Positions 1-64,000 of a DNA stretch of 64,000 bases are shown one piece after another. The stretch covers positions 3,560,501-3,624,500 of the forward strand of contig NZ_CP051680.1 in assembly GCF_012849095.1 (NCBI RefSeq), given 5' to 3'. Every line of letters starts with the position of its first letter. The first letter of the stretch is position 1. The stretch comes from Cohnella herbarum (GTDB lineage Bacteria; Bacillota; Bacilli; Paenibacillales; Paenibacillaceae). A program made the position numbers and the translations under genes. The notes under the pieces are model-generated. The model searched no databases and was not told where the DNA came from. It was given only the letters and a program-made list of their open reading frames with translations.

Positions 1-1309
1 CGCGGCTTAAGCCGATTCTCATCAAGAGGGAGAGATCCCGTATCATCTCCGCCGATTCCGTATTGCCCTCTATCGTCGTACGCCAGAAGATCGATTCGAG
101 CGTGTTATAGAGCAAGTGGGGATTAATCTGGGAATGCAGAATCGTAAGCTCGGCTTCCTTATGCTTGAGCTCCAAGTCGTACTTGTCGTGTATCGTCTGG
201 TTCAGCCGCTTGGTCATCTCTATGAAAGCGTTGTTGAGCAGGCCGATCTCGTCCCGCCGCGTCACCTTGAAATCGTTCGTAAGCGGTCTTCCCGGCTCAA
301 ATGACCGGCTTAATCTGGCTAATCTCGAGAGGGGACTAAGGATATGCCGGAAAAAATAAATGCTCGCGATCAACAGCACGCAGAAATAGACGATCATCAG
401 GTAGTTCACGAGCTGCCTTACCGCTTCGTGCTCCCCTATGATAGAACTGATCGGGATCTTAAATAGAAGCTTCGTGTCGCTGCTGAAGCTTCTATGAACG
501 GCATAGAGCCACGATTCGTTGCCGCCGCGATCGATAAATACGCCTTCCGAGGCGCGGAAAATTTGCTGCGGAAGCCTGAACACGGTGCCGATCCCAAGAT
601 CGGACGTGTTCGCCAGCACCTCGTTCGCTTTGTTCAACAGGACGATCTGCCCGTCCTTCGGAATCTTAAGCGACTCCAGGTCCTTCTGCAGCAGCGAGTC
701 CAAACCCGTCATTACGATGACGCCGCTCGGCGTACCATCGTCCAGATCGTTATTCATGCTGCGAATGTACGCGGCCGTCTTGAGTCCGTTCGGGTTATTC
801 CCCAGTTGGTTCATAATTCGAATAATGCCTGTTCCCCTCGCGTTAATCGCGTCTTGAAACCAACTTGACGAAGAAGTATCGCATGCGAAAAACACCCCGT
901 TCTGCTTAACGTCCGAAGGAGGCGCAAAAGGATAATCGTCCGCGATGGCGGGAATGAACACCGCGAAGTTGATGGCGTTCTTGGAGTAACCGGTAAGCAG
1001 CTTATCCAGCGATAAATATTTCTGCAGGTGATCGTATTCGCTAAGTTCGGTCGTATCGAACATCATCTGCGTTTCCGGCGTGAACATGAGCTTCTCCGTC
1101 GTCCCGTCGACCGACGTAATATCCCGGTCCAACGTAAGATGGCTCGTCTTGACCAATTCGAACAACGTGTCGCCCATCTGGTCCTCGGTTATCTCGGCTA
1201 CCTTAACCGACACGATCCAATAAGCGACCAAGATCGGAATCACGACAAGAATAATGATGAATACGACCAGTTTCTGAATCAAATTCATTCTCGATAGCCA
1301 TCTCAACAT
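1..1309 (-). CDS. YesM-type sensor histidine kinase, C-terminus cut by window edge
   Basis: Membrane sensor kinase of the YesM family, about 436 codons visible, with the ATPase domain lost beyond the left edge. Seen: an N-terminal membrane helix at about residues 10-30, an extracytoplasmic sensor region of about 250 residues, a second membrane helix (YLMIVYFCVLLIASIYFF), a HAMP-like linker (SPLSRLARLSRSF, then TRRDEIGLLNNAF) and the family phosphoacceptor segment HSQINPHLLYNTLESIFW. In this family the histidine passes phosphate to a YesN-type AraC regulator, which presumably lies left of the window. The ATG follows AGGACGG by about ten bases. It reads away from the iron operon; its substrate is unknown. 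Confidence 0.9.
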   Translation of the reverse strand, partial: MLRWLSRMNLIQKLVVFIIILVVIPILVAYWIVSVKVAEITEDQMGDTLFELVKTSHLTLDRDITSVDGTTEKLMFTPETQMMFDTTELSEYDHLQKYLSLDKLLTGYSKNAINFAVFIPAIADDYPFAPPSDVKQNGVFFACDTSSSSWFQDAINARGTGIIRIMNQLGNNPNGLKTAAYIRSMNNDLDDGTPSGVIVMTGLDSLLQKDLESLKIPKDGQIVLLNKANEVLANTSDLGIGTVFRLPQQIFRASEGVFIDRGGNESWLYAVHRSFSSDTKLLFKIPISSIIGEHEAVRQLVNYLMIVYFCVLLIASIYFFRHILSPLSRLARLSRSFEPGRPLTNDFKVTRRDEIGLLNNAFIEMTKRLNQTIHDKYDLELKHKEAELTILHSQINPHLLYNTLESIFWRTTIEGNTESAEMIRDLSLLMRIGLSR

Positions 1310-1564
1310 GACTGAATCATCCGTCCTGCACTCGTATTGTAAAGCCGAACGACTTCGTCGAGCTTAAGTCGACAATAGAGTCGTTCATATAGAGCGTTCA
1401 GATGGCCTCTCCATCTATCATAGGAACCTCGAGGACCGGGGGCGATGTTCGATTTCATGAATATGCGGTGTTTTGTTACGATCGCTATCCGTTTATTGTG
1501 ATTATCCCACACTTCGTCAGGCCGTCAATCCTGACGCTTACGTTATCGGCCGTTATTATCGGCA
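1310..1564. other. Gene-free stretch upstream of the sensor kinase
   Basis: About 250 bases between the kinase start and the terminator of the iron operon. Only short reading frames without a convincing ribosome site were seen. It presumably holds the kinase promoter, but no clear -35/-10 pair could be picked. Confidence 0.4.
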
Positions 1565-1608
1565 TACAAAAAGAGCCATCCCCAGTCCAATGACTTCGGG
1601 ATGGCTCT
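1565..1608 (-). terminator. Rho-independent terminator of the iron operon
   Basis: Perfect 11-bp stem, 1572-1582 (AGAGCCATCCC) pairing with 1598-1608 (GGGATGGCTCT), loop of 15. Read on the minus strand the stem is followed by a T-rich tail (TTTTTGTAT). It lies about 50 bases after the stop of the DinB gene. Confidence 0.85.
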
Positions 1609-1657
1609 CCGCGCATTATTCGAATGTATTGTATTAGATCCAATCGGACCGCTCAGC

Positions 1658-2110
1658 TTACTGGCTGCGTCCGTTTTTTTGAATAAACGAGATTTGCCCC
1701 GAATGAATTCCGGTATGATACATTAACCTTCCGACTGCTTCCAGAGGAGACGACGCGCCGAAGGAAGACTCCACGCGTTGTTGCCAGGCTTCATCCGTAA
1801 GACTTCTCATCGCTTCGATGAGATTGTCGTTCGATGCTTCGAGCAAGGCGATTAACTCCTCTTTATTAAGAGGCGGCTCATCGTTGCCCTCTTTACCGCG
1901 GCTTAAAGCAGCCTTCGCTTCTTCCGGGATGCTTCTGCCGAAGTACCATTCCGCGAACATGAACTCGACTTCCGCGTTATGGCGAAGCAAAGACCCAATC
2001 GTAGAGGACCCCGATTGCAAATCTAAATCTTGTTCCGGCAATGCTTTGGCCGTCTTATGGAATCTTTGTTGTACGGCTTGCCAGATCGGCAATACGGTTG
2101 AGAATGACAT
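1658..2110 (-). CDS. DinB-family metal-binding four-helix protein
   Basis: A 150-residue protein of the DinB/YfiT fold, usual length for the family. The start at 2110 is chosen because GAGGAG stands 11 bases before the ATG; a longer frame to 2161 would overlap the upstream gene. The family binds a metal through three histidines; candidates are the His in LLRHNAEVEF and those in MYHTGIHSGQI near the C-terminus. Some DinB relatives are thiol-dependent transferases (bacillithiol), others have no known role. It is the last gene of the Fur-controlled operon, 16 bases after the HugZ-like gene and followed by a terminator, so its expression should rise under iron limitation. Substrate unknown. Confidence 0.8.
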   Translation of the reverse strand: MSFSTVLPIWQAVQQRFHKTAKALPEQDLDLQSGSSTIGSLLRHNAEVEFMFAEWYFGRSIPEEAKAALSRGKEGNDEPPLNKEELIALLEASNDNLIEAMRSLTDEAWQQRVESSFGASSPLEAVGRLMYHTGIHSGQISFIQKNGRSQ

Positions 2111-2126
2111 GGCTGGATCGACTCCT

Positions 2127-2633
2127 CTATGCTTTATCGCTCTTCTTGTCCACGACGACATGATTAAAGAAAGTAGCGTCGATATCGAGATCGAACGCCA
2201 AACCGAAGCCGACGACGTAACGTCCGCGCAGCGGAGTGAGTTCGAACAGCGAGAAGTCCAACCCGCGCAATAAATCCATCATCGGAGCCCCGTGCGACTC
2301 GTTGAACAACGCGAAAATTTCATCGTGCCCCTCGTTGCCGATATTCTGCGACGTACAATTCCAACGAGCGCGTTCCGTCGCGAATTTGTTGTTCGTTGCC
2401 GATTCGTCCGCGATGAGCAACGCATCGACGAAATCGTTGTTTTCCATGAATCGATAGTGGTCGGCGATTTTACTAATATAGATATAAAACTTGCCTTCTT
2501 TTTTCACGAAAGGAGCATAGCTGATGAAAGGCTTACCTTCGTCGTCGATTAAGCTTAATATCATGTTTTTGCGGTTCGCGATAAACTGCAAATAGTTTTC
2601 TTTGTTTTTCTCTACGTCCACGGGTTTTTTCAT
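2127..2633 (-). CDS. HugZ/HutZ-like heme utilisation protein
   Basis: A 168-residue protein of the split-barrel (pyridoxamine-phosphate-oxidase-like) fold resembling HugZ/HutZ heme-degrading or heme-storage proteins. Visible family features are the N-terminal stretch MILSLIDDEGKPFISYAPFV, the central KFYIYISKIADHYRF, and the late FELTPLRGRYVVGFGLAF, which resembles the HugZ segment around its flavin/heme pocket. The start is the ATG at 2633 because GGAGGAA lies six to eight bases upstream; two upstream in-frame ATGs lack this. It follows the ATPase gene by 39 bases in a Fur-controlled operon, which supports heme rather than siderophore as the imported iron source. Enzymatic activity is inferred, not shown. 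Confidence 0.75.
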   Translation of the reverse strand: MKKPVDVEKNKENYLQFIANRKNMILSLIDDEGKPFISYAPFVKKEGKFYIYISKIADHYRFMENNDFVDALLIADESATNNKFATERARWNCTSQNIGNEGHDEIFALFNESHGAPMMDLLRGLDFSLFELTPLRGRYVVGFGLAFDLDIDATFFNHVVVDKKSDKA

Positions 2634-2672
2634 GGTCTGTTCCTCCATCGGATAACTCAATATTGGGTTCCG

Positions 2673-3452
2673 CTATCTCGCGGTGCTTAACAAATGAATG
2701 CGGGGCTTTTTCTCCGTCGCTACATATTGAATTTCGGAATCCATCCGGTAAATCCGCCGAATCATATCCGTCGTCATCACTTCGTTCGGCTTACCGCTCA
2801 TCGCTTTCTCCCCGGCCTGCACGACGATAATGTTATCGCTGTAGCTCGCCGCGTGGTTCAGGTCATGCAATACCATTAAGACGGTCATTCCCGTTTCCTG
2901 ATTGAGCTCGCGTACCAGTTCAAGCACTTCGTATTGATGAGAAATATCGAGATACGTCGTCGGTTCGTCCAGCAACAGGATTTTCGGCCGTTGCGCGAGC
3001 GCCATCGCGATCCATGCGCGTTGGGATTCCCCGCCGGACATCGAGGACACGGTACGGTCCTTATGCGAGGTCAAGTGCGTCTTCTCCAACGCCCAATGAA
3101 CGATGTCCATATCTTCCTGGTTCAATTTCTCGAACCACTTTTTGTGCGGATATCTGCCGTACGAGACAAGATCGATAACGGTCATATCGCTCGGAGCCTG
3201 ATTCTTCTGGCTGAGCATGCACATCTTGCGGGCAACCTGCTTGGAGCTCAGCGACTTGATGTTCGTGCCTTCGAGCTCCACCTGACCGGAATGAAAGGGA
3301 ACATTCCGGGAAATCCCCTTCAGCAAAGTCGATTTGCCGGAGCCGTTAGGACCGATAATCGACACGACCTCCCCTTGGTTCACGGAAAAAGAAAAATCCC
3401 GGATGACGCTCTTCTGTTCATACCGAATCGAAATCGAGTCCACCGTGAACAT
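2673..3452 (-). CDS. Iron/heme ABC transporter ATPase (FecE/HmuV type)
   Basis: 259-residue ATP-binding subunit of an iron-chelate or heme importer. Walker A is GPNGSGKST at about residues 34-42, the ABC signature reads MSGGES instead of the usual LSGGQ, and Walker B is ILLLDEPTTYLD followed by the switch histidine in VLHDLNHA. The ribosome site AGGAGG lies inside the last codons of the permease gene; the permease stop and this ATG are one base apart, so the two are probably translationally coupled. It would energise the FecCD-type permease encoded just upstream. The exact ligand (heme or siderophore) cannot be read from the ATPase. Confidence 0.93.
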   Translation of the reverse strand: MFTVDSISIRYEQKSVIRDFSFSVNQGEVVSIIGPNGSGKSTLLKGISRNVPFHSGQVELEGTNIKSLSSKQVARKMCMLSQKNQAPSDMTVIDLVSYGRYPHKKWFEKLNQEDMDIVHWALEKTHLTSHKDRTVSSMSGGESQRAWIAMALAQRPKILLLDEPTTYLDISHQYEVLELVRELNQETGMTVLMVLHDLNHAASYSDNIIVVQAGEKAMSGKPNEVMTTDMIRRIYRMDSEIQYVATEKKPRIHLLSTAR

Positions 3453-3453
3453 G

Positions 3454-4443
3454 TTAGAATGTCCTCCTTCTCATCAAGTACAAGAAATAAGGAGCGCCGA
3501 TGACCGCCATTAGAATGCCGGCAGGGATGTCGAGCGGAGCGAACAAGGTACGCCCTCCCGTATCGGCCAACAGCAATACCAAAGCGCCGAGCGCCATGCT
3601 CATCGGGAGCATGTACTTGTAGTCGGATCCCACGATCAGCCTTGCCATATGAGGAACGACCAATCCGACGAATCCGATCATCCCTATCGCGGCTACGGAG
3701 ATCGCCGACAAGAATACCGCCAATAAAGAAAGCAAAATGCGGATGCGATTTACGTTCTCGCCCAGATTCGAGGCCACTTGCTCGCCTAATCGGATAATAT
3801 TCGCTTTGCGAATGGCGAAGATCGAGAAGATCCAACCGGCCATTGCGTAAGGAAATACCATAAACAAAGCTTTGTTGCCTTTGGCCGCGAGGCTTCCGTT
3901 CAGCCATTGAACGGCGCCGGGCAACCGATCGCTGTACAAGATCGTCAGGCATCCGATTACGCCTCCACAGAGAGCGTTAACCGCGACCCCCGACAAAATG
4001 ATCGTGATCGGCGATATGCCGTTCCTTCTCCAAGCGAGCGCATACACGATGCTCGCCGCAACTAATCCGCCGACGAACGCGGCCAGCGGAATAAATTGAG
4101 TATATTTAGGCGCGGCTAACATAATGACCAGTACGCAAGCAGCCGCACCGCTCGTCACGCCCGTCAAACCCGGGTCCGCAAGCGGGTTACCCATTACCGC
4201 TTGCAATAAAGCTCCCGAGATCGCGATATTCGCTCCGATGATCAACGCCAACAGCACGCGGGGTAATCGAATATCCCATATGATCGTATCGTTCACGGCT
4301 TTCGACGACGTAGAGAAAACCGTTGCCAAGATGTCTTGTATCGATAGGGTCACGCTTCCCAATCCCATCGCGACGATCGCGGCTACGATTGCGAGAAGGA
4401 ACGTGACAATGACAATCGTCCAGTTACGAGATATACGGATCAC
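3454..4443 (-). CDS. FecCD-type iron/heme ABC permease
   Basis: Membrane permease of the BtuC/FecCD family, 329 residues with about ten hydrophobic helices. Family motifs include LPRVLLALIIGANIAISGAL, MGNPLADPGLTGV and, near the C-terminus, GFVGLVVPHMARLIVG. The preferred start is the GTG at 4443 because AAGGAG is seven bases before it; the ATG at 4449 would leave only one base after that ribosome site. The gene begins 15 bases after the binding-protein stop. Only one permease gene is present, which fits a homodimeric permease as in heme and vitamin B12 importers, whereas many siderophore systems have two different permeases. Confidence 0.92.
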   Translation of the reverse strand: MIRISRNWTIVIVTFLLAIVAAIVAMGLGSVTLSIQDILATVFSTSSKAVNDTIIWDIRLPRVLLALIIGANIAISGALLQAVMGNPLADPGLTGVTSGAAACVLVIMLAAPKYTQFIPLAAFVGGLVAASIVYALAWRRNGISPITIILSGVAVNALCGGVIGCLTILYSDRLPGAVQWLNGSLAAKGNKALFMVFPYAMAGWIFSIFAIRKANIIRLGEQVASNLGENVNRIRILLSLLAVFLSAISVAAIGMIGFVGLVVPHMARLIVGSDYKYMLPMSMALGALVLLLADTGGRTLFAPLDIPAGILMAVIGAPYFLYLMRRRTF

Positions 4444-4458
4444 CTGCATGCTCCTTAG

Positions 4459-5475
4459 TTATTCATAGAAGTATTTTGCGATATCGCCCAGCGCTTTTTC
4501 CACATTGTTAATCGACGTTACGCCGAATGTGCTGTAATCCAAAATTCGGATTTTATCGTTTTTGTAAGCCGTCAATTTGGTCCAAGCATCGTTCTTCTCG
4601 ACTTCCTTCTGGAATTTGTCCTCCGAAGCGCCGTGGTCTCCGGATGCCAGAACGAGAATAACGTCCGGATCTGCCGCAACTACGCTTTCCATATTAATCG
4701 GCGAGTACGTATCCGTTACCTTCAGCACGGATGTCGCGATATTGTCCGCGCCAAGCTTCTTCACGAGGCTGCCCAGATAAGAACGCTCGCTCATGACCAT
4801 GAACGACTCCGCCGTCCCGATCATTAGCATGACGCTAGGCAACGTTTTGCCTTCGGCTTGTTTGGCCAGTTCATTTTCCTTGTTCAGGATTTTGGTCAGC
4901 ACCGCGTTCATCTCGCCGGTCTTCTTGAAATATGTACCGAGAGCCTTGAAGCTCAATTTTAAGTCGTCGAACGATTCCGTCTTCAGATAGGCTTTCTCGA
5001 TTGCAATGCCTTCCAAGCTTTTATCCAACGTGCTACGAAGCGATTCCGCGCCAAGAAGCAATTCCGGCTCAAGCTTCGTTACGACTTCCAGATCCGGCTG
5101 CATAGGAGAACCGATTCTAGGAACGGCATCGAAATCGGCAGGAATCGGATTGGTCGAAGTCGGAACTCCGATCGGCGTAATGCCTAACACGTGAAGCATC
5201 TCCGTAAGGGGCACGGAAGTCGTTACGATCTTAGTCGGGACCGTCGCCGGGAATTGGCTTAGCGCCTCGTCCAAAGCCGCTTGATCGACGCCATCGTTCT
5301 CTAGGCTGTATTCCGTTCCGGCAGGCTCGCTCGAACCCGTCTCTGCCGCTTCGCTGTTCGACGGACTTTCCGTATTCGCGGACGGGCTAGCCCCGTTATC
5401 TTTAGCGTTATTAGACGAACATGCGGATACGACCGTAACCATTGCGATTAAAGTAAGCAATAAAAACTTTTTCAA
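4459..5475 (-). CDS. Iron/heme ABC transporter substrate-binding lipoprotein
   Basis: 338-residue periplasmic-binding-type lipoprotein that captures iron chelate or heme outside the membrane. The start is a TTG at 5475: it stands six bases after GGGGGGA and gives a normal signal peptide (MKKFLLLTLIAMVTVVSAC) whose lipobox cysteine is followed by an Asn/Ser-rich linker. The longer frame upstream runs into the operator and reads Ile-rich nonsense. Class III fold signatures include PTKIVTTSVPLTEMLHVLGI, GVPTSTNPIPADF, RIGSPMQPDLE and LEPELLLG. First gene of the operon, directly behind two Fur boxes. Heme is favoured as ligand because of the HugZ-like gene downstream. Confidence 0.9.
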   Translation of the reverse strand: MKKFLLLTLIAMVTVVSACSSNNAKDNGASPSANTESPSNSEAAETGSSEPAGTEYSLENDGVDQAALDEALSQFPATVPTKIVTTSVPLTEMLHVLGITPIGVPTSTNPIPADFDAVPRIGSPMQPDLEVVTKLEPELLLGAESLRSTLDKSLEGIAIEKAYLKTESFDDLKLSFKALGTYFKKTGEMNAVLTKILNKENELAKQAEGKTLPSVMLMIGTAESFMVMSERSYLGSLVKKLGADNIATSVLKVTDTYSPINMESVVAADPDVILVLASGDHGASEDKFQKEVEKNDAWTKLTAYKNDKIRILDYSTFGVTSINNVEKALGDIAKYFYE

Positions 5476-5518
5476 AATAAATCCCCCCGAGGTTTGCATC
5501 AAATGAATGATCTCTTTT

Positions 5519-5575
5519 TTGATAATGATTATCAATTGCTTAATAATGATAATCGTTATCATTAACTAAAGTCAA
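5519..5575 (-). promoter_or_regulatory. Promoter with two Fur boxes for the iron/heme operon
   Basis: Box 1, 5519-5535, is an 8-1-8 palindrome (TTGATAATGATTATCAA). Box 2, 5545-5563, is AATGATAATCGTTATCATT, a near-perfect 9-1-9 repeat matching the classic Fur box. On the minus strand a promoter fits: TTGACT (5570-5575), 18-base spacer, TATCAT (5546-5551). Box 2 covers the -10 and spacer, and box 1 covers the start region, the expected layout for iron-dependent repression. Confidence 0.92.
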
Positions 5576-5604
5576 TGTATCTTTCTTCCATAACTCCATT
5601 TCGA

Positions 5605-5633
5605 ACAAAAAAACCGAGCAACTTGCACCCGGT
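5605..5633 (-). terminator. Probable terminator after the SGNH hydrolase gene
   Basis: On the minus strand ACCGGGTG pairs with TTGCTCGGT, with G-U pairs, and is followed by seven T residues. It lies about 115 bases after the stop at 5748 and ahead of the Fur operators. The stem is moderate. Confidence 0.6.
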
Positions 5634-5747
5634 CTTCACTCTTCTCACAATTATTTCGTGAAATATGCCCCATTAAGCTAACTGATGCCATTTGGCCCAC
5701 ATTTCCGATGGATTCATCCAAATAAAGCGCCAAGGTTTTGTTGACGG

Positions 5748-6731
5748 TTACAACGTGTTCCGGATTTGCTTATACAAATTCAATGCCATATGAACGAAGC
5801 CCTCGTCGATAGGATGAGTGCCGTCCGCAAATAGTCTGCCGTAATTAGCAACTAGGCTTTCCCCGTCTATTACATGTATTTCGGGGAACCCGGCGCATAT
5901 CTCTTTGATCATCTGCACAAGCTCATCGAACGTACCGAGCGGTTTCTGTTCATTCCTGATGCTGCGCCATATCGGAGTTATGACATATATGCGGGCATAA
6001 GCGTACTGCTGGCAGACGGTATCGATGTATCCAGCACATTTGTCGCGGAACCGTGCTATCGTTTCATGCAGGACCCAATCGTTCGTTCCATACGCAACCG
6101 TGACAATTTGCGGCTTGTAAGGCATATTCTCGTCCAAGCTGTCAGCGTTGAATATGTACCCGCCAACGCCTTGATTGAGCAGTGGCATATCGAGAGATCG
6201 AGCTAGCAAAGTCGCATATGTGCTGGACGGGTGCTTAGCGTCCATTCCTTGCGAGATGGAGTCGCCTAGGCACAATAAACCGCTATAAGTCTGACCAACA
6301 GGCTCGCAAACAGCGTTAGGCGAAAGCTCGAAAGAGCGGAATATGATTTCCGCGCAATGAGGAAGGTATATACAAATATGTCTTACCTCACCCACGCTAC
6401 TGCTTGTTTCATAACAAAATGATCCTGCTTGTCCTTCCGGGTTGTCTTCCCCGATATCCGCCACCCATCTGCCATCGACCCAAATATCGAAATAGATGAA
6501 ATTACGAACTGAGCTCTTTCGGATAAAATCAAACCTAATATATTCGCTATCCGTCCGCAACTCCAACCGGCATCCTGCCAGACAGCGGCTTCGGATACTA
6601 AGACCTTCATTGGGAGCGTATACGTTTAGCTGCCGTTCCGTGAATCGAACCGGGGCTACACCTTCCTCCGTTTCGGTCACGTCCAAGCAACCGGTAAAAA
6701 GAGATTTAAGCAGTTGCACATTGCCGGACAT
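5748..6731 (-). CDS. SGNH/GDSL-family esterase with N-terminal beta domain
   Basis: 327-residue cytoplasmic protein (no signal peptide) of the SGNH hydrolase superfamily, probably a carbohydrate or acyl esterase. Residues 1-145 form a beta-rich N-terminal part. The catalytic part has block I LCLGDSISQG (Ser158), block II around NQGVGGY, block III YGTNDW (Asn217) and block V DGTHP with the Asp/His pair near residue 307. This two-part layout is common in acetylesterases of polysaccharide loci. GGAGG precedes the ATG by seven bases. Last gene of the polysaccharide locus; about 190 bases of structured sequence separate it from the mannanase gene. The substrate is inferred from context: deacetylation of mannan-derived oligosaccharides is plausible. 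Confidence 0.85.
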   Translation of the reverse strand: MSGNVQLLKSLFTGCLDVTETEEGVAPVRFTERQLNVYAPNEGLSIRSRCLAGCRLELRTDSEYIRFDFIRKSSVRNFIYFDIWVDGRWVADIGEDNPEGQAGSFCYETSSSVGEVRHICIYLPHCAEIIFRSFELSPNAVCEPVGQTYSGLLCLGDSISQGMDAKHPSSTYATLLARSLDMPLLNQGVGGYIFNADSLDENMPYKPQIVTVAYGTNDWVLHETIARFRDKCAGYIDTVCQQYAYARIYVITPIWRSIRNEQKPLGTFDELVQMIKEICAGFPEIHVIDGESLVANYGRLFADGTHPIDEGFVHMALNLYKQIRNTL

Positions 6732-6784
6732 TCTTAATCCTCCTCATTTATCGGTTCACCCCGAATCCAGTCCTCCTAACTTCC

Positions 6785-6910
6785 GAGATCCTTGGTGTAT
6801 TGGACATCCCCTTTTGGCACAGGGACATCCGATCTTGTCAGCCAGCAGGGCTGTTGCGCTGCCAAGCGCACACCAAGGAGCGTTCGGTTTTCCCGAACCC
6901 CCCTTGGTTG
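6785..6910 (-). other. Compact structured intergenic element with competing stems
   Basis: Between the mannanase stop and the esterase start. A central CCAAGG at 6873-6878 can pair with CCTTGG at 6902-6907, giving a long hairpin (CCAAGG..CGTTCGG, TTTT loop, CCCGAA..CCTTGG), or, as ACACCAAGG (6870-6878), with CCTTGGTGT at 6790-6798. The second fold encloses nested stems 6814-6819/6860-6865 (TTGGCA/TGCCAA) and 6839-6843/6849-6853 (CAGCC/GGCTG). A direct repeat GGACATCC occurs at 6802 and 6823. No T-run follows. It could be an mRNA-processing or attenuation element, or a small mobile repeat; strand is taken from the flanking genes. Confidence 0.5.
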
Positions 6911-6921
6911 CTTAATTCTCT

Positions 6922-9900
6922 TCAGAGCGCGATCGACGCGCCGGATAACCGAATTTCGTCCAAATAGAGCGTTCCGTTTCCGACATATCCCGGAGAGGCG
7001 GCATTCACGAAAATCGAGAATTTCTCGATTTTCTGCAAATTAGACGCATCGAGCACCGCGTTCTGATTGGCCTCGTATGGAGCCGGTCGAAATGCGCTGA
7101 ACGGAATCTCCAACAAATCCTCGCCCGTTCCCGCCAATGACGGATAATATTCGAACGATATGCCCTGTGCCTTGATTTGCACGACCATCTTCTGTCCCGA
7201 CCCGTCGGGCTTGTACCAGAAATTCAACTTGTCGTAGGCACGCCAATCGGAATTCCCCATCAGCTTCTGGATTCCCGAATAGCCATTGGTCGCAAGCCGA
7301 TAGTCGAATTTCATGGCGTACTGCCCGTTATGCTTAGGAGCCTGCGCGAGCGAAATCTTATTGGTATCGCCTACGCTCGTAAATACTTCCCTAAGTGCAT
7401 TATTGTCATCGTCATACGTTTCGAAATCATCGATTATACTCGGATCGACGATCGTGCCTTCATTAGCCGCGACAATAAACTGAACATTATCCATATAGAT
7501 CGGACCGATATAGTTCAATTTGCCGAACACAAGCGCGATAACCAAATCCGTCGCCGTTTTTTTATCTTCGCCGGTCAAGTCGATGCTGACGGAATGCTTC
7601 GCGAATTCGGAGCCGTTCCGGAGCACTCTAGGTAGATCCGCCAGCCTCGCCTGTGGGTTCGTTTTGCCGTACTTTACTTGCGTATTCGGGAACAAATAAA
7701 GATTCGGCAGCAACTTGACTTCCGCCTGATTCAAAGTCGTCGGCAACGAAGCCGTCGGAATAAGAACGTCGAACTTGATCTTGTCTATGTTCGCGAGCGG
7801 AACCGCATTCTGAATTTGATTGATCTTCACCTTAAGTTCTTGCCACGTCTGGCTCGCGTTAGAGCCGCTTATGTCGGCGTTAATCCGAAGCGCCTCCAGC
7901 GCGGAGTCATGCTCCAAGGCCGGTGTTCCGTTAGCCGCGTTGTAGGTGCCTCCGTTCGAAAATTGGAGCGCTTCGTTCGCATCGCCGAAAGCAAATTGTT
8001 GCTGGATCGTATCCATCCGCACGGCGACCTGCGCTTGCTCGTTAATTATCGTCGAACCGAAAGCGACTTGCGCTTGAATATCCACTGTTTGACCGTTCAA
8101 CTCCGGCCCCGGAGTCCAAGCTGCTTCATAATATCCGGTGCCCGGATTCCACTGCATCTGTTGCGGTTGTCCTCCCGCTATCGAGTAGACGACGCTCGTG
8201 ACCGTATCTCCGTAGGCGCCAGCTCGAATCGTGATCGGTCCTTTCACGATTTGGTTTCGAACGGGAGTCGCTAGATAGGCATAAGGCGAATCGTTCGAAT
8301 CGATCTGAACCTGAAGATCGTAGACGCCGCTCAACCGATCTCCGAACGCCGTGTAATCGTCGTTATAGAACGTAATGAAATCCTCCAGCATCTCGCTGTT
8401 GCCGAATACCGGATGATTGCGGTAAGGTACCCAGAAGGAATTAGCCGAACTATTCGTCCAAGTCAATATATACGCCAGTTTTCTGGCGACCGGATCGGCC
8501 TTCAGATCCTCCATCAGTTCCGTCCACCAGTTCAAATTCGGATTGCCGCTCACCGTGTGCCCATTGCGGACGCCCGCCTCCGCAAGCGCCGCGATCTTTC
8601 CTTTGGATTCCGCCAGTTGGACGAGCATAGCCGCATCCTCCACGAGCTGGTCTCTGAAAATCTGATTGTAGCTGCCGTCGTAGATATCGAAACCCAGAAT
8701 ATCGACGTATTCATCGCCGGGATATCGATACAGATATTGCTCACTGTCTCCGCTGAAGAATCCGTTGGGCGAAAACTCGTACAAGAAATTTCGGACGCCT
8801 TTCACATCTCTCAAGTACTCGACCGTAAAACGATAAAGTGCGATGTATTCGTCGCCTTTGGCATACGGAGCCCCCCACCAAAACCAGTTTCCGTTATGCT
8901 CATGGAAAGGTCGGAAGATGACCGGGATCAACGTATCCTCTGAATCTTTCAGATTGTTTGCGAAATCGGCGATCTTGTCCAGATAGTCTAGGTATTGCTG
9001 ATGATGGCTTGCACCGGGCAAAATATTCTCGACAACCCTAACGGTATCGTAGAAATTGCCTCCGCTCACGAAGTTCGGCATATGGGCGCTTAAAGTAACG
9101 ATACCGCCTCTTTCATAGGCCAGTCTCATCGCGGTGCGCAAAGCCTCGGGCGAATACGGAGGCTCGCTCCCATCAAGCGCGTTCGTATCCCATCCGTAAA
9201 CGGCCGGGAAGGCTCCGACGGATTGGTAAACGTCGGATTGCGTTCCATTGTTCTGAGTGATCGTCGCGCCTCTGGTCGTTGAATTCTGGTGGCCGAATAA
9301 GAGATAATTACCGCTCACGTTTTTCAGATAGGAGAACAACGATCTTGACTCCGCTGTGGCATCGCGATCTACGAGCTTGATCGGGCTCGTGTCGAAGTTC
9401 AAAGTACTGATCTGCGTTTGGTTATTATCCGGCAATACCCCCGGTTCTTCTCCTGAACCGCCATTGAAGGGCGCGTTGCTTACTTTAACGTTATCGATAT
9501 AGATCGGTCCGGTATAGACGATTCCATCGGATAAGAAATTAAGGTTTAATTGAGTACCCGCCTCGTGGCCGCCGATCAATCTGCTAATTACGTGAAGAAC
9601 GCCGTATTCTTTGCCGCCTTCGTTCACCCTCTGAAGATCACTAACGGAGGATACGCTTTCATTTTGGCCGAATTTGACCCAACCCGGGTCTACCGCGATA
9701 TACGGCTTTATTTTTTTGTCCCCGTACAGCTCTAAATCAATCAAGGACATATCCATGTAGACGTCGAAAGTTACCGTCGTCGCTTGCCCGATCGATGGAA
9801 GAGCGCGAACCAGCTTGAGTTCTTGCCAATTCGTTGATGTACCTATCACTGCATTGATTCGCATTGCTCCTCCGCCGATCGCCGTAGAATGCTCGATACC

Positions 9901-10095
9901 GGGGGTGCCGAAAGAAGCTTGATAACTGCTGCGAACCTGCCATCCCTCCAAATCCTGATCGAAGTTAAAAGTCGCCAAGTCGTAGTTAGGCTCGGTTTCG
10001 GATTGCAGGTTTATTGCCGATGCGGAAGCTGAAGCGTTAACACAAATCGATAAAAATACTGTAAGCGCTAACAAAAATGAATACGTTTTTCTCAT
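6922..10095 (-). CDS. Secreted multidomain GH26 beta-mannanase
   Basis: 1057-residue extracellular endo-beta-1,4-mannanase. Order: signal peptide (1-26), carbohydrate-binding domain of CBM27 type (about 40-205), GH26 catalytic domain (about 235-585), Ig-like linker (about 600-700), a second CBM27-like domain (about 710-880) and a C-terminal beta-sandwich binding domain (about 890-1055). GH26 hallmarks are FGHQNSTTRG, LSAHMPNF, FRPFHEHNGNWFWWG with the acid/base Glu at about 399, FLYEFSPN, and ALAEAGVRNG with the nucleophile Glu at about 506. Start at 10095 chosen because GGGGAG is nine bases upstream; nine extra codons upstream lack a ribosome site. Lies 31 bases after the YesN-type regulator gene. 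A cre site lies in the signal-peptide codons. Confidence 0.94.
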   Translation of the reverse strand: MRKTYSFLLALTVFLSICVNASASASAINLQSETEPNYDLATFNFDQDLEGWQVRSSYQASFGTPGIEHSTAIGGGAMRINAVIGTSTNWQELKLVRALPSIGQATTVTFDVYMDMSLIDLELYGDKKIKPYIAVDPGWVKFGQNESVSSVSDLQRVNEGGKEYGVLHVISRLIGGHEAGTQLNLNFLSDGIVYTGPIYIDNVKVSNAPFNGGSGEEPGVLPDNNQTQISTLNFDTSPIKLVDRDATAESRSLFSYLKNVSGNYLLFGHQNSTTRGATITQNNGTQSDVYQSVGAFPAVYGWDTNALDGSEPPYSPEALRTAMRLAYERGGIVTLSAHMPNFVSGGNFYDTVRVVENILPGASHHQQYLDYLDKIADFANNLKDSEDTLIPVIFRPFHEHNGNWFWWGAPYAKGDEYIALYRFTVEYLRDVKGVRNFLYEFSPNGFFSGDSEQYLYRYPGDEYVDILGFDIYDGSYNQIFRDQLVEDAAMLVQLAESKGKIAALAEAGVRNGHTVSGNPNLNWWTELMEDLKADPVARKLAYILTWTNSSANSFWVPYRNHPVFGNSEMLEDFITFYNDDYTAFGDRLSGVYDLQVQIDSNDSPYAYLATPVRNQIVKGPITIRAGAYGDTVTSVVYSIAGGQPQQMQWNPGTGYYEAAWTPGPELNGQTVDIQAQVAFGSTIINEQAQVAVRMDTIQQQFAFGDANEALQFSNGGTYNAANGTPALEHDSALEALRINADISGSNASQTWQELKVKINQIQNAVPLANIDKIKFDVLIPTASLPTTLNQAEVKLLPNLYLFPNTQVKYGKTNPQARLADLPRVLRNGSEFAKHSVSIDLTGEDKKTATDLVIALVFGKLNYIGPIYMDNVQFIVAANEGTIVDPSIIDDFETYDDDNNALREVFTSVGDTNKISLAQAPKHNGQYAMKFDYRLATNGYSGIQKLMGNSDWRAYDKLNFWYKPDGSGQKMVVQIKAQGISFEYYPSLAGTGEDLLEIPFSAFRPAPYEANQNAVLDASNLQKIEKFSIFVNAASPGYVGNGTLYLDEIRLSGASIAL
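10060..10073 (-). promoter_or_regulatory. cre site inside the 5' end of the mannanase gene
   Basis: TGTAAGCGCTAACA matches the CcpA consensus with an almost perfect dyad. It lies about 22 bases into the coding region. A weaker version (TGAAGCGTTAACA) starts at 10030. A cre here would block elongation (road-block repression) when preferred sugars are present. Confidence 0.75.
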
Positions 10096-10126
10096 TTTAG
10101 ATAACTCCCCTTCTTTATCCACCCTT

Positions 10127-11215
10127 TTAAATACCTAACCTTTTTCGATATTCCATCGGACTAAATTCGCAATACTTCTTGTACACCTTGGCGAAGTGAA
10201 TATAGTCTTCATAGCCTACCTGATGAGCGACCTCGTAGGTTTTGAGCGAAGTGTCTTGAAGCAATCGTTTGGCCTCTTCCATACGCAAGTAGACCGCGTA
10301 TTGACCCATGGTCATACCGGTCTCTTGCTTGAACAAATCCGACATATAATTTCGACTGAGCATGACCGAAGAGGCAAGAAGCTGATAGTCGATTTTCTCC
10401 ATATAGTGCTTCCGCAGCAATTGCTTGATCTGCTCGACCACTTTCCGGTTAGGCTGCGTCAACGCCTCGGTTACGCGATCCAGAAACTTCTCGGCTCCTT
10501 CCTCCAGACGCCGAACCGCGCATACGCGATAATAATATCTCACCTTGTCCGCGGACAGGACGGATTCTCCAATGGCATAATCCTTTCCTTCGAATAAGGT
10601 GATCTCCAGATTTTCCAGCTTCATCTCCTCGGCCAATAAGTTCAGCCAAGCCATGGCGAGCCCATTCAGCAAGTAGTACTTGCCTTCCGTCCACTTCGTC
10701 AGAATATCGAGCATATCCACGATCAATAACGGGATGTTCTCCCGCCGAGCCAGCTTCAACTCGTTCATCCATCTCGCCAAAATGTCTCTATGACTGGGCA
10801 AATACTTCAACAACAGCTTGTACGCTTCGTTGTATCGGGCATCTTGCAGCTTGGCGGACGATTTGGCCAGCGTCGAATAAAGCAGATCGCGATCGACCGG
10901 TTTTAGAATATAATCGATGGCTTCCAGTTGAATGCTTTCCTTCGCATAAGCAAACTCGTCGTAACTCGAAACCATGATGCATACCATCCACGGATACTTT
11001 GCGCGGATTTGCCGCAGCAATTCGATCCCGTCCATGACCGGCATTCGAACATCCGTAATGCATATATCCGCATAGTTCTGCTCCAGCCACTCCAAAGCAA
11101 GCATTCCGTTGGCGGCCGTTCCCGCTAGCCAGTAATGATCCCCCGATTCCTCCACTTGTTTGCTTAAGCTATTGCGAATTAATGGCGAATTGTCGACTAT
11201 GAGCACCCGATTCAT
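10127..11215 (-). CDS. YesN-type response regulator with AraC DNA-binding domain
   Basis: 362-residue regulator. N-terminal receiver (1-120) with phosphoacceptor Asp in ITDVRMPVMDG, switch region VSSYDEFAYA and Lys in YILKPVD; C-terminal AraC/XylS double helix-turn-helix (about 260-362: IDYQLLASSVMLSRNYMSDL, then YEVAHQVGYEDYIHFAKVYK). The acidic pocket reads VDNS where most relatives have VDDE, so one metal-binding acid is Asn. The ATG overlaps the kinase stop by four bases (ATGA), so the pair is translationally coupled. Expected to activate the transporter and hydrolase genes around it when its kinase senses an oligosaccharide. Confidence 0.92.
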   Translation of the reverse strand: MNRVLIVDNSPLIRNSLSKQVEESGDHYWLAGTAANGMLALEWLEQNYADICITDVRMPVMDGIELLRQIRAKYPWMVCIMVSSYDEFAYAKESIQLEAIDYILKPVDRDLLYSTLAKSSAKLQDARYNEAYKLLLKYLPSHRDILARWMNELKLARRENIPLLIVDMLDILTKWTEGKYYLLNGLAMAWLNLLAEEMKLENLEITLFEGKDYAIGESVLSADKVRYYYRVCAVRRLEEGAEKFLDRVTEALTQPNRKVVEQIKQLLRKHYMEKIDYQLLASSVMLSRNYMSDLFKQETGMTMGQYAVYLRMEEAKRLLQDTSLKTYEVAHQVGYEDYIHFAKVYKKYCEFSPMEYRKRLGI

Positions 11216-13023
11216 ATCGCTGTCACCTCCCGTACGATCGTCTTATCGTCAATGGCAGTCGGAAAAGTCAAAGTCACTCGCGCGCCTCTGGTCGGCGATT
11301 GTGCGACGTCCAAACCCGCGTACTCATGAGCATAGGTCATTTTTAATCGGTAATGCACATTGGTCAGACCCAACGACTTTTGCCTCTTGTAGTTGTCCGC
11401 GTTCGACACTTCGGACAGTCGATCTTGAATATCGTTCAGCTGATCCTGCGTAAAAGTCCTACCATTATCTTCGATGATGATGCGAATGAAACGATCCTCC
11501 ATTCTCGCTGCCGTTACGACGACATGCAAGGGATTTCCGGTCGTCTCCAAGACGTGTTTAACGGAGTTCTCAACGATGGGTTGCAGGATCGCTTTCAGAC
11601 ACGGGACATCCTTTACGTCCTCGGAAACATGGAATTCCCAAGCGAGGTCGTCTTGATATAACGCTTCCATAATCCTCAAGTAGTCGGACAGATGATCGAG
11701 TTCCTCTTGAATCGTGACGATAGAATGTTGATGGCTCGACGTATAACGGAGCATATTGGCTAAAGACAATGTCGTGGCGCTGATCTCTTTATGATCCGAC
11801 AACGTCGCCATGGAATTGATCGACTCAAGCGCATTGTACAGGAAGTGTGAATTGATCTGCGACTGAAGAATCGACAGCACCGCTTCTTGTTGATGAACTC
11901 TGCTCTCCGTCAGCTGTTCGATCGAGGACTTCAACCGGTCGAGCAGCTTATTGTACGCTCTGCCCAAATCGGTCACCTCGTCGTCGCCTTCGAGCTTAAC
12001 TCTCGCTTGGAAATGGCCAAGTTGAGTCTGCGCCATGACTCGTCTTAAGCTTAGAATCCGATTCGTGATGGAAGAGGAGAGGACAATGCCTAACAGGCTG
12101 ACGAAGATCAAGCTGGACGTCACGATGAGAATCGTCAAATCCCTTGTCCGATACACGCCTTCCGCGATTTCGTCATAAGGGACGGTAGCTACGCTCTTCC
12201 AGTTCGTATAAGGGATCGTCTCGAAAATAACCATTTCGTTGGAGTCCTTATCCATCCACGCGCCGGAAGAGGATTTCATCATCTTATCCATCCATTTTCG
12301 GCTTAGCAGGGTCATTACTTTATCATCGTTAGGGTGGGCCATAATCATCCCGGCTTCGTTCGTAATAAATCCGACTCCGGTTTCGCCAAGCTGAATCTCG
12401 TTCAGAATAGCGAGCGTAGGCTCAAGAGAAATATCGATTTTGATATATCCGCTAGAAGTTCCGTATCTCAGCTTCTTGACGAGCGAAATGACTTGCATCT
12501 CCATACTCTTGCTATCGTTGCTCAGATAATCGCTAGACTTACGGATATAAGCGGTTAGCTGCTTCTTAAAGGGAACCTCTAGCAATTCGGAATCGTTCCT
12601 TGCCGTATATCCGCTTCTTAGCCCGGGCGAACGGGAGTAATGCATCTCGTTTCCGTTCTCGTTGAGGAAGGTCATCGACAAGATTTCCGGGTGGCTGGCG
12701 ATTAAAGGCTTAATATACTTCTCTTCCACCCTGCGGAATCTTAGAACGACTTCGGCCGTTTTGCCTTGCTCCGCTTGCAGCCAATTGGAAAATTCGCTGC
12801 TGGAACCGAGCAAGAACACGCCCTGTTCATATTCGCGGAAGTATCGATCGATATTCAGATTCACCTGAGTCAGAACCTGGCTGCTGAATCGTTCGACGTC
12901 TTTCATCATATTTTTGGAGGTCTGGGTATAGCTTAGCCAACCGATCGGAATCGTCGCGAGCGAAATGACCATGATCAAGATTAAAATGAATTTCCATTTG
13001 ATGGACTTGAGTTTCGTTCTCAT
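11212..13023 (-). CDS. YesM-type sensor histidine kinase
   Basis: 603-residue membrane kinase. Helix 1 is at about residues 13-33, followed by an extracytoplasmic Cache-like sensor (about 35-285), helix 2 (ILIVTSSLIFVSLLGIVLSS), a HAMP domain, the phosphoacceptor segment SQINSHFLYNALESINSM and a HATPase domain with N-box PIVENSVKH and glycine-rich KSLGLTNVHYRLK. The family usually has QINPHFLYN; here Ser replaces Pro in that motif. Ribosome site GGGGAG ten bases before the ATG. Encoded after two permease genes (63-base gap) and overlapping its regulator. Probably senses a mannan- or rhamnoside-derived oligosaccharide; the ligand is an inference from context. Confidence 0.93.
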   Translation of the reverse strand: MRTKLKSIKWKFILILIMVISLATIPIGWLSYTQTSKNMMKDVERFSSQVLTQVNLNIDRYFREYEQGVFLLGSSSEFSNWLQAEQGKTAEVVLRFRRVEEKYIKPLIASHPEILSMTFLNENGNEMHYSRSPGLRSGYTARNDSELLEVPFKKQLTAYIRKSSDYLSNDSKSMEMQVISLVKKLRYGTSSGYIKIDISLEPTLAILNEIQLGETGVGFITNEAGMIMAHPNDDKVMTLLSRKWMDKMMKSSSGAWMDKDSNEMVIFETIPYTNWKSVATVPYDEIAEGVYRTRDLTILIVTSSLIFVSLLGIVLSSSITNRILSLRRVMAQTQLGHFQARVKLEGDDEVTDLGRAYNKLLDRLKSSIEQLTESRVHQQEAVLSILQSQINSHFLYNALESINSMATLSDHKEISATTLSLANMLRYTSSHQHSIVTIQEELDHLSDYLRIMEALYQDDLAWEFHVSEDVKDVPCLKAILQPIVENSVKHVLETTGNPLHVVVTAARMEDRFIRIIIEDNGRTFTQDQLNDIQDRLSEVSNADNYKRQKSLGLTNVHYRLKMTYAHEYAGLDVAQSPTRGARVTLTFPTAIDDKTIVREVTAI

Positions 13024-13086
13024 GATGTTCTCTCCCCACTGCTTGGAAATACCTCTAAACAGTATGTGGGCAAGATAGCCAGTTGT

Positions 13087-13962
13087 CTATCCCTTGACCG
13101 AGCCCAGCAGAGCTCCCTTAATAAAATGTCTTTGCAAAAAGGGGTAAACGATCGCGATAGGAATCGTTGCCGTTACGACCGTTGCCATCTGCAAGCCTTG
13201 CGGAGAAATGTTCACGAGATCCATCCCACCCGAGCCCGCCATCGCATCGTTCGTATTATTTTGGGCGATTAGAGAATAGAGGTAGAGCTGCAGCGTGCGC
13301 AAGTCCATATCGGTCACGTAGAGCAACGGCATGTAGTAATTATTCCAGTGCCCCACGGCGTAGAACAGCAGTAAGGTCACCATGATCGGCATCGATAACG
13401 GTACCGCGATCCTCCATACCATCCCGTACTCCGACAGACCGTCGACTTTGGCCGAATCGAACAATTCGGACGGCAAGTTGCGGAAGAACGTGATGCACAG
13501 AATAAGATTAAACGCCGAAATTCCAGTCGGAATGATGAGCGACCAGATGGTGTTCATCATACCAAGCGACTTCACGACCAGATAGGTCGGAATGATCGGC
13601 GCGTTAAAGATCATCGTAAACAGGATGAACAGCATAATAATTTTGCGTCCCCTAAGATCAGGTTTGGATAAGGGATACGCGCTGACGCTCGTCAAAGCCA
13701 AATTGATGGTCGTTCCTATCAGCACGACAATGACGGTTATCTTTAACGAATTCCAGAATAAAGGATTTTGCAATACCATTTCGTAGTTCTTAAAGTTAAG
13801 TTCCACCGGCCATATCTTCACCATGGAATGCGTCAGCGCATAGGAAGAGCTGAGCGATCCGGCAAGGACGTGCAACAAAGGAATCAAGATACAGGCGCTT
13901 AACAAAAGTAATATCGTAACGTTCAATCCATCGAATAGCTTCTCTCCGAACGTTCTCTTCAC
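13087..13962 (-). CDS. CUT1 sugar ABC permease, MalG/YtcP type
   Basis: 291-residue inner-membrane permease with six helices and a C-terminal EAA loop (SELFDSAKVDGLSEYGMVWR, then PLSMPIMVTLLLFYAVGHWN). The GTG at 13962 is the preferred start: AGGAG lies eight bases upstream and the upstream frame has none. It starts 11 bases after the partner permease stop, so the two are coupled. Together with the partner and the binding protein it forms an oligosaccharide importer of the LplB/YtcP subfamily. No ATPase gene is nearby; such systems in Bacillales use a shared MsmX-type ATPase. Confidence 0.92.
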   Translation of the reverse strand: MKRTFGEKLFDGLNVTILLLLSACILIPLLHVLAGSLSSSYALTHSMVKIWPVELNFKNYEMVLQNPLFWNSLKITVIVVLIGTTINLALTSVSAYPLSKPDLRGRKIIMLFILFTMIFNAPIIPTYLVVKSLGMMNTIWSLIIPTGISAFNLILCITFFRNLPSELFDSAKVDGLSEYGMVWRIAVPLSMPIMVTLLLFYAVGHWNNYYMPLLYVTDMDLRTLQLYLYSLIAQNNTNDAMAGSGGMDLVNISPQGLQMATVVTATIPIAIVYPFLQRHFIKGALLGSVKG

Positions 13963-13973
13963 AAGCTCAACTC

Positions 13974-14921
13974 CTAGTATAATCCTTCTCCCGTCAGCCA
14001 TTTGCTCATTCGGTTGGCGACGACAAGCAAGGAAAATCCAATGATCGATTTAAAGAATCCGATAGCCGTCGTCAGACTGTATTGACCGTTCTTGATACCG
14101 ATTCTATAGGTGTACGTGTCCAGCACGTCCGCAACGCTGAAGTTGGCGGGAGTCAGGAAAATATAAATCTGTTCGAATCCGAGATCGAGAAGATGTCCGA
14201 TCTTCAGGAGCAGCAAGATCACGACAGCAGCCAAAACGCCTGGAAACGTGACGTGCAAGAATTGCTTCCAACGGCTAGCTCCGTCGATTCGAGCCGCCTC
14301 GTACAGCGAAGGATTGATGCCCGCGATCGCTGCCAGGAAGATGATCGAGCTCCAGCCCATCTCCTTCCAAACCCCTGAACCGACGATGATCGAACGAATG
14401 TATTCGTTATTTTGAAGGAAATGAATCTTCTCGAAGCCCATATCCGCAATCAAGCCATTAATCATGCCCGTCTGCGGCGACAGCAGCATGTAGACGAATC
14501 CGAAGATAATGGTCCACGATAGAAAATGAGGCAAATAAACGATCGTTTGAATGGTGCGCTTGAAGCCTGACGAGCGAATTTCGTTCAACAAGACAGCTAG
14601 TATAATCGGTGCAGGGAACGAAAATATCAATTGGTAGAAGCTAATCAACAACGTGTTGCCGATCAAGCGAGTAAATTGCGGATAGCTGAACAGCTGTTCG
14701 AACCACTTAAACCCTACCCATTCGCTCTTCAAAATCCCTTCAAAGATTTTATAGTCTTGAAAAGCGATGATGCTCCCCATGATCGGAACGTACTTGAAGA
14801 CGATGAAGAACAGGATACATGGAATGAGCATGACGTATAGAGGATGGTTTCTGGAAACGTAACGCGTGAACGATTCCCGTCGGAATTTACCGGCTTTAAG
14901 AGTTACATGGGGTGTTGCCAC
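13974..14921 (-). CDS. CUT1 sugar ABC permease, LplB type
   Basis: 315-residue permease. The start is the GTG at 14921 since AAGGAGGA is five bases upstream; the frame to 14969 has no ribosome site and would run through an intergenic hairpin. Six predicted helices; the LplB-subfamily N-terminus is LYVMLIPCILFFIVFKYVPI and the EAA loop is NPSLYEAARIDGASRWKQFL followed by VTFPGVLAAVV. Encoded between the binding protein and the MalG-type permease. The LplB/YtcP/LipO subfamily is common for complex plant oligosaccharides in Paenibacillaceae. Confidence 0.92.
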   Translation of the reverse strand: MATPHVTLKAGKFRRESFTRYVSRNHPLYVMLIPCILFFIVFKYVPIMGSIIAFQDYKIFEGILKSEWVGFKWFEQLFSYPQFTRLIGNTLLISFYQLIFSFPAPIILAVLLNEIRSSGFKRTIQTIVYLPHFLSWTIIFGFVYMLLSPQTGMINGLIADMGFEKIHFLQNNEYIRSIIVGSGVWKEMGWSSIIFLAAIAGINPSLYEAARIDGASRWKQFLHVTFPGVLAAVVILLLLKIGHLLDLGFEQIYIFLTPANFSVADVLDTYTYRIGIKNGQYSLTTAIGFFKSIIGFSLLVVANRMSKWLTGEGLY

Positions 14922-14953
14922 TTTGCTCCTCCTTGCCCTGGTGTAAGTTGCGA

Positions 14954-14984
14954 GGGAATTGCCTGTCATCCGCCGGCAATTCCC
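14954..14984 (-). other. Hairpin between binding-protein and permease genes
   Basis: Perfect 10-bp stem, GGGAATTGCC (14954-14963) with GGCAATTCCC (14975-14984), 11-base loop, no following T-run. Directly after the binding-protein stop. Such hairpins commonly protect the 3' end of the binding-protein message so that it outnumbers the permeases. Confidence 0.7.
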
Positions 14985-14995
14985 CCGTTAACGAT

Positions 14996-16576
14996 TTACT
15001 TCTTATTGTTGTTGTACCATTCCGTCATCTGGGCAATCACGTCGTTGCCGCCTTGCTTGCGCCATTGAGCCGCGAATTCATCGAAATAATCCAATGGCTT
15101 GTCTCCAAGAATGATCAAAGTCGCCGCTTCGAGCCACAGCGAGCCCGATGGCTTCAAATCCGGATTGTCGCTATAAGCTTTCGGCTCAGGCATCGCTTCG
15201 ACCCTATTCGCCAATCCTTCATTCATCGCGACGTCGATACCTTGCTTCATCGCGTTAAAACCCGCTTCGTCGTTCTTGACGCGCTCGACCTTCTCGCTGA
15301 AGCCATAGATTCCGAACGGCGCAACGCGCCAGTTCCAGCCCTTCGCCTCGTCGGCTTCGCGATCGTATCTATAGCCTTCGCCTTCCTTGAAGTAAGTTTG
15401 GCCTTCCAAGCCCAAGCCTGCCCACATTTGTCCTTCGTCCGAAATCAACCAATCGTACATTTTGATAATTTCTTCCGGATGTTTCGCGTTATCGAACAGA
15501 ACGTAAGTCTTGTTTACCGAAGTTTCCTTAACGCCCACAGGTCCGTCGTATCCTACGCCTTGAGGAGTTGGGATCGCGATGATTTCGGTTTTCTTGTCCG
15601 GCAGGAATTCAAGATGCTGCAATCTCCAGTGGTAACCGTTCGACGAGTTGTGTACCCATGCGCCGACCAAATCCGAGTTGATCTTCTGCGTCCAAATTTG
15701 GCTGGAGTTCGTAAGGAACTCGATATCGAGAAGCTTCTCGTCGTACATCGTTTTCATAAGGCCCAGCGCATTTTTCATATTCGGATGAATCATGCCCGGA
15801 ATCAATTCGTCGTTAACCAGCATCGGAGAATCCGGATTCACTCCGAACATTCCGAAAATATTTTCTGCCCAGCTTAAGTTCTCGCGCATGGAGAATGGAA
15901 TCTCGTCCTTCTTGCCGTTTCCGTTCGGATCGCCGTCGCGGAAGGCGCGCAGCATATCCAGAAACTCGTCCGACGTTCTAGGAACTTCCAGCTTCAGCTT
16001 GTCCATCCAGTCCTTGCGAACGAACATAATCTTGTTGGAATCTACTGCCGTCGGCTGCGGGATTCCCATGATCTTGCCATTCACCGTAACGGCATCCCAT
16101 GCGGTTTGCGGAATTCGCTCGAGCAGGTTTTTGCCGTATTGTTGAAGCAGATCGTTCAGCACAAGCGCTCTGCCGCTCGCGACCGTTTCATCGGCTGCGA
16201 TTCCCCAAGTTTGATACCAATCCGGCGTATCCCCGCTCGCGAATTTCAGCTTAAGTTGATCCGCGTAACCCGAATGCGTAATTGGTACAGGGTTGATGTC
16301 GATGTTCAATTTGTCGGACATATATTTGATTACTTCGAGTTCGTTCAACTTGCCCGTGGGCATCGGTAAATTATGATCCGAGAAAAACACGGTCAATTTA
16401 GGCTTCTCTGTAGGCGCCGCCGAGCTTGTTTCCGTGCTTTGCGGCGTCTGTGAAGACGTCGGCGCTGGCGTAGATGCCTGCTCTTCGTTCGAGTTGTTAT
16501 TGCCCCCGCAAGCCGTTAAGAAAAGCAACATCATCGAAAGCGCTAGCAGTAATGCGATCTTAAGTCCGTTCTTCAA
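14996..16576 (-). CDS. Oligosaccharide-binding lipoprotein of a CUT1 ABC transporter
   Basis: 526-residue extracellular solute-binding protein of the large LipO/LplA-of-Bacillus type. Signal peptide with lipobox FLTACGG, then a Ser/Thr/Pro/Gln linker (residues 25-60) and a two-lobed binding domain starting PKLTVFFSDHNLPMP. Mid-protein stretches such as DGDPNGNGKKDEIPF match the calcium-loop-like DxNxNGxxDE element frequent in this subfamily. First transporter gene in order of transcription; the permeases follow after the hairpin at 14954. About 130 bases separate it from the isomerase-like gene, so an extra promoter could lie there. Confidence 0.93.
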   Translation of the reverse strand: MKNGLKIALLLALSMMLLFLTACGGNNNSNEEQASTPAPTSSQTPQSTETSSAAPTEKPKLTVFFSDHNLPMPTGKLNELEVIKYMSDKLNIDINPVPITHSGYADQLKLKFASGDTPDWYQTWGIAADETVASGRALVLNDLLQQYGKNLLERIPQTAWDAVTVNGKIMGIPQPTAVDSNKIMFVRKDWMDKLKLEVPRTSDEFLDMLRAFRDGDPNGNGKKDEIPFSMRENLSWAENIFGMFGVNPDSPMLVNDELIPGMIHPNMKNALGLMKTMYDEKLLDIEFLTNSSQIWTQKINSDLVGAWVHNSSNGYHWRLQHLEFLPDKKTEIIAIPTPQGVGYDGPVGVKETSVNKTYVLFDNAKHPEEIIKMYDWLISDEGQMWAGLGLEGQTYFKEGEGYRYDREADEAKGWNWRVAPFGIYGFSEKVERVKNDEAGFNAMKQGIDVAMNEGLANRVEAMPEPKAYSDNPDLKPSGSLWLEAATLIILGDKPLDYFDEFAAQWRKQGGNDVIAQMTEWYNNNKK

Positions 16577-16662
16577 TGGAATGCCTCCTGCTTGTCTATG
16601 AATTTGTGTACATCTCCATCTTAATGACTGGATAGCTTCAAGAACAGATGGTTCGATACCGA

Positions 16663-16701
16663 TCTAGTGGGGTTAAATACCGATCATGGGTTAAATACCG
16701 A
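16663..16701. repeat. Short direct repeat ahead of the binding-protein gene
   Basis: GGTTAAATACCGA occurs at 16671-16683 and 16689-16701 (18-base step), preceded by a related ATACCGATC. It sits between the isomerase-like stop (16709) and the binding-protein start. The helical spacing does not match a typical operator, so the role is open. Confidence 0.45.
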
Positions 16702-16708
16702 GTTTCGT

Positions 16709-18151
16709 CTATACGATGTGCAATTCGAGATTCATCAAGCTGGCCACCTTCTTCAACCGTCCGTTGATATGGCCGATTCCAAGCGCGAAGTGATGCGTCG
16801 GGCCGGCCATGCACCAGCTCTCTACGAACTCGGCGGTTCCCCTGTTGAACTGGCATCTCGTATTGGTGTTGCCCGTCCTCGGAATATCGCCCTTGATCGA
16901 CTCACCCTCCGTTGCGATCAACCGGTAGCTTCCGTCTTGATTTTGCGAAATCGACAGCAACGTCACCGGACCCGCCTTGATACTGAATTCCACTCCGATT
17001 CCAGAGCCGCTCTTGCCATGGAACAGATCCAATCCCCGAATAATCGGCTTTCCATCGCTTATTTTCACATTATGAGGACCGTCATGCCCGACAAGCACGA
17101 TATCGTCATGGAAATCGCACGGATGCAGCTCGGAGAATGACCCGCCCGCCTCTAAACGATCCATCAGCATCATTGCCGCGCAAGTTTTCAGGTCGGCTTC
17201 GCCCGCGAGCGGAATTCCTTTGCCGGTCAGTAGGGAATTACCCAAAGTCATGTTGGAAGCGATACGCTCGTATTCGTTCCCGTCCACTCCGCGATAATAA
17301 TAAGCCATGCCCGCCAAATCCTCCTCCGCGATCAGACGATCCATGCCCGCGGCAACCTTCGATGCCCACTCCATATCCTCTGGCTTGACCAGCCTCGTGA
17401 TCGGATCGATGAACGGCTCCGCGATTTCGAATACGCTTAAAATCTCCTCTTGCTTGGCTTTCCGCTCCTGATCCGTTACGCTGTTCACCTGCTTGGCCAA
17501 GTCGCACATTTCCAGCATCTGCACATGCGCTCCGAAAGCCGAAGTAAACGCGGTCGGGTCCGAGTGCATATCGTACATGCCCTCATACGTATGTCCGAGA
17601 TACCCGATCTTCGAACGCTTGAAGGCACGCTTCGCGTTAGCGGCCAGACACCAATCCTTCAGTTCGTTGCGAGCTCTCGGATCCTCGTTCAACGTGCCGA
17701 CGACCATTCCCGCGGCCGGTTTACCGATTCTTCTCAACACGCCGCTGATTTCCGGCAACGCGCATATGTTATCGTTGACGAGTTGCATGTAAGTCGTCGT
17801 GTTCGCGTAGTCCAAAGCATGTCTAGGCTGAAGAGCGACCAAAACCGTCGGAACCCCTACGTTCGTAATGACGCCCGTTGCAACCGCCGAAGTCACATAA
17901 GTGCTGAGATTGCAGAACAACAAATCCAGATCGCTGTTTTTCAACATCTCGGCTACCGCGAAGGAGCTGGCCATGTCGTCGACGAAACCTCCGGATACGA
18001 CCTCCACCTCATGACCGCGAATAATCTCCTCCAATTGTTTGCCATATCCGATCAGTTCCGCTTCCAGTCCCGGGAATTGAACCCAATAAGGCTTATGTCC
18101 GATCGTTACGACTCCGACTCTTGCTTTTTTGCGTACCGTTGCGTTTCTCAT
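16709..18151 (-). CDS. L-arabinose/L-fucose isomerase-family protein
   Basis: 480-residue cytoplasmic protein of the L-fucose/L-arabinose isomerase fold, close to the usual length of AraA. The N-terminal Rossmann-like part reads RVGVVTIGHKPYW; later parts include SKIGYLGHTYEGMYDM, IPLAGEADLKTC (the region holding a metal-ligand Glu in AraA), SELHPCDFHDD and the C-terminal GPTHHFALGIGHI with a candidate metal-binding His. The family isomerises aldoses to ketoses with Mn2+; many Paenibacillaceae paralogues are of unknown specificity. Located 27 bases after the GH106-like hydrolase stop, so the two are probably cotranscribed. A role on a deoxy- or pentose sugar released by that enzyme is an inference. 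Confidence 0.8.
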   Translation of the reverse strand: MRNATVRKKARVGVVTIGHKPYWVQFPGLEAELIGYGKQLEEIIRGHEVEVVSGGFVDDMASSFAVAEMLKNSDLDLLFCNLSTYVTSAVATGVITNVGVPTVLVALQPRHALDYANTTTYMQLVNDNICALPEISGVLRRIGKPAAGMVVGTLNEDPRARNELKDWCLAANAKRAFKRSKIGYLGHTYEGMYDMHSDPTAFTSAFGAHVQMLEMCDLAKQVNSVTDQERKAKQEEILSVFEIAEPFIDPITRLVKPEDMEWASKVAAGMDRLIAEEDLAGMAYYYRGVDGNEYERIASNMTLGNSLLTGKGIPLAGEADLKTCAAMMLMDRLEAGGSFSELHPCDFHDDIVLVGHDGPHNVKISDGKPIIRGLDLFHGKSGSGIGVEFSIKAGPVTLLSISQNQDGSYRLIATEGESIKGDIPRTGNTNTRCQFNRGTAEFVESWCMAGPTHHFALGIGHINGRLKKVASLMNLELHIV

Positions 18152-18178
18152 TTGTTATTCCTCCTGTTGGTTGAAAAT

Positions 18179-21100
18179 CTATTTGTTCGAGTATCTATTG
18201 ATCTGAATCCCTGCTAAACCATAGGCCAGGAAAAAATAATCGTCCGTCCACGCCAACGTGTCCTCGTCTCTGTTCGCATGCCAATTCGGATAACTCGTAC
18301 CCGTCTCGGGCGAGCGGCGTCCGCTGTAGGAGTCTTGGCCATAACAATAATCCGTTTCTCCTTTAGGTTGATGATGCGGGCCTAACAAGTTTCTTAGCGT
18401 GTTGGTCACATGGATTTCGATGCAGTTGCTTCCCTCCGTCACCCACTCCGTAATATCCGCCTTAAAAGGCTTCCACGCCAGCTTCGACGCTTCTTGACCG
18501 TTGATTTTCACGACCGCAACGCATGCTTCCAAACCCGATAAAGAAATCTCGATTCGTTCATCCGGCGCTACAACTTCGAAGATCGCTTCCGTCACATATA
18601 CCATCGTACCGGAATAGAAAGGATAGCCGCCGGACGGCCAGTTCTCTCCCGCGGACGCGCGCTCGGAACCTACTGTAAGCCGAGGCGTCAAACGTTCGCA
18701 GCGATTTCGGGCGACCCGCTCGGAAAGGTTGCCGTATACCGCGAAATCGCCGATCAGGTAGATGGATTCGAGCTCCACGCCGGGGATGTTCTGAAAGCGG
18801 TTCGCGTGGAAAAAGTTCGTCTTTCTTAACGGGCTGAACCGTCGCGTCATCTCGATCCGATTCACCCCTGTCACGATGAGGGAAGTAATCTCAATCGGCA
18901 AGAAGGAGCGATCCATATAATAGGGCAAGCCATCATAGCGAACGCGGGTTCCATTCACGAGAATGTCATAATCCTCCGCTTCCTCAACGACTACCGCCAT
19001 GGAGGAAGGCAAAGCTTCGGCTTGAAAATCGTAACGCAGCGTAACCGGTCCCTCGTAATCCTCTTCGGTAAGAATTTCCTGCACCGCAATAACCGGTACC
19101 GTCACCGAATAGGGCTCATCGCCTTTTCTATATTGGCAATAATCCAGCGTCATGGCGTTCGGGTCGGCTCTGCGCATAGCCATTTGCTCTGCGGATACCG
19201 AGACTGTATCTATTAAATTTACGGAGGAACCTGACGATATCTTGGCACTGTGATCCGGTAGGGCGGTTCTTTGTTCGAAGACGATGACTTTGGATTGCCA
19301 TGGCTCCAAGCTGAACTCGATACTGACGCTCTCGCTTTCATTGCTAGCCAGCGTCACCAATAGCCCGCTCTCTAAATCATATTGATGAGCCGAGCGGTAT
19401 CGACTCGACCGTAACTCGACGTCCGCTCTCCGCGAATCATTCGTATTCAGCACATAGACGAGACGTTGATCATCCAACACTCGCTCATATACCCATATCG
19501 AATCGATCTCCTCGCCTGCAAGCACTTGAACCGCTCGCTCCTGCGCTTGCGGATAAACGGCCTTCCGTAAAGCCTGCGTGCTATTGTCGATCAAGATCGC
19601 TTTCTCCTTCAGGCGCAGCAGGGATTCCGACTCCTCGCAATCCACGAGGGTAGGGAAGGATGAAGTCGCGATCAGAACGCCGCCAAGTTCGACGAACCTC
19701 TCAAGCAAGCGCAGGGTCGACTCGCGAATCGTAGTCAGCATCGGCAAGATCACCGTACGGTACGACATCTCGCCTATCCGAATGCTACCCTCCGAATCGA
19801 CCGCCGCCTTCCGCTCCATGACGTGCTCGTCTCCGTAATCGAAGCCGATCTGGGCAGCCATCAGGTTCATGCTGAGTTGCGTCAATTGGTCATTCATCAC
19901 CGACAAGTCGGTTGCCTGACGCTTCATGAAATCCAGCGGATCATATGAACCATAGGCGGATTCAATCGGATGAATGACGAGAGCGTCGGCCGCGAAAGTT
20001 CCTTGATGCAGCGCGTAACTGAGCCGGGCGAAATAATCGGAAACATATCCGTACTGCTCCCACCATGGCTGCTGTTCCGATAGATGCGGCACATAGATTC
20101 GTTTGCGTCTGCCTCGCATCGAGTAGAAAGAACCATGTAAGCAACGATGATTGATACCCAGAATGGCCATATATTCGGCAATTCTTTTTTGATCCTGAAA
20201 GGTCAGCGCTTGGGAACTCACCCCGTACAGCTCGGCCAGAACGGTCTTTTTCCCTTCTTGATGCGCGATGCTGGAGCACTGCTTGGGCGTCATGATAAAA
20301 GGAATGCTCATTTCGCCGGAGCGATCCATGGCCGTCCATCTTAGATTACCGGTCAGATGATCGATTCCCGGCAGCTGCATGTAGCTGTACAGAGGCATCG
20401 CCGCGACGGTATAGCCGATTTGCGAATCCAGCCTGTCTTCTCCCATAAGATGGCCGCTGAATTGCAGCCCCCTCTCGGCGCACCACTTGGATACCTGTTC
20501 GAAGTAAGCTTCTATAAATAGCGACAATTGAATTCTTCGGTAATGATATCTGACTTTATAAGAGGACTCGGAACGATGGAACAGGTCGGCAATGCGATCC
20601 TGCAGCCGATATCCCCACTTTTCTTCGAAACGGATGAGCAATTGCTCGGACCACGGAACGTGATGGGGGAAAAACTCGGGTTCATCGACCCACACCGAGA
20701 AAATCCCTTGGCCAAAGGCATCCTGCATCCGCTCCCACGGCTGATCGTAGCATTGCCGCAAATAGGTGGCTATGGCCTCTTGATCGAGCAGGTTGATATA
20801 ATTCGGGATGTACCGTTTTACGTATGTAAAACGATCATCCTTCAAGAGAACTTGATCTCCTGGCTCCTTCTCTTGACCCTCTTCAAGCGCGGCAATGACG
20901 CAGGCGCGATGCTCGGGCTTCAGTTCGGGAATTCCACCCGGCATATATCCGGCCTGCAAGTACACTTTCATACTTCGTTCATCGGCTTGCTCTACGATCG
21001 TCCGCATCCGATTCAGGAAATCCTCGCTTAAGTACTCCGTTCTCAAGCCGTCGAACGTTCTCGCGATAACTGCTCCGCAGCCCGCTTCGTGGAGCGTTTG

Positions 21101-21202
21101 AAGCTGCCTTGTCAATTCCTCGTCCTCTAATCGGTCGTTCAAGAACCATAGGTTCACGCCCCGATAAGCCGGTCCGGGACTTCGAACTGGATTAAAGATC
21201 AA
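18179..21202 (-). CDS. GH106-like glycoside hydrolase (putative alpha-L-rhamnosidase)
   Basis: 1007-residue cytoplasmic enzyme (no signal peptide) resembling GH106 rhamnosidases. The N-terminal family pattern is FNPVRSPGPAYRGVNLWFLN followed by a helix and GCGAVIARTF; a barrel-type catalytic region follows, with acidic candidates in FSVWVDEPEFFPHH and TVLAELYGVSSQ. The C-terminal third is beta-rich with a galactose-binding-like jelly roll (MVYVTEAIFEVVAPDERIEI, then LEACVAVVKINGQ). The start is a TTG at 21202, seven bases after GGGGGAG; the GTG 21 bases upstream would overlap that ribosome site. Probably opens the long minus-strand locus. Cleaves imported oligosaccharides; rhamnose specificity is inferred from family resemblance only. 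Confidence 0.7.
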   Translation of the reverse strand: MIFNPVRSPGPAYRGVNLWFLNDRLEDEELTRQLQTLHEAGCGAVIARTFDGLRTEYLSEDFLNRMRTIVEQADERSMKVYLQAGYMPGGIPELKPEHRACVIAALEEGQEKEPGDQVLLKDDRFTYVKRYIPNYINLLDQEAIATYLRQCYDQPWERMQDAFGQGIFSVWVDEPEFFPHHVPWSEQLLIRFEEKWGYRLQDRIADLFHRSESSYKVRYHYRRIQLSLFIEAYFEQVSKWCAERGLQFSGHLMGEDRLDSQIGYTVAAMPLYSYMQLPGIDHLTGNLRWTAMDRSGEMSIPFIMTPKQCSSIAHQEGKKTVLAELYGVSSQALTFQDQKRIAEYMAILGINHRCLHGSFYSMRGRRKRIYVPHLSEQQPWWEQYGYVSDYFARLSYALHQGTFAADALVIHPIESAYGSYDPLDFMKRQATDLSVMNDQLTQLSMNLMAAQIGFDYGDEHVMERKAAVDSEGSIRIGEMSYRTVILPMLTTIRESTLRLLERFVELGGVLIATSSFPTLVDCEESESLLRLKEKAILIDNSTQALRKAVYPQAQERAVQVLAGEEIDSIWVYERVLDDQRLVYVLNTNDSRRADVELRSSRYRSAHQYDLESGLLVTLASNESESVSIEFSLEPWQSKVIVFEQRTALPDHSAKISSGSSVNLIDTVSVSAEQMAMRRADPNAMTLDYCQYRKGDEPYSVTVPVIAVQEILTEEDYEGPVTLRYDFQAEALPSSMAVVVEEAEDYDILVNGTRVRYDGLPYYMDRSFLPIEITSLIVTGVNRIEMTRRFSPLRKTNFFHANRFQNIPGVELESIYLIGDFAVYGNLSERVARNRCERLTPRLTVGSERASAGENWPSGGYPFYSGTMVYVTEAIFEVVAPDERIEISLSGLEACVAVVKINGQEASKLAWKPFKADITEWVTEGSNCIEIHVTNTLRNLLGPHHQPKGETDYCYGQDSYSGRRSPETGTSYPNWHANRDEDTLAWTDDYFFLAYGLAGIQINRYSNK

Positions 21203-21389
21203 ATGTCTTCTCCCCCTTTGCACGTGATGGATGTGACTTAATCATATGAAATCGCGATATTCCCAAGCAATGAACTCCTTTTTTGTTTTTTGAATAATTT
21301 TACGATTGAAAACAAAAAAGATCCTATCTAACTGCGATAAGGAGTCGGAAAAGATGATATATTATTGGATAAGGAGGAGTGATCGGAAG

Positions 21390-22187
21390 ATGTTGAAGCC
21401 TATAGCCGTTTATTTCGAACAGTGCGATTCGGGATGGGGAGTCACCGAAGCTTTGATTCAGAATCACCTTTTAATGGTTGTAACGGAGGGAATCATGCAA
21501 TATACGATCGACGGTCGAACCTTCGTTCTAAGAGGCGGAGACGCCGTTTATGTGCCTAAAGGCTCCTTGCGTTCCGCCAGCCATCAGTTGGATCAAAAGC
21601 ACGAGATGTACGTGGCGCATTTTCATTACGAGCCTGATTCCGTTGCGTTGCCTCTTCTAGTGGAGGGCACGGCTTGCCATGCCAACATCTCCAATGAAGC
21701 CTACTACAAGCAGCGGTTTTCTTTGCTGACGCAGCAATGGTTAGGCAAGAACACCTACTACGACATCACCTGCCATTATCTGCTGCTAGAGCTGCTCACT
21801 CTGTTAAATATCGAAATCACGCACAAAGCCGATCCGAGCTCCAACAATGTGGTGCTGCAAATTCAAGAATACATCACGAGGCATTATCGCGAGAAAATCG
21901 GATTGCCCGATCTAGCCCGCTTCGTGAATCGCACCCCCAGCTATATTAGCTCGGTTTTCCGTGCCGTCACGGGGCAAACGATCACCGAATACACGCAACA
22001 AATCCGGCTTGCCGCCGCCCGCGATTTGTTGACCAAGTCGCATATGACGATCGGCGAAATCTCGAATCATCTCGGTTTCTGCGAGCAATCATACTTCAAT
22101 AAAGTGTTTAAGAAGGCGACAGGCCTTCCGCCTTCCGCGTTTATTAAAGAGTACAGATACGGCCTCGCTTCTCCTCAGGGGATGTGA
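21390..22187 (+). CDS. AraC-family regulator with cupin sensor domain
   Basis: 265-residue transcription factor. The N-terminal cupin-like domain (MVVTEGIMQYTIDGRTFVLR, GDAVYVPKGSLRSASH) probably binds a sugar ligand; the C-terminal AraC double helix-turn-helix spans about 160-260 (LPDLARFVNRTPSYISSVFR, then IGEISNHLGFCEQSYFNKVF). The ATG at 21390 is chosen since AAGGAGGAG lies about ten bases before it; a longer frame begins at 21306 without one. Divergent from the GH106-like gene across about 190 bases, so it likely controls that locus and possibly itself. No clear operator repeat was identified in the gap. Confidence 0.88.
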   Translation: MLKPIAVYFEQCDSGWGVTEALIQNHLLMVVTEGIMQYTIDGRTFVLRGGDAVYVPKGSLRSASHQLDQKHEMYVAHFHYEPDSVALPLLVEGTACHANISNEAYYKQRFSLLTQQWLGKNTYYDITCHYLLLELLTLLNIEITHKADPSSNNVVLQIQEYITRHYREKIGLPDLARFVNRTPSYISSVFRAVTGQTITEYTQQIRLAAARDLLTKSHMTIGEISNHLGFCEQSYFNKVFKKATGLPPSAFIKEYRYGLASPQGM

Positions 22188-22249
22188 GCATGGAGCGCCG
22201 CGGACATGGCGACGATTCCGCGGTTTAACCCCGGCTGCATCGGCACAGC

Positions 22250-22278
22250 AAAAAGGCTGCCCAATGATACAGGCAGCC
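22250..22278 (-). terminator. Terminator of the GH5 gene
   Basis: GGCTGCC (22255-22261) pairs with GGCAGCC (22272-22278). Read on the minus strand the stem is followed by TTTTTGC. It is 17 bases beyond the GH5 stop. Confidence 0.8.
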
Positions 22279-22294
22279 CCCTCTTCCCGACTTG

Positions 22295-24586
22295 CTATGC
22301 TTTGCGCATCAATTGCCGAATGATCACTTCGCTTGCCGCCGGGGTTACCGTTCCCTTGGGATCGAATCTCTTGTCTCCGCTCCCCTTCATGATCCCTAGA
22401 GCCTGAACGGCTCCAACGGCCGCTTTCGCCCAGCTGCTGATCAATGCATTATCCGCGAAATTCGGCTCGCCAGCTGGCGGTTCCTTACCCGACTTATGCT
22501 CATACGCACGAGCGATCATTACCGCCATCTCCTCGCGCGTAATCGCTTCGTTCGGACCAAACCGTTCTCCGCTGCGGCCTTTAACGATTCCGGCCTCATG
22601 CGCCGCGGCAATCGCTCCCGCGTTCTCGTTCGCCGGATCGACGTCGACGAACGCGGACTTTCCTTCGGCGGATGCAGTAAGCCCTAACGCCTTCACGAGC
22701 GCGGCCACGAATTCCGCTCTAGTCGCTTGCTCGACCGCAACAGCCTCTCCTTCGCCACCACCGTCGCCTTTTTCGCCACCCGACTGACTCGGTTGATTCG
22801 CGAACCTAACGTTATCCAGATACATCGTTCCCGCATAATCGCTATCGACGTCGGCGACGACAATCGTAAGATCCCGTAAAACGGTTTCCGCCTCGATCGA
22901 CTTATTCTCGTTAATCTTGTTCATATCGAAGCTGACTTCGATACGATATAAGCCGTCGGCCGTCTTCGGACGTTCTCCGAGCTTAGCAAGAGAAATATCG
23001 TAATTATCCGAAGCTTGCGCCCAGTATCCTAAACTCGGAGGCGCCATCGCCAGATTAATGGAAAGTTTGCCTTCGCTTGCTCGGACCGGCTTAAGGAACA
23101 AGTCGAAAATTAAGTACCTATTGGTTCCTCGAGTCGCGTTAATTCCGGCAAGCATGATGCGAGGAGCGGATGCCCAACCGTCGGTAGGCTTGACCTCGGG
23201 ATAAGCGACCTCCCAAGCAACCGCCTTCGAGCCATTCGCCTCTTCGATCGTCAGCGCTCCTTTGACGCCCGAAGCTCCGTCCCAACCCCATCCCTGCAGC
23301 GTCGAATCTTCGAAGTTCGAAGGAAGCGTAGGAACACCGAGTGGAGCATTCACGATCGTTTGCTCTGCGACAACGCGTTCCTTCGGCTCATAGGCAATCC
23401 CCTTGATTCTCGCCCGAACATATTCGCCGGATATGCTCAATTCGGATACGTCCCATTTTCGATCGATACCCGGATCAAGATTCGTAGCTTCCGTCTTCCC
23501 TAGTTCGAATGGCGTAAACGCACCCGAAGTCTCGTTCTTGTTCGTAAGCGACCAATTCACCCAACTAATGTTATTCTCGTTAAGGAAATCGAGCCATACA
23601 TCGGCCTCCTGCAGAAATGGTCCATTGTTCCCGCTTGCCTCGCTTGTTCCCCATTCCGTCGCGAACAGCGCTTCTCCATGTTCGAGCGCGTATCTGGCGT
23701 TGCTCATAACGTTCGTCCGATCGGAGCTCTTATCCGCAGCCGCGTGGGTACCGGTATAAAAATGCACCGTATACATCGTATTGGCATCCGCGACTCCTTT
23801 ATTGAGATCCATGATCGGATTGTCGGCAGCCAGATCCGGTCGTTGGCTCCAGTTCGGACTGCCCACGATAATGATATTATCGTTGCCCTTGCCTCGAAGC
23901 ATCTTGACGATCGGTTCCGCATACGATTTGACCGTCGCCCATCCGGCAGCGTCATTCGTTACTCCAGGCTCGTTGCTGCTAGGCTCGTTGGCCAATTCGT
24001 ACAAAATATGTTTGTTGTTCGGGTAGAGATCGGATATTTCGGAGAAGAAATCCATGGCTCCGGCATACACTTCGGCATTCGGATCTCCGGGCGCATGAAC
24101 ATGCCAATCCACGATCACGTACATATCGTTCTTGATCGCGAATTCGATTCCGTCAATGACTCTTTGTTTGATCACGGCCGGAGTAGACGCATATCCGTTT
24201 TCCCCTACGTACATGGCAAGACGGATTACGTTCGATTCCCAATCTTCGGCTAGAGCGGCGAAAGCATTGTCGTTGACGATCTGGGGAAACCATTGCAAGC
24301 CATGAGTACTCATTCCTCGTAATTGAATCGGTTTTCCGCTGGCATCGCTCAGAGTTTTGATTCCGTTTTTCGCTACTAATCGCAAGGCTCCTCCCTTGGA
24401 AGGTTTAATGACGGCATCCTTTCCGATGACCCGAGCATATTCGGCTTCCGATTTACTCGGCGAATAGGCCGCTTTTGAGCCATTATCCTGTTCCGCGGCA
24501 GCTCCGCTCGACCCTGGCAAATAGGCCACGATAATCCCCGTTACGATGACGATAGCTAGAATCCGCGAAGACATTCTCATTTTCAC
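22295..24586 (-). CDS. Surface-anchored GH5 endo-glucanase with CBM17/28 and SLH repeats
   Basis: 763-residue exported enzyme, probably an endo-beta-1,4-glucanase. Order: signal peptide (1-31), GH5 subfamily-2-like catalytic domain (about 60-390), a CBM17/28 glucan-binding domain (about 420-600), a Gly/Glu-rich linker and three SLH repeats (about 625-763: [43 protein letters not shown]). Catalytic residues by family: acid/base Glu201 in [10 protein letters not shown] and nucleophile Glu311 in [10 protein letters not shown]. The SLH repeats should tether it to cell-wall pyruvylated polymer, so the enzyme works at the cell surface. The GTG start follows TTGGAGGG by six bases. It has its own promoter with cre sites and its own terminator, so it is probably monocistronic. 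Confidence 0.93.
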
Positions 24587-24643
24587 AGTGAACCCTCCAA
24601 TAGAATTAGAAATGGTTTAGCTTGTCAATCAGCAACTCAATCC

Positions 24644-24657
24644 GGAAATCGCTTTCA
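24644..24657 (-). promoter_or_regulatory. Second cre-like site in the GH5 leader
   Basis: GGAAATCGCTTTCA differs from the cre consensus TGAAANCGNTTTCA at the first base. It lies about 57 bases upstream of the GH5 start codon, inside the leader, where bound CcpA could block elongation. Confidence 0.6.
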
Positions 24658-24707
24658 TTTTGAAAGAACCAGGCTCCCAGCCTCCCTCTTCATCCTTTGA
24701 AAAATAT

Positions 24708-24752
24708 AGAAAACGTTTTCTTAACTATAATTCAACCTTCCGCGTTTTTCAA
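24708..24752 (-). promoter_or_regulatory. GH5 promoter with cre at the start site
   Basis: On the minus strand TTGAAA (24747-24752), 17-base spacer, TATAGT (24724-24729). The 14-bp perfect palindrome AGAAAACGTTTTCT (24708-24721) sits over the expected start site and contains the exact cre core GAAAACGTTTTC. This predicts CcpA repression of the glucanase by preferred sugars. Confidence 0.78.
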
Positions 24753-24755
24753 TCG

Positions 24756-25337
24756 CTAGTTTTGTCGATAATCGTCCGAGAACTCGAATGCGCCGAAATC
24801 CTCTTCGTTCGCCATGCCCTGGATATCCTCCGCGCTTATGCCGATATATCGGTAACCATCCGTAGCGGACTTGCGCAGAGCTTTTTCCTTCATAAACTTA
24901 GGGCTGCCATCGCCAGAGTCTTCGTCGTAGACCAAGAGAATCCCATCCGATTTTCTCAACAAGAGATCGTCTCTAGCCGCGAACTGCCATGGACCGATAT
25001 AAGGCTGTTTGCTTACCGCGCCTACGTAATCGACGTCTTTTAATAAACCATCGTAATAGGCCTTCTTGTCTTCCTTCCACTTCTCCTCTTGATTAAGGAA
25101 TGCCGTGATGATCGACAGCTTCAGTTGCGGATATTGCCGTTTCAATCCTATGACCGCTTCGCAAGCCCACAGGTCGACGCCGTACTGACCGGGTGTGATG
25201 ACCCATTCCAGACCCTCCTCGATCAAGGGAATGAGCTTAGATGTTATCGTCTTCTGAATAAAGACGATCCCTTTATGTTTTTGATCGAAAATACCAAGCT
25301 CGTGCGCCCGATATCCGGTGATCAGAAGATTTTTCAT
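24756..25337 (-). CDS. ypsA: YpsA-like SLOG-fold protein (DUF1273)
   Basis: 193-residue cytoplasmic protein of the DUF1273/YpsA family, SLOG superfamily, which binds nucleotide-type ligands in a Rossmann-like pocket. Family features are the start MKNLLITGYRAHELGIF, the central WVITPGQYGVDLWACEAVIG and ARDDLLLRKSDGILLVYDE. In Bacillus subtilis and Staphylococcus aureus YpsA affects cell division; no enzymatic role is established. AAGGGAG lies six bases before the ATG. Its stop is immediately upstream of the GH5 promoter; no link to polysaccharide use is suggested. Confidence 0.85.
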   Translation of the reverse strand: MKNLLITGYRAHELGIFDQKHKGIVFIQKTITSKLIPLIEEGLEWVITPGQYGVDLWACEAVIGLKRQYPQLKLSIITAFLNQEEKWKEDKKAYYDGLLKDVDYVGAVSKQPYIGPWQFAARDDLLLRKSDGILLVYDEDSGDGSPKFMKEKALRKSATDGYRYIGISAEDIQGMANEEDFGAFEFSDDYRQN

Positions 25338-25590
25338 TTGGAGCTCCCTTCGGGTTGAACCGACCTATCCGATTTCCGTCCATCGTTAACTGTAACAGGA
25401 ATTCGGGACAACTGCCATAGACGACCCCTTTCGGAAAAAAACATGCGGCAATCGACTGCGGCTCGCTCCGATTGAAATCCATATAAATATCAGATTCGTC
25501 CAGTATAACCTCCTCTTTTTCCATTGAGATCGACGCAATCATGAGCAATAATGAGAGCATGCCATGCTATTCGCGGAGGAGAGATCGATC

Positions 25591-26712
25591 ATGCGCAAAG
25601 TGAAAGTCGGTATTATCGGCACGGGGCAAATTAGCGGGATTTACTTGAAAAATCTGACGGAAACGTTCGACGCCATCGTAGAAGTGAAAGCGGTTGCGGA
25701 CAAAGTCGTCGAGCTTGCGCGGAAACGCGCGGAGCAGTTCGGCATCCCGAACGCATGGACCGTGGAGGAACTCTTAGCCGATCCCGAAATCGAGATCGTA
25801 TTGAATCTGACCGCGCCAGTCGTACATGCAGAGATTAACCTGCTCGCCTTGCGGGCCGGAAAGCACGTCTATACGGAGAAGCCGTTTGCCTTAACGCGCG
25901 AGGACGCGGACGAGGTGCTTCAAGTCGCCGACAAGAAGGGGCTCCTCGTCGGATGCGCTCCGGATACGTTCTTCGGCGGCGGGTTGCAAACTTGCCGTAA
26001 GCTGATCGACGAGGGCTGGATCGGAACGCCGTATTCCGCCAACGGTACGATCATCATGGGTAACGCTTCGGGAGGCATGCATCCGAATTTCCAGAACTTC
26101 CTCAAGCTTGGCGGAGATCCGATCATGGATATGGCTCCCTACTACTTAACAGCGCTCGTTTTCCTGTTGGGACCCGTTGGCAGAGTAACCGGGACGGCTA
26201 GGCAGTTGCATCAGGAAATTACGGTTATTAATCCGAAATCCCCCTTTTACGGCGAGAAGGTCGCGATCGAAGCTCCGACTAACGTTTCAGCGGTGCTTGA
26301 TTTCCGAAACGGAGCCGTAGCTAGCCTTCAAGCGGCCAAAGAAAGCTTCGGTTACTTGCCGAGATTGGAAATCTTCGGAACGGAGGGCAACCTGATCGTT
26401 CCGGATCCGAACTTCTTCGGCGGTAAAATCGCGATTCAGTTTCCTAACGGAGAAACGAAGGACATTCCCTACTCCCACGGCTTCACCGAAGATACACGCG
26501 GAATCGGTCTGGCGGATATGGCTTACGCCATTCGCAACGGTCGACCTCATCGCGCGAGCGGTCGGTTGGCGCGGCATGTGCTCGATATTTCCCTCGGCAT
26601 CTTCGATGCTTCGAACGAAGGGCGTCACGTGATGCTCGAAACGACCGTCGACCGCCCGGAGCCGCTGAGTTTAGGGCTGAAATATAACCGGCTCGACGTT
26701 AGCGATATATAA
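25591..26712 (+). CDS. Gfo/Idh/MocA-family sugar oxidoreductase
   Basis: 373-residue NAD(P)-dependent dehydrogenase. N-terminal Rossmann fold with VGIIGTGQISGIY, the conserved EKP motif in GKHVYTEKPFALTRE and the C-terminal alpha/beta substrate domain containing DMAPYYLTAL, where family members place the catalytic Asp/Tyr/His. The ATG at 25591 follows GGAGGAG by nine bases; an earlier frame to 25564 lacks a ribosome site. First gene of a plus-strand operon with two sugar-phosphate-isomerase-like genes and an AraC regulator, a grouping typical for inositol-like or rare-sugar catabolism. Specific substrate not identifiable. Confidence 0.9.
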   Translation: MRKVKVGIIGTGQISGIYLKNLTETFDAIVEVKAVADKVVELARKRAEQFGIPNAWTVEELLADPEIEIVLNLTAPVVHAEINLLALRAGKHVYTEKPFALTREDADEVLQVADKKGLLVGCAPDTFFGGGLQTCRKLIDEGWIGTPYSANGTIIMGNASGGMHPNFQNFLKLGGDPIMDMAPYYLTALVFLLGPVGRVTGTARQLHQEITVINPKSPFYGEKVAIEAPTNVSAVLDFRNGAVASLQAAKESFGYLPRLEIFGTEGNLIVPDPNFFGGKIAIQFPNGETKDIPYSHGFTEDTRGIGLADMAYAIRNGRPHRASGRLARHVLDISLGIFDASNEGRHVMLETTVDRPEPLSLGLKYNRLDVSDI

Positions 26713-26746
26713 AAGTCCATAACCCGATAAAAGGAGTGTCACCCCA

Positions 26747-27520
26747 ATGAACCGTTTCCCAATCGCCATTCAGCCCTATACCGTTCGAGAAGCCATGAGC
26801 CAAGATTACGTAGGCACCTTGGAGAAGCTTGCCGCAATCGGATATGAAGGAATCGAGCTTGGTCTTCCTCCGGAAGGAATGACGATCGACGAACAGATCG
26901 CGCTTCTGAATCGTCTCGGCCTGCAAGTCATCGGCACGCACGCCTCGTTCGACAACTTGGACGTCGACTTCGGGCGGTTAACCGATTACCTTCATCGAAC
27001 GGGCGGCAAGTATATCGCCTTGTCGATGCGATTCGATTCCAAGGACGACGTGCTGCGCAAGTGCGAGCAATTCAATACGATCGGCGAGTTATGCCGGAAC
27101 GGCAATGCCACTCTTCTCTACCATAATCATGATTGGGAGTTCGCGAAATACGATAACGAATACGTGCTGGATATCATCCTGCGCGAAACCGACCCCGAGC
27201 TCGTCAAGCTGGAGCTCGATACGTATTGGGTTCGCAAAGGCGGAGAGGATCCGGCAGCCTATTTAAGCAAGCTGTCTAACCGTTGCCCGCTTCTGCATAT
27301 CAAAGACGTCGAAGCCGGAGAGGATCAGTTTTTCGCGGAGATCGGAGAAGGGATATTAGACTTCCGGGCGATTGCGGACACCGCCGCACAAGTAGGCACG
27401 GAATGGCTCGTCGTCGAGCAGGATCAATGCCGCCGGGATCCGTTCGAGAGCTTGGCGATCAGCTACCGCAATCTGGCTAACATGGATTTGATCGCAAGCA
27501 AACGCGCGAATCCATCCTAA
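26747..27520 (+). CDS. Sugar phosphate isomerase/epimerase (xylose-isomerase-like TIM barrel)
   Basis: 257-residue TIM-barrel protein of the AP-endonuclease-2/IolE-like family. Typical segments are IAQP-like start FPIAIQPYTVREAM, GYEGIELGLP, LLYHNHDWEF, ELDTYWVRKGG and PLLHIKDV, which bring the metal-binding Glu/Asp/His together in this family. AAAGGAG is nine bases before the ATG; 34 bases after the dehydrogenase stop and 12 before the AraC gene, so same operon. The family includes isomerases, epimerases and dehydratases; which one is unknown. Confidence 0.88.
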   Translation: MNRFPIAIQPYTVREAMSQDYVGTLEKLAAIGYEGIELGLPPEGMTIDEQIALLNRLGLQVIGTHASFDNLDVDFGRLTDYLHRTGGKYIALSMRFDSKDDVLRKCEQFNTIGELCRNGNATLLYHNHDWEFAKYDNEYVLDIILRETDPELVKLELDTYWVRKGGEDPAAYLSKLSNRCPLLHIKDVEAGEDQFFAEIGEGILDFRAIADTAAQVGTEWLVVEQDQCRRDPFESLAISYRNLANMDLIASKRANPS

Positions 27521-27532
27521 GAGGAAATCTTT

Positions 27533-28450
27533 ATGCCTGATCACGCATTGGAGACGGAGATTTCCCTTCGCTCGTCGCTTAGCCTTCCCTCGATCCGCGT
27601 GCTCGGCGACTTCGTAAGTAAACAAGGAACGGGGATTAACGAACGGGATATCCCGGATTACGAGGTACTCTGTTTCCCCGAAGGTTCGGATTCCATCTAC
27701 CGGATCAACGGGCAGGAATACACGCTTAGTCACCCTTGCTTTATTCTTACGCGGCCCGGAGAGCTTCATAGTTATATTTACGATAAGAATAAGCCGACCA
27801 GACATCTGTTCATCCACTTCTGGTTAAGGGACTTCCCGGCGGATTCATTGCCCTTGTTAATGCAGAACGGTCCCTCCGTTATTCCTTACGAGGGAGAATT
27901 TCTGATCTTGCTTATGAAGCAGATCATGGCGATCGCGCACGCGAAGCCGGAACGGCTGCAAGAACGGGGGAGCCTGCTTCTGCTGACACTGCTTGCGGAA
28001 ATTCACTCCCTCGTCGTCGATGAACCGGTCGCCGAAGCGACGAAACGGCTTCCGCCCCAGATCTCGACCGTATTGGACACGATCGACTCTTCGCTGTCAT
28101 CCGATCATACCGTCGAACGATTAGCCGGCCTGGTCGGTTGGACGCCGGAGCATCTGTCCCGTTCTTTCGTTCGCCATCTCGGGTTATCGACCAAGGAAGC
28201 GATCAAGCGGAAGAGGATCGACCGCGCATGTCATCTGCTGTTGTATGGACAGAAGAGTATTAAGGAAATCGCCTTCGAAGTCGGATTCGCGGACGAGAAT
28301 TATTTTTGCCGCGTCTTCAAGACGGCCAAAGCCATTACCGCAACGGAATACCGCGTTAAGCACTACAACCCGCGATATGGGGATTTGGCTCCCGTCAATG
28401 ACAGGGAGTCTCCTTATCCTTCCAATCGGGTATTCTTCGGAGAGTTGTAA
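27533..28450 (+). CDS. AraC-family transcriptional regulator
   Basis: 305-residue regulator with an N-terminal cupin-type sensor (GQEYTLSHPCFILTRPGELH, HLFIHFWLRDF) and a C-terminal AraC DNA-binding domain (VERLAGLVGWTPEHLSRSFV; IKEIAFEVGFADENYFCRVF). AGAGG precedes the ATG. It sits inside the operon, 12 bases after the first isomerase-like gene, so it likely controls its own operon in response to the same sugar. The C-terminal 40 residues after the second helix-turn-helix form a short extension without recognised motif. Confidence 0.88.
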   Translation: MPDHALETEISLRSSLSLPSIRVLGDFVSKQGTGINERDIPDYEVLCFPEGSDSIYRINGQEYTLSHPCFILTRPGELHSYIYDKNKPTRHLFIHFWLRDFPADSLPLLMQNGPSVIPYEGEFLILLMKQIMAIAHAKPERLQERGSLLLLTLLAEIHSLVVDEPVAEATKRLPPQISTVLDTIDSSLSSDHTVERLAGLVGWTPEHLSRSFVRHLGLSTKEAIKRKRIDRACHLLLYGQKSIKEIAFEVGFADENYFCRVFKTAKAITATEYRVKHYNPRYGDLAPVNDRESPYPSNRVFFGEL

Positions 28451-28569
28451 AAAGAAGTTCAAAAATTCAAATTGCAATCGCGAAGGAAGCAAGAAGCGGA
28501 TTCGGCATCGAGTCTTGTATTGAGCCAGCATACCGGTTTTGAACACACGATAAGAACGGAGGAGCAGCC

Positions 28570-29394
28570 ATGTTTCCATTTCGGGCATCTCTGAATGCCT
28601 CGACTTTATTCCCTTACCGGCTAGGAATCTGGGAGCAGATTCAAGTCGCGGCGCAAGCAGGTTACGCTGGAATCGAAATCTGGATGAAGGATTTGCAAGC
28701 CTATGCGGAAAATGGCGGTTCCGTCGCCGGACTTCGAAGCAGGGCGGCATATCTCGGAATCGAGATCGTAAACGCGATCTCGTTCCTTCCATGGGCGGAT
28801 GCGGATGAAGCCGTCCGTACGAAAGGCAGGCTGCAAACCGACGAAGAGTTGACGTTGCTCGCCGAGCTTGGCTGTCCCGCATTCGCAGCTCCGCCTTTCG
28901 GGAACGTGGAGAGCGTTACGCTTGAGGAGATGGCGGTTCGGTTCGCACAGTTGAACGAACAAGCGCGCAGCTATGGCATCTCTCCGATCCTAGAATTCTG
29001 GGGCAGAGCCAAGAAATTATCTACTCTAAGCGAAGCCGTCTCCGTTGCGAAGCAAAGTGGCGTAGGTGACGTTAAGCTGTTGCTCGATCCATTTCATATG
29101 TATACGGGGGGCAGCTCGCTCGACGATCTGTCGGCAATAAACGGGAGTAGTATCGGAATCGTTCACGCGAACGATTATCCGCTCCAGCCGCCACGGGAAA
29201 CGATCACGGATGAAGATCGCCTCTTTCCCGGGGACGGAATCGCCCCATCGGCCGAGTTTGCCAGGCTCCTAACCGCGAGCGGCTACCAAGGTTTTTTGTC
29301 GCTTGAGCTATTCGCTTCGGATTATGGCGGCAAATCCGCCTTGGAAACGGCTGCTTACGGGTTAGCCAAAATCAAAAGCGCTTATGACGTCTGA
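28570..29394 (+). CDS. Second sugar phosphate isomerase/epimerase
   Basis: 274-residue TIM-barrel protein of the same superfamily as the gene at 26747 but clearly divergent. Segments: QVAAQAGYAGIEIWMKDL, EFWGRAKKLSTL, LLLDPFHMYTGGSSL, IGIVHANDYPLQPPRETITD and FPGDGIAPSAEFARLL, giving the family Glu, Asp, His and Glu positions. GGAGGAG lies five bases before the ATG. It follows the AraC gene by 119 bases; no terminator is seen between them. Last gene before the repeat region. Confidence 0.87.
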   Translation: MFPFRASLNASTLFPYRLGIWEQIQVAAQAGYAGIEIWMKDLQAYAENGGSVAGLRSRAAYLGIEIVNAISFLPWADADEAVRTKGRLQTDEELTLLAELGCPAFAAPPFGNVESVTLEEMAVRFAQLNEQARSYGISPILEFWGRAKKLSTLSEAVSVAKQSGVGDVKLLLDPFHMYTGGSSLDDLSAINGSSIGIVHANDYPLQPPRETITDEDRLFPGDGIAPSAEFARLLTASGYQGFLSLELFASDYGGKSALETAAYGLAKIKSAYDV

Positions 29395-29449
29395 CTCGAG
29401 CAAAGTGGGATACGGTGCATGAGGCTACTTTGGGCCAATTAGGCTATGG

Positions 29450-29750
29450 CAGAGGAGAAAAAGCGGAAAATCCGGTTACTTCGAGCCAATAGGGGGACGC
29501 TGGAAGATTGATAGGCGGAAAATCCGTCTATCTCGAGCCAACTAGAGTACTTTGGAGGAAAGATAGGCGGAAAAACCAGCTATTTCGGGATAACTTACGG
29601 GTACTGGAGGATTGATAGGCGGAAAATCCGTCTGTCTCGAGCAAGCTAGCGGGCTCTGGAGGTGAATTAGACGGATTTTCCGCTTAACTCAAGCCAACTA
29701 GCGGGCGCTGGAGGAGAACAGACGGAAATTCCGCCAAACTCGAGCCTGCT
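29450..29750. repeat. Tandem repeat family A, 52-bp period, palindromic core
   Basis: Six units with cores starting at about 29463, 29515, 29567, 29619, 29672 and 29723 (steps 51-53). The core is CGGA-NNN-TCCG: AAA, TTT and AAT/ATT versions all keep the 11-base dyad, and one unit (29567) has a damaged core. Linkers contain CTCGAGCCAACTAG-like sequence. No coding function; lies downstream of the second isomerase gene. Confidence 0.85.
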
Positions 29751-29849
29751 AATGCTCTTCGGTTTAACCCTAGATTTTGGTTACTATCGTCCGATATATC
29801 ACTTTTTGTGCGTTATCTCACCACTCAGTCACTTCTGTAAATACTCAGC

Positions 29850-30215
29850 GGCACACAGCACACTTTTTCTAGATATCCGACCAATTAGACCGCTCTTAAC
29901 GGCTTACAGCACACTTTCCCTAGATATCCGACCAATTAGACAGCTCACAACGGCTTACAGCACACTTTTTCTCGATATCCGACCAATTAGACCGCTCTCA
30001 TCGACTTACAGCACACTTTTTCTAGATATCCGACCAATTAGACCGCTCTCAGCGGCTTACAGCACACTTTTTCTAGATATCCGACCAATTAGACCGCTCT
30101 CAACGGCTTACAGCACACTTTTTCTAGATATCCGACCAATTAGACTGTTCTCAGCGGCTTACGGCACACTTTTCCTCGATATCCGACCAATTTGACCGTC
30201 CTCAGCGGCTTACGG
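29850..30215. repeat. Tandem repeat family B, exact 51-bp period
   Basis: Seven units at 29861, 29912, 29963, 30014, 30065, 30116 and 30167, each step exactly 51. The unit contains CACTTTTTCTAGATATCC, then GACCAATTAGACCGCTC and a short dyad CCGC-NNNNN-GCGG. Because 51 is divisible by three, a spurious repetitive open frame (LDIRPIRPL) runs through it. The same family recurs at 43.8-44.0 kb. Confidence 0.9.
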
Positions 30216-30279
30216 CTTCCCGAGTGGAGATTTAGAGCGGACCAGCAGGTTTAAAACTCTGAAGTCGGCTCCATGCTTG

Positions 30280-30445
30280 GAGTTAAAGCGGCTAGGCCGC
30301 TTTATTTCTGCTTACGGAGCCACTTTTTCCGATTTAAGGCGGCTAAACCGCTCTTTTTCTCCCTGCGGAGTCACTTTTTCCGATTTAAGGCGGCTAGGCC
30401 GCTCTATTTCTGCTTACGGAGCCACTTTTTCCGATTTCGGTTAGA
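30280..30445. repeat. Tandem repeat family C, left part
   Basis: Units start at 30280, 30331, 30382 and 30433 (51-bp steps); the fourth is cut after 13 bases by the insertion sequence. The core dyad GCGGCTAGGCCGC alternates with GCGGCTAAACCGC; the linker is CTTACGGAGCCACTTTTTCC. Confidence 0.9.
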
Positions 30446-30532
30446 CCCCCTAAATCCGGAGTATTACTGATGAAATACGTTGCTGTCGTAAAAATACTTG
30501 GTTTACTAGCGTTTTCCTCAGGATTTCGATTC

Positions 30533-31507
30533 TTAAACGGCTCGAGTGTACTTTTCTAAAGAATCAGTCGTTTGCTCCACCCACTTCATGAAAGCCGTTG
30601 GGGACCGTTTTCCCAGGCTTCTGTGCATGCGGCGGTTGTTGTAAAAATCAATGTAATTCCGTACAGCTTCGTGTGCCTCCTGAAAAGATTCAAAGCTCTC
30701 TTTTCCAAGCAGATCTCGCTCAAGGGTGGCATGAAAGGACTCGATGTATGCATTCATATTAGGTGTCTTTGGAGGAATGCGCTCATGCATAATTCCCTCT
30801 GCTTCGCATAACTCTCCAAACGCCTTGCTGATAAATTGGGGGCCGTTATCGGTGCGAATGATCGGCTTGCTCTCTTCGGGCTTTAGACGTGACTGTAACG
30901 CCTTTTTCACAGCTTCGCATACGTGTTTGGCTTCGCAATTCGTACCGATATGGATGCCGACGATACTGCGATCGTAAACGTCGATCATATCTGCGATGTA
31001 GAAAAACTGATCATACCCCGCAACGTATCCATACTTAATATCGAGCTGCCAGACTTGGTTGGAACCTGTTATCGTGTGATTGCGTGCTAGGCGCCTTGGA
31101 TAGTGAACCTTCTTACGTCGTTGCGGATGAAGAATACCGAGCTTCTTACAGAGGCGGTACACTTTTTTCTTATTGATGATGAGTTGGCGCTGTACGTGTA
31201 AGCATTCTGTTAACAACAGATAGCCGTAGCTATGCTCTTCGCCAGACACCAGCTCCATTAACCACTCTTCAATCTGTGCATTACTTATTACGTTTCCGCA
31301 AACCGTTAGAGAATGCTTAGTTACAGGGCGTCCTCGGAGTGGCATTTTTGTTTCTGTAGTTGTATCCTCACGTGATGCTTTCTTTCGTTCGTAGTACGTC
31401 GAAGACGCGGCCCCCACAATGCTTAAGATGTTAGCTACTGTATGTCCCTGCTCAATGAACGTCTGGGCAACGTCGAGTTTGTCATTGAGGCAGGGTTCGT
31501 CTTTTTT
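30533..31507 (-). CDS. IS3-family transposase OrfB (made as OrfAB by frameshift)
   Basis: Catalytic half of the transposase, about 325 residues from the frameshift point. The DDE triad is visible: Asp in VWQLDIKYG, Asp in IRTDNGPQF and Glu in NAYIESFHATLE, followed by YNNRRMHRSLG of the rve integrase core. An HTH_21-like domain lies near the start (EEWLMELVSGEEHSYGYLLL). The minus-strand heptamer A-AAA-AAG at 31501-31507 is a classic -1 slip site, so the main product is an OrfAB fusion. No internal stop is seen, so the element could be active. Confidence 0.88.
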   Translation of the reverse strand, partial: KKDEPCLNDKLDVAQTFIEQGHTVANILSIVGAASSTYYERKKASREDTTTETKMPLRGRPVTKHSLTVCGNVISNAQIEEWLMELVSGEEHSYGYLLLTECLHVQRQLIINKKKVYRLCKKLGILHPQRRKKVHYPRRLARNHTITGSNQVWQLDIKYGYVAGYDQFFYIADMIDVYDRSIVGIHIGTNCEAKHVCEAVKKALQSRLKPEESKPIIRTDNGPQFISKAFGELCEAEGIMHERIPPKTPNMNAYIESFHATLERDLLGKESFESFQEAHEAVRNYIDFYNNRRMHRSLGKRSPTAFMKWVEQTTDSLEKYTRAV

Positions 31508-31794
31508 ACGAGTTCGCGCAGCACCTCGATCTCTAACTCTTTTTGCCCTAACGCCTTTAATGCACGCTCGTACTTTTCTTCCAGATCTGCAAGTCGCTTG
31601 GACTCCATAACTCGTTCGTCGATCGTTGGCAATGAATCTGCCCCAAACGTCTCTTGATATTCCACTACCCATGCTCTAATTGTTTTCGGAGTCACGTCAT
31701 ACTTTCTGGCCAGCACGCCTGCTTTCATTCCCGCAAGAGCCTCTTGTGCTGCTTTGTAACGTACTTCCTTAAAGGCATTATTTCGCTGTCTCAT
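31435..31794 (-). CDS. IS3-family OrfA
   Basis: 119-residue DNA-binding protein with an N-terminal helix-turn-helix (AGVLARKYDVTPKTIRAWVV) and a coiled-coil region (KRLADLEEKYERALKALGQK) used for multimerisation. It overlaps OrfB by 73 bases, including the slippery A-AAA-AAG. OrfA alone usually acts as a regulator of transposition. Confidence 0.88.
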   Translation of the reverse strand: MRQRNNAFKEVRYKAAQEALAGMKAGVLARKYDVTPKTIRAWVVEYQETFGADSLPTIDERVMESKRLADLEEKYERALKALGQKELEIEVLRELVKKTNPASMTNSTLPRRSLSRDIQ

Positions 31795-31867
31795 TTCCGC
31801 TCGCCCCCCTAATGAAATACTACCTTATTTCCCTAGCCATTCTCCAATTCATTTAGGGGGCTTAATA

Positions 31868-32012
31868 GATTTAAAGCGGCTAGGCCGCTTTATTTATGCT
31901 TATGGAGCTACTTTTTCCGATTTAAGGCGGCTAAACCGCTCTATTTCTGCTTACGGAGCCACTTTTTCCGATTTAAGGCGGCTAGGCCGCTCTATTTCTG
32001 GAGTAGCGACAG
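31868..32012. repeat. Tandem repeat family C, right part
   Basis: Continuation beyond the insertion sequence: units start at 31868, 31919 and 31970, again 51-bp steps, with cores GCGGCTAGGCCGC, GCGGCTAAACCGC and GCGGCTAGGCCGC. It ends at the stop of the convergent DUF5107 gene. Confidence 0.88.
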
Positions 32013-32019
32013 CCTCAAC

Positions 32020-34077
32020 CTACTCCCCAATGACTCTGAAATCAATATTGTTCGGAGGCGGGAACATCGACTTCGCCTCCTCGAGAATCGCATCGGACAT
32101 CGGCACGTTTCTGGCCCGGGCCAGGTTCTTCGCGTTGTACTTGTACCATAGGTCGATGATCAACACTTCTCCTTCGCGAATGACCGCGAACTCATGCGCG
32201 AACAACCCATTGACGAACGCCGTCTGATCCAGCTCAAGGGCCGCAACCCCGACGATGATCCGAATTCGGTCCGCGTTCGCGTAATCTTCCGGCAGCGCCG
32301 AATAGGTTTCCCACGCTTCTTGATACATGCGTCGCTCGACGAGCAAGCTCAAATATTCTTCGGCCAATGCTCGATCCGGGAAGGAACCGGAAATCCCGAA
32401 CGCCTTCTCCCAATAGGCAAAAGCCAGATCCATGCGATCTCTTCGTTTCCAAGCCTCGGCAAGATTGCGGTAAACCCACGCGGACGGCTTCAATTCAATC
32501 GATGTTTCCCACGCGCGGATCGCCTCGCCCGCTAGTCCTTTTTCATACAACATCACGCCTAGATGCATGTATCCGTTCCATGACCGATGGTCGGCGATTT
32601 CCAGACTCGCGTGCAATAAATCAAACCATTCCTCCTGGATCATCCAAGGAATAGGCACCTCATTGACATCCCGTTCCGGCAGGTATCCCTTCTCCAACAA
32701 CGTGCGCCAATCTTGCTCACCCGAGCCGCCTTTATCTTTTCCTCCATCGCTTCCACCATCTTTTCCACCGGAAAATAAGAAGCCCTCAGGAATGGAGCGT
32801 CCCTCCTTCATTTCCCTGCGACGTTGCTCCAAAGCTCCCCAAACCGAACCGCGGTGCAGCGCTAGCTCAGGAATACGGGAGGCATACCCTTGCAGAACAT
32901 GATGCAGCTTCGTCATCTCATCGGGCCGGATATGCCGATCGACGCATTCGCGAATATAATCATTCGCTTGAGTCCAATCCTCGCGATACGCCTGTTCCGT
33001 GTCTATATCCGATAAACCGAACGCTTGCGTGAAGTCCCATTCCGAATGAGCCGGCATGTCTAATCCGTGCAATTGCGTCGGCGCAAAGCCGCCTTGAATC
33101 TCGAGGTAATCCCCTTTGCCGGGAGAGGACAGAAAATCGCACCAGCGCCTTCCGCCGGCGTGGTTACCCCAGCAGAACATTTTCCGATAACGCAATCTTG
33201 AGGTCGAACGCTCGTAGAATAACCTGCCGTCTTCGTAAGCGACCGCTTCCCAAGGAGCCTCGCAGGACGCCGCCGTTTGAAAGAAATACTCGTTCGCGAA
33301 CGGGAAGTTCATCGGATAAGTCACGTCCGTATCCGGAACCGTAGGCAGCATCGGCAATTCTCCTAAGCCGAACCCTTTCACGTTATGGTCGATATAGACG
33401 ACTTCGGACGTCGAGGAGAATACGCGCGTTCTGGCCGTTTCCTCCACGGCGATATTCGTCCACCAATACATCGGTACCGAATCGGCGTTGTCATTGACGA
33501 TTCTGACATGGACGAGAAGCTTATCCGACCGTGAAGGCAGATGAAAATCGATATGCCAGAACACGTTCTTGCAACGCTCGTATTCATAGATGCGCAGAAA
33601 TTCGTCCCCGTTATCGTCCGTAAGCTTGGCCGCATGAACCGGAGAGCAAGTCGTGAACGTATGGCCGATTTGGCCGATATTCCACTCTATGCCCCCGGAG
33701 AACCATGCGTTTAAGATCGCCAGATTCGCCGGTTGAAAAACCGGATTCGTGTAGAGAAGATCGCGGTTCGTCTTTTTCTCGACGAGGGAATACAGCCGGC
33801 CTCCGTACTGGGGCAAGAACACGGCTTTCAAAATTTCGTTCTCCAAGACGATCGTATCCAGGGCTAGCTCCGTTCTCGTTCTTGAATATCGATCCTGCAT
33901 CCGATAAGGCAAATATCTTTCGCCGGTTTCGTAACCTAGCTTATCTCTCAACTCTTCCGGGAGAGTCCCGTTATCCGAAACTTCGCGATGACGATTGTCG
34001 CTTCGAAACTTCGGTAACGGATTTTCCCCTTCTAACGTCGAACCTTCTATTCGTAATGTTGACTTGTAAACCTGCAC
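32020..34077 (-). CDS. DUF5107-domain protein with C-terminal TPR repeats
   Basis: About 685 residues. The N-terminal two thirds (about 60-400) are a DUF5107 domain, a galactose-mutarotase-like beta-sandwich (LKAVFLPQYGGRLYSLVEK, FSGGIEWNIGQIGH, VPMYWWTNIAVEE, HSEWDFTQAFG). The C-terminal part has tetratricopeptide-like repeats (YMHLGVMLYEKGLAGEAIRA, VYRNLAEAWKRRDRMDLAFA). Cytoplasmic. DUF5107 proteins occur in sugar-uptake loci and probably bind or process carbohydrate. The GTG at 34077 is preferred because AAAGGAG is ten bases upstream; the GTG at 34086 is only one base after it. An Asp/Gly/Lys-rich linker (GGKDGGSDGGKDKGGSG) separates the two parts. Confidence 0.85.
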   Translation of the reverse strand: MQVYKSTLRIEGSTLEGENPLPKFRSDNRHREVSDNGTLPEELRDKLGYETGERYLPYRMQDRYSRTRTELALDTIVLENEILKAVFLPQYGGRLYSLVEKKTNRDLLYTNPVFQPANLAILNAWFSGGIEWNIGQIGHTFTTCSPVHAAKLTDDNGDEFLRIYEYERCKNVFWHIDFHLPSRSDKLLVHVRIVNDNADSVPMYWWTNIAVEETARTRVFSSTSEVVYIDHNVKGFGLGELPMLPTVPDTDVTYPMNFPFANEYFFQTAASCEAPWEAVAYEDGRLFYERSTSRLRYRKMFCWGNHAGGRRWCDFLSSPGKGDYLEIQGGFAPTQLHGLDMPAHSEWDFTQAFGLSDIDTEQAYREDWTQANDYIRECVDRHIRPDEMTKLHHVLQGYASRIPELALHRGSVWGALEQRRREMKEGRSIPEGFLFSGGKDGGSDGGKDKGGSGEQDWRTLLEKGYLPERDVNEVPIPWMIQEEWFDLLHASLEIADHRSWNGYMHLGVMLYEKGLAGEAIRAWETSIELKPSAWVYRNLAEAWKRRDRMDLAFAYWEKAFGISGSFPDRALAEEYLSLLVERRMYQEAWETYSALPEDYANADRIRIIVGVAALELDQTAFVNGLFAHEFAVIREGEVLIIDLWYKYNAKNLARARNVPMSDAILEEAKSMFPPPNNIDFRVIGE

Positions 34078-34142
34078 CTCAAGCACGCTCCTTTTAAGAG
34101 GTTGTTCAAAATTCCTCAGCCCCTAAGCTTCTTACGCTCCTC

Positions 34143-34982
34143 TTATTTTACCGCTCCCAACGTCATCCCTGCTATAATCCTCTTCGATACGAATAAGTAA
34201 ACGATAAAACTCGGCAGGAACACGATCATGCAAGCCGCGAATATGCCACCGTAATTGCCCGTATTGGAGTAACCGTAGACGATAGACTGAAGGGACAAGG
34301 CCAACGTGCGCGTACCCGGATCGTTCGCGAAAATGAGGGCGTAGAAGTATTCGTTCCAAACCCCTAAGAAGTTAAAGATCGATAGCGTAATGATACCAGG
34401 CTGCGCGACCGGCAATACGATCTTTATGAAGCTTTTGATCGGGCCGCAGCCGTCCATCGCCGCAGATTCCTCGAACTCCTTGGGAATGGAAGTAAAGAAG
34501 CTGGTCAGGAAAAATACGCCGAAAGGCACATTCGTAAAAATATAGATCAATACCAACGTCGCGATCGAGCCGGTAAGCTTCAATTCCACGAACAACGAGA
34601 ACAACGGAATGGCGATCAATAATCCCGGGATGGCAAGCGCCGATACGAACATCGCGTTCACGAGACTTCGGCCCCTGAATTGTACCCGCCCTAAAATATA
34701 AGCCGCCGGAGCGGCAACGACGACGATGCCAATGCAAGACGCCACCGTATAGATCACGCTGTTCATGAAATAGCGACCCATTGCCTGAGTTTTGAACAAA
34801 TCGATATAATTAGCAAATTTCGGGCCGCTGGCAAGCAACGTATTCGTGAATATTTCTCTCGTCGTGCTCAACGAAGCCAAGATGACCCACCCGAACAGAA
34901 CGACGGAAAAGATCAGCCAAGCGATAAGCGGGATATACGCGGGCCATAGATTCTTGCGATGCATAGGCTTGGATTGAAGCAT
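34143..34982 (-). CDS. CUT1 sugar ABC permease, MalG type
   Basis: 279-residue permease with six helices; EAA loop at PKEFEESAAMDGCGPIKSFI followed by LPVAQPGIITLSIFNFLGVW. AGGAGGGG is five bases before the ATG. Starts 15 bases after the MalF-type permease stop. Part of the transporter with the binding protein at 36036; the DUF5107 gene follows after 65 bases. No ATPase is encoded here. Confidence 0.92.
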   Translation of the reverse strand: MLQSKPMHRKNLWPAYIPLIAWLIFSVVLFGWVILASLSTTREIFTNTLLASGPKFANYIDLFKTQAMGRYFMNSVIYTVASCIGIVVVAAPAAYILGRVQFRGRSLVNAMFVSALAIPGLLIAIPLFSLFVELKLTGSIATLVLIYIFTNVPFGVFFLTSFFTSIPKEFEESAAMDGCGPIKSFIKIVLPVAQPGIITLSIFNFLGVWNEYFYALIFANDPGTRTLALSLQSIVYGYSNTGNYGGIFAACMIVFLPSFIVYLFVSKRIIAGMTLGAVK

Positions 34983-34997
34983 GACGTCCCCTCCTGC

Positions 34998-35906
34998 TTA
35001 ATATTCTAAACGGTCTTTCGGGAATAACCGGTTGATGAGCGCGGTGACGATCAGTACGGCTACCGTAATCAAGATGCCGACGCTGGCCCCCGCCCCGACG
35101 TTAAACACTTCCTCGCTATACACGCTGGTTCCCTTGCCGAACACTTTCTGATACATGTAATAGCCCGGCGTAACCGTATGGGGATCGTCCAAACCGAACG
35201 TTGCCGACCATACGAAGAAGTTAAACGCATTAATCGTCCATAGAACAAGAGTCGTTCGAAATACGTCTCGCAGCAGCGGCAAAGTGATTTTGAAAAATTT
35301 CACGACGACGCTCGCTCCGTCCAGCGTGGCCGCCTCGTAATAATCGGTCGGGATTCTGTCGATTCCCGCGTTCAGGATCAGCATGAAATATCCAATCGAG
35401 CCGAAGCTGAAAGCGACGATCATCGAGAAATAAATATGTTCGTTGTCCGTCCACTGTATATTGGCAAGCGCCGTTAAACCGAGGCGATTAAATACCGTAG
35501 TCAATAAACCGTAATTGGAATTGAAAATATAATGCAGCCATACGACCGACAATACAACCGCCGAAACGGTGTTCGGCAGAAAAATAAGCGATCTCCAGAA
35601 GCTTTTGCCCCGGATGCCCGAGGTCAGTATAACAGCGAACAGAAAGGCAAATGCAAAGATCAGAACGCCTCCGATAGCCCATATCCCTAACACGTTCCGC
35701 ACGGATTCCAGAAAATACGAATTATGAATCAGATCGTTGTAATTCTGAAAGCCTTTGAATTCCCATTCCTTCACTCTGCTTGATAAGGAAGGAATCTCAT
35801 AAAAGCTCATGGCCAACGTTCGCAAGGTCGGATATAAGAAAATGACGAGATAAACGAGGACGGCCGGCATTAAAAACAACGCGATAATCGATTTGCTGAG
35901 CTTCAT
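34998..35906 (-). CDS. CUT1 sugar ABC permease, MalF type
   Basis: 302-residue permease; N-terminal helix ALFLMPAVLVYLVIFLYPTL and EAA loop PTDYYEAATLDGASVVVKFF followed by ITLPLLRDVF. The ATG at 35906 follows GGAGG by seven to eight bases; a longer frame reaches back to 36029 through the intergenic hairpin and is not credible. Encoded between binding protein and MalG-type permease. Confidence 0.92.
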   Translation of the reverse strand: MKLSKSIIALFLMPAVLVYLVIFLYPTLRTLAMSFYEIPSLSSRVKEWEFKGFQNYNDLIHNSYFLESVRNVLGIWAIGGVLIFAFAFLFAVILTSGIRGKSFWRSLIFLPNTVSAVVLSVVWLHYIFNSNYGLLTTVFNRLGLTALANIQWTDNEHIYFSMIVAFSFGSIGYFMLILNAGIDRIPTDYYEAATLDGASVVVKFFKITLPLLRDVFRTTLVLWTINAFNFFVWSATFGLDDPHTVTPGYYMYQKVFGKGTSVYSEEVFNVGAGASVGILITVAVLIVTALINRLFPKDRLEY

Positions 35907-35983
35907 GGCAACACCTCCGAATCGTTTCACACGCAATCTGATGTTGATGTTGGTGCTGATGCTTACGGACCTCCACCATAAAA

Positions 35984-36020
35984 TCCGAGCGCGGCGATGA
36001 TTCGATCCGCCGCGCTCGGA
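35984..36020 (-). other. Strong hairpin between binding-protein and permease genes
   Basis: Perfect 13-bp GC-rich stem TCCGAGCGCGGCG (35984-35996) with CGCCGCGCTCGGA (36008-36020), loop 11. On the minus strand it is followed by TTTTA, so it may act as a leaky terminator or mRNA 3' stabiliser, lowering permease relative to binding-protein expression. Confidence 0.75.
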
Positions 36021-36035
36021 CGAAGACAAAGTTAC

Positions 36036-37460
36036 TTATTTGCCCGCGTAGAACTTCTTGGCTTCCGCGGCCATCTTGGCGACGTACTCGTCGGCGGTGA
36101 TTTTACCGGTGGCCAATTCCATGAATACCGGGATTACCGTCCCCGTAGAGAAGTCCGCGCCGTTCTCGATACCCGCGCCCCATGGCATATTTACTTTCGC
36201 GTTATTGAACGCGATAGCCGCGTCCTCCAACGGTGCCGGCCACTTAGAGTCGACGGTAGCCGGAATCGCGACCGCTTGGACGGCCATCGCTTCTTGCGCT
36301 TTCTTGCTAACCAAATATTTCACCAATTCGAAAGCCGCAGGAACGTTTTTGCTGTTTTTGTTCAAGAGAAGGCCTTGCGCGCCAAAGGTAAGTCCTTGTT
36401 GGCCTCCTTTGTCGTTGCCGTTAGGAACGGTCGGAAACTGGAAAGAGCCCCATTGGAAGTCCGGTCCGGCCGTTGCGGCAATTTCATTAGGCAGCCATGA
36501 GCCGTTCAAATACATTGCCGCTTTTCCGAGAGCGAGATCCTGTTGTCCCGCAGGGTACTTATTGCCCGCGATCCTCTTGGAGAAGTATTCTTTTTGCTTC
36601 AAATTCTGAATATCGTTGGCGAATTGGAGCACGATCGGATCCTTCCACATGTCGCCCGTTTTATCTTTGACTAGGCTATCCGTCCAATCGCTGCCCATTG
36701 CGCTGCCCAAATATCCGCCGATAAACAGGCTCCGGTAAGCATCGTCGAACGTGATCGGTTCAATGCCCGCTTGTTTAAGCTGCTCGCATGCGGCTAGAAA
36801 CTCTTCCCATGAAGTAGGAACTGCCGTAATGCCCGCTTTGTTGAACAACGCTTTGTTGTAGAAGAACAGAACGGCGTACGGTTGCTGAGGGATCGCGTAG
36901 TATCCTTCTTCCAAACCTGCCGGACCGGATAACGATTTTACCCATTCGATAAGCGAAGGAATGATAGAATCCTTAACCGACTTCCCATCCATTCCGATCG
37001 ACTGCTGCTCGAGCAAGTCGTCTAGCTTAAGCACGTGATCTTTCAGATTGGCCAGAGCCGCGCCCGGATCTTGTTCGAAAATATCGATCTGCTGCCCGCT
37101 TTCCAATGCCGGTTTAATCAGCTTGTTAATGTCGCGGCCGTTATATTTTACTTCTACCTCAACCTTCGGATTAGCCGCCTTAAAATCGGCAACGGCTTCG
37201 TCGATGACTTTGGCTTGAGGCTCCGTGTTGCTCCACATCGACCAGAAGACGACTTTGCCTTCCAGTTCGGAAGCGGCAGGCGTCTCAGCATTATCGCTCG
37301 CACTCGCTGAAGCGGTTTCAGATGGCGATGCGCTAGGTGAAGCGCTAGGCGATGAAGACGACTCGGCGTTGTTGGATTTACCGCAACCTGCCAACACTAC
37401 TGTAAGCGTTAACATCACTGCGAGTAATAAAGATCCGAATGCTTTTCTTTTCTTGTTCAC
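36036..37460 (-). CDS. Sugar-binding lipoprotein of CUT1 ABC transporter
   Basis: 474-residue class I-type solute-binding protein. Signal peptide ending in lipobox VVLAGCG, then a Ser/Ala/Pro/Glu linker, then binding domain starting GKVVFWSMWSNTEPQAKVID. Typical mid-motif KAGITAVPTSWEEFLAACEQ and GKAAMYLNGSWLPNEIA. The start codon is GTG, about ten bases after AGGGGGA. It is the promoter-proximal gene of the transporter operon, divergent from the kinase gene at 37672. A cre site lies within the signal-peptide codons. Ligand unknown. Confidence 0.92.
   Translation of the reverse strand: MNKKRKAFGSLLLAVMLTLTVVLAGCGKSNNAESSSSPSASPSASPSETASASASDNAETPAASELEGKVVFWSMWSNTEPQAKVIDEAVADFKAANPKVEVEVKYNGRDINKLIKPALESGQQIDIFEQDPGAALANLKDHVLKLDDLLEQQSIGMDGKSVKDSIIPSLIEWVKSLSGPAGLEEGYYAIPQQPYAVLFFYNKALFNKAGITAVPTSWEEFLAACEQLKQAGIEPITFDDAYRSLFIGGYLGSAMGSDWTDSLVKDKTGDMWKDPIVLQFANDIQNLKQKEYFSKRIAGNKYPAGQQDLALGKAAMYLNGSWLPNEIAATAGPDFQWGSFQFPTVPNGNDKGGQQGLTFGAQGLLLNKNSKNVPAAFELVKYLVSKKAQEAMAVQAVAIPATVDSKWPAPLEDAAIAFNNAKVNMPWGAGIENGADFSTGTVIPVFMELATGKITADEYVAKMAAEAKKFYAGK
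37401..37414 (-). promoter_or_regulatory. cre site in the 5' end of the binding-protein gene
   Basis: TGTAAGCGTTAACA, a full match to the CcpA site consensus, lies about 47 bases into the coding region. Expected to act as an elongation block giving carbon catabolite repression of the transporter operon. Confidence 0.78.
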
Positions 37461-37597
37461 GGATGAATTCCCCCTGCGATTGGTTTGAATGCAAGTTGAG
37501 TATAGGCAATGAAACGGGCCAAAAGTATGTTCTCCAGTTATATAAAAATGGATAAAAGTTAGGTCTATGTTCTAGAGTCCCTATGATAAAAACGAAG

Positions 37598-37607
37598 ATG
37601 CTATAAT
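37598..37607 (+). promoter_or_regulatory. Probable extended -10 promoter of the kinase operon
   Basis: ATGCTATAAT: a consensus TATAAT at 37602-37607 preceded by TG one base upstream, no good -35. It is about 65 bases before the kinase start codon. Two copies of TATGTTCT (37527 and 37566) upstream could be activator contacts. Confidence 0.55.
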
Positions 37608-37671
37608 GTAAACACACGACCAGGGTATAGCGAACGTTATGTCCCTTACTGTTCAGACGGGGGATTCTCTC

Positions 37672-39489
37672 ATGGGCCTACTAAAGAAGCTACGTATCAA
37701 AACGCAAATCTTGATAGCGGTTACATGTATCATGGTCATCATGCTTGCGATCATTTACTCCCTGTATTCCCAAACCTCCAAGATCGTGATTAAGAACAAT
37801 AATCAATATTCGGAAGATACGATTCGGAAATTCAGGCTCGGAATCTCGCAGAAGGTCGACGAGATCAGTCAGATTATGCTTAACCTCGGATACGATCCCA
37901 CCGTGCAGAAGTTCATGGTGCAGAACGATCCGAGCCTCTCGTACGAAATGGCAAAGGAACTGGACCGCAAGATCATATCGCTTAAAGCCGGCCGGAAAGG
38001 GTTCGAAGATATCGTCTTAATCGGCACGAACGGCACGAGGTACAGTCTCAACGGAGGTATCGATTACGTTCAGCAGTTGGAGAAGGAAATCCAAGACAGC
38101 TCGACTGTGTACGTCAGCGGATTCGAAGAGTTCAGTTATAGCAACAACTTATTGACCAGCATGGTATTCGCCCAGAATATGTACTCCAACAACATGAACG
38201 ACGGAACCGACGGGATCAAGATCGGATATATTGCCGTCATCGCCAACGTCGCTTCCATGTATTTCGATAACGAGACTTCCAGTACGCAACCAGGCGTAGG
38301 TTTCTATATGATCGACCGTTACGGAGAAGTGTTTCCGGATGCCCACTCCCCGGATATCGCGCGAAGCATTAGCGCATTAAGCAACAATCCGGATAACAGG
38401 CAGCGATTAACGGATTACGTCGGAGGAGTTAAAGGCGCCGTGCAAATTCAGAAGCTGGATCAGATTCAGGCTTCCGTCCTCAGCTTCGTCCCGGAGGAAG
38501 CGCTTCTTGCCGAATTGGCATCCGTTCGCACGAGAAGCATACTCATCGTAATCCTTGCCCTTGTTCTTATGGCATTGCCTTTCGCGATGATCGTCAACAA
38601 CATTCTCCACCCGATACAGATTCTCGTGAGATTTATAAACAGCATTAAGTCAGGCGATATTCGGGATTTGAAGAAGAACCTGCAGCTCGAAGGAAACGTG
38701 GAAATGACCGTCGTGGCGGAGAAATTAAACGGAATGCTGGGGGAAATCAACGTTCTGACCCATAAGCTCGTCGAAACGACCACCCATCTGCTCGAGGCCG
38801 AGATCGAGAAGGAAAAGGCGGCGTCCGCTTACTTGCGAAGCCAGATCAATCCTCACTTTTTGTACAATACGTTGGAGTCCATTAAAGGAGTCGCGCTCGA
38901 GGTCGGCGTTCACAAGATCGTCGACATGACGAAAGCTCTCGGGAAGCTGTTTCATTACAGCATTAAAGGATCCGGGTATGTCACGCTTGAGCAAGAGCTG
39001 AATGCCGTTAAATCCTATGTTTTCCTGCAACTGATCCGCTTCGAAGGACGTTTCGACGTGACCTACGATTTCACGAAAGAGGCCTTATCCGTTCCGGTTA
39101 TGAAAATGATTCTGCAACCGATCGTGGAGAATGCCGTTTTCCACGGACTTGAGCCCAAAGAAACCAAAGGAATGCTTACGATAAGCGGCGGAATCGCCGA
39201 CGACGATACGCTGGTACTCCGAATTACGGACGATGGAACCGGCGTTGACGGACAGAAATTGGCGGACATTCAAAGTTTACTTCTGAACGAGGCCTCCTCG
39301 ACTAACCATAATGGCAGCTACCTTACCGAGAAGGGGAGCATCGGAATCTTAAACGTACACAACCGGCTTCGATTAGCTTTCGGTTCCGCCTACGGCCTCA
39401 AGTTCGAGAGCGCACTCGGCCAAGGAACCTGCATCACGTTATCCATGCCTAGAGACTTTATTTTGCCGGGAGGGGACTTTCATGCATAA
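37672..39489 (+). CDS. YesM-type sensor histidine kinase
   Basis: 605-residue membrane kinase: helix 1 about residues 10-33 (ILIAVTCIMVIMLAIIYSLY), extracytoplasmic sensor about 35-285, helix 2 (ILIVILALVLMALPFAMIV), HAMP, phosphoacceptor segment RSQINPHFLYNTLESIKGV, N-box PIVENAVFHGLEP and G-box GSIGILNVHNRLR. ATG chosen at 37672, seven bases after GGGGGA. Overlaps its regulator by eight bases. Divergent from a transporter operon that it probably controls together with the regulator and the lipoprotein encoded behind it. Confidence 0.93.
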   Translation: MGLLKKLRIKTQILIAVTCIMVIMLAIIYSLYSQTSKIVIKNNNQYSEDTIRKFRLGISQKVDEISQIMLNLGYDPTVQKFMVQNDPSLSYEMAKELDRKIISLKAGRKGFEDIVLIGTNGTRYSLNGGIDYVQQLEKEIQDSSTVYVSGFEEFSYSNNLLTSMVFAQNMYSNNMNDGTDGIKIGYIAVIANVASMYFDNETSSTQPGVGFYMIDRYGEVFPDAHSPDIARSISALSNNPDNRQRLTDYVGGVKGAVQIQKLDQIQASVLSFVPEEALLAELASVRTRSILIVILALVLMALPFAMIVNNILHPIQILVRFINSIKSGDIRDLKKNLQLEGNVEMTVVAEKLNGMLGEINVLTHKLVETTTHLLEAEIEKEKAASAYLRSQINPHFLYNTLESIKGVALEVGVHKIVDMTKALGKLFHYSIKGSGYVTLEQELNAVKSYVFLQLIRFEGRFDVTYDFTKEALSVPVMKMILQPIVENAVFHGLEPKETKGMLTISGGIADDDTLVLRITDDGTGVDGQKLADIQSLLLNEASSTNHNGSYLTEKGSIGILNVHNRLRLAFGSAYGLKFESALGQGTCITLSMPRDFILPGGDFHA

Positions 39490-40960
39490 AGTACTGCTGG
39501 TCGACGATGAAAACCTGGTCATTAAGAGCCTTGAAGCCGGAATCGATTGGAAGAAGTCGGGCTTCAGCGTCATAGGGAAAGCCAATAACGGCGTCAAGGC
39601 GTTGCAGATGGTTAAAGATTTGAAGCCTCATGTTGTCTTCACGGATATTCGGATGCCTGGGATCTCCGGCTTAGAATTAATTAAAAAAATCAAGGAACTG
39701 GACAGTACCGTTCAAATTATCGTCATTAGCGGTTATGCCGAGTTCGCTTACGTACAGAAATCATTGAATTACGGCGTATTAGGGTATTGCCTCAAACCGT
39801 TCGACGATCATGAAATCGAGACGCTGCTCCACACGGCCGCAAAAGCGATCGAAGAAATCAAGCACAAGCGCGAGGGGCATCTGCTTGATTTGATCGAAGA
39901 AATACCGAACGAGCAGACCCAATCGGCTTTTAAGAAAATATTGTCCGACGAAGGGATTACCGCCGACAACCTTCATGTCGTCGTTACTCTCGGCAAAGGA
40001 AAACCGATCATTACCGAGAACGCGAGATCTATCGCCATCCATGTCGGCAGCGCCAAAAGCAGCTATATCGTTCAAAGCCTTAACCGGGAATCGATCGCAA
40101 GCACGGTAGCCTCTCCTCTTCCAGAGGGAACTCTGGGGATCGGAATCGCTCAAGCGGAACTCGATATGAACGGGATTATGAAAGCCATGGAGAAGGCTAC
40201 TCTCAAAGCTTGGGATTTCTTCATTCACGGCCGTAAGGATATCTTCGTCGATCCGGAACAATCCAATGAAATCAGGGCGAATCAATTGCTGAAACAGCTC
40301 GAAAAAGCGATCGCCAAGAAGGACTCTCGTCTATTGCGAGCTACGCTTGACGAGATGCTCGAATCGGAGAACAGGCAATGCCTAAGCATCCTTCACGCGC
40401 TTAAAATCTATAACCTAGTGTATTTCCACGCATCGGCGGACCCTTCTAATACGCCGGAAGAGGATTATATTTTCAGCAAAGAGCAGCTCTACCACCTGTT
40501 CCATAGCTTCGAGTCGATGATCGAGAGCTTGAAGGATTTCCTGATCGATATCGACAAGCCCCCGGAGGAGCAAACGGAAAACAAGACGACGAATGCCAGC
40601 CTAAGGGAAGTCCTGAAATATATAAACGAAAACTACAAAAGCGATATTTCCATCCAGAGCATATCGAAAAGCTTCTATTTGAACCCCAATTATCTCAGTC
40701 AGCTGTTCAAGCGGGAGCTCGAGGTTACGTTCACGGAGTATGTCACGAAAGTACGCTTGCAGGAAGCCAAAAGCTTGCTCCAAACGACGGGCCTATCCAT
40801 CGGAGAAATCGCGGAGAACATCGGATTCAGGGATTATTTTTACTTCATTAGAACGTTCAAAAGACATACGCAGCAGACGCCCAAACAATATCGGAATAAA
40901 GACAAGCAAGGAATGGGCGGCAAAGCTCATCTTAAGCTACGTCTGGAGGAACGAATGTGA
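39482..40960 (+). CDS. YesN-type response regulator with AraC DNA-binding domain
   Basis: 492 residues. Receiver domain 1-125 with acidic pocket LLVDDEN, phosphoacceptor in FTDIRMPGISG and Lys in YCLKPFD; a long middle region (about 140-370) of unknown fold; C-terminal AraC domain (ISIQSISKSFYLNPNYLSQL, IGEIAENIGFRDYFYFIRTF). Ribosome site GGGAGGGG six bases before the ATG, inside the kinase gene. Its stop overlaps the start of the lipoprotein gene (GTGA). Confidence 0.92.
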   Translation: MHKVLLVDDENLVIKSLEAGIDWKKSGFSVIGKANNGVKALQMVKDLKPHVVFTDIRMPGISGLELIKKIKELDSTVQIIVISGYAEFAYVQKSLNYGVLGYCLKPFDDHEIETLLHTAAKAIEEIKHKREGHLLDLIEEIPNEQTQSAFKKILSDEGITADNLHVVVTLGKGKPIITENARSIAIHVGSAKSSYIVQSLNRESIASTVASPLPEGTLGIGIAQAELDMNGIMKAMEKATLKAWDFFIHGRKDIFVDPEQSNEIRANQLLKQLEKAIAKKDSRLLRATLDEMLESENRQCLSILHALKIYNLVYFHASADPSNTPEEDYIFSKEQLYHLFHSFESMIESLKDFLIDIDKPPEEQTENKTTNASLREVLKYINENYKSDISIQSISKSFYLNPNYLSQLFKRELEVTFTEYVTKVRLQEAKSLLQTTGLSIGEIAENIGFRDYFYFIRTFKRHTQQTPKQYRNKDKQGMGGKAHLKLRLEERM

Positions 40961-42585
40961 ATAGGACCAAGATGAAGATGAAGCTTCTGCCCGCTCTCTT
41001 GGCGATCGTGCTCCTCTCTACCATGACGCTAAGCTGCAGCCGTTCCGAGCCTCGTCCGGATCAAACGACCAAAGCGTTAACTCCGAATGAAATGCAGAGA
41101 CAATCCGAGCATATGGAAATATCGGTCGCGTTGTGGGACCTGGCGGAAAATATGACGAGCTACGATCCGTTAGTCGAACAACTGGAGCAGAAGCTTAACA
41201 TTACGATCAAACCCGTACCGATCGGGGTAGCTAACTACGTGCAACAAATTCAGATGTGGGCTTCATCGGGCCAGCTTCCCGATATTTTTTCCGTAGATGC
41301 GGTGAATTCCCAATATTATCGAAATTGGCGGGATCGCGGCGTCATCCAATCGTTGCCGAGCGATCTGTCCGCTTACCCTTACCTCGAACAATATTTGGAT
41401 TTTCCGGATCTGCAGGACCTTAAGGACGACGGCAAGCTTTATTTTATTCCGCGCCAAACGTTCGATAGCACCGATTATAATGTCTTGGATCGAATCGTCA
41501 TCTACAGATGGGATCTTGCTCAGCAAGCAGGCATAACGAAGGAGCCCGAGACGTGGGAAGAATTCAGGGCGCTGCTGAAGGCTATCGTCGACAACGATCC
41601 CGAAAATAAGAAAATTACCGGACTGACTAGCGTAGGCAATTTGTTGCTCGGCGGGCTGTTCTGGCTGTACAGCTCTCCGGCGGCAACAAGCGATGGAAGC
41701 GGAAGCGACTTCAAATGGATCAAGGAGGACGGAAAATATATTCCCGCGGTTTTCTCCAAACACTCGATCGAATCTTTGAAATTGCTTAGAGATTTCTATA
41801 CCTCGGGATTGATCGATCCCGATCTGCCGGTTACGCGTGGCGATATGGGAAGAGACAAGTTCGCCCAAGGCGAAGCAGCCGCTTTAATTACGGCAGGCGG
41901 TTCGATGCAAGCGGTCGATATTAACATTTACAAGGAACGTTGGCTGAAGCTCCATCCCGACGAGAACGCTTTTTACGATAAAGTCAAAATTCTGAAGCCC
42001 TTGAAAGCGATGGACGGTAACCGGTATCATGCGATCTTCAAAACGTTCTGGTCCGAAAGCTACATTTCCTCGAAAGTCGATGCCAAGAAAATGGAGCGGA
42101 TTTTGCAATTGTTCGACTATATGAACTCGCCCGAATTTCTGGAGATGAGACGTTTCGGATTGAAGGACGTGGATTACACCAAAATCGACGATAAAATTAC
42201 GGTCATCGATCCTTCGCAGAGCGTGCTGACGAAATACAAACCTTTCTCCTCGCTCGCTAATCTGCTGCATTGGGACGGTATGTTTAAGCTGAATCCCGAG
42301 TTTGCGGGGATTTCGCCCGCCGCTCACGAAGCCCAACGGGAACTGATCGATTACTCCATGAAAATGACGGTCAAACAGGATTACGATATTCGCTTAACAA
42401 AAATGTCCACTCCGACTAAAGACAGCTTCACGATCTTCGACAGCGACGACATGGTCAGAGTGATGATCAGCAAACTACCGGTCGAGGTGATCTGGCAGGA
42501 TATCATTGACGGTTATAAGGCTAAGGGACTCGATAGAATGATCGAGGAAGTGAATGCTAAGGCTAAGGAGATGGGCATTGAATAG
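40957..42585 (+). CDS. Solute-binding lipoprotein coupled to the two-component system
   Basis: 542-residue extracytoplasmic binding protein of the large LipO-type family, with signal peptide and lipobox TLSC. Binding domain begins MEISVALWDLAENMTSYDPL; other segments are SGQLPDIFSVDAVNSQYY and EPETWEEFRALLKAIVDNDP. Start GTG overlaps the regulator stop by four bases, with GGAGG upstream. It has no permease of its own; the only nearby permeases have their own binding protein (36036) on the other strand. This suggests a sensing role, presenting ligand to the kinase, or a second binding protein for the same permease. Both are inferences. Confidence 0.88.
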   Translation: MNRTKMKMKLLPALLAIVLLSTMTLSCSRSEPRPDQTTKALTPNEMQRQSEHMEISVALWDLAENMTSYDPLVEQLEQKLNITIKPVPIGVANYVQQIQMWASSGQLPDIFSVDAVNSQYYRNWRDRGVIQSLPSDLSAYPYLEQYLDFPDLQDLKDDGKLYFIPRQTFDSTDYNVLDRIVIYRWDLAQQAGITKEPETWEEFRALLKAIVDNDPENKKITGLTSVGNLLLGGLFWLYSSPAATSDGSGSDFKWIKEDGKYIPAVFSKHSIESLKLLRDFYTSGLIDPDLPVTRGDMGRDKFAQGEAAALITAGGSMQAVDINIYKERWLKLHPDENAFYDKVKILKPLKAMDGNRYHAIFKTFWSESYISSKVDAKKMERILQLFDYMNSPEFLEMRRFGLKDVDYTKIDDKITVIDPSQSVLTKYKPFSSLANLLHWDGMFKLNPEFAGISPAAHEAQRELIDYSMKMTVKQDYDIRLTKMSTPTKDSFTIFDSDDMVRVMISKLPVEVIWQDIIDGYKAKGLDRMIEEVNAKAKEMGIE

Positions 42586-42724
42586 TTGAATGCTAATGCT
42601 TAGGAAAATTGAATTGGCAAACGTAAATGGACGCTAGTTATTCAAATATGGATTATTGACATGTAAAATAGGAGGAAGGCTGGCGAAAAGCCCGTTCGAA
42701 ATACAGCAATCGGAGGAAACCATC

Positions 42725-43717
42725 ATGCGCTTTATCAGCAACCGTAACATCACCGATCCATCGCTAAATTTGGCTCTTGAGGAATATATATTGCGTTCGT
42801 TGCCCGATACCGACGACTACTTGTTGTTCTATATTAATGAACCGTCGATCATCATCGGCAAAAACCAGAACACCGTGGAAGAAATCAACGCGGAGTACGT
42901 GGAGGAGAACGGCATTCACATTGTTCGCAGGCTGTCGGGAGGCGGCGCGGTCTACCACGATCTCGGCAACTTGAATTTCAGCTTCATTATGAAGGATGAC
43001 GGCCAGTCGTTCCATAACTTCAAAAAATTCACCGCGCCCGTAGTCCAAGCTCTTCGCAAGCTCGGAGTGGAAGCGGAATTGACGGGACGCAACGACTTGC
43101 AAGTCGGCGAACGCAAAATATCCGGCAACGCTCAGTTCTCCACGCGGGGGAAAATGTTCAGCCACGGAACGCTCCTGTTCGATTCGGAGATGGAGAACGT
43201 CGTTTCCGCGCTGAAAGCGAACGCCGAGAAATACGTCTCCAAAGCAACGAAGTCGATCCGCAGCAGAGTCGCTAACATTTCGGAGTTTCTGGCTGAGCCG
43301 ATGACGATCGAGCAATTCAAGACTAGCTTGCTGACCTCGTTATTCGAGGGGGAGAAAGATATACCTTATTATGAGCTGAGCGAGCAAGATTGGGATAACG
43401 TTCGCAAGCTGGCGGATGAACGTTACCGGAGCTGGGAATGGAATTACGGCCGTTCGCCCGCATTTAACGTGCGCCAAACGAAGCGAATCGAAGGTGCGGG
43501 AACCTTCGACGTTCGCCTTCAAGTCGAAGATGGCGTTATCGCAGTCGCAACGATCTACGGCGATTTCTTCGGCAGAGGCGACATCGGCGAATTGGCCGCT
43601 AAATTTGTGGGCGTGCGCTACGAAACTCAGGCTCTGAGCGAATTGCTGGACAGCATCGACCTGCCGTTCTATTGCGGCCCAGTGACGAAGGAACAGTGGT
43701 TGGAATTGATGCTTTAG
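42725..43717 (+). CDS. lplA: Lipoate-protein ligase
   Basis: 330-residue enzyme that attaches lipoate, via lipoyl-AMP, to E2 subunits of 2-oxoacid dehydrogenases and GcvH. Family motifs: IIIGKNQNTVEEIN, the RRLSGGGAVYHDLGNLNFSF nucleotide/lipoate loop, and the catalytic Lys131 in ERKISGNAQ. A C-terminal accessory domain (about 250-330) is present as in bacterial LplA. The ATG follows GGAGGAA by seven bases; the longer frame to 42656 lacks support. Stands alone between the kinase operon and the second repeat array. Confidence 0.95.
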   Translation: MRFISNRNITDPSLNLALEEYILRSLPDTDDYLLFYINEPSIIIGKNQNTVEEINAEYVEENGIHIVRRLSGGGAVYHDLGNLNFSFIMKDDGQSFHNFKKFTAPVVQALRKLGVEAELTGRNDLQVGERKISGNAQFSTRGKMFSHGTLLFDSEMENVVSALKANAEKYVSKATKSIRSRVANISEFLAEPMTIEQFKTSLLTSLFEGEKDIPYYELSEQDWDNVRKLADERYRSWEWNYGRSPAFNVRQTKRIEGAGTFDVRLQVEDGVIAVATIYGDFFGRGDIGELAAKFVGVRYETQALSELLDSIDLPFYCGPVTKEQWLELML

Positions 43718-43817
43718 GGTGTGAGGTTGGTGGTGGATAAGGTCCACCACCGCCTTGCAACGCCGCACCGCGCGAGGGTAACTGGGTCGCGGTGCGGGGG
43801 CTCGGTTGATACTACAA

Positions 43818-44060
43818 GCACATGTTCCTCGACATCCGACCAATTAGACCGTTCTCAGAGGCTTGCAGCACACGTTTCCTTTGAATCAGACAAATTAGAC
43901 CGCTCTCAGCTGCTTACAGCATACTTTTCCTCTGAATCGGACCAATTAGACCGTTCTTAGCGGCTTGCAGCACACTTTTCCTCGATATCCGACCAATTAG
44001 ACCGCTACCAACGGCTTGTAGCACACTTTTCCTCGGTATCGAACAATTCGGTACTCCGAG
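43818..44060. repeat. Tandem repeat family B, second locus (family D)
   Basis: Five degenerate units with GACCAATTAGACC-type cores at 43838, 43889, 43940, 43991 and 44041 (51-bp steps, last 50). The consensus (ATCCGACCAATTAGACC, GGCTTGCAGCACAC) is that of the array at 29.9-30.2 kb, about 13.6 kb away, so the two arrays share an origin. Confidence 0.88.
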
Positions 44061-44089
44061 CGTATTTAGTGACCCGCCCAGCGGGGTTT

Positions 44090-44690
44090 CCCTCACCATT
44101 GTCGCGTTTTGCGACAATGAAAGAGGGGTTGGTCGGGTTTGCCTCACCATTGTCGCGTTTTGCGACAATGAGAGCAGAGTTGGTTAGTTTGACCTCGCCA
44201 TTGTCGTGTTTTGCGACAATGAGAGCAGGGTTGGTCGGGTTTGCCTCGCCATTGTTGCGTTTTGCGACAATGAGAGCAGAGTTGGTTAGTTTGACCTCGC
44301 CATTGTCGCGTTTTGCGACAATGAGAGCAGGGTTGGTCGGGTTTGCCTCGCCATTGTTGCGTTTTGCGACAATGAGAGCAGGATTGGTCGGGTTTGCCTC
44401 GCCATTGTCGCGTTTTGCGACAATGAGAGCAGAGTTGGTTAGTTTGACCTCGCCATTGTCGCGTTTTGCGACAATGAGAGCAGGGTTGGTCGGGTTTGCA
44501 TCGCCATTGTCGCGTTTTGCGACAATGAGAGCACGATTGGGTGGCTTTGCCTCGCCATAGTCGGTTTTCCGACTATGAGAGCAGGTTTGGTTAGTTTTGC
44601 CTCGCCATAGTCGGTTTTTCCGACTATGAGAGCGGGGTTGGTTGGCTTTGCCGCGCTATAGTCGATATTTCCGACTATGGCGTGGCAAAG
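44090..44690. repeat. Tandem hairpin array, 51-bp period, 12 units (family E)
   Basis: Stem-loops start at 44098, 44149, 44200, 44251, 44302, 44353, 44404, 44455, 44506, 44557, 44607 and 44658. Nine have stem ATTGTCGC-GTTTT-GCGACAAT; the last three have ATAGTCGG-TTTT-CCGACTAT-type stems, the last one imperfect. The 30-base linkers come in two alternating versions (AGGGTTGGTCGGGTTTGCC and AGAGTTGGTTAGTTTGACC), indicating 102-bp duplications. Repetitive open frames on both strands are a by-product. It ends at the stop of the convergent YdeI-like gene. Confidence 0.92.
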
Positions 44691-44701
44691 CTCCTTAGAG
44701 G

Positions 44702-45166
44702 TTACTTCAGTTTCTTGCCCTCTGCTAGGAGAACGATGGATTTGGCGATTCGGGCTTGCCGAGTTTCCGGCTTTTTGGCCGATTCGATCCACGATACGTA
44801 TTCCTTCTGATAGGAGTAGGCAAGATCGTTGAAAAATGCGAATGCTTCCGCATTTCCTTCGAGTACCGATAGAAAATCGTCAGGGACATCGACCGTCCTT
44901 GCGTCGGTATCAAGCTCCATCACCACATGAACGACCGTTCCGGCAGTCGCGTTCGCAGCATCGCGTAAAGCTTTGTTCACGACCATATAGTGTTTGCCCG
45001 TTCCATCGGGCATTAAAGAGCCTCTATAGTCGATTCCGTTCAATTCCCCCCGCACTTTCACGTTTGCACGACAACCGTAAACTTCTTCCGCGCTGAATGG
45101 AACCCGAAGGAAAGTCCAAGTCCCCGTCCCTTCCGGTCTGACTAACATGGCATCGAATTCTTTCAT
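44702..45166 (-). CDS. YdeI/DUF1905-type small conserved protein
   Basis: 154-residue cytoplasmic protein. N-terminal DUF1905 beta-barrel domain (TWTFLRVPFSAEEVYGCRAN, GIDYRGSLMPDGTGKHYMVV) and C-terminal YdeI/OmpD-associated helical domain (DDFLSVLEGNAEAFAFFNDL, YVSWIESAKKPETRQARIAK). The combination is widespread in Firmicutes; function is unknown. The ATG at 45166 follows GGAGGGG by six bases. Its stop directly borders repeat family E. Confidence 0.82.
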   Translation of the reverse strand: MKEFDAMLVRPEGTGTWTFLRVPFSAEEVYGCRANVKVRGELNGIDYRGSLMPDGTGKHYMVVNKALRDAANATAGTVVHVVMELDTDARTVDVPDDFLSVLEGNAEAFAFFNDLAYSYQKEYVSWIESAKKPETRQARIAKSIVLLAEGKKLK

Positions 45167-45252
45167 TCTCCACCCCTCCGTTCGCCTTATCATCTAAATC
45201 TCTTACCTATCGCTTTCATGGTAATCGAATCGCGTTTCCGCATATCCCAATC

Positions 45253-45672
45253 TTAAATCGCTCTCATCCGATTGTTCCTCGGATTGTGCTCGACTTCCGC
45301 TAACCCCAACTCTTCCATTAACGGAGGGATGTACATTCCGAACCTTCCTCTGAATCCTTTTTTCAAACCATACCACCCGCCGACCGGGTTGGCTTCCGAA
45401 CGTCCCCAAGCTTCCACGGTGCCTTCTTTAACCGGTTTCTGTTCATCCGCGCTACCAAGCTCCATCCAGTCCCCATGCTCTTTCAGCATTCGATGCAAGT
45501 CGGCGAGGCATCTATATTCATAATGCAGAACGGTTTTGCCGACGGTACAAACCAATATCTCTTTCCCGTCTTTCTCGGTTTTGTACATTTCAAACTCGGA
45601 AGATTGAGGCGGCGTTTTCAGTTGCCACGGGTTTTCTTTCGTGCCTTTTTCCACTGTCATTTTCATCCCCAT
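45253..45672 (-). CDS. Small conserved hypothetical protein
   Basis: 139-residue cytoplasmic protein, not confidently assigned. Seen: PWQLKTPPQSSEFEMYKTEK, then VGKTVLHYEYRCLADLHRML, and a C-terminal GRFGMYIPPLMEELGLAEVE. The composition and the conserved-looking WQLKTPPGS-type start suggest a real family of short soluble proteins. Three candidate ATGs lie within 12 bases (45672, 45666, 45660); none has a standard ribosome site, because the upstream sequence is a purine-rich hexanucleotide repeat offering several AGGAA-type pairings. Function unknown; no link with neighbours is evident. Confidence 0.65.
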   Translation of the reverse strand: MGMKMTVEKGTKENPWQLKTPPQSSEFEMYKTEKDGKEILVCTVGKTVLHYEYRCLADLHRMLKEHGDWMELGSADEQKPVKEGTVEAWGRSEANPVGGWYGLKKGFRGRFGMYIPPLMEELGLAEVEHNPRNNRMRAI

Positions 45673-45865
45673 TTCCCATTCCTATTCCTATACCTATTCC
45701 TATACTTATTCCTATCCCCGCTCATCCTCCTGTTCCTACTCCAACTCCAAATCCTGCTCCGATCCTTATTACGGTTTCCATTCCAACTCCTGCTGCGTTC
45801 TCTATTCCTGCCCTCCTCCCGCTCCCGCTCCCGTTCCCGTTCCCGTCCCTACTCCTTCTCTTGAT
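45660..45865. repeat. Pyrimidine-rich hexanucleotide microsatellite
   Basis: Degenerate six-base repeats: TTCCTA near 45678-45715 and CCCGTT/CCCGCT near 45818-45850, with TCCNNN in between. On the minus strand this is GGAATA/GGAGCG-like, running straight into the start codon of the 45672 gene. Minus-strand frames through it read Gly-X repeats. No gene recognised within. Confidence 0.8.
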
Positions 45866-45883
45866 CCCCCACTTATCCTTAGA

Positions 45884-47107
45884 CTAAATCGCCCCGGACA
45901 CGACGGCGCCATGATGCAAAACGGCTTGCCGAGTCGCTCTTCTCGCTACCGCTTCCGCGGAACAACTCGCATGAACAAGCACGCCGGACGCCATATCGCC
46001 CACTGCCGGCCATAATCGTTCTCCCTCGTCGTTCATTGGCAGCAGGCCGCCTGTTATAAATCTGAGCGAACGGGATAACGACCATTCGTCGGAATATCCG
46101 TACAATTCCGCCAACCGTCCGGCCTTCTCCAGATTATCCCCGTTCCCGAACGGAGACCAGTGATCGGTCAAACTGTCCGTTCCGAGCTCCACCTTCACGC
46201 CTTTGCTATGAAGCATCGGAATCGGCATCATCGAGCGTCCGATCGGAACGGTCGATGCGATCGAGATTCCGGCTTCGGCGAACCGTTCGGCGAGTTGCTC
46301 TGCTTCCTCGGCGGATGCGCTGGCGAATCCGAAAGCATGGCTAACGGTCACCCTTCCTTGCCATCCCGCTTCGATCGTCATATCGGCAAGCTTTCTCATT
46401 GCCGACATTCCGGACTGCCCTTGCTCATGAAGATGAATATCTACTCCCGAATTCGTATCGATCGCAATGTCCATCATCTCATCCAACGAACGCTCCATAT
46501 TCCCGTCAACCGCAGTCGGATCAAGTCCGCCTACGATCGTTGCCCCCATTCGCATCGCTTCCCTGACTAAACTCGATGACTGCGAGTGCAATAAACCATG
46601 TTGCGGAAATGCGACGATTTCATTGCTGATCTTCCCCTTATACTTCTCCAACGCTCTTAGGGTAGACTCTAACCCTTTCATCCCGCTGGTCGGCTCTATG
46701 TTGACGTGTCCGCGTACATGGGTCGATCCGAATCCGAGCAACAATTCCAAGATTTTCTCCGCCCTCTCGGCGGCAACGGGCATAAGTTCAAGGAGCAGTC
46801 GCTTCTCTTCATCGATCCGATCGAAAATACTGCTCGCCGGCCGAACTGCCTTCCAAGGCCCTCCAAAATACGTTTTATCAAGATGAATGTGCATATCCTT
46901 AAAGGAAGGGAGCATTAAACAGCCTTTGGCATCCCGTTTCGGGAGCTTGTCCTCCGACGGTATCGCTTCGAAAGTTATCTCGGCAATCTTCCCATCGGTA
47001 ATTAGAAGATGCGCGATACGGGTTTCCGTTCCCGCCACTTTGCCGTTCTCGTATTGAAATCCGGTTTCCAGTCGAACGTTACTCAACCAATGTGATGTCG
47101 GGTTCAT
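45884..47107 (-). CDS. Cytosine-deaminase-like amidohydrolase
   Basis: 407-residue TIM-barrel metal-dependent hydrolase of the CodA-like branch. Metal ligands and catalytic residues by family: His pair in FKDMHIHLDK, THVRGHVNIEP, DIHLHEQGQSG (His/Glu), TVSHAFGF and the Asp in ELGTDSLTDHWSPFGNG. The family deaminates cytosine, isoguanine or related heterocycles; the substrate here cannot be told. ATG at 47107 follows GAGGAG by eight bases; an upstream frame to 47176 has no ribosome site. Stands alone. Confidence 0.87.
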   Translation of the reverse strand: MNPTSHWLSNVRLETGFQYENGKVAGTETRIAHLLITDGKIAEITFEAIPSEDKLPKRDAKGCLMLPSFKDMHIHLDKTYFGGPWKAVRPASSIFDRIDEEKRLLLELMPVAAERAEKILELLLGFGSTHVRGHVNIEPTSGMKGLESTLRALEKYKGKISNEIVAFPQHGLLHSQSSSLVREAMRMGATIVGGLDPTAVDGNMERSLDEMMDIAIDTNSGVDIHLHEQGQSGMSAMRKLADMTIEAGWQGRVTVSHAFGFASASAEEAEQLAERFAEAGISIASTVPIGRSMMPIPMLHSKGVKVELGTDSLTDHWSPFGNGDNLEKAGRLAELYGYSDEWSLSRSLRFITGGLLPMNDEGERLWPAVGDMASGVLVHASCSAEAVARRATRQAVLHHGAVVSGAI

Positions 47108-47220
47108 GTTTGTCTCTCCTCTTCCTGCTTGGCCGTTTCCTACCTCAGCATATAACAAGAAGCGTACGCCGTTCAACTGCAGTTCCCTTCAAGATCTATC
47201 CGATAATTTACGTAGCTTGA

Positions 47221-47253
47221 AAATGAAAAAGCCTCCCATAATCGGGAAGCTTG
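47221..47253 (-). terminator. Terminator after the secreted-protein gene
   Basis: On the minus strand AAGCTTCCC-GATTAT-GGGAGGCTT then TTTTC. Nine-base stem with one G-U pair, about 30 bases past the stop at 47283. Confidence 0.8.
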
Positions 47254-47282
47254 TGGACGACTCATAGATACATGTGCGTTAT

Positions 47283-48281
47283 CTACGCCTCATCGCCTGG
47301 GTAGACCTTCAAATCCGATAGCGTAAATCCGATGTCGCCGTCGGAGCTTTTAGTCGTGTCGTACAATTTATCGAACCGAATGATGAACAAATGCGAATCT
47401 TCCGGATCGGATTCGAAAGTAATCGTCTTCGTCGCTCCGGCGTTCACCCTAACTTCGTCTTCCCCCGAACCTTCCGCCGTAACGTTGAGATCGGATGTGC
47501 CCGTGTTCGTGAATTTGAAGGTGACTTGGGTAGCGTTCGAATCGGAAATGACGATCTGCGAGAAAAATTGCTTCTTATTCGTGAACTTGCCGTTCGAATA
47601 CTTTAATTCTTCGTAAGTCAACATGCCCGAATCCAACAGATCTTCCGTCGTTAAGTAATCGCCGGCGTTGCCTGACGAACCCTCGACGTCGATATCCGAG
47701 CCTTCTTCCTCCAAATCGATTCCGCTATCGTCCGCAGCCGCCAGATTATCGAAATAATCTTCCCCGTACTTATCCGTTAGCAAAGTACTTAGCTTGGTTT
47801 GCACTTTATCGGACAGGGAATCCACGTCTTCGATCACCGTGCTGTTTCCCTGTTTCTCGGTAACGAATTTAACCGCGCCTTTGGAATTAAGCAGATAGAC
47901 ATAAACCGTATAGTCGTTCACCGCAAATCCTTCGGAAGTAGCGGCTAACAAGTACCCCTTCAGCTTGAAACCCTGGCCGAGAGTTTTGGATACGTTACCG
48001 TATTTCGTAATATTCAAATTAAAATGCTTAAAGTAGCCGTCATTTTCCTTGATGAAGCTTCTGATCCCATTAAACGTCTCGACGGACGTAGCGGTCACTT
48101 TGATCGACGGGTGCAAAATCTTCTTGATCAGCGCCATATCCCCTGTCTCGACGGCGGTCAAATACTTCGAAATCACGGCTAACTGGGCTTTACTTGGGGC
48201 TGTAGACGTAGCTGCAAATACCGAGCTGCCGCTTCCCAGCACCATTACTAACATTAATAATACGGATACGACTTTCTTCAT
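47283..48281 (-). CDS. Secreted protein of unknown function with acidic linker
   Basis: 332-residue exported protein. Signal peptide MKKVVSVLLMLVMVLGSGSS ending about VFAA; residues about 30-170 look like an NTF2/SnoaL-type fold (ISKYLTAVETGDMALIKKIL and SVETFNGIRSFIKENDGYFK), followed by an acidic, Gly/Ser-rich linker (DSGIDLEEEGSDIDVEGSSG) and a beta-rich C-terminal domain (TQVTFKFTNTGTSDLNVTAE). The ATG at 48281 is taken since the signal peptide starts there and GAGGAG lies 12 bases upstream. Not recognised beyond that; flanked by a terminator on the 3' side. Confidence 0.75.
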   Translation of the reverse strand: MKKVVSVLLMLVMVLGSGSSVFAATSTAPSKAQLAVISKYLTAVETGDMALIKKILHPSIKVTATSVETFNGIRSFIKENDGYFKHFNLNITKYGNVSKTLGQGFKLKGYLLAATSEGFAVNDYTVYVYLLNSKGAVKFVTEKQGNSTVIEDVDSLSDKVQTKLSTLLTDKYGEDYFDNLAAADDSGIDLEEEGSDIDVEGSSGNAGDYLTTEDLLDSGMLTYEELKYSNGKFTNKKQFFSQIVISDSNATQVTFKFTNTGTSDLNVTAEGSGEDEVRVNAGATKTITFESDPEDSHLFIIRFDKLYDTTKSSDGDIGFTLSDLKVYPGDEA

Positions 48282-48373
48282 GCGTACAGACAACTCCTCT
48301 AGTTTTGATTTCCAATTTATACGTATACGACATATCCCTCTATTTTCCTTTTTAAACATCCATTTATTGGTAT

Positions 48374-48430
48374 ATAAAATAAAATAAAATAAAATAAAAA
48401 ACCCGCCGTCTGGTTAATAAGACGCGGGTT
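48374..48430 (-). terminator. Terminator of the GntR/LacI regulator gene with AAAAT microsatellite tail
   Basis: On the minus strand AACCCGC-GTCTT..AGACG-GCGGGTT forms a strong stem (48401-48430), followed by TTTTTTATTTTATTTTA, a five-fold ATTTT repeat at 48374-48400. The extended T-rich tail is unusual. Confidence 0.82.
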
Positions 48431-48467
48431 ATCGCGATGATCCCATATGTTTAGACGATTGGAGGCT

Positions 48468-49574
48468 TTATTGTTTAACCGTTCTTGTCGTACCCCTAAC
48501 AATCAGCTTAGGCACGATTTCGTCCTTCACTAGCACGTTCGGATTTTCCGGAAGCTCGTTCAGCAAAATCTCGATGGCGCGTCGACCGATCTGAGACGTA
48601 TTCTGGTTGATCGTGGTCAAATGCGGATAAGTGAAGGAACTGATCCTCAAGTCGTCGTACCCGACCAGACTGATATCGTCCGGAACGCTTAGTCCCGCAT
48701 CCTGTGCGGCTTTAAGAGCACCCATAGCCTTCAGATCGCTAGTTACGAAAATCGCCGTAGGCGGATTATCCGTACGCTGGTACAACTGCTTAAATCCGTC
48801 GTACCCCATGTCTATGCTTTCGTTCGAGCCATCCATTACGCAGACCAATTCCGAATCAAACGGAATCTTATGCTGTTGCAGGGCGAGCCGATACCCTTGC
48901 AGCCGCAGGGAGAATTCTTGGTTCAAATCCAGCATCGATTTCCCGGTCAGAATAATTCCCGTGCGTTTATGTCCCAAGCTCAGGAGATGATGGGTGGCAA
49001 GGAACCCCCCCGTCAAGTTATCCGCGATAACGTAAGGAATGGACAGATGCGGGTAATAGAACTGGACCGTGACGATGCGCCTGCCCTCGTTTTTCCACGC
49101 TTCCAGGTACGGTTGATCCGAGTTAAACTGCGAAGTAACGAGAACGAACGCGCCATTAGGATCGTCGGGCAAAGTATAGTGATCTCCGGAACCGGATGCC
49201 CACAAATAGAAGTTAACCCCGTTCTCGTCGCACGTCTCTTTCATCGTATCCAGCATATCGCTCCAATATCGGCGATTCAACGCATCGACGGATAGATCGT
49301 TATAGACGAAATAAACCGTGCGAATGGCGGATTGACCCGTTTGCTCCGACTCTTCGTCTTTGATGAAGCTACCCTTGCCCCGAATACGGAAAATAATTCC
49401 TTCGTTCGCCAGCTCAGCCAATGCGCGACGCGAGGTGATCTCGCTCGTATTGTACATTTTCGCCAAGTCGATCTGGTTGGGAATCGGCTTGTCCAGCTCG
49501 AACTCTCCGTTCTTAATTCTGAGCTTCATGTCATCAATAATATGTTGATACATCGGAACCGATTTGTCCGACAT
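48468..49574 (-). CDS. Hybrid GntR-type DNA-binding / LacI-type sugar-binding regulator
   Basis: 368-residue repressor with AraR-like architecture: an N-terminal GntR winged helix (about 8-75: PNQIDLAKMYNTSEITSRRA, then GIIFRIRGKGSFI) joined to a LacI/periplasmic-binding effector domain (about 95-368: IVTVQFYYPHLSIPYVIADN, GHKRTGIILTGK, TAIFVTSDLKAMGALKAAQD, DISLVGYDDL). ATG at 49574 follows AGAGGTG by seven bases. Located just after the rhamnoside transporter operon on the same strand but with its own terminator and operator-like AAGTATACTT upstream, so autoregulation is likely. The effector is probably the imported rhamnoside or its sugar. Confidence 0.9.
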   Translation of the reverse strand: MSDKSVPMYQHIIDDMKLRIKNGEFELDKPIPNQIDLAKMYNTSEITSRRALAELANEGIIFRIRGKGSFIKDEESEQTGQSAIRTVYFVYNDLSVDALNRRYWSDMLDTMKETCDENGVNFYLWASGSGDHYTLPDDPNGAFVLVTSQFNSDQPYLEAWKNEGRRIVTVQFYYPHLSIPYVIADNLTGGFLATHHLLSLGHKRTGIILTGKSMLDLNQEFSLRLQGYRLALQQHKIPFDSELVCVMDGSNESIDMGYDGFKQLYQRTDNPPTAIFVTSDLKAMGALKAAQDAGLSVPDDISLVGYDDLRISSFTYPHLTTINQNTSQIGRRAIEILLNELPENPNVLVKDEIVPKLIVRGTTRTVKQ

Positions 49575-49600
49575 GCGATTATCACCTCTGAATTCTGATC

Positions 49601-49615
49601 TTAAGTATACTTTAA
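49601..49615. promoter_or_regulatory. Operator-like palindrome upstream of the regulator gene
   Basis: AAGTATACTT (49603-49612) is a perfect 10-bp palindrome within TTAAGTATACTTTAA, 29 bases upstream of the regulator's ATG. Related motifs precede the binding-protein gene and the GH78 gene of the same locus. Confidence 0.65.
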
Positions 49616-49639
49616 GGGATAAAACCGCGCAAGATGTCG

Positions 49640-49696
49640 ATAAAACAATAGCCCGCACTTACCTCGTCCGGTAACTGTGGGCTAATTATTTTTTGC
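49640..49696 (-). terminator. Terminator of the rhamnoside transporter operon
   Basis: TAGCCCGCA..TTACC pairs with GGTAA..TGTGGGCTA (49649-49684), one mismatch region. The minus-strand exit reads TTGTTTTATC; the plus-strand exit reads ATTATTTTTT, so it may work both ways. Lies 29 bases past the stop at 49713. Confidence 0.8.
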
Positions 49697-49712
49697 AAGG
49701 CCGAAGATCAGC

Positions 49713-50603
49713 TTACATTTTCAGCGCTCCTTGGGTCACCCCTTGGATGTAATATTTCATGCCGAAAGCGAAAGTGAGAACGAGCGGAATAGAAGATATC
49801 GCATAAGCCGCGAATTGCGGACCCATCTCGACCATCCCGAACTTATTGAATGCCGTCGTCAATCCGACGGAGATGACTTGAATGGAGCTATCTCGAATCG
49901 TCAGCAACGGCCAAACGTAATCATTGTAAACCCCTACGGAATGCATGATGAACAAGGTCGCGAGTATGGGTAACGAGAGCGGCAGCACCATGCGTAAGAA
50001 CACGGTCATTTCCGATGCTCCGTCCATCCTCGAGGCTTCGAACATTTCGTCGGGAATTCCGGCCATCGAGCTTCGGCACAGGAAAGTTCCGAACACTTGA
50101 CCGCCCGCCGCGCTGGCAATCAGAATAGCCCACGGCGTATTGGTCAAGCCCATATTCTCGTACAACACGTACGCGGGAATGAGCGTCAGTACGCTTGGAA
50201 TCATCATCATGGCCAGCATGAGCAAGAACAACGTTTCTTTCCCGGGAAAAGACTTCTTGGCGAAAATATAGCCGGAAACCGCGGATAACGCCATGACGAG
50301 AACGCTCGCGCTTGCCGCATAGAGAACGGTATTGAACATGTACCTCCATATTTTCGCGAATCCCGAGCTATAATTTTCCCACAACGCGGGAGAAGGCAGC
50401 GACCAGAAGCTGCTTAAGATTTGGGAGTTGTTCTTCAATGAACTGACAACCATGAATAGAATAGGAACCAACGTCAACAGTACCAGTACGCTTAGGATAA
50501 TAGCGATAACGGTTTGGTTAATCGCGGGCCACGGCATACTGTTTCTCCCTCTGCTTGCGGGAGGCATGGTTGCCGGTTTCGCCGCATTCGTCTTTTGTGT
50601 CAT
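49713..50603 (-). CDS. CUT1 sugar ABC permease, MalG type
   Basis: 296-residue permease with six helices; EAA loop PDEMFEASRMDGASEMTVFL followed by MVLPLSLPILATLFIMHSVG. GGGAGGGAG is eight bases before the ATG and the gene begins 18 bases after the propeller-permease fusion. Partner of that fusion and of the binding protein at 52632; the MalG-type partner is of ordinary length. Confidence 0.92.
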   Translation of the reverse strand: MTQKTNAAKPATMPPASRGRNSMPWPAINQTVIAIILSVLVLLTLVPILFMVVSSLKNNSQILSSFWSLPSPALWENYSSGFAKIWRYMFNTVLYAASASVLVMALSAVSGYIFAKKSFPGKETLFLLMLAMMMIPSVLTLIPAYVLYENMGLTNTPWAILIASAAGGQVFGTFLCRSSMAGIPDEMFEASRMDGASEMTVFLRMVLPLSLPILATLFIMHSVGVYNDYVWPLLTIRDSSIQVISVGLTTAFNKFGMVEMGPQFAAYAISSIPLVLTFAFGMKYYIQGVTQGALKM

Positions 50604-50621
50604 CGACGCCGCTCCCTCCCT

Positions 50622-52538
50622 TTAGTCCTCATTCGTTTTTAACACCTTCATATTAACGATCGTAATGGCCAATATGACCAGGAACATCATTACGCCAAGC
50701 GCGGATGCGTATCCGAGATCGTCGAACTTCGTCGCCGCGTAGTACATTTGCAACGCCGGAACGTAAGTCGAATCCATCGGACCTCCGCCCGTTATGATGA
50801 GTATCGCGTTAAAATCCTGAATAATGCCGATCAAACTCAGAATGATCAAAAACTTGAATTGGCCCGACAACAGCGGCAAGTGTATCGAACGAATAATTCG
50901 CGACAGCTTCGCTCCGTCCATCTTGGCCGCTTCGATCAATTCGTTCGGAATCGAAAGCAACCCCGAATAGAGAACCAGTAACTGTAAAATGCCGACGAAC
51001 GGAAAGCCTATGAAAATAATGGCCCACAATGCGGTCTTCGGATCGCCCAGCCAACCATGCGTCCAGGAACCGAGTCCCAGCAACTCGAGCAAATTATTGA
51101 CCAGACCGACATTGGGATCATAAAGGTTCTGCCAGATCAGCAGCATCGCGACGACCGGAATAACCATGGACGCAACGAATGCCGTACGGAAACCGTATTG
51201 CATTTTCTTGCTTTTCAGATGATAGATCAATTCAGCTACGATTAACGGAGGCAATATCGCCTTGATTAATCCCGTAACGATGAGAATGCCGAGATTGCCG
51301 ATTCCCTTGGTTACGTATGGATCATGAAAGATTCTATTGAAATTGTCCAGACCGATGAATACGGATCTTCCGCCCGGATTCCAGTCGTATAAAGAATGAT
51401 ACAGTCCCGACATCGCGGGGACATACAAGAACACGATCAATAATCCGAATGCGGGCAACAAGCACAAATAAATATACTTCGAGCGCCATACTTTAACGAA
51501 CACGCCCAACTTCTTCTTTCTCTTCATCGCGAAAAGAATCGCCGCTATTGCGGCAACTACGAGCACGCAGAGCGCGATAACGATAAGCTTATTCACGAGA
51601 GCTTGCTTCTCCGCTCCCTTGACCGCGGACGCGACATCGTATTGATGAACGTAGCCTTTATCCGTCCCGCCGTACAAGGTTAACGAGTCCTTGCTGAACT
51701 CGACTACTCGTCCGGCGCTTTCCCCCCGGGTTTCCCATAACTGCTTGCCCTCGCGATTAAAAACATAGAAGTTGCCCGAAAAATCGGCTGCCGCGATCAA
51801 CTCGCCATCAACGGACAACGCTACATCCATAACGTCATCCTTCACGGACAACACGCGAATCCGCTTGCCTTCCTTATCGTAAAGTTCGATCTTCGACCCC
51901 GATGTACCGATCGCGACATCCCCGTCATCGGATATCGCTACCGCGGCGATCTTGCCGCCGGCTCCGATTTTACCCGTTCTGGCGCCTTCGGCATTCAGGA
52001 TGTGCGCATATTGATCGGTAGCTGCCGCAACGACCCAAGCTCCGTTAGGAGAAACCTCGACTTCCTGCGTCGTTACGCCGATCGGCACGGTACGAATATC
52101 TTCTCCGGTCGAAGCATCGATATATAGGACATCCACGCTTCTCTGTATCGCGACGGCGACGACTTTGCCATCGTCGGAGGCGGATACATCCTTAACCGAT
52201 CTCTTCATTCCGCGGTCCCAGAGCAACTTTCCTTCACGGTCGAAGGCGTACAGATGGCGATCGTCCGACGACACCAGTAGCGTGCCCGAGTCTAGCAACT
52301 TGACGCCCGTTACGGAATTCTTAGCGTCGACGCGCAATTGTTCGTTGCCTTCCGTATCGAACAGAAACGCGCTTGCCGCCAGACTGCCGACGGCGATGCG
52401 GCTTCCATCCCTGGATACGGACATAGAGCTAATACTCGCCGCGTCTTCCAACGCCCATTGGTCTTGGGCATGGACAAGCGACGGGGTTAGCCATACCCAT
52501 ATCAAAATGACAGCAAAGGTATATATCCGTTTTTTCAT
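50622..52538 (-). CDS. Fusion: extracytoplasmic beta-propeller joined to MalF-type ABC permease
   Basis: 638 residues, about twice a normal MalF-type permease. Order: signal peptide or signal anchor (1-24, ending LVHAQ); six to seven WD40/PQQ-like blades of about 40 residues (25-310) each with an S.DG..IAVGS..LYL-D..G pattern (VSRDGSRIAVGSLAASAFLF, LSVDGELIAAADFSGNFYVF); a membrane helix (about 317-338); a basic stop-transfer KRKKK; then a full permease (345-638) with SKYIYLCLLPAFGLLIVFLY and EAA loop PNELIEAAKMDGAKLSRIIR. The charges place the propeller outside. ATG at 52538 preferred (GGTGG eight bases upstream). No frameshift joins the parts: the frame is open throughout. The propeller may help dock the binding protein or substrate, which is inference. 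Confidence 0.92.
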   Translation of the reverse strand: MKKRIYTFAVILIWVWLTPSLVHAQDQWALEDAASISSMSVSRDGSRIAVGSLAASAFLFDTEGNEQLRVDAKNSVTGVKLLDSGTLLVSSDDRHLYAFDREGKLLWDRGMKRSVKDVSASDDGKVVAVAIQRSVDVLYIDASTGEDIRTVPIGVTTQEVEVSPNGAWVVAAATDQYAHILNAEGARTGKIGAGGKIAAVAISDDGDVAIGTSGSKIELYDKEGKRIRVLSVKDDVMDVALSVDGELIAAADFSGNFYVFNREGKQLWETRGESAGRVVEFSKDSLTLYGGTDKGYVHQYDVASAVKGAEKQALVNKLIVIALCVLVVAAIAAILFAMKRKKKLGVFVKVWRSKYIYLCLLPAFGLLIVFLYVPAMSGLYHSLYDWNPGGRSVFIGLDNFNRIFHDPYVTKGIGNLGILIVTGLIKAILPPLIVAELIYHLKSKKMQYGFRTAFVASMVIPVVAMLLIWQNLYDPNVGLVNNLLELLGLGSWTHGWLGDPKTALWAIIFIGFPFVGILQLLVLYSGLLSIPNELIEAAKMDGAKLSRIIRSIHLPLLSGQFKFLIILSLIGIIQDFNAILIITGGGPMDSTYVPALQMYYAATKFDDLGYASALGVMMFLVILAITIVNMKVLKTNED

Positions 52539-52556
52539 GTCGCGTTCCACCCTTCC

Positions 52557-52573
52557 GTCCGCAAAGAGCGGAC
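52557..52573 (-). other. Hairpin after the binding-protein gene
   Basis: GTCCGC (52557-52562) with GCGGAC (52568-52573), five-base loop; an overlapping GCGGATCGCGG/CTGCGGTCCGC-type pairing is possible just beside it. Lies between binding-protein stop and fusion-permease start with no T-run. Confidence 0.55.
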
Positions 52574-52631
52574 CGCAGAAACCGCGATCCGCCTTGTTGA
52601 TTCACTGCTTCATTACCGAATAATGCTCCGA

Positions 52632-54311
52632 CTAGCTTCTCACTGGCGGTTCGCGTTCAGGCGTATCCAGATCCGTCATCTCGTACTTGAATTCTTTAAG
52701 CGCGCCTCCGAAATGCTTATCCACGTTGCTTTGCAGATCGTTCAAGTAGTCGTCTACCGTGATTTTACCGGCAAAGTACTTCTGAATGGAACCCACCCAG
52801 TCCTGAACGGACGGTTGATAATCCCAAAGTCCGCGAGCCAAGTTATTCGCAGCGCTATAGAATCCTTCCGTGTTACCGATCGGCTCGAAGTTCGCGAAAG
52901 CTTTGGCCATATCTTCGGGTAACGTAATGTCCTTCAGAGCAGGCGATCCGGACAATGCCGCATCCGTACTCTTCTGGATCGCTTCCAGATAGACTCCGTA
53001 GCCTTCCGGGCTAGTTACGTACATCAAGAAGTCTGCGCCGATCTCGTTCTGCGTTGCGTCTTTGGATACGAGTCCGTAGAATCCGATAGGAATTTGAATC
53101 GTACGAGCCGGTGCCATAACTTCGGGACCTTCCATTGATGGCATATTGAAGAATCCGTATTCGAATGGTTTCACCGCGCCGCCATTGCCGTTCTTCTCGG
53201 CTTCGGCGAAATCTTTAGGAAGCTGCCAATAAGATGCGGGGCTTCCCATCATCGTAGCCGCTTTACCGCTTAAGAACAAATTGTAAGCCTGCTTCTCGTT
53301 AACGCCGAAGAATCCGTCAGGCGTAAAGCTGAACAACTTCTTCAGATTTTCCGCGTAAGCTTTCCATTGAGGATTGCCCGCAATCTTGTATGGGCCTTCT
53401 TTATCTTTAATCGCTTTCCATTGGCGAACCTTATTCTTCGTGACGTTACTATTGGAATCGTTGTATGGATTAGTCAGATCATACTTCCAATTATCGTCCA
53501 TCCCGGGAAGGAAGGAGTAGTCCTGTTCTTGCGAACGAGTAACATTAATGTAGTCGCGCAAATATTGGTCGGCGTAGATTCTGACGAGCCAGCCGGCCTG
53601 CCCGCTCCATACCGAAGTCGCATCTCCGGCAATCGCCAGCGGCGTTAAGCCTGCGGATTTGATCTTCTCGAACGCCGCGATCAACTCGTTAAATGTCTTC
53701 GGAGCTTCGGTTACGCCGACTTTCGCGAAGATTTCTTTATTGTATACCCATACGATCTGGACGGACTCGAAATTCAAAGTATAGTAGTGATCATTCGCGC
53801 CGACGGCATCCAGATTAACTCCCATCGCTTCGAGATCCAAGCTATCCTTCCAAGCTTTGCCCGTATAGGGATTCATCTTATCGAAAAGAGGATACATGTC
53901 GACGAACTTCTTGTCCTTCTGGAGGCCTTCCACTTCGTTGATCGTCGCCAGATCCACGTCGGGGGTTCCGGCGGCGAACTGGGCCGTCAGCCATTCTTTG
54001 TACCCTTGCGCGGGTTTATTGTCCACCGTTACTTTAACGCCGGGCTGTTTCTTCATGTAACCTTCGGCGACCGCGTTCCACAAAGATTGGGATTGATTGG
54101 AAAGCGAGATATTCAACGTTCCGGTTAATTGAGGAATCGAATCAGGGCTCGGTTCTGCGCTAGTAGTCGCAATAGGCGATTGCGACGATGGAGCCGGCGT
54201 GTCGGCAGGCGTGCTAGCCGAGTTGTTGCTGTTGTTGCCCGAGCAAGCGGACAACAAGGAGATGACAAGCGTTGAGCAAAGTAGCGTTTTTATCCAGGCT
54301 CTTCTTTTCAT
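52632..54311 (-). CDS. Sugar-binding lipoprotein of the rhamnoside transporter
   Basis: 559-residue solute-binding lipoprotein: signal peptide with lipobox ISLLSACSG, a Ser/Thr/Pro linker (30-60), then a two-lobe domain (LNISLSNQSQSLWNAVAEGY, PKTFNELIAAFEKIKSAGLT, LFLSGKAATMMGSPASYW). AAGGGGAA lies about seven bases before the ATG. First gene of the transporter operon; a cre-like site and a TATACTTT inverted repeat lie in the 90-base gap behind the GH78 gene, so the transporter probably has its own regulated promoter. Confidence 0.92.
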   Translation of the reverse strand: MKRRAWIKTLLCSTLVISLLSACSGNNSNNSASTPADTPAPSSQSPIATTSAEPSPDSIPQLTGTLNISLSNQSQSLWNAVAEGYMKKQPGVKVTVDNKPAQGYKEWLTAQFAAGTPDVDLATINEVEGLQKDKKFVDMYPLFDKMNPYTGKAWKDSLDLEAMGVNLDAVGANDHYYTLNFESVQIVWVYNKEIFAKVGVTEAPKTFNELIAAFEKIKSAGLTPLAIAGDATSVWSGQAGWLVRIYADQYLRDYINVTRSQEQDYSFLPGMDDNWKYDLTNPYNDSNSNVTKNKVRQWKAIKDKEGPYKIAGNPQWKAYAENLKKLFSFTPDGFFGVNEKQAYNLFLSGKAATMMGSPASYWQLPKDFAEAEKNGNGGAVKPFEYGFFNMPSMEGPEVMAPARTIQIPIGFYGLVSKDATQNEIGADFLMYVTSPEGYGVYLEAIQKSTDAALSGSPALKDITLPEDMAKAFANFEPIGNTEGFYSAANNLARGLWDYQPSVQDWVGSIQKYFAGKITVDDYLNDLQSNVDKHFGGALKEFKYEMTDLDTPEREPPVRS

Positions 54312-54340
54312 TCAACATTCCCCTTTGTTTGAATTTCCGT

Positions 54341-54391
54341 TCAAAGCGCTTTCAACTCTTACTTAATGTATACTTTACAAATCAAAGTATA
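54341..54391 (-). promoter_or_regulatory. cre-like site and operator-like repeat before the binding-protein gene
   Basis: TCAAAGCGCTTTCA (54341-54354) matches cre except at one position. TATACTTT (54369-54376), seven bases, AAAGTATA (54384-54391) is a perfect inverted repeat. The half-site TCAAAGTATAT also occurs upstream of the GH78 gene. The layout fits dual control by CcpA and the GntR/LacI-type regulator. Confidence 0.7.
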
Positions 54392-54401
54392 TATTAAGAA
54401 A

Positions 54402-56774
54402 TTAACTGACGCAACTATATTTTTGCCCGCGACTTTCGAACTTTCCGGATATTTTAGTATAACCCTCGTCTTCTATGGCTTCCAAGTCATTCAACGATGC
54501 CCCCGACCACTGTAAACTTTGCGGAATACGCGCCTCGAATTCGAATTTGCCATCCTCGGACAGAGTCCAAGAAGCCTCGATATTTCCGATCGGAGTCGGT
54601 ACGACCCCCTTAGCCCAAGTCAATTCCCCGACTGCCCGCGGGCGAAGATCCAACCTCCCTTCTCCAAGCCTGGATACGTCCACACCCAGAATCTCTCGCG
54701 TTAACAAATAAGTAGGAGAAGCCCCCCACCCATGCGAGAAGCTGACAGGAATGGCCGCTTGCATAAAGGTTGGCGTATGACCCATATAAGGACTAGGCAC
54801 GGTACAGCTAGGCAACGTAGGATCAAAGGTTTCCCACCAGGTCGTAGCCCCGCGATCCAGCATCGATCCCCAGAAATAGCGTATTTCCTCTACGGCCTCT
54901 TCGCTGAAAGGATAAGCAAATAACGTCTCCAGCAAGATGTGGTAGAAAAAAGCACCCTTGATCGGCGGAAGCTTCCTTACGAGATAAGAGTTTCTGATAA
55001 AATGCTCCGCTTCTTCCGCCTCCATGACCCCCGACCATATCGCAACGAAATTCGTCTGGGCCGTGACGCTGTCCGACAAGCCGTTATCCGTTAAGCTATC
55101 CGCGAAATGAATACCATCCGAAGTTCTCATAAGCTCCCTTATCGTAACGCGCAGGGCGTTTGCTTTAGCTTCGAAAGCCTTCGCCCTCTCCTTCTCTCCC
55201 ATTCGGGGTGCCAGCTCGGATAGAAATCTAAGGAATTTATAATAGTAACAAGAGATCGCGGTTACTTTATCGTTGCGTTCGATATCGTCCGACCAATCGA
55301 TGAAACACCACCAACCATCGCGATTCGCGTTGGCGAACAAGCCGTCCTCCGCTTCCTGCTTCTCGAACCATTCCGCTAACCTCATAATCGTTGGCCACAA
55401 TTCCGCAAGAAATTCCAGGTCTCCGCTATAATCCAAGTACTCTTTAACGCCGAAAAGCCAATGCGCGCAGAAATCCGGCAGCATAAAGGAATTGCGTTCG
55501 GGTCCCGTTCCCGGAATAGAACCGTCTTCGTTCTGAATTCGAGCGGATTGAAGCAGGCTTTTCCTTACTAGTCTCGCGTCTCCGAACGTTTGATAGACGA
55601 CCCGCGCCATCACTACCGCATCCGCAACCCATAAAGCCCCTTCGCGGTAAGGACAATCCTCGAAATGGTTCTGGCTGTTCACGATCGTCGTATATTTACC
55701 GACTTCCCATATCCGATTCAGCTTTTCGTCGCCGCACGAGAAGCTTCCGATGTCATCGAACGGATAATGAACGAATCGCGTTTCCAAACTTGATACGGTT
55801 ACAGGCACCGGCGTCGCTTGAACCGCTATCTTCAGATAACGAAACGCCCGTCTCCCGAATGTTTGGAGTACATTCTCGCCCTTCTTGAGGACGAAAGTAT
55901 CGGTTAACTCCAACTCCAACCCTTCACCATAGAACAAGTGAACGATACCGCCTTCGGGAGCATCGATCGACAACCCGGGGTACCCTACGACTTCTCTGTC
56001 GAAATCGTAAGTCATTTGCGGATAAGAACCGGGACTAGACGCATCAACGACCGCCCCTTCTCCATCCTTCCATGCGCCTTCCAACAAAGAATCGGCATTT
56101 CGGATCGTGCCTAAGTAGGCCTGCTCTCCTAACAGGGCTGTAGGCCGCACCCAGGATTCCTTCAATGCGGGAATCTCTCTTGCGAGAAGTCGCGGCCAAG
56201 GCGAGTCGGGCGCATTCGCCTCGGCGACGACCGACGCCGAACCCCAGCCCTGATCGTCGTATTCCGGTTGCTCCCATCCATCCTCTTGATGCGTCATGTA
56301 GATTTCCCGATAACCGCCCCACAGGTGCATCCGGATAGAATCGCTTCGATAGCGCGGAGAAATCCGGCACTTCCAATCGTCGCCGGTTGCGAGCGTCCGT
56401 TCCGGAAGTTCCGAATTCGCCTCCTGGTACAGATCAACCTGACAGAGCATGCCGCCAGGCCCTTGTCTTTGTCCCGTTACGATCATATCCGTCCCGAAAT
56501 TGTAAGCCGTTACGGCAATCGCGTTCGCCCCCAACCTGAGATAGGAGGTAACCTCGTAGCTATCGAAATATTGCGAGTCGTTATCGCAAGGGGACGGCCC
56601 TCTGCCTACCTCGATTCCGTTGACGTAAAGCTTGTATTCTTGATTCGCGGTTATTCGCACCAACGATCGTCCCGGGAGGTTGTCTAGCGAGAATGTTTTA
56701 CGAGCTTCAACATATTGGTTGTTGCCCCGATCCCGCTCCTGTATCCATATCCACTTCGCTGCCCACTTCTCCAT
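54402..56774 (-). CDS. GH78 alpha-L-rhamnosidase
   Basis: 790-residue cytoplasmic enzyme removing terminal alpha-L-rhamnose. N-terminal beta domains (about 1-330: WAAKWIWIQE, ITANQEYKLYVNGIEVGRGP, RMHLWGGYREIY), an (alpha/alpha)6 barrel (about 340-690) and a C-terminal beta domain. Family motifs are NSQNHFEDCPYREGALWVAD with the conserved acidic residues, the later NRDGWWCFIDWSDDI and ATTWWETFDP, and SFSHGWGASPTYLL near the end of the barrel. GGAGG is about ten bases before the ATG. Upstream lie the htpG terminator and two operator-like motifs; the transporter operon follows after 90 bases. No signal peptide, so it acts on imported oligosaccharides. Confidence 0.92.
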   Translation of the reverse strand: MEKWAAKWIWIQERDRGNNQYVEARKTFSLDNLPGRSLVRITANQEYKLYVNGIEVGRGPSPCDNDSQYFDSYEVTSYLRLGANAIAVTAYNFGTDMIVTGQRQGPGGMLCQVDLYQEANSELPERTLATGDDWKCRISPRYRSDSIRMHLWGGYREIYMTHQEDGWEQPEYDDQGWGSASVVAEANAPDSPWPRLLAREIPALKESWVRPTALLGEQAYLGTIRNADSLLEGAWKDGEGAVVDASSPGSYPQMTYDFDREVVGYPGLSIDAPEGGIVHLFYGEGLELELTDTFVLKKGENVLQTFGRRAFRYLKIAVQATPVPVTVSSLETRFVHYPFDDIGSFSCGDEKLNRIWEVGKYTTIVNSQNHFEDCPYREGALWVADAVVMARVVYQTFGDARLVRKSLLQSARIQNEDGSIPGTGPERNSFMLPDFCAHWLFGVKEYLDYSGDLEFLAELWPTIMRLAEWFEKQEAEDGLFANANRDGWWCFIDWSDDIERNDKVTAISCYYYKFLRFLSELAPRMGEKERAKAFEAKANALRVTIRELMRTSDGIHFADSLTDNGLSDSVTAQTNFVAIWSGVMEAEEAEHFIRNSYLVRKLPPIKGAFFYHILLETLFAYPFSEEAVEEIRYFWGSMLDRGATTWWETFDPTLPSCTVPSPYMGHTPTFMQAAIPVSFSHGWGASPTYLLTREILGVDVSRLGEGRLDLRPRAVGELTWAKGVVPTPIGNIEASWTLSEDGKFEFEARIPQSLQWSGASLNDLEAIEDEGYTKISGKFESRGQKYSCVS

Positions 56775-56820
56775 CGCTTTCGTACCTCCGGCATATTCTT
56801 AGATAAGTAATATAAGTCAT

Positions 56821-56855
56821 TTAGTATACTTAATATTACTTCAATATACTTTGAA
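56821..56855 (-). promoter_or_regulatory. Operator-like motifs upstream of the rhamnosidase gene
   Basis: AGTATACTT at 56823-56831 and AATATACTTTGA at 56843-56854 (minus strand TCAAAGTATATT). They share sequence with motifs at 49603-49612 and 54382-54391 and are here assigned to the GntR/LacI-type regulator by inference. Confidence 0.6.
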
Positions 56856-56863
56856 AGTCTACA

Positions 56864-56911
56864 TGCAAAAAAAGCCCAACCCCGGCAGCAATAGCGGGGT
56901 TGGGCTTTTTC
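56864..56911 (-). terminator. Strong terminator of htpG
   Basis: 13-bp perfect stem AAGCCCAACCCCG (56872-56884) with CGGGGTTGGGCTT (56895-56907), A-run on one side and T-run on the other, so both directions are possible. It lies 15 bases past the htpG stop. Confidence 0.95.
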
Positions 56912-56922
56912 GGCCTTAACGA

Positions 56923-58803
56923 TTACACCATAACTTTGCAAATATCGTTCGTGAATTCCACCGGATCTCCGATCGGCAATCCTTCGATCAGCAGCGCTTG
57001 ATTGTACAGCAAGCTCGTGTACAGGTTCAGCTTCTCCGCGTCGTTGCCGTGCGCGTCCTTCAGCGATTTGAACACCGCATGGTTCACGTTGATCTCGAGA
57101 ACCTTGTCGGCTTTCACGTTCGGGTTGTTCGGCATCGCGTTCAAGATTTTCTCCATCTCGATCGTAAGCTCGCCTTCGGTGGTCAAGCAGACCGGATGGC
57201 TCTTCAACCGCTTGGACGCCCGGACGCTCTTCACTTTATCGCCCAGGAAAGCCTTCATCGCCTCGAACAGCTCCTTGCTTTCGTTCGCTTCGGCTTCGGT
57301 TTCCTTGTCCTTCTCGTCCGCTTCGATGCCGAGGTCGCCGCTCGATACCGATTTGAACTCCTTGTCCTTATAACTTGAGATAATCTTAATCGCGAATTCG
57401 TCGATGTCGTCGGTCAAGTAGAGGATTTCGAACCCTTTGTCCGCCACGAGCTCGGTCTGCGGAAGCTTCTCGATCCGTTCTTTCGACTCCCCGGTCGCGT
57501 AATAGATGTATTTCTGCTCTTCGGTCATCCGCGACACGTATTCGTCCAGCGTAACGACCTTCTTCTCTTTGGAGGAGTAGAACATCAGCAGATCTTGAAG
57601 CACGTCCTTGTGCATGCCGTAATCGTTATACACGCCGAATTTCAGTTGGCGACCGAAGCTCTCGTAGAATTTCTCGTATTTCTCGCGCTCGTCTTTAAGC
57701 AAGCTTTGCAATTGGCTCTTGATCTTGCTCTGGATGTTCTTCGCGATTTGTTTAAGCTGACGGTCATGCTGCAGCATCTCCCTGGAGATGTTCAAGGAAA
57801 GATCCTCGGAATCGACCATCCCTTTCACGAAACCGAAATAATCCGGAAGCAGGTCGGCGCACTTGTCCATGATCAACACGCCGTTCGAATACAGCTCGAG
57901 CCCCTTCTCGAATTCCTTCGTGTAATAATCGAAAGGCGTGCTTTCCGGAATGTACAGAATCGCTTGGTAACGAACCGCTCCGTCCACGCTCAGATGAATG
58001 TGCTTCAGCGGCTTGTCGAAGCCGTAACGCTTCTCCGCGTAGAAGTTTTCGTAATCCGCGTCCGTCAGCTCGCTCTTGTTCTTGCGCCAGATCGGCACCA
58101 TGCTGTTGACGGTTTGCTCTTCCACGTACTCCTCGAACTCGTTGTCTTCGCCTTCCTTGGGCCGGCTGCCCGAAATATCCATCTTGATCGGATAACGGAT
58201 AAAGTCGGAATACTTCTTGATGATCGCCTTAAGCCGGTATTGCTCCAGAAATTCGTCGTATTGATCGTCTTCCGTGTTCGGCTTGATCTTCAGCACGATT
58301 TCGGTACCTACGGTTGCCTTCTCTGCCGCTTCGATCGTATAGCCTTCAGCGCCCGTGGATTCCCACTTGTAAGCCTCTTCGCTGCCTACCGCTCTGCTCG
58401 TTACGGTTACGACGTCCGCCACCATGAAGGCCGAATAGAAGCCGACGCCGAACTGTCCGATAATGTTATGGCCGTCCTGCGCTTCGTTCTCCTTCTTGAA
58501 CGCCAGCGAACCGCTCTTCGCGATGATGCCCAGGTTGTTCTCCAGGTCTTCCTTGGTCATTCCGATACCCGTATCGGATATCGTCAGCGTTCTGTTTGCC
58601 TTATCCGCGGTCACTTTAATGTAATAATCTTCTTTGTTGAATACCAGTTGCTCGTCGGTTAACGCTCTGTAATAGATTTTATCTACCGCGTCGCTAGCGT
58701 TAGAGATTAGCTCCCTTAAGAAGATCTCGCGTTGGGTGTAGATGGAGTTAATCATCATCTCCAGCAGACGTTTGGATTCCGCTTTAAACTGTTTCTTGGC
58801 CAT
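56923..58803 (-). CDS. htpG: HtpG, Hsp90-family chaperone
   Basis: 626-residue cytosolic ATP-dependent chaperone, full length for the family. N-terminal GHKL ATPase domain with [42 protein letters not shown]; middle domain with [15 protein letters not shown]-terminal dimerisation domain. Start codon ATG, with AGGAG about ten bases upstream. Its upstream region contains a sigma-A-type promoter and a CIRCE element, so heat-induced control by HrcA is predicted. Ends before a strong terminator; monocistronic. Confidence 0.97.
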
Positions 58804-58857
58804 GAAAATAGATCTCCTCTCGGTATATCGAACATTATGGATGTAAGAACGCCTTCG

Positions 58858-58920
58858 TTAGCACTCTGATCAAACGAGTGCCAATACTTATTTTTTATCA
58901 CTACTCGATTTTAATGTCAA
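58858..58920 (-). promoter_or_regulatory. htpG promoter with CIRCE element
   Basis: On the minus strand TTGACA (58915-58920), 17-base spacer, TAAAAA (58892-58897). Just downstream lies TTAGCACTC-N9-GAGTGCCAA (58858-58884), matching the HrcA operator CIRCE (TTAGCACTC-N9-GAGTGCTAA) with one mismatch. Position over the start site fits repression. Confidence 0.92.
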
Positions 58921-58994
58921 TATCGGATTGCGCCAGGCAATGGTAAATCGTATTAGAATTTCATCCGGACGTTATTTTGACGAAAACGGATGTA

Positions 58995-59135
58995 TTAAGG
59001 TAAACGGAACTGGAACCCTCTATTTATGCTCACGCGGCGTGTTTTCGTTGGAAAACACTTAAATAAGAGCGCCTATTTCCGCTAGATTTCGAAAAGTGTC
59101 TTTTTAAGCAAAATAAGGGCTGTGGGCTCCGTTTA
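58995..59135. repeat. Degenerate 50-53-bp repeat units (family F)
   Basis: Weak tandem similarity: CTATTTA at 59020 and CTATTTC at 59073 (53 apart), AAATAAG at 59061 and 59111 (50 apart), GAAAACACTT and GAAAAGTGTC. Two to three diverged units, spacing close to the 51 bp of the other arrays. Lies between the divergent htpG promoter and the yjcZ-like gene; otherwise no gene in 58921-59280. Confidence 0.55.
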
Positions 59136-59298
59136 GACTGTAACTAACGTAATAAAATGATGGTTCTAGCCCACCGATTGAAATTCGCGTGTGCGGGTGC
59201 GGATTCTTGCCCAATCTGTGCGAATGTACTGCCAGTGCATTCGACCATACATATACTGTCATCGTAAAACAACTTTCGGAAACAGGTGGTGAGTCCAA

Positions 59299-59430
59299 AT
59301 GGGTTACCCTGTTGCTGGGGCAGGATACGATGGTTGCGCTAAACCTTATGGCGGCGGAGTGCAAGCCGCTGCGTTCGTGCTCGTACTCTTCATTCTGCTG
59401 GTCATCATCTTGAAAGCCGGTTATTGCTAA
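59299..59430 (+). CDS. YjcZ-family small sporulation-type membrane peptide
   Basis: 43-residue peptide: a Gly/Tyr-rich N-terminal part (MGYPVAGAGYDGCAKPYGGG) followed by one hydrophobic helix (AAAFVLVLFILLVIILKAG) ending in YC. This is the pattern of the YjcZ/SscA family of short peptides in spore-forming Bacillales. AGGTGG lies about nine bases before the ATG, and a terminator follows, so it is its own transcription unit. Too short for ordinary gene calling; the opposite strand carries a misleading longer open frame. Role in the spore is inferred from the family. Confidence 0.88.
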   Translation: MGYPVAGAGYDGCAKPYGGGVQAAAFVLVLFILLVIILKAGYC

Positions 59431-59446
59431 TCCGGATGATTCGATA

Positions 59447-59477
59447 AACCCGCGACTCTTCGGAGCTGCGGGTTTTT
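59447..59477 (+). terminator. Terminator of the yjcZ-like gene
   Basis: AACCCGCGACTC..GGAGCTGCGGGTTTTT: five to six GC pairs (CCCGC/GCGGG) extended by CTC/GAG-type pairing and followed by five T residues, 16 bases past the stop. Confidence 0.82.
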
Positions 59478-59594
59478 CTCTATTGCGGATTAAATCGAGC
59501 AATCGTTCATTATAGGAATATTTATCTATAAATGCGGAAAAATACCGGGTAGTTGAAATCGAGCATTTAGTTATGCAACTAGGAGGACTATAAA

Positions 59595-61169
59595 GTGACA
59601 GTAGATCCATCGAACCCGGATACGTTAACCAATCGGCAAGGCCACCCCGTTACGAACAATCAAAACATGAGAACCGTTGGCAATCGCGGTCCGGCGACGT
59701 TAGAAAATTACGATTTCATCGAGAAAATCAGCCATTTCGATCGCGAGCGCATTCCCGAACGCGTCGTACACGCCCGTGGCGCGGGTGCACACGGTTATTT
59801 CGAAACTTACGGAACGGCTGGCAACGATCCGGTATCCAAGTATACCCGAGCGAAGATTTTTCAGGATAAAGGAAAGCAGACGCCCGTGTTCGTTCGATTC
59901 TCGTCCGTTATCCACGGCGGCCATTCCCCCGAGACGCTTCGCGACCCCCGCGGATTTGCCGTTAAATTCTATACGGAGGACGGCAACTGGGACTTGGTCG
60001 GCAACAACCTGAAAATCTTCTTTATCCGCGACGCGATCAAATTTCCCGATATGGTTCACGCCTTCAAACCGGATCCCGTGACGAACATTCAAGACGGGGA
60101 ACGATTTTTCGACTTCTGCTCCAATTCCCCCGAATCGTTCCATATGGTCACTTTCTTATATTCTCCTTGGGGCATTCCGGCCAACTATCGGATGATGCAG
60201 GGTTCCGGCGTGAATACGTACAAATGGGTGAACCAATCCGGCGAAGCCGTTCTCGTCAAATATCATTGGGAGCCGAAACAAGGCATTAAGAATTTGACGC
60301 AGAAAGAAGCCGGAGAAATTCAGGCGAGTAATTTCAACCATGCGACGCAGGATCTGTATCAGGCGATCGAGCGAGGCGATTACCCGGAGTGGGAGCTGTT
60401 GGTCCAGCTCATGAGCGACGACGAGCATCCGGAATTGGATTTCGATCCGCTGGACGACACTAAACTATGGCCGGAAGATCAATTTCCATGGCTGCCCGTC
60501 GGTAAAATGGTGCTGAACAGAAATCCCGAGGATTATTTCACCGAGGTAGAGCAAGCGGCGTTCGGAACCGGCGTCTTGGTCGACGGGCTTGATTTCTCGG
60601 ACGACAAAATGCTTCAGGGTCGGACGTTCTCCTATTCCGACACGCAGCGTCACCGGGTGGGAGCCAACTATTTGCAACTGCCGATTAACGCTCCGAAGAA
60701 GCACGTAGCAACGAATCAAAGCGGCGGGCAAATGCAGTATCGGCTCGATCGCGCGCCGGGGCAAAATCCGCACATCAACTATGAACCGTCCACGTTAGGC
60801 GGATTACGCGAAGCCGAACGATCCGGCACAGAATATACGCCCCTTATCGAGGGTAAGCTCGTACGGGAGACGATAGAACGTCACAACAATACGAAACAAG
60901 CTGGCGATACCTACCGTAAATTCGAGGAATGGGAAAGAGCGGAGCTCATTTCCAATCTCGTAGGCGATCTCGCTCCGAGCGATAAGCGCATCCAGGATAA
61001 GATGATCGCGCTAGCGGAAGAAGCGGACGAGGAATACGGACGTCGCCTCCGGGACGGGTTGGCTCATGCTTTCCAGGGCGGATCCAGCCAGAAGCCGCTT
61101 GGCAACAAAGACGGCGACAAAGCGCCCGAGCAAGCCGTACGAAAAGGCCACGAAGCCGAGCCTTATTAA
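59595..61169 (+). CDS. katA: Catalase, clade 3 monofunctional heme type
   Basis: 524-residue cytosolic catalase converting hydrogen peroxide to water and oxygen. Catalytic His59 in [16 protein letters not shown], Asn in [12 protein letters not shown], heme-ligand Tyr347 in [14 protein letters not shown]. The start is a GTG seven bases after AGGAGGA. The C-terminal extension beyond residue 480 is Lys/Asp-rich. Upstream an inverted TTATAG-N10-CTATAA (59510-59531) lies where an operator could be, but it is not a clear PerR box. Monocistronic. Confidence 0.96.
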
Positions 61170-61181
61170 GGTTAGGGAAAT

Positions 61182-61212
61182 GGGTGGAGCAGGCATGACT
61201 CCTGTTCCACCC
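61182..61212 (+). terminator. 3' hairpin after catalase
   Basis: GGGTGGAGCAGG (61182-61193) pairs with CCTGTTCCACCC (61201-61212) with one G-U pair, seven-base loop. No T-run follows, so it may be an mRNA-end hairpin rather than a standard terminator. Confidence 0.6.
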
Positions 61213-61339
61213 GAGCCTCAAGGATTACATGATGTAAATAACGTTGACACTTCGTTACTGCTTAAGGTGGTATTAACCTGTATGATTCTGCAATCGTTCG
61301 AAGTCTCATGATTTTACACATCTGAAACTCCGAGAGTAA

Positions 61340-61545
61340 CCAACTTAACGGAACGCTGTTCCTTTATCTGGATTGCAATACCGGTACGATTGTTTAATAC
61401 CGGATCTGAGGTCCGTTAAATCTTATGAAATCGCGATAATGTCGAGTTTTTGTAAGAATAAAGGAACTGATTTCCGTTATGATGTGCAAATTTAGACGGA
61501 CAAGTGCGATAACGGAACTGTTTTCCGTTATCAGATATCGACTAT
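61340..61545. repeat. Palindromic repeat units, about 51-bp spacing (family G)
   Basis: GGAAC/GGATC cores at 61350, 61402, 61463 and 61514 (steps 52, 61, 51). The last unit is a perfect hairpin ATAACGGAA-CTGTT-TTCCGTTAT (61509-61531); the third has one mismatch; the first keeps GGAAC/GTTCC and the second CGGA/TCCG. Lies between convergent katA and the response-regulator gene. Apart from this and the hairpin at 61182, nothing is seen in 61170-61636. Confidence 0.72.
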
Positions 61546-61636
61546 GTCGCGGCGCGACGAGAAAAAAAGCTTACAACGCTCGCTAGTATGTCATCACCGG
61601 CGTTTCGAAAACATTACCTAAGAGGTAACGTCTATC

Positions 61637-62776
61637 TCACTTAATCATCTCTTCGTAAAGCTTGGTTGTCATCTCCGAGGGCTTAATTTGCAATTCCTCT
61701 AGCTTGTGAGCAAGTCTCCGGTATACGGACAAAACTTGGTCATTCCTGCCCAGGCAATGGTACCCTTTCATTAACAAGCGGTAGGCCCCCTCCTCATAGG
61801 GAGAATGATCGATCGTCAACTCGGCCATCGTGACCGCTTTATCGTATTCCCTAAGTTTAATATATGCCTCCGTTAGAGTCGATCTCCATTGCGACGCCGA
61901 TTTATCGTATTGCTCCATCTCTTGTTCCGCCCACACGTAATCTTCGTCTTTCAGCAGCGGTCCTTCATAGAGAAGCAAAGCTTGTTCAATCTCGGCACAA
62001 TCAGGACTCTCTAATTTTTTCAACCTATTCAAGTGCTCCCTAAAGATTCGGACATCGATTTCCACCCGTTCGGGATCGAGATAATATCTCTCGTTCTCGT
62101 ACTTCAGAACGCCGTCGAAACCCAATTGCTTCATATTCTTTCTAAGCAGGCTAATGCAAGTGTGCAAATAAACCTTCGCTTTATGAAAGCTGTCTTCAGG
62201 CCATAAATTTTCGATAATGAGATCGCGATGAACGCGGCTGTCTTCCTGCACCGCCAAGTAAGCCATCAGTTCCTTCTCTTTCGAAGTTCGCCATTTCATT
62301 CTCGGCCCATCGTCGATTCCGGCGAAATACTGGCCGAACAGCCGAATCGTCAGCATGGGAGCGTCAGGGGCTTCGTTGACCAAGGCGGCATGCTCGGCGA
62401 CAATGCCGGACCGGGCATTTTCCTTCTGTATTCTTGCGATAGTCTTAGCCAATCTATCCATTTCCAGCGGCTTCAGAATATAATCGATTGCCGCGTGCTC
62501 GAATGCGGATATCGCGTATTGGTCATAGGCGGTCACGAAAACGATTTGAACGTCGTTATTGTCGTTTCTTACGATTTCCGCAAGCTCCAATCCGTTCATT
62601 TCCGGCATCTCGATATCGAGAAACAGGACGTCGGGGCGAAGCATCTTAAGCTTACGAATAGCATCGAAGCCATTGCTCGAACGGCCGATCACTTCGACCT
62701 CGCCGGTTCGTTGTAGAAACAGCTCCAATATATTAAGCGCATGCTCCTCGTCATCCACTACAAATGCTTTAATCAT
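61637..62776 (-). CDS. Response regulator with winged-helix and BTAD domains
   Basis: 379 residues. Receiver domain (1-120) with acidic pocket FVVDDEEH, phosphoacceptor in FLDIEMPEMNG and Lys in YILKPLE; an OmpR-like winged helix (about 150-240: TSKEKELMAYLAVQEDSRVH and VYLHTCISLLRKNMKQLG); and a bacterial transcriptional activator domain with TPR-like helices (about 245-379: YDKAVTMAELTIDHSPYEEG). This SARP-like layout is typical of regulators partnered with 7TM or hybrid kinases in Paenibacillaceae. Starts 50 bases after the kinase stop, so same operon. Target genes unknown. Confidence 0.9.
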   Translation of the reverse strand: MIKAFVVDDEEHALNILELFLQRTGEVEVIGRSSNGFDAIRKLKMLRPDVLFLDIEMPEMNGLELAEIVRNDNNDVQIVFVTAYDQYAISAFEHAAIDYILKPLEMDRLAKTIARIQKENARSGIVAEHAALVNEAPDAPMLTIRLFGQYFAGIDDGPRMKWRTSKEKELMAYLAVQEDSRVHRDLIIENLWPEDSFHKAKVYLHTCISLLRKNMKQLGFDGVLKYENERYYLDPERVEIDVRIFREHLNRLKKLESPDCAEIEQALLLYEGPLLKDEDYVWAEQEMEQYDKSASQWRSTLTEAYIKLREYDKAVTMAELTIDHSPYEEGAYRLLMKGYHCLGRNDQVLSVYRRLAHKLEELQIKPSEMTTKLYEEMIK

Positions 62777-62826
62777 CTAGTTTGCTCACCCCGATAGAAT
62801 ATGGACAAAGATATGCTTGCCTCAGA

Positions 62827-64000
62827 TCACGAATACGCTAGCGGAAGCCAAATCGTAACCTTCGTTCCAACGCCCCGTTCGCTTTCCACGACGGGCGTTC
62901 TTCCGGTCATATGCGCCACGCGGCGCGTAATGTTGCGGAAGCCGACGCCTTGCTCCTGCTTGCCGACTTCCATGATGGCCCGTACTTGTTCCGCCGTCAT
63001 GCCGATTCCATCGTCCTCCACGACGACGCGCACGAACTCGCCTTCCTGATGGATCGTCAACCGAACGGTGCCACCGCTAAGCTTCTTCGATACGCCATGC
63101 CGAATGGCGTTCTCCACCAAAGGCTCGATCGTCAGCGGCATGACTTGGCACCCTAACAGCTCCTTGTCGACATCGAATTCGACGCGAACGCGATCTCCGA
63201 ACCGCGCCTTCTCGATATCCACGTAAGCCTGGATAAGCTCCATTTCCTTGCTCAGATTAACGGTCTCTTCCGTATTGTCCAGATGGAAAATAATGCGCAA
63301 ATATCGGCTGAAAATACTCAGCAGCTCGCCCGCCCGTACGCCGTCCGTATAACAGAGAGACATGATCGTGCCTAGCGCGTTATATAAAAAATGCGGCTTA
63401 ATCTGCGACCGAAGAAACGCCATCTCGTTCACTGCCGCTTCCTTGACCAAGCGTTTCATAGACAACAGCGTGTTTACCCGAACCCGGATTTCGCCGGGAT
63501 CGAGCGGCCGCGTAATAAAGTCGCTGCCTCCGGCCGAGATGCCCGCTTCGATATCCGCGGACGTGTTGCGGGTACCGATGAGGAGTACCGGCATCTCCGC
63601 TTGCGTAAAATGCTGCCGAATCCGGCGGCACAATTCATAACCGTTATCGCCCGGAAGCATGACATCGATAAGTACCAGATCCGGCCGATCCATCCGCGTA
63701 ACCTGAGCATAAGCCTCCTTGTCCGTTCCGGCGCAGTAAGCTTCGTAGCCCTCCGATGTCAGCATGCCGTAGAGGTGCTCAACGTCTACCGGATCCGCGG
63801 AGGCGATTAAGATTTTGGAGGCTCCTTCTTTCGCTTGTCGCGGTTCGGGAATGACGTTCCCGGCAAACGGATGCACCGATTCCTCATTGCCCGCGGCAAT
63901 CTCCATTAGACTCTCTGACGCCTCCGGCAAAGCGATTTCCAATGTTCCGTCCGTCTCGTTCGGACCGAACTTCCCTCCCATGAGCTCTGTCAGTTCGTTC
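62827..64000 (-). CDS. Hybrid sensor histidine kinase, N-terminus beyond window edge
   Basis: At least 390 residues visible; the frame is open to the right edge, so this is the C-terminal part of a longer protein. Visible: a receiver domain (ILIASADPVDVEHLYGMLTS with phosphoacceptor LVLIDVMLPGDNG and Lys/Arg region FITRPLD), a LytS/YesM-type phosphoacceptor segment RSQIKPHFLYNALGTIMSL and a HATPase domain (IEPLVENAIRHGVSK, DDGIGM, QGVGFRNITRRV). An internal ATG at 63981 has no ribosome site. The usual complete architecture would add an extracytoplasmic sensor, helices and a first kinase module upstream, but this is not visible here. Confidence 0.88.
   Translation of the reverse strand, partial: NELTELMGGKFGPNETDGTLEIALPEASESLMEIAAGNEESVHPFAGNVIPEPRQAKEGASKILIASADPVDVEHLYGMLTSEGYEAYCAGTDKEAYAQVTRMDRPDLVLIDVMLPGDNGYELCRRIRQHFTQAEMPVLLIGTRNTSADIEAGISAGGSDFITRPLDPGEIRVRVNTLLSMKRLVKEAAVNEMAFLRSQIKPHFLYNALGTIMSLCYTDGVRAGELLSIFSRYLRIIFHLDNTEETVNLSKEMELIQAYVDIEKARFGDRVRVEFDVDKELLGCQVMPLTIEPLVENAIRHGVSKKLSGGTVRLTIHQEGEFVRVVVEDDGIGMTAEQVRAIMEVGKQEQGVGFRNITRRVAHMTGRTPVVESERGVGTKVTIWLPLAYS

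Follow-up and report, generated by a model that had tools for sequence, protein, structure and literature searches.

Tandem arrays between the genes of Cohnella herbarum follow a length-and-phase rule: what is conserved in them is how many helical turns a repeat unit spans, together with the phase of the A/T-G/C alternation, and the sequence is nearly free. As explanation we favour, with about even confidence, that the arrays are satellites kept at whole helical turns for the sake of DNA shape and wrapped by a protein, most likely gyrase.

The window, i.e. the whole 64,000-bp stretch of DNA that was analysed (positions 3560501-3624500 of the 8.5 Mb genome), contains six arrays with a period of 51/52 bp as detected by Tandem Repeats Finder, array C being counted as two pieces (Table 1). 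The first-pass annotation had assigned this periodicity to arrays A, B and C, and this is confirmed, with matching unit starts; a second B-type array and a fourth family, D, had been left unnamed. The left part of array C has units at 30280, 30331 and 30382 followed by a part unit, with Tandem Repeats Finder giving a span of 30283-30437 and the decayed unit from 30228 being read by eye. In the autocorrelation of the window lag 51 is dominant, being by far the strongest repeat lag with 1117 forty-base positions, followed by lags 102 and 153. The array region had also been described as free of genes, which is incorrect as an IS3-family element with transposase open reading frames (ORFs) divides array C. 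Both composite arrays of the window are flanked by convergent genes. Rfam gave no matches up to an E value of 1 across window positions 29000-45200, and neither phages queried with D nor plasmids queried with B+D yielded a match.

Table 1. Arrays, flanking genes and the inserted element in the window (window coordinates).
Feature	Position	Strand	Properties
Left flank gene of first composite array	28570..29394	+	Xylose-isomerase-like TIM barrel (PF01261); 3' end towards array
Array A	29463..29746	+	Period 52/51, ~5-6 units; helical harmonic rank 1
Array B	29844..30213	+	Period 51, 7.3 copies, 0% indels; helical harmonic rank 1
Array C, left part	30228..30437	+	Period 51; helical harmonic rank 1
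IS3-family insertion sequence	30438..31867	-	Interrupts array C; GATTT present at each junction
Transposase ORFs of IS3-family element	30533-31672, 31435-31794	-	
Array C, right part	31868..32000	+	Period 51; helical harmonic rank 1
Right flank gene of first composite array	32020..34086	-	DUF5107; convergent with 28570-29394
Lipoate-protein ligase gene, left flank of second composite array	42725..43717	+	
Second B-type array	43817..44035	+	Period 51, 4.3 units; helical harmonic rank 1
Array D, fourth family	44084..44664	+	Period 51, 11.4 copies, visible dyad; helical harmonic rank 1
Right flank gene of second composite array	44702..45166	-	DUF1905/OmdA; convergent with 42725-43717

The period was determined in 79 evenly spaced stretches of 20 kb from four genomes of the genus, 19 from C. 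herbarum and 20 from each of three others. Among 28 noncoding arrays with a period of at least 30 bp, 23 repeat at 50-52 bp (2, 17 and 4 at 50, 51 and 52 bp, respectively), the exceptions having periods of 40, 42, 58, 98 and 114 bp; for the period-98 array Tandem Repeats Finder also gives 51. A further two 51-bp arrays were taken for coding sequence by the simple gene finder and stand outside the count of 28; the 52-bp array at locus L123 is counted among the periods but, having no right-hand gene within its stretch, not among the flanks given below. The proposal that the period stays constant while the sequence changes, which demanded a genome-wide peak at this length, is thus borne out in the samples of all four genomes. 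In one genome of the genus (G003) arrays of this kind are present although the genome matches neither B nor D. Other families of the order, sampled with ten stretches from G037 and six from G041, yielded no 50-53-bp array; G041 has one low-identity 42/63-bp repeat.

Individual units are similarly uniform. We counted 647 units in 110 arrays, most of which had been fetched by similarity and two of which are from Alkalibacillus (L071, L072), using at most the first 900 bases per array: 511 units are 51 bp long, 88 are 52 bp, 31 are 50 bp and the other 17 range from 47 to 55 bp, so that 630 units fall at 50-52 bp. Inside the arrays 240 indel bases stand against 2431 substitutions, about a tenth, a ratio that, taken alone, does not point to indels being strongly purged.

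To group the arrays we aligned 111 consensus units in a rotation-aware manner (three duplicate loci, L040, L133 and L054, were left out), and a score threshold of 40 resulted in 27 clusters, the maximum of the null being 28 (of 600). Families A, B and C had been taken to be unrelated. Their sequences do differ widely, yet this statement is too strong because similarity between clusters exceeds that of shuffles: 136 of 4618 between-cluster pairs score at least 26 as compared to 18 of 3000 shuffled pairs, i.e. about five times as frequently. B and C have phase-aligned stretches in common, and as their score in the window, 28, is reached by just 11 of 3000 shuffled pairs, the two are probably distant kin. 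The similarity between clusters may derive in part from shared A/T-G/C phasing and in part from remote kinship, and some of the constancy of the period may be due to inheritance from a 51-bp ancestor.

This similarity is an argument for common descent alone, according to which an ancestral 51-bp repeat spread in the genus, partly with mobile elements, and the period was inherited and maintained by concerted evolution with no function involved. The distribution of the arrays fits such a history, as B+D of the window, used as query, has matches in 8 of 36 other genomes of the genus, but in 0 of 23 genomes of the order. A composite of ~600 bp, consisting of a B fragment and a 51-bp array, likewise occurs at three places with 95-97% identity, i.e. 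the element carries both parts along. Compared with a MITE, a short element having terminal inverted repeats and a target duplication, the composite ends in GCTGTC...GACAGC at its three loci, with no clear target duplication. We nevertheless regard descent alone as doubtful. Drift should broaden the period, yet nearly all units are 50-52 bp long, and descent predicts neither the helical phasing nor the 4-, 5- and 6-turn periods of Alkalibacillus nor the occurrence of unlike arrays at one site, all described below.

Within the unit A/T and G/C alternate five times, i.e. every 10.2 bp, and the fifth harmonic of this W/S pattern is the strongest of 25. Its family-weighted value is 0.102, as compared to 0.039 in mononucleotide shuffles (z 9.3) and 0.044 in dinucleotide shuffles (z 8.1, 25 clusters). 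Ordinary 51-mers from the same genomes give 0.048 (noncoding) and 0.045 (coding), and none of 20,000 resamples of 25 reaches the array value. The tests comprise 108 of the 111 arrays, one 48-bp array and Alkalibacillus L071 and L072 being left out. The loci of most of the 108 had been selected for their resemblance to B or D; the 26 arrays from evenly spaced stretches are reported apart and by themselves give a z of 4.8 (14 clusters). The fifth harmonic ranks first in 60 of the 108 arrays, 13 of the 26 from evenly spaced stretches, 9 of 25 clusters and all six window arrays. With a loose similarity threshold (28) the arrays of the genus collapse into three clusters and z decreases to 2.7, or to 0.5 for evenly spaced stretches only; since few independent units remain under loose clustering, the phasing claim leans on a second genus.

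An excess of sequence identity at 10 and 20-21 bp inside the units is mostly explained by the W/S pattern, as the largest positive z in a W/S-preserving shuffle is 2.0, at lag 9. A nested 10- or 21-bp duplication as source of the phasing is, by the same shuffle, unsupported in the arrays of the genus. Neighbouring arrays from different families tend to be in step along the helix (20 pairs, R 0.47, p 0.01), and all 22 pairs of array junctions give R 0.44 and p 0.015, a value that we prefer to the p of 0.0009 for the 14 pairs with gaps of at most 60 bp, which were chosen post hoc.

The fifth harmonic had been picked after autocorrelation, and Alkalibacillus served as a test made afterwards. A search of named genomes for a 12-mer of the B family recurring at intervals of 36-66 bp yielded one contig of Cohnella luojiensis, on which B lies beside a C-like array, and two contigs of Alkalibacillus aidingensis. 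That Alkalibacillus and the B family have this 12-mer in common could be due to chance where genomes are rich in arrays, and nothing is concluded from it. We sampled 20 roughly evenly spaced stretches on the two A. aidingensis contigs for arrays with a period of 36-66 bp. The periods are 40-42, 52-53 and 63 bp, corresponding to 4, 5 and 6 turns, and with a helical repeat of 10.5 bp, as chosen by us, 15 of 15 arrays lie within ~0.2 turn of a whole number. At the matching harmonic the phasing of these 15 arrays is 0.111 versus 0.038 (z 7.5). Several of the 40-42-bp units and the 63-bp unit divide into 20-21-bp parts, and in Alkalibacillus a nested duplication may be the source of the phasing. 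Array clusters are convergently flanked in 6 of 17 cases, as compared to 23 of 128 gaps, a weak bias. A related 52-bp query matches 2 of 22 genomes of the family of Alkalibacillus, including the query's own.

A mechanism that measures length had been postulated from the constant period, with a short dyad in every unit. Length indeed appears to be measured, the ruler being the DNA helix with five turns per unit, or four, five and six in Alkalibacillus, rather than units defined by dyads. Strong hairpins occur in some families, D among them, and the largest family, strong hairpins included, passes the dyad test; however, dyads exceed those of shuffles at p<0.05 in only 4 of 26 families, Alkalibacillus accounting for one of these (combined p 0.048), and the B family fails at p 0.34. 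We thus rejected the dyad as a universal element; it is not what the array class shares.

The position of the arrays relative to genes is biased. In the four genomes convergent genes flank 10 of 21 array clusters, but 21 of 275 other gaps of at least 200 bp (Fisher p 6e-6; the comparison set is the total gap count minus the 21 array gaps). Divergent genes flank 2 of 21 clusters versus 81 of 275 other gaps (p 0.07), and 9 of 21 clusters have codirectional flanks. A biased set of 31 C. herbarum clusters contains 13 convergent, 14 codirectional and 4 divergent ones. The convergent bias may simply reflect that arrays are tolerated away from promoters.

In 30 of 37 genomes we compared the 1.5 kb that lie on the 3' side of the lipoate ligase gene. 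C. herbarum has B+D at this site, G023 a 26-copy array of 52 bp and G028 an 8.8-copy array of 51 bp, the latter two being unlike B+D in sequence, and in the remaining 27 genomes the gene is not directly followed by an array of this kind. The ~600-bp composite copies contain 3.5, 4.5 and 4.5 units, so that the difference is exactly one 51-bp unit. Unlike arrays of 51/52-bp period at a site that is mostly empty, and near-identical copies one whole unit apart, are what would be expected if the ruler acted in the copying step, i.e. if a recombinase or topoisomerase duplicated a fixed helical length and arrays were born at 51 bp whatever their sequence. No birth of an array from unique sequence was caught, though, and copying alone does not predict the phasing inside the unit; we assign this possibility a low probability.

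Satellites held at whole turns and wrapped, our preferred explanation, would combine these observations as follows. In a five-turn unit of 51-52 bp with A/T-rich and G/C-rich stretches alternating once per turn each unit should bend alike, which would make the array a long, uniformly bendable segment. The arrays lie for the most part downstream of genes, chiefly between convergent ones, where transcription traps positive supercoils. Most likely a protein requiring ~50 bp of phased DNA per wrap would wrap them. Whole units would be gained or lost by slippage or unequal exchange, and under selection lengths out of phase would disappear because they break the wrap, leaving the sequence to drift and the length to stay. 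Wrap length must be added to phasing in this scheme since the four genomes of the genus use almost only five turns, and phasing alone would also allow four or six.

DNA gyrase is the best candidate for the wrapping protein as the C-terminal domain (CTD) of GyrA is thought to wrap ~35-52 bp and to prefer G/C phased at 10 bp. According to published work, the E. coli gyrase motif exhibits a phased 10-bp variation of G/C in two periodic regions whose size fits the 35-52 bp wrapped per GyrA CTD (PMC6379681), a gyrase site consists of 47-bp periodic arms and a 36-bp centre (PMC12393610), and in both E. coli and yeast positive supercoils are enriched where genes converge (PMC8360656). Phased motif, wrap size and supercoil distribution together lead us to propose that the arrays are wrap tracks on which gyrase would act where positive supercoils collect. 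The same source on the E. coli motif (PMC6379681) also holds two points against gyrase: the attraction of the enzyme to downstream regions seems not to be hard-wired in the E. coli genome, and sites with strong phasing slow it down. Gyrase cleavage in BIME-2 is reported there as well. We tried the E. coli sucB-sucC BIME-2, a reported gyrase-cut element, as positive control for phasing, and the result was negative: at this one locus the best lag is 89 bp and helical phasing is absent.

The phasing and length data would fit any protein that wraps ~50 bp, and a different wrapping or bending protein, e.g. an HU-like protein, a bacterial histone or an SMC loader or barrier, might read the phased arrays and organise the chromosome. 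We consider this improbable, the published ~50-bp wrap with a preference for phased G/C having been found for gyrase. Rather unlikely, too, is a version that joins function and copying, in which the arrays serve gyrase or another wrapper as wrapping tracks between convergent genes, and the same protein creates and resizes them by cutting and rejoining DNA one wrap apart, which would quantise the unit in whole helical turns. If true, the arrays would be a bacterial counterpart of nucleosome-length satellites, with one ruler acting in both their function and their birth.

Sequence is the usual basis for classifying bacterial repeats; in the arrays described here helical turns and phase are conserved. 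In eukaryotic satellites sequence varies between families at fixed length, and the Cohnella arrays show the same combination of fixed unit length and variable sequence. Both form head-to-tail arrays, and the unit length of nucleosome-length satellites equals a protein wrap (PMC8122249), which the ~51-bp units would match if they are wrapped as we suggest. The Cohnella arrays differ in that they are bacterial, ~51 bp in unit length, intergenic and dispersed over the genome. If protein wrapping is true, bacterial satellites would be under the same kind of rule as the eukaryotic ones, and the arrays would be built-in, testable markers of the handling of positive supercoils between convergent genes.

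Similar to E. coli REP/BIME-2 the arrays are extragenic, clustered, located at the 3' ends of genes and rare at promoters, with 10 convergent, 9 codirectional and 2 divergent flanks. Two defining features of REP/BIME are nonetheless absent, a general dyad and RAYT. The RAYT/Y1 transposase is the usual partner of REP/BIME, and PF01797 had no matches in the C. herbarum genome, with the control being positive in 5 of 14 genomes; RAYT/REP spread was rejected on this ground. The available text of a REP survey contains no mention of Cohnella, Paenibacillus or tandem arrays (PMC12306157).

With the strong gyrase site and the E. coli motif the arrays share G/C phased at ~10 bp, albeit weaker under loose clustering, and a length close to that of the ~47-bp periodic arms. 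The motif is a single 130-bp site, in contrast to array phasing, which recurs unit after unit across hundreds of bp. Variable-number (VNTR) minisatellites are likewise tandem and intergenic with copy numbers differing by whole units; their periods are usually mixed, whereas 23 of 28 arrays of unlike sequence share a period of 50-52 bp. A regular period and dyads in some units are reminiscent of CRISPR, which is ruled out as the whole unit repeats and the window arrays have no unique spacers. A CRISPR-looking array with a period of 67 at locus L025 stands in contrast to them. A 17-codon coding repeat was rejected because the 147-aa ORF that runs through B (29752-30195) has no Pfam/NCBIfam match and arrays of 52 and 50 bp shift the frame. 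No description of such arrays was found in the literature, most of the papers covered being outside subscription journals. What seems new is the length-and-phase rule; the outward form, an intergenic tandem array, is of a known kind.

The IS3-family element that splits array C has nine copies in the genome, identical over 1414 bp (30454-31867). Four of them lie inside or at the edge of clear 51-bp arrays, three further copies have raised identity at lag 50 or 51 (0.44-0.58) on one or both sides, and two have neither. The share of arrays in the evenly spaced stretches of the C. herbarum genome is ~0.4% (1,519 of 380,000 bases). We term the 51-bp arrays an insertion hotspot for this element.

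The genome holding the window contains nine identical copies of one IS3-family element (L210-L218), four of which lie inside or adjoin clear 51-bp arrays, while three adjoin degenerate 50/51-bp periodicity and the remaining two are located elsewhere. The 51-bp arrays hosting these copies differ in sequence. Further transposase genes, typed as IS3-like and IS256-like by eye, adjoin or separate pieces of 51-bp arrays in three other stretches (L022, L028 and L034).

Genomes differ in what lies 3' of their lipoate ligase gene: the arrays at this site are of unlike sequence, or there is no array. A MITE-like repeat of ~600 bp with the ends GCTGTC...GACAGC is present at three loci and contains a fragment of the window array family B together with a 51-bp array, the length of which differs by one unit between copies.

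Location of the features (coordinates count within each stretch)
Feature	Stretch	Coordinates	Genome
IS3-family element, window copy	window	30438-31867	G000
Site 3' of lipoate ligase gene	L135	2566-3930	G023
Site 3' of lipoate ligase gene	L142	2553-2997	G028
Site 3' of lipoate ligase gene	L134		G015
MITE-like repeat	L035	5581-6176	
MITE-like repeat	L036	5745-6388	
MITE-like repeat	L039	5366-6005	
58-bp-period array	L006	17826-18088	
67-bp-period array	L025	2026-2189	

Pieces of 29-88 bp resembling array units occur outside the TRF arrays at 26 places (L007-L153), 14 of them within 70 bp of an array, and are perhaps decayed units.

The noncoding array of L006, with a period of 58 bp (4.5 copies, 89% matches), clearly departs from the period rule. 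The array of L025 has a 67-bp period and, judging by its repeat, resembles a CRISPR. In Alkalibacillus, the second genus with phased arrays, the 40-42 and 63-bp units at L163, L178, L179 and L182 are composed of 20-21-bp parts, each corresponding to two helical turns.
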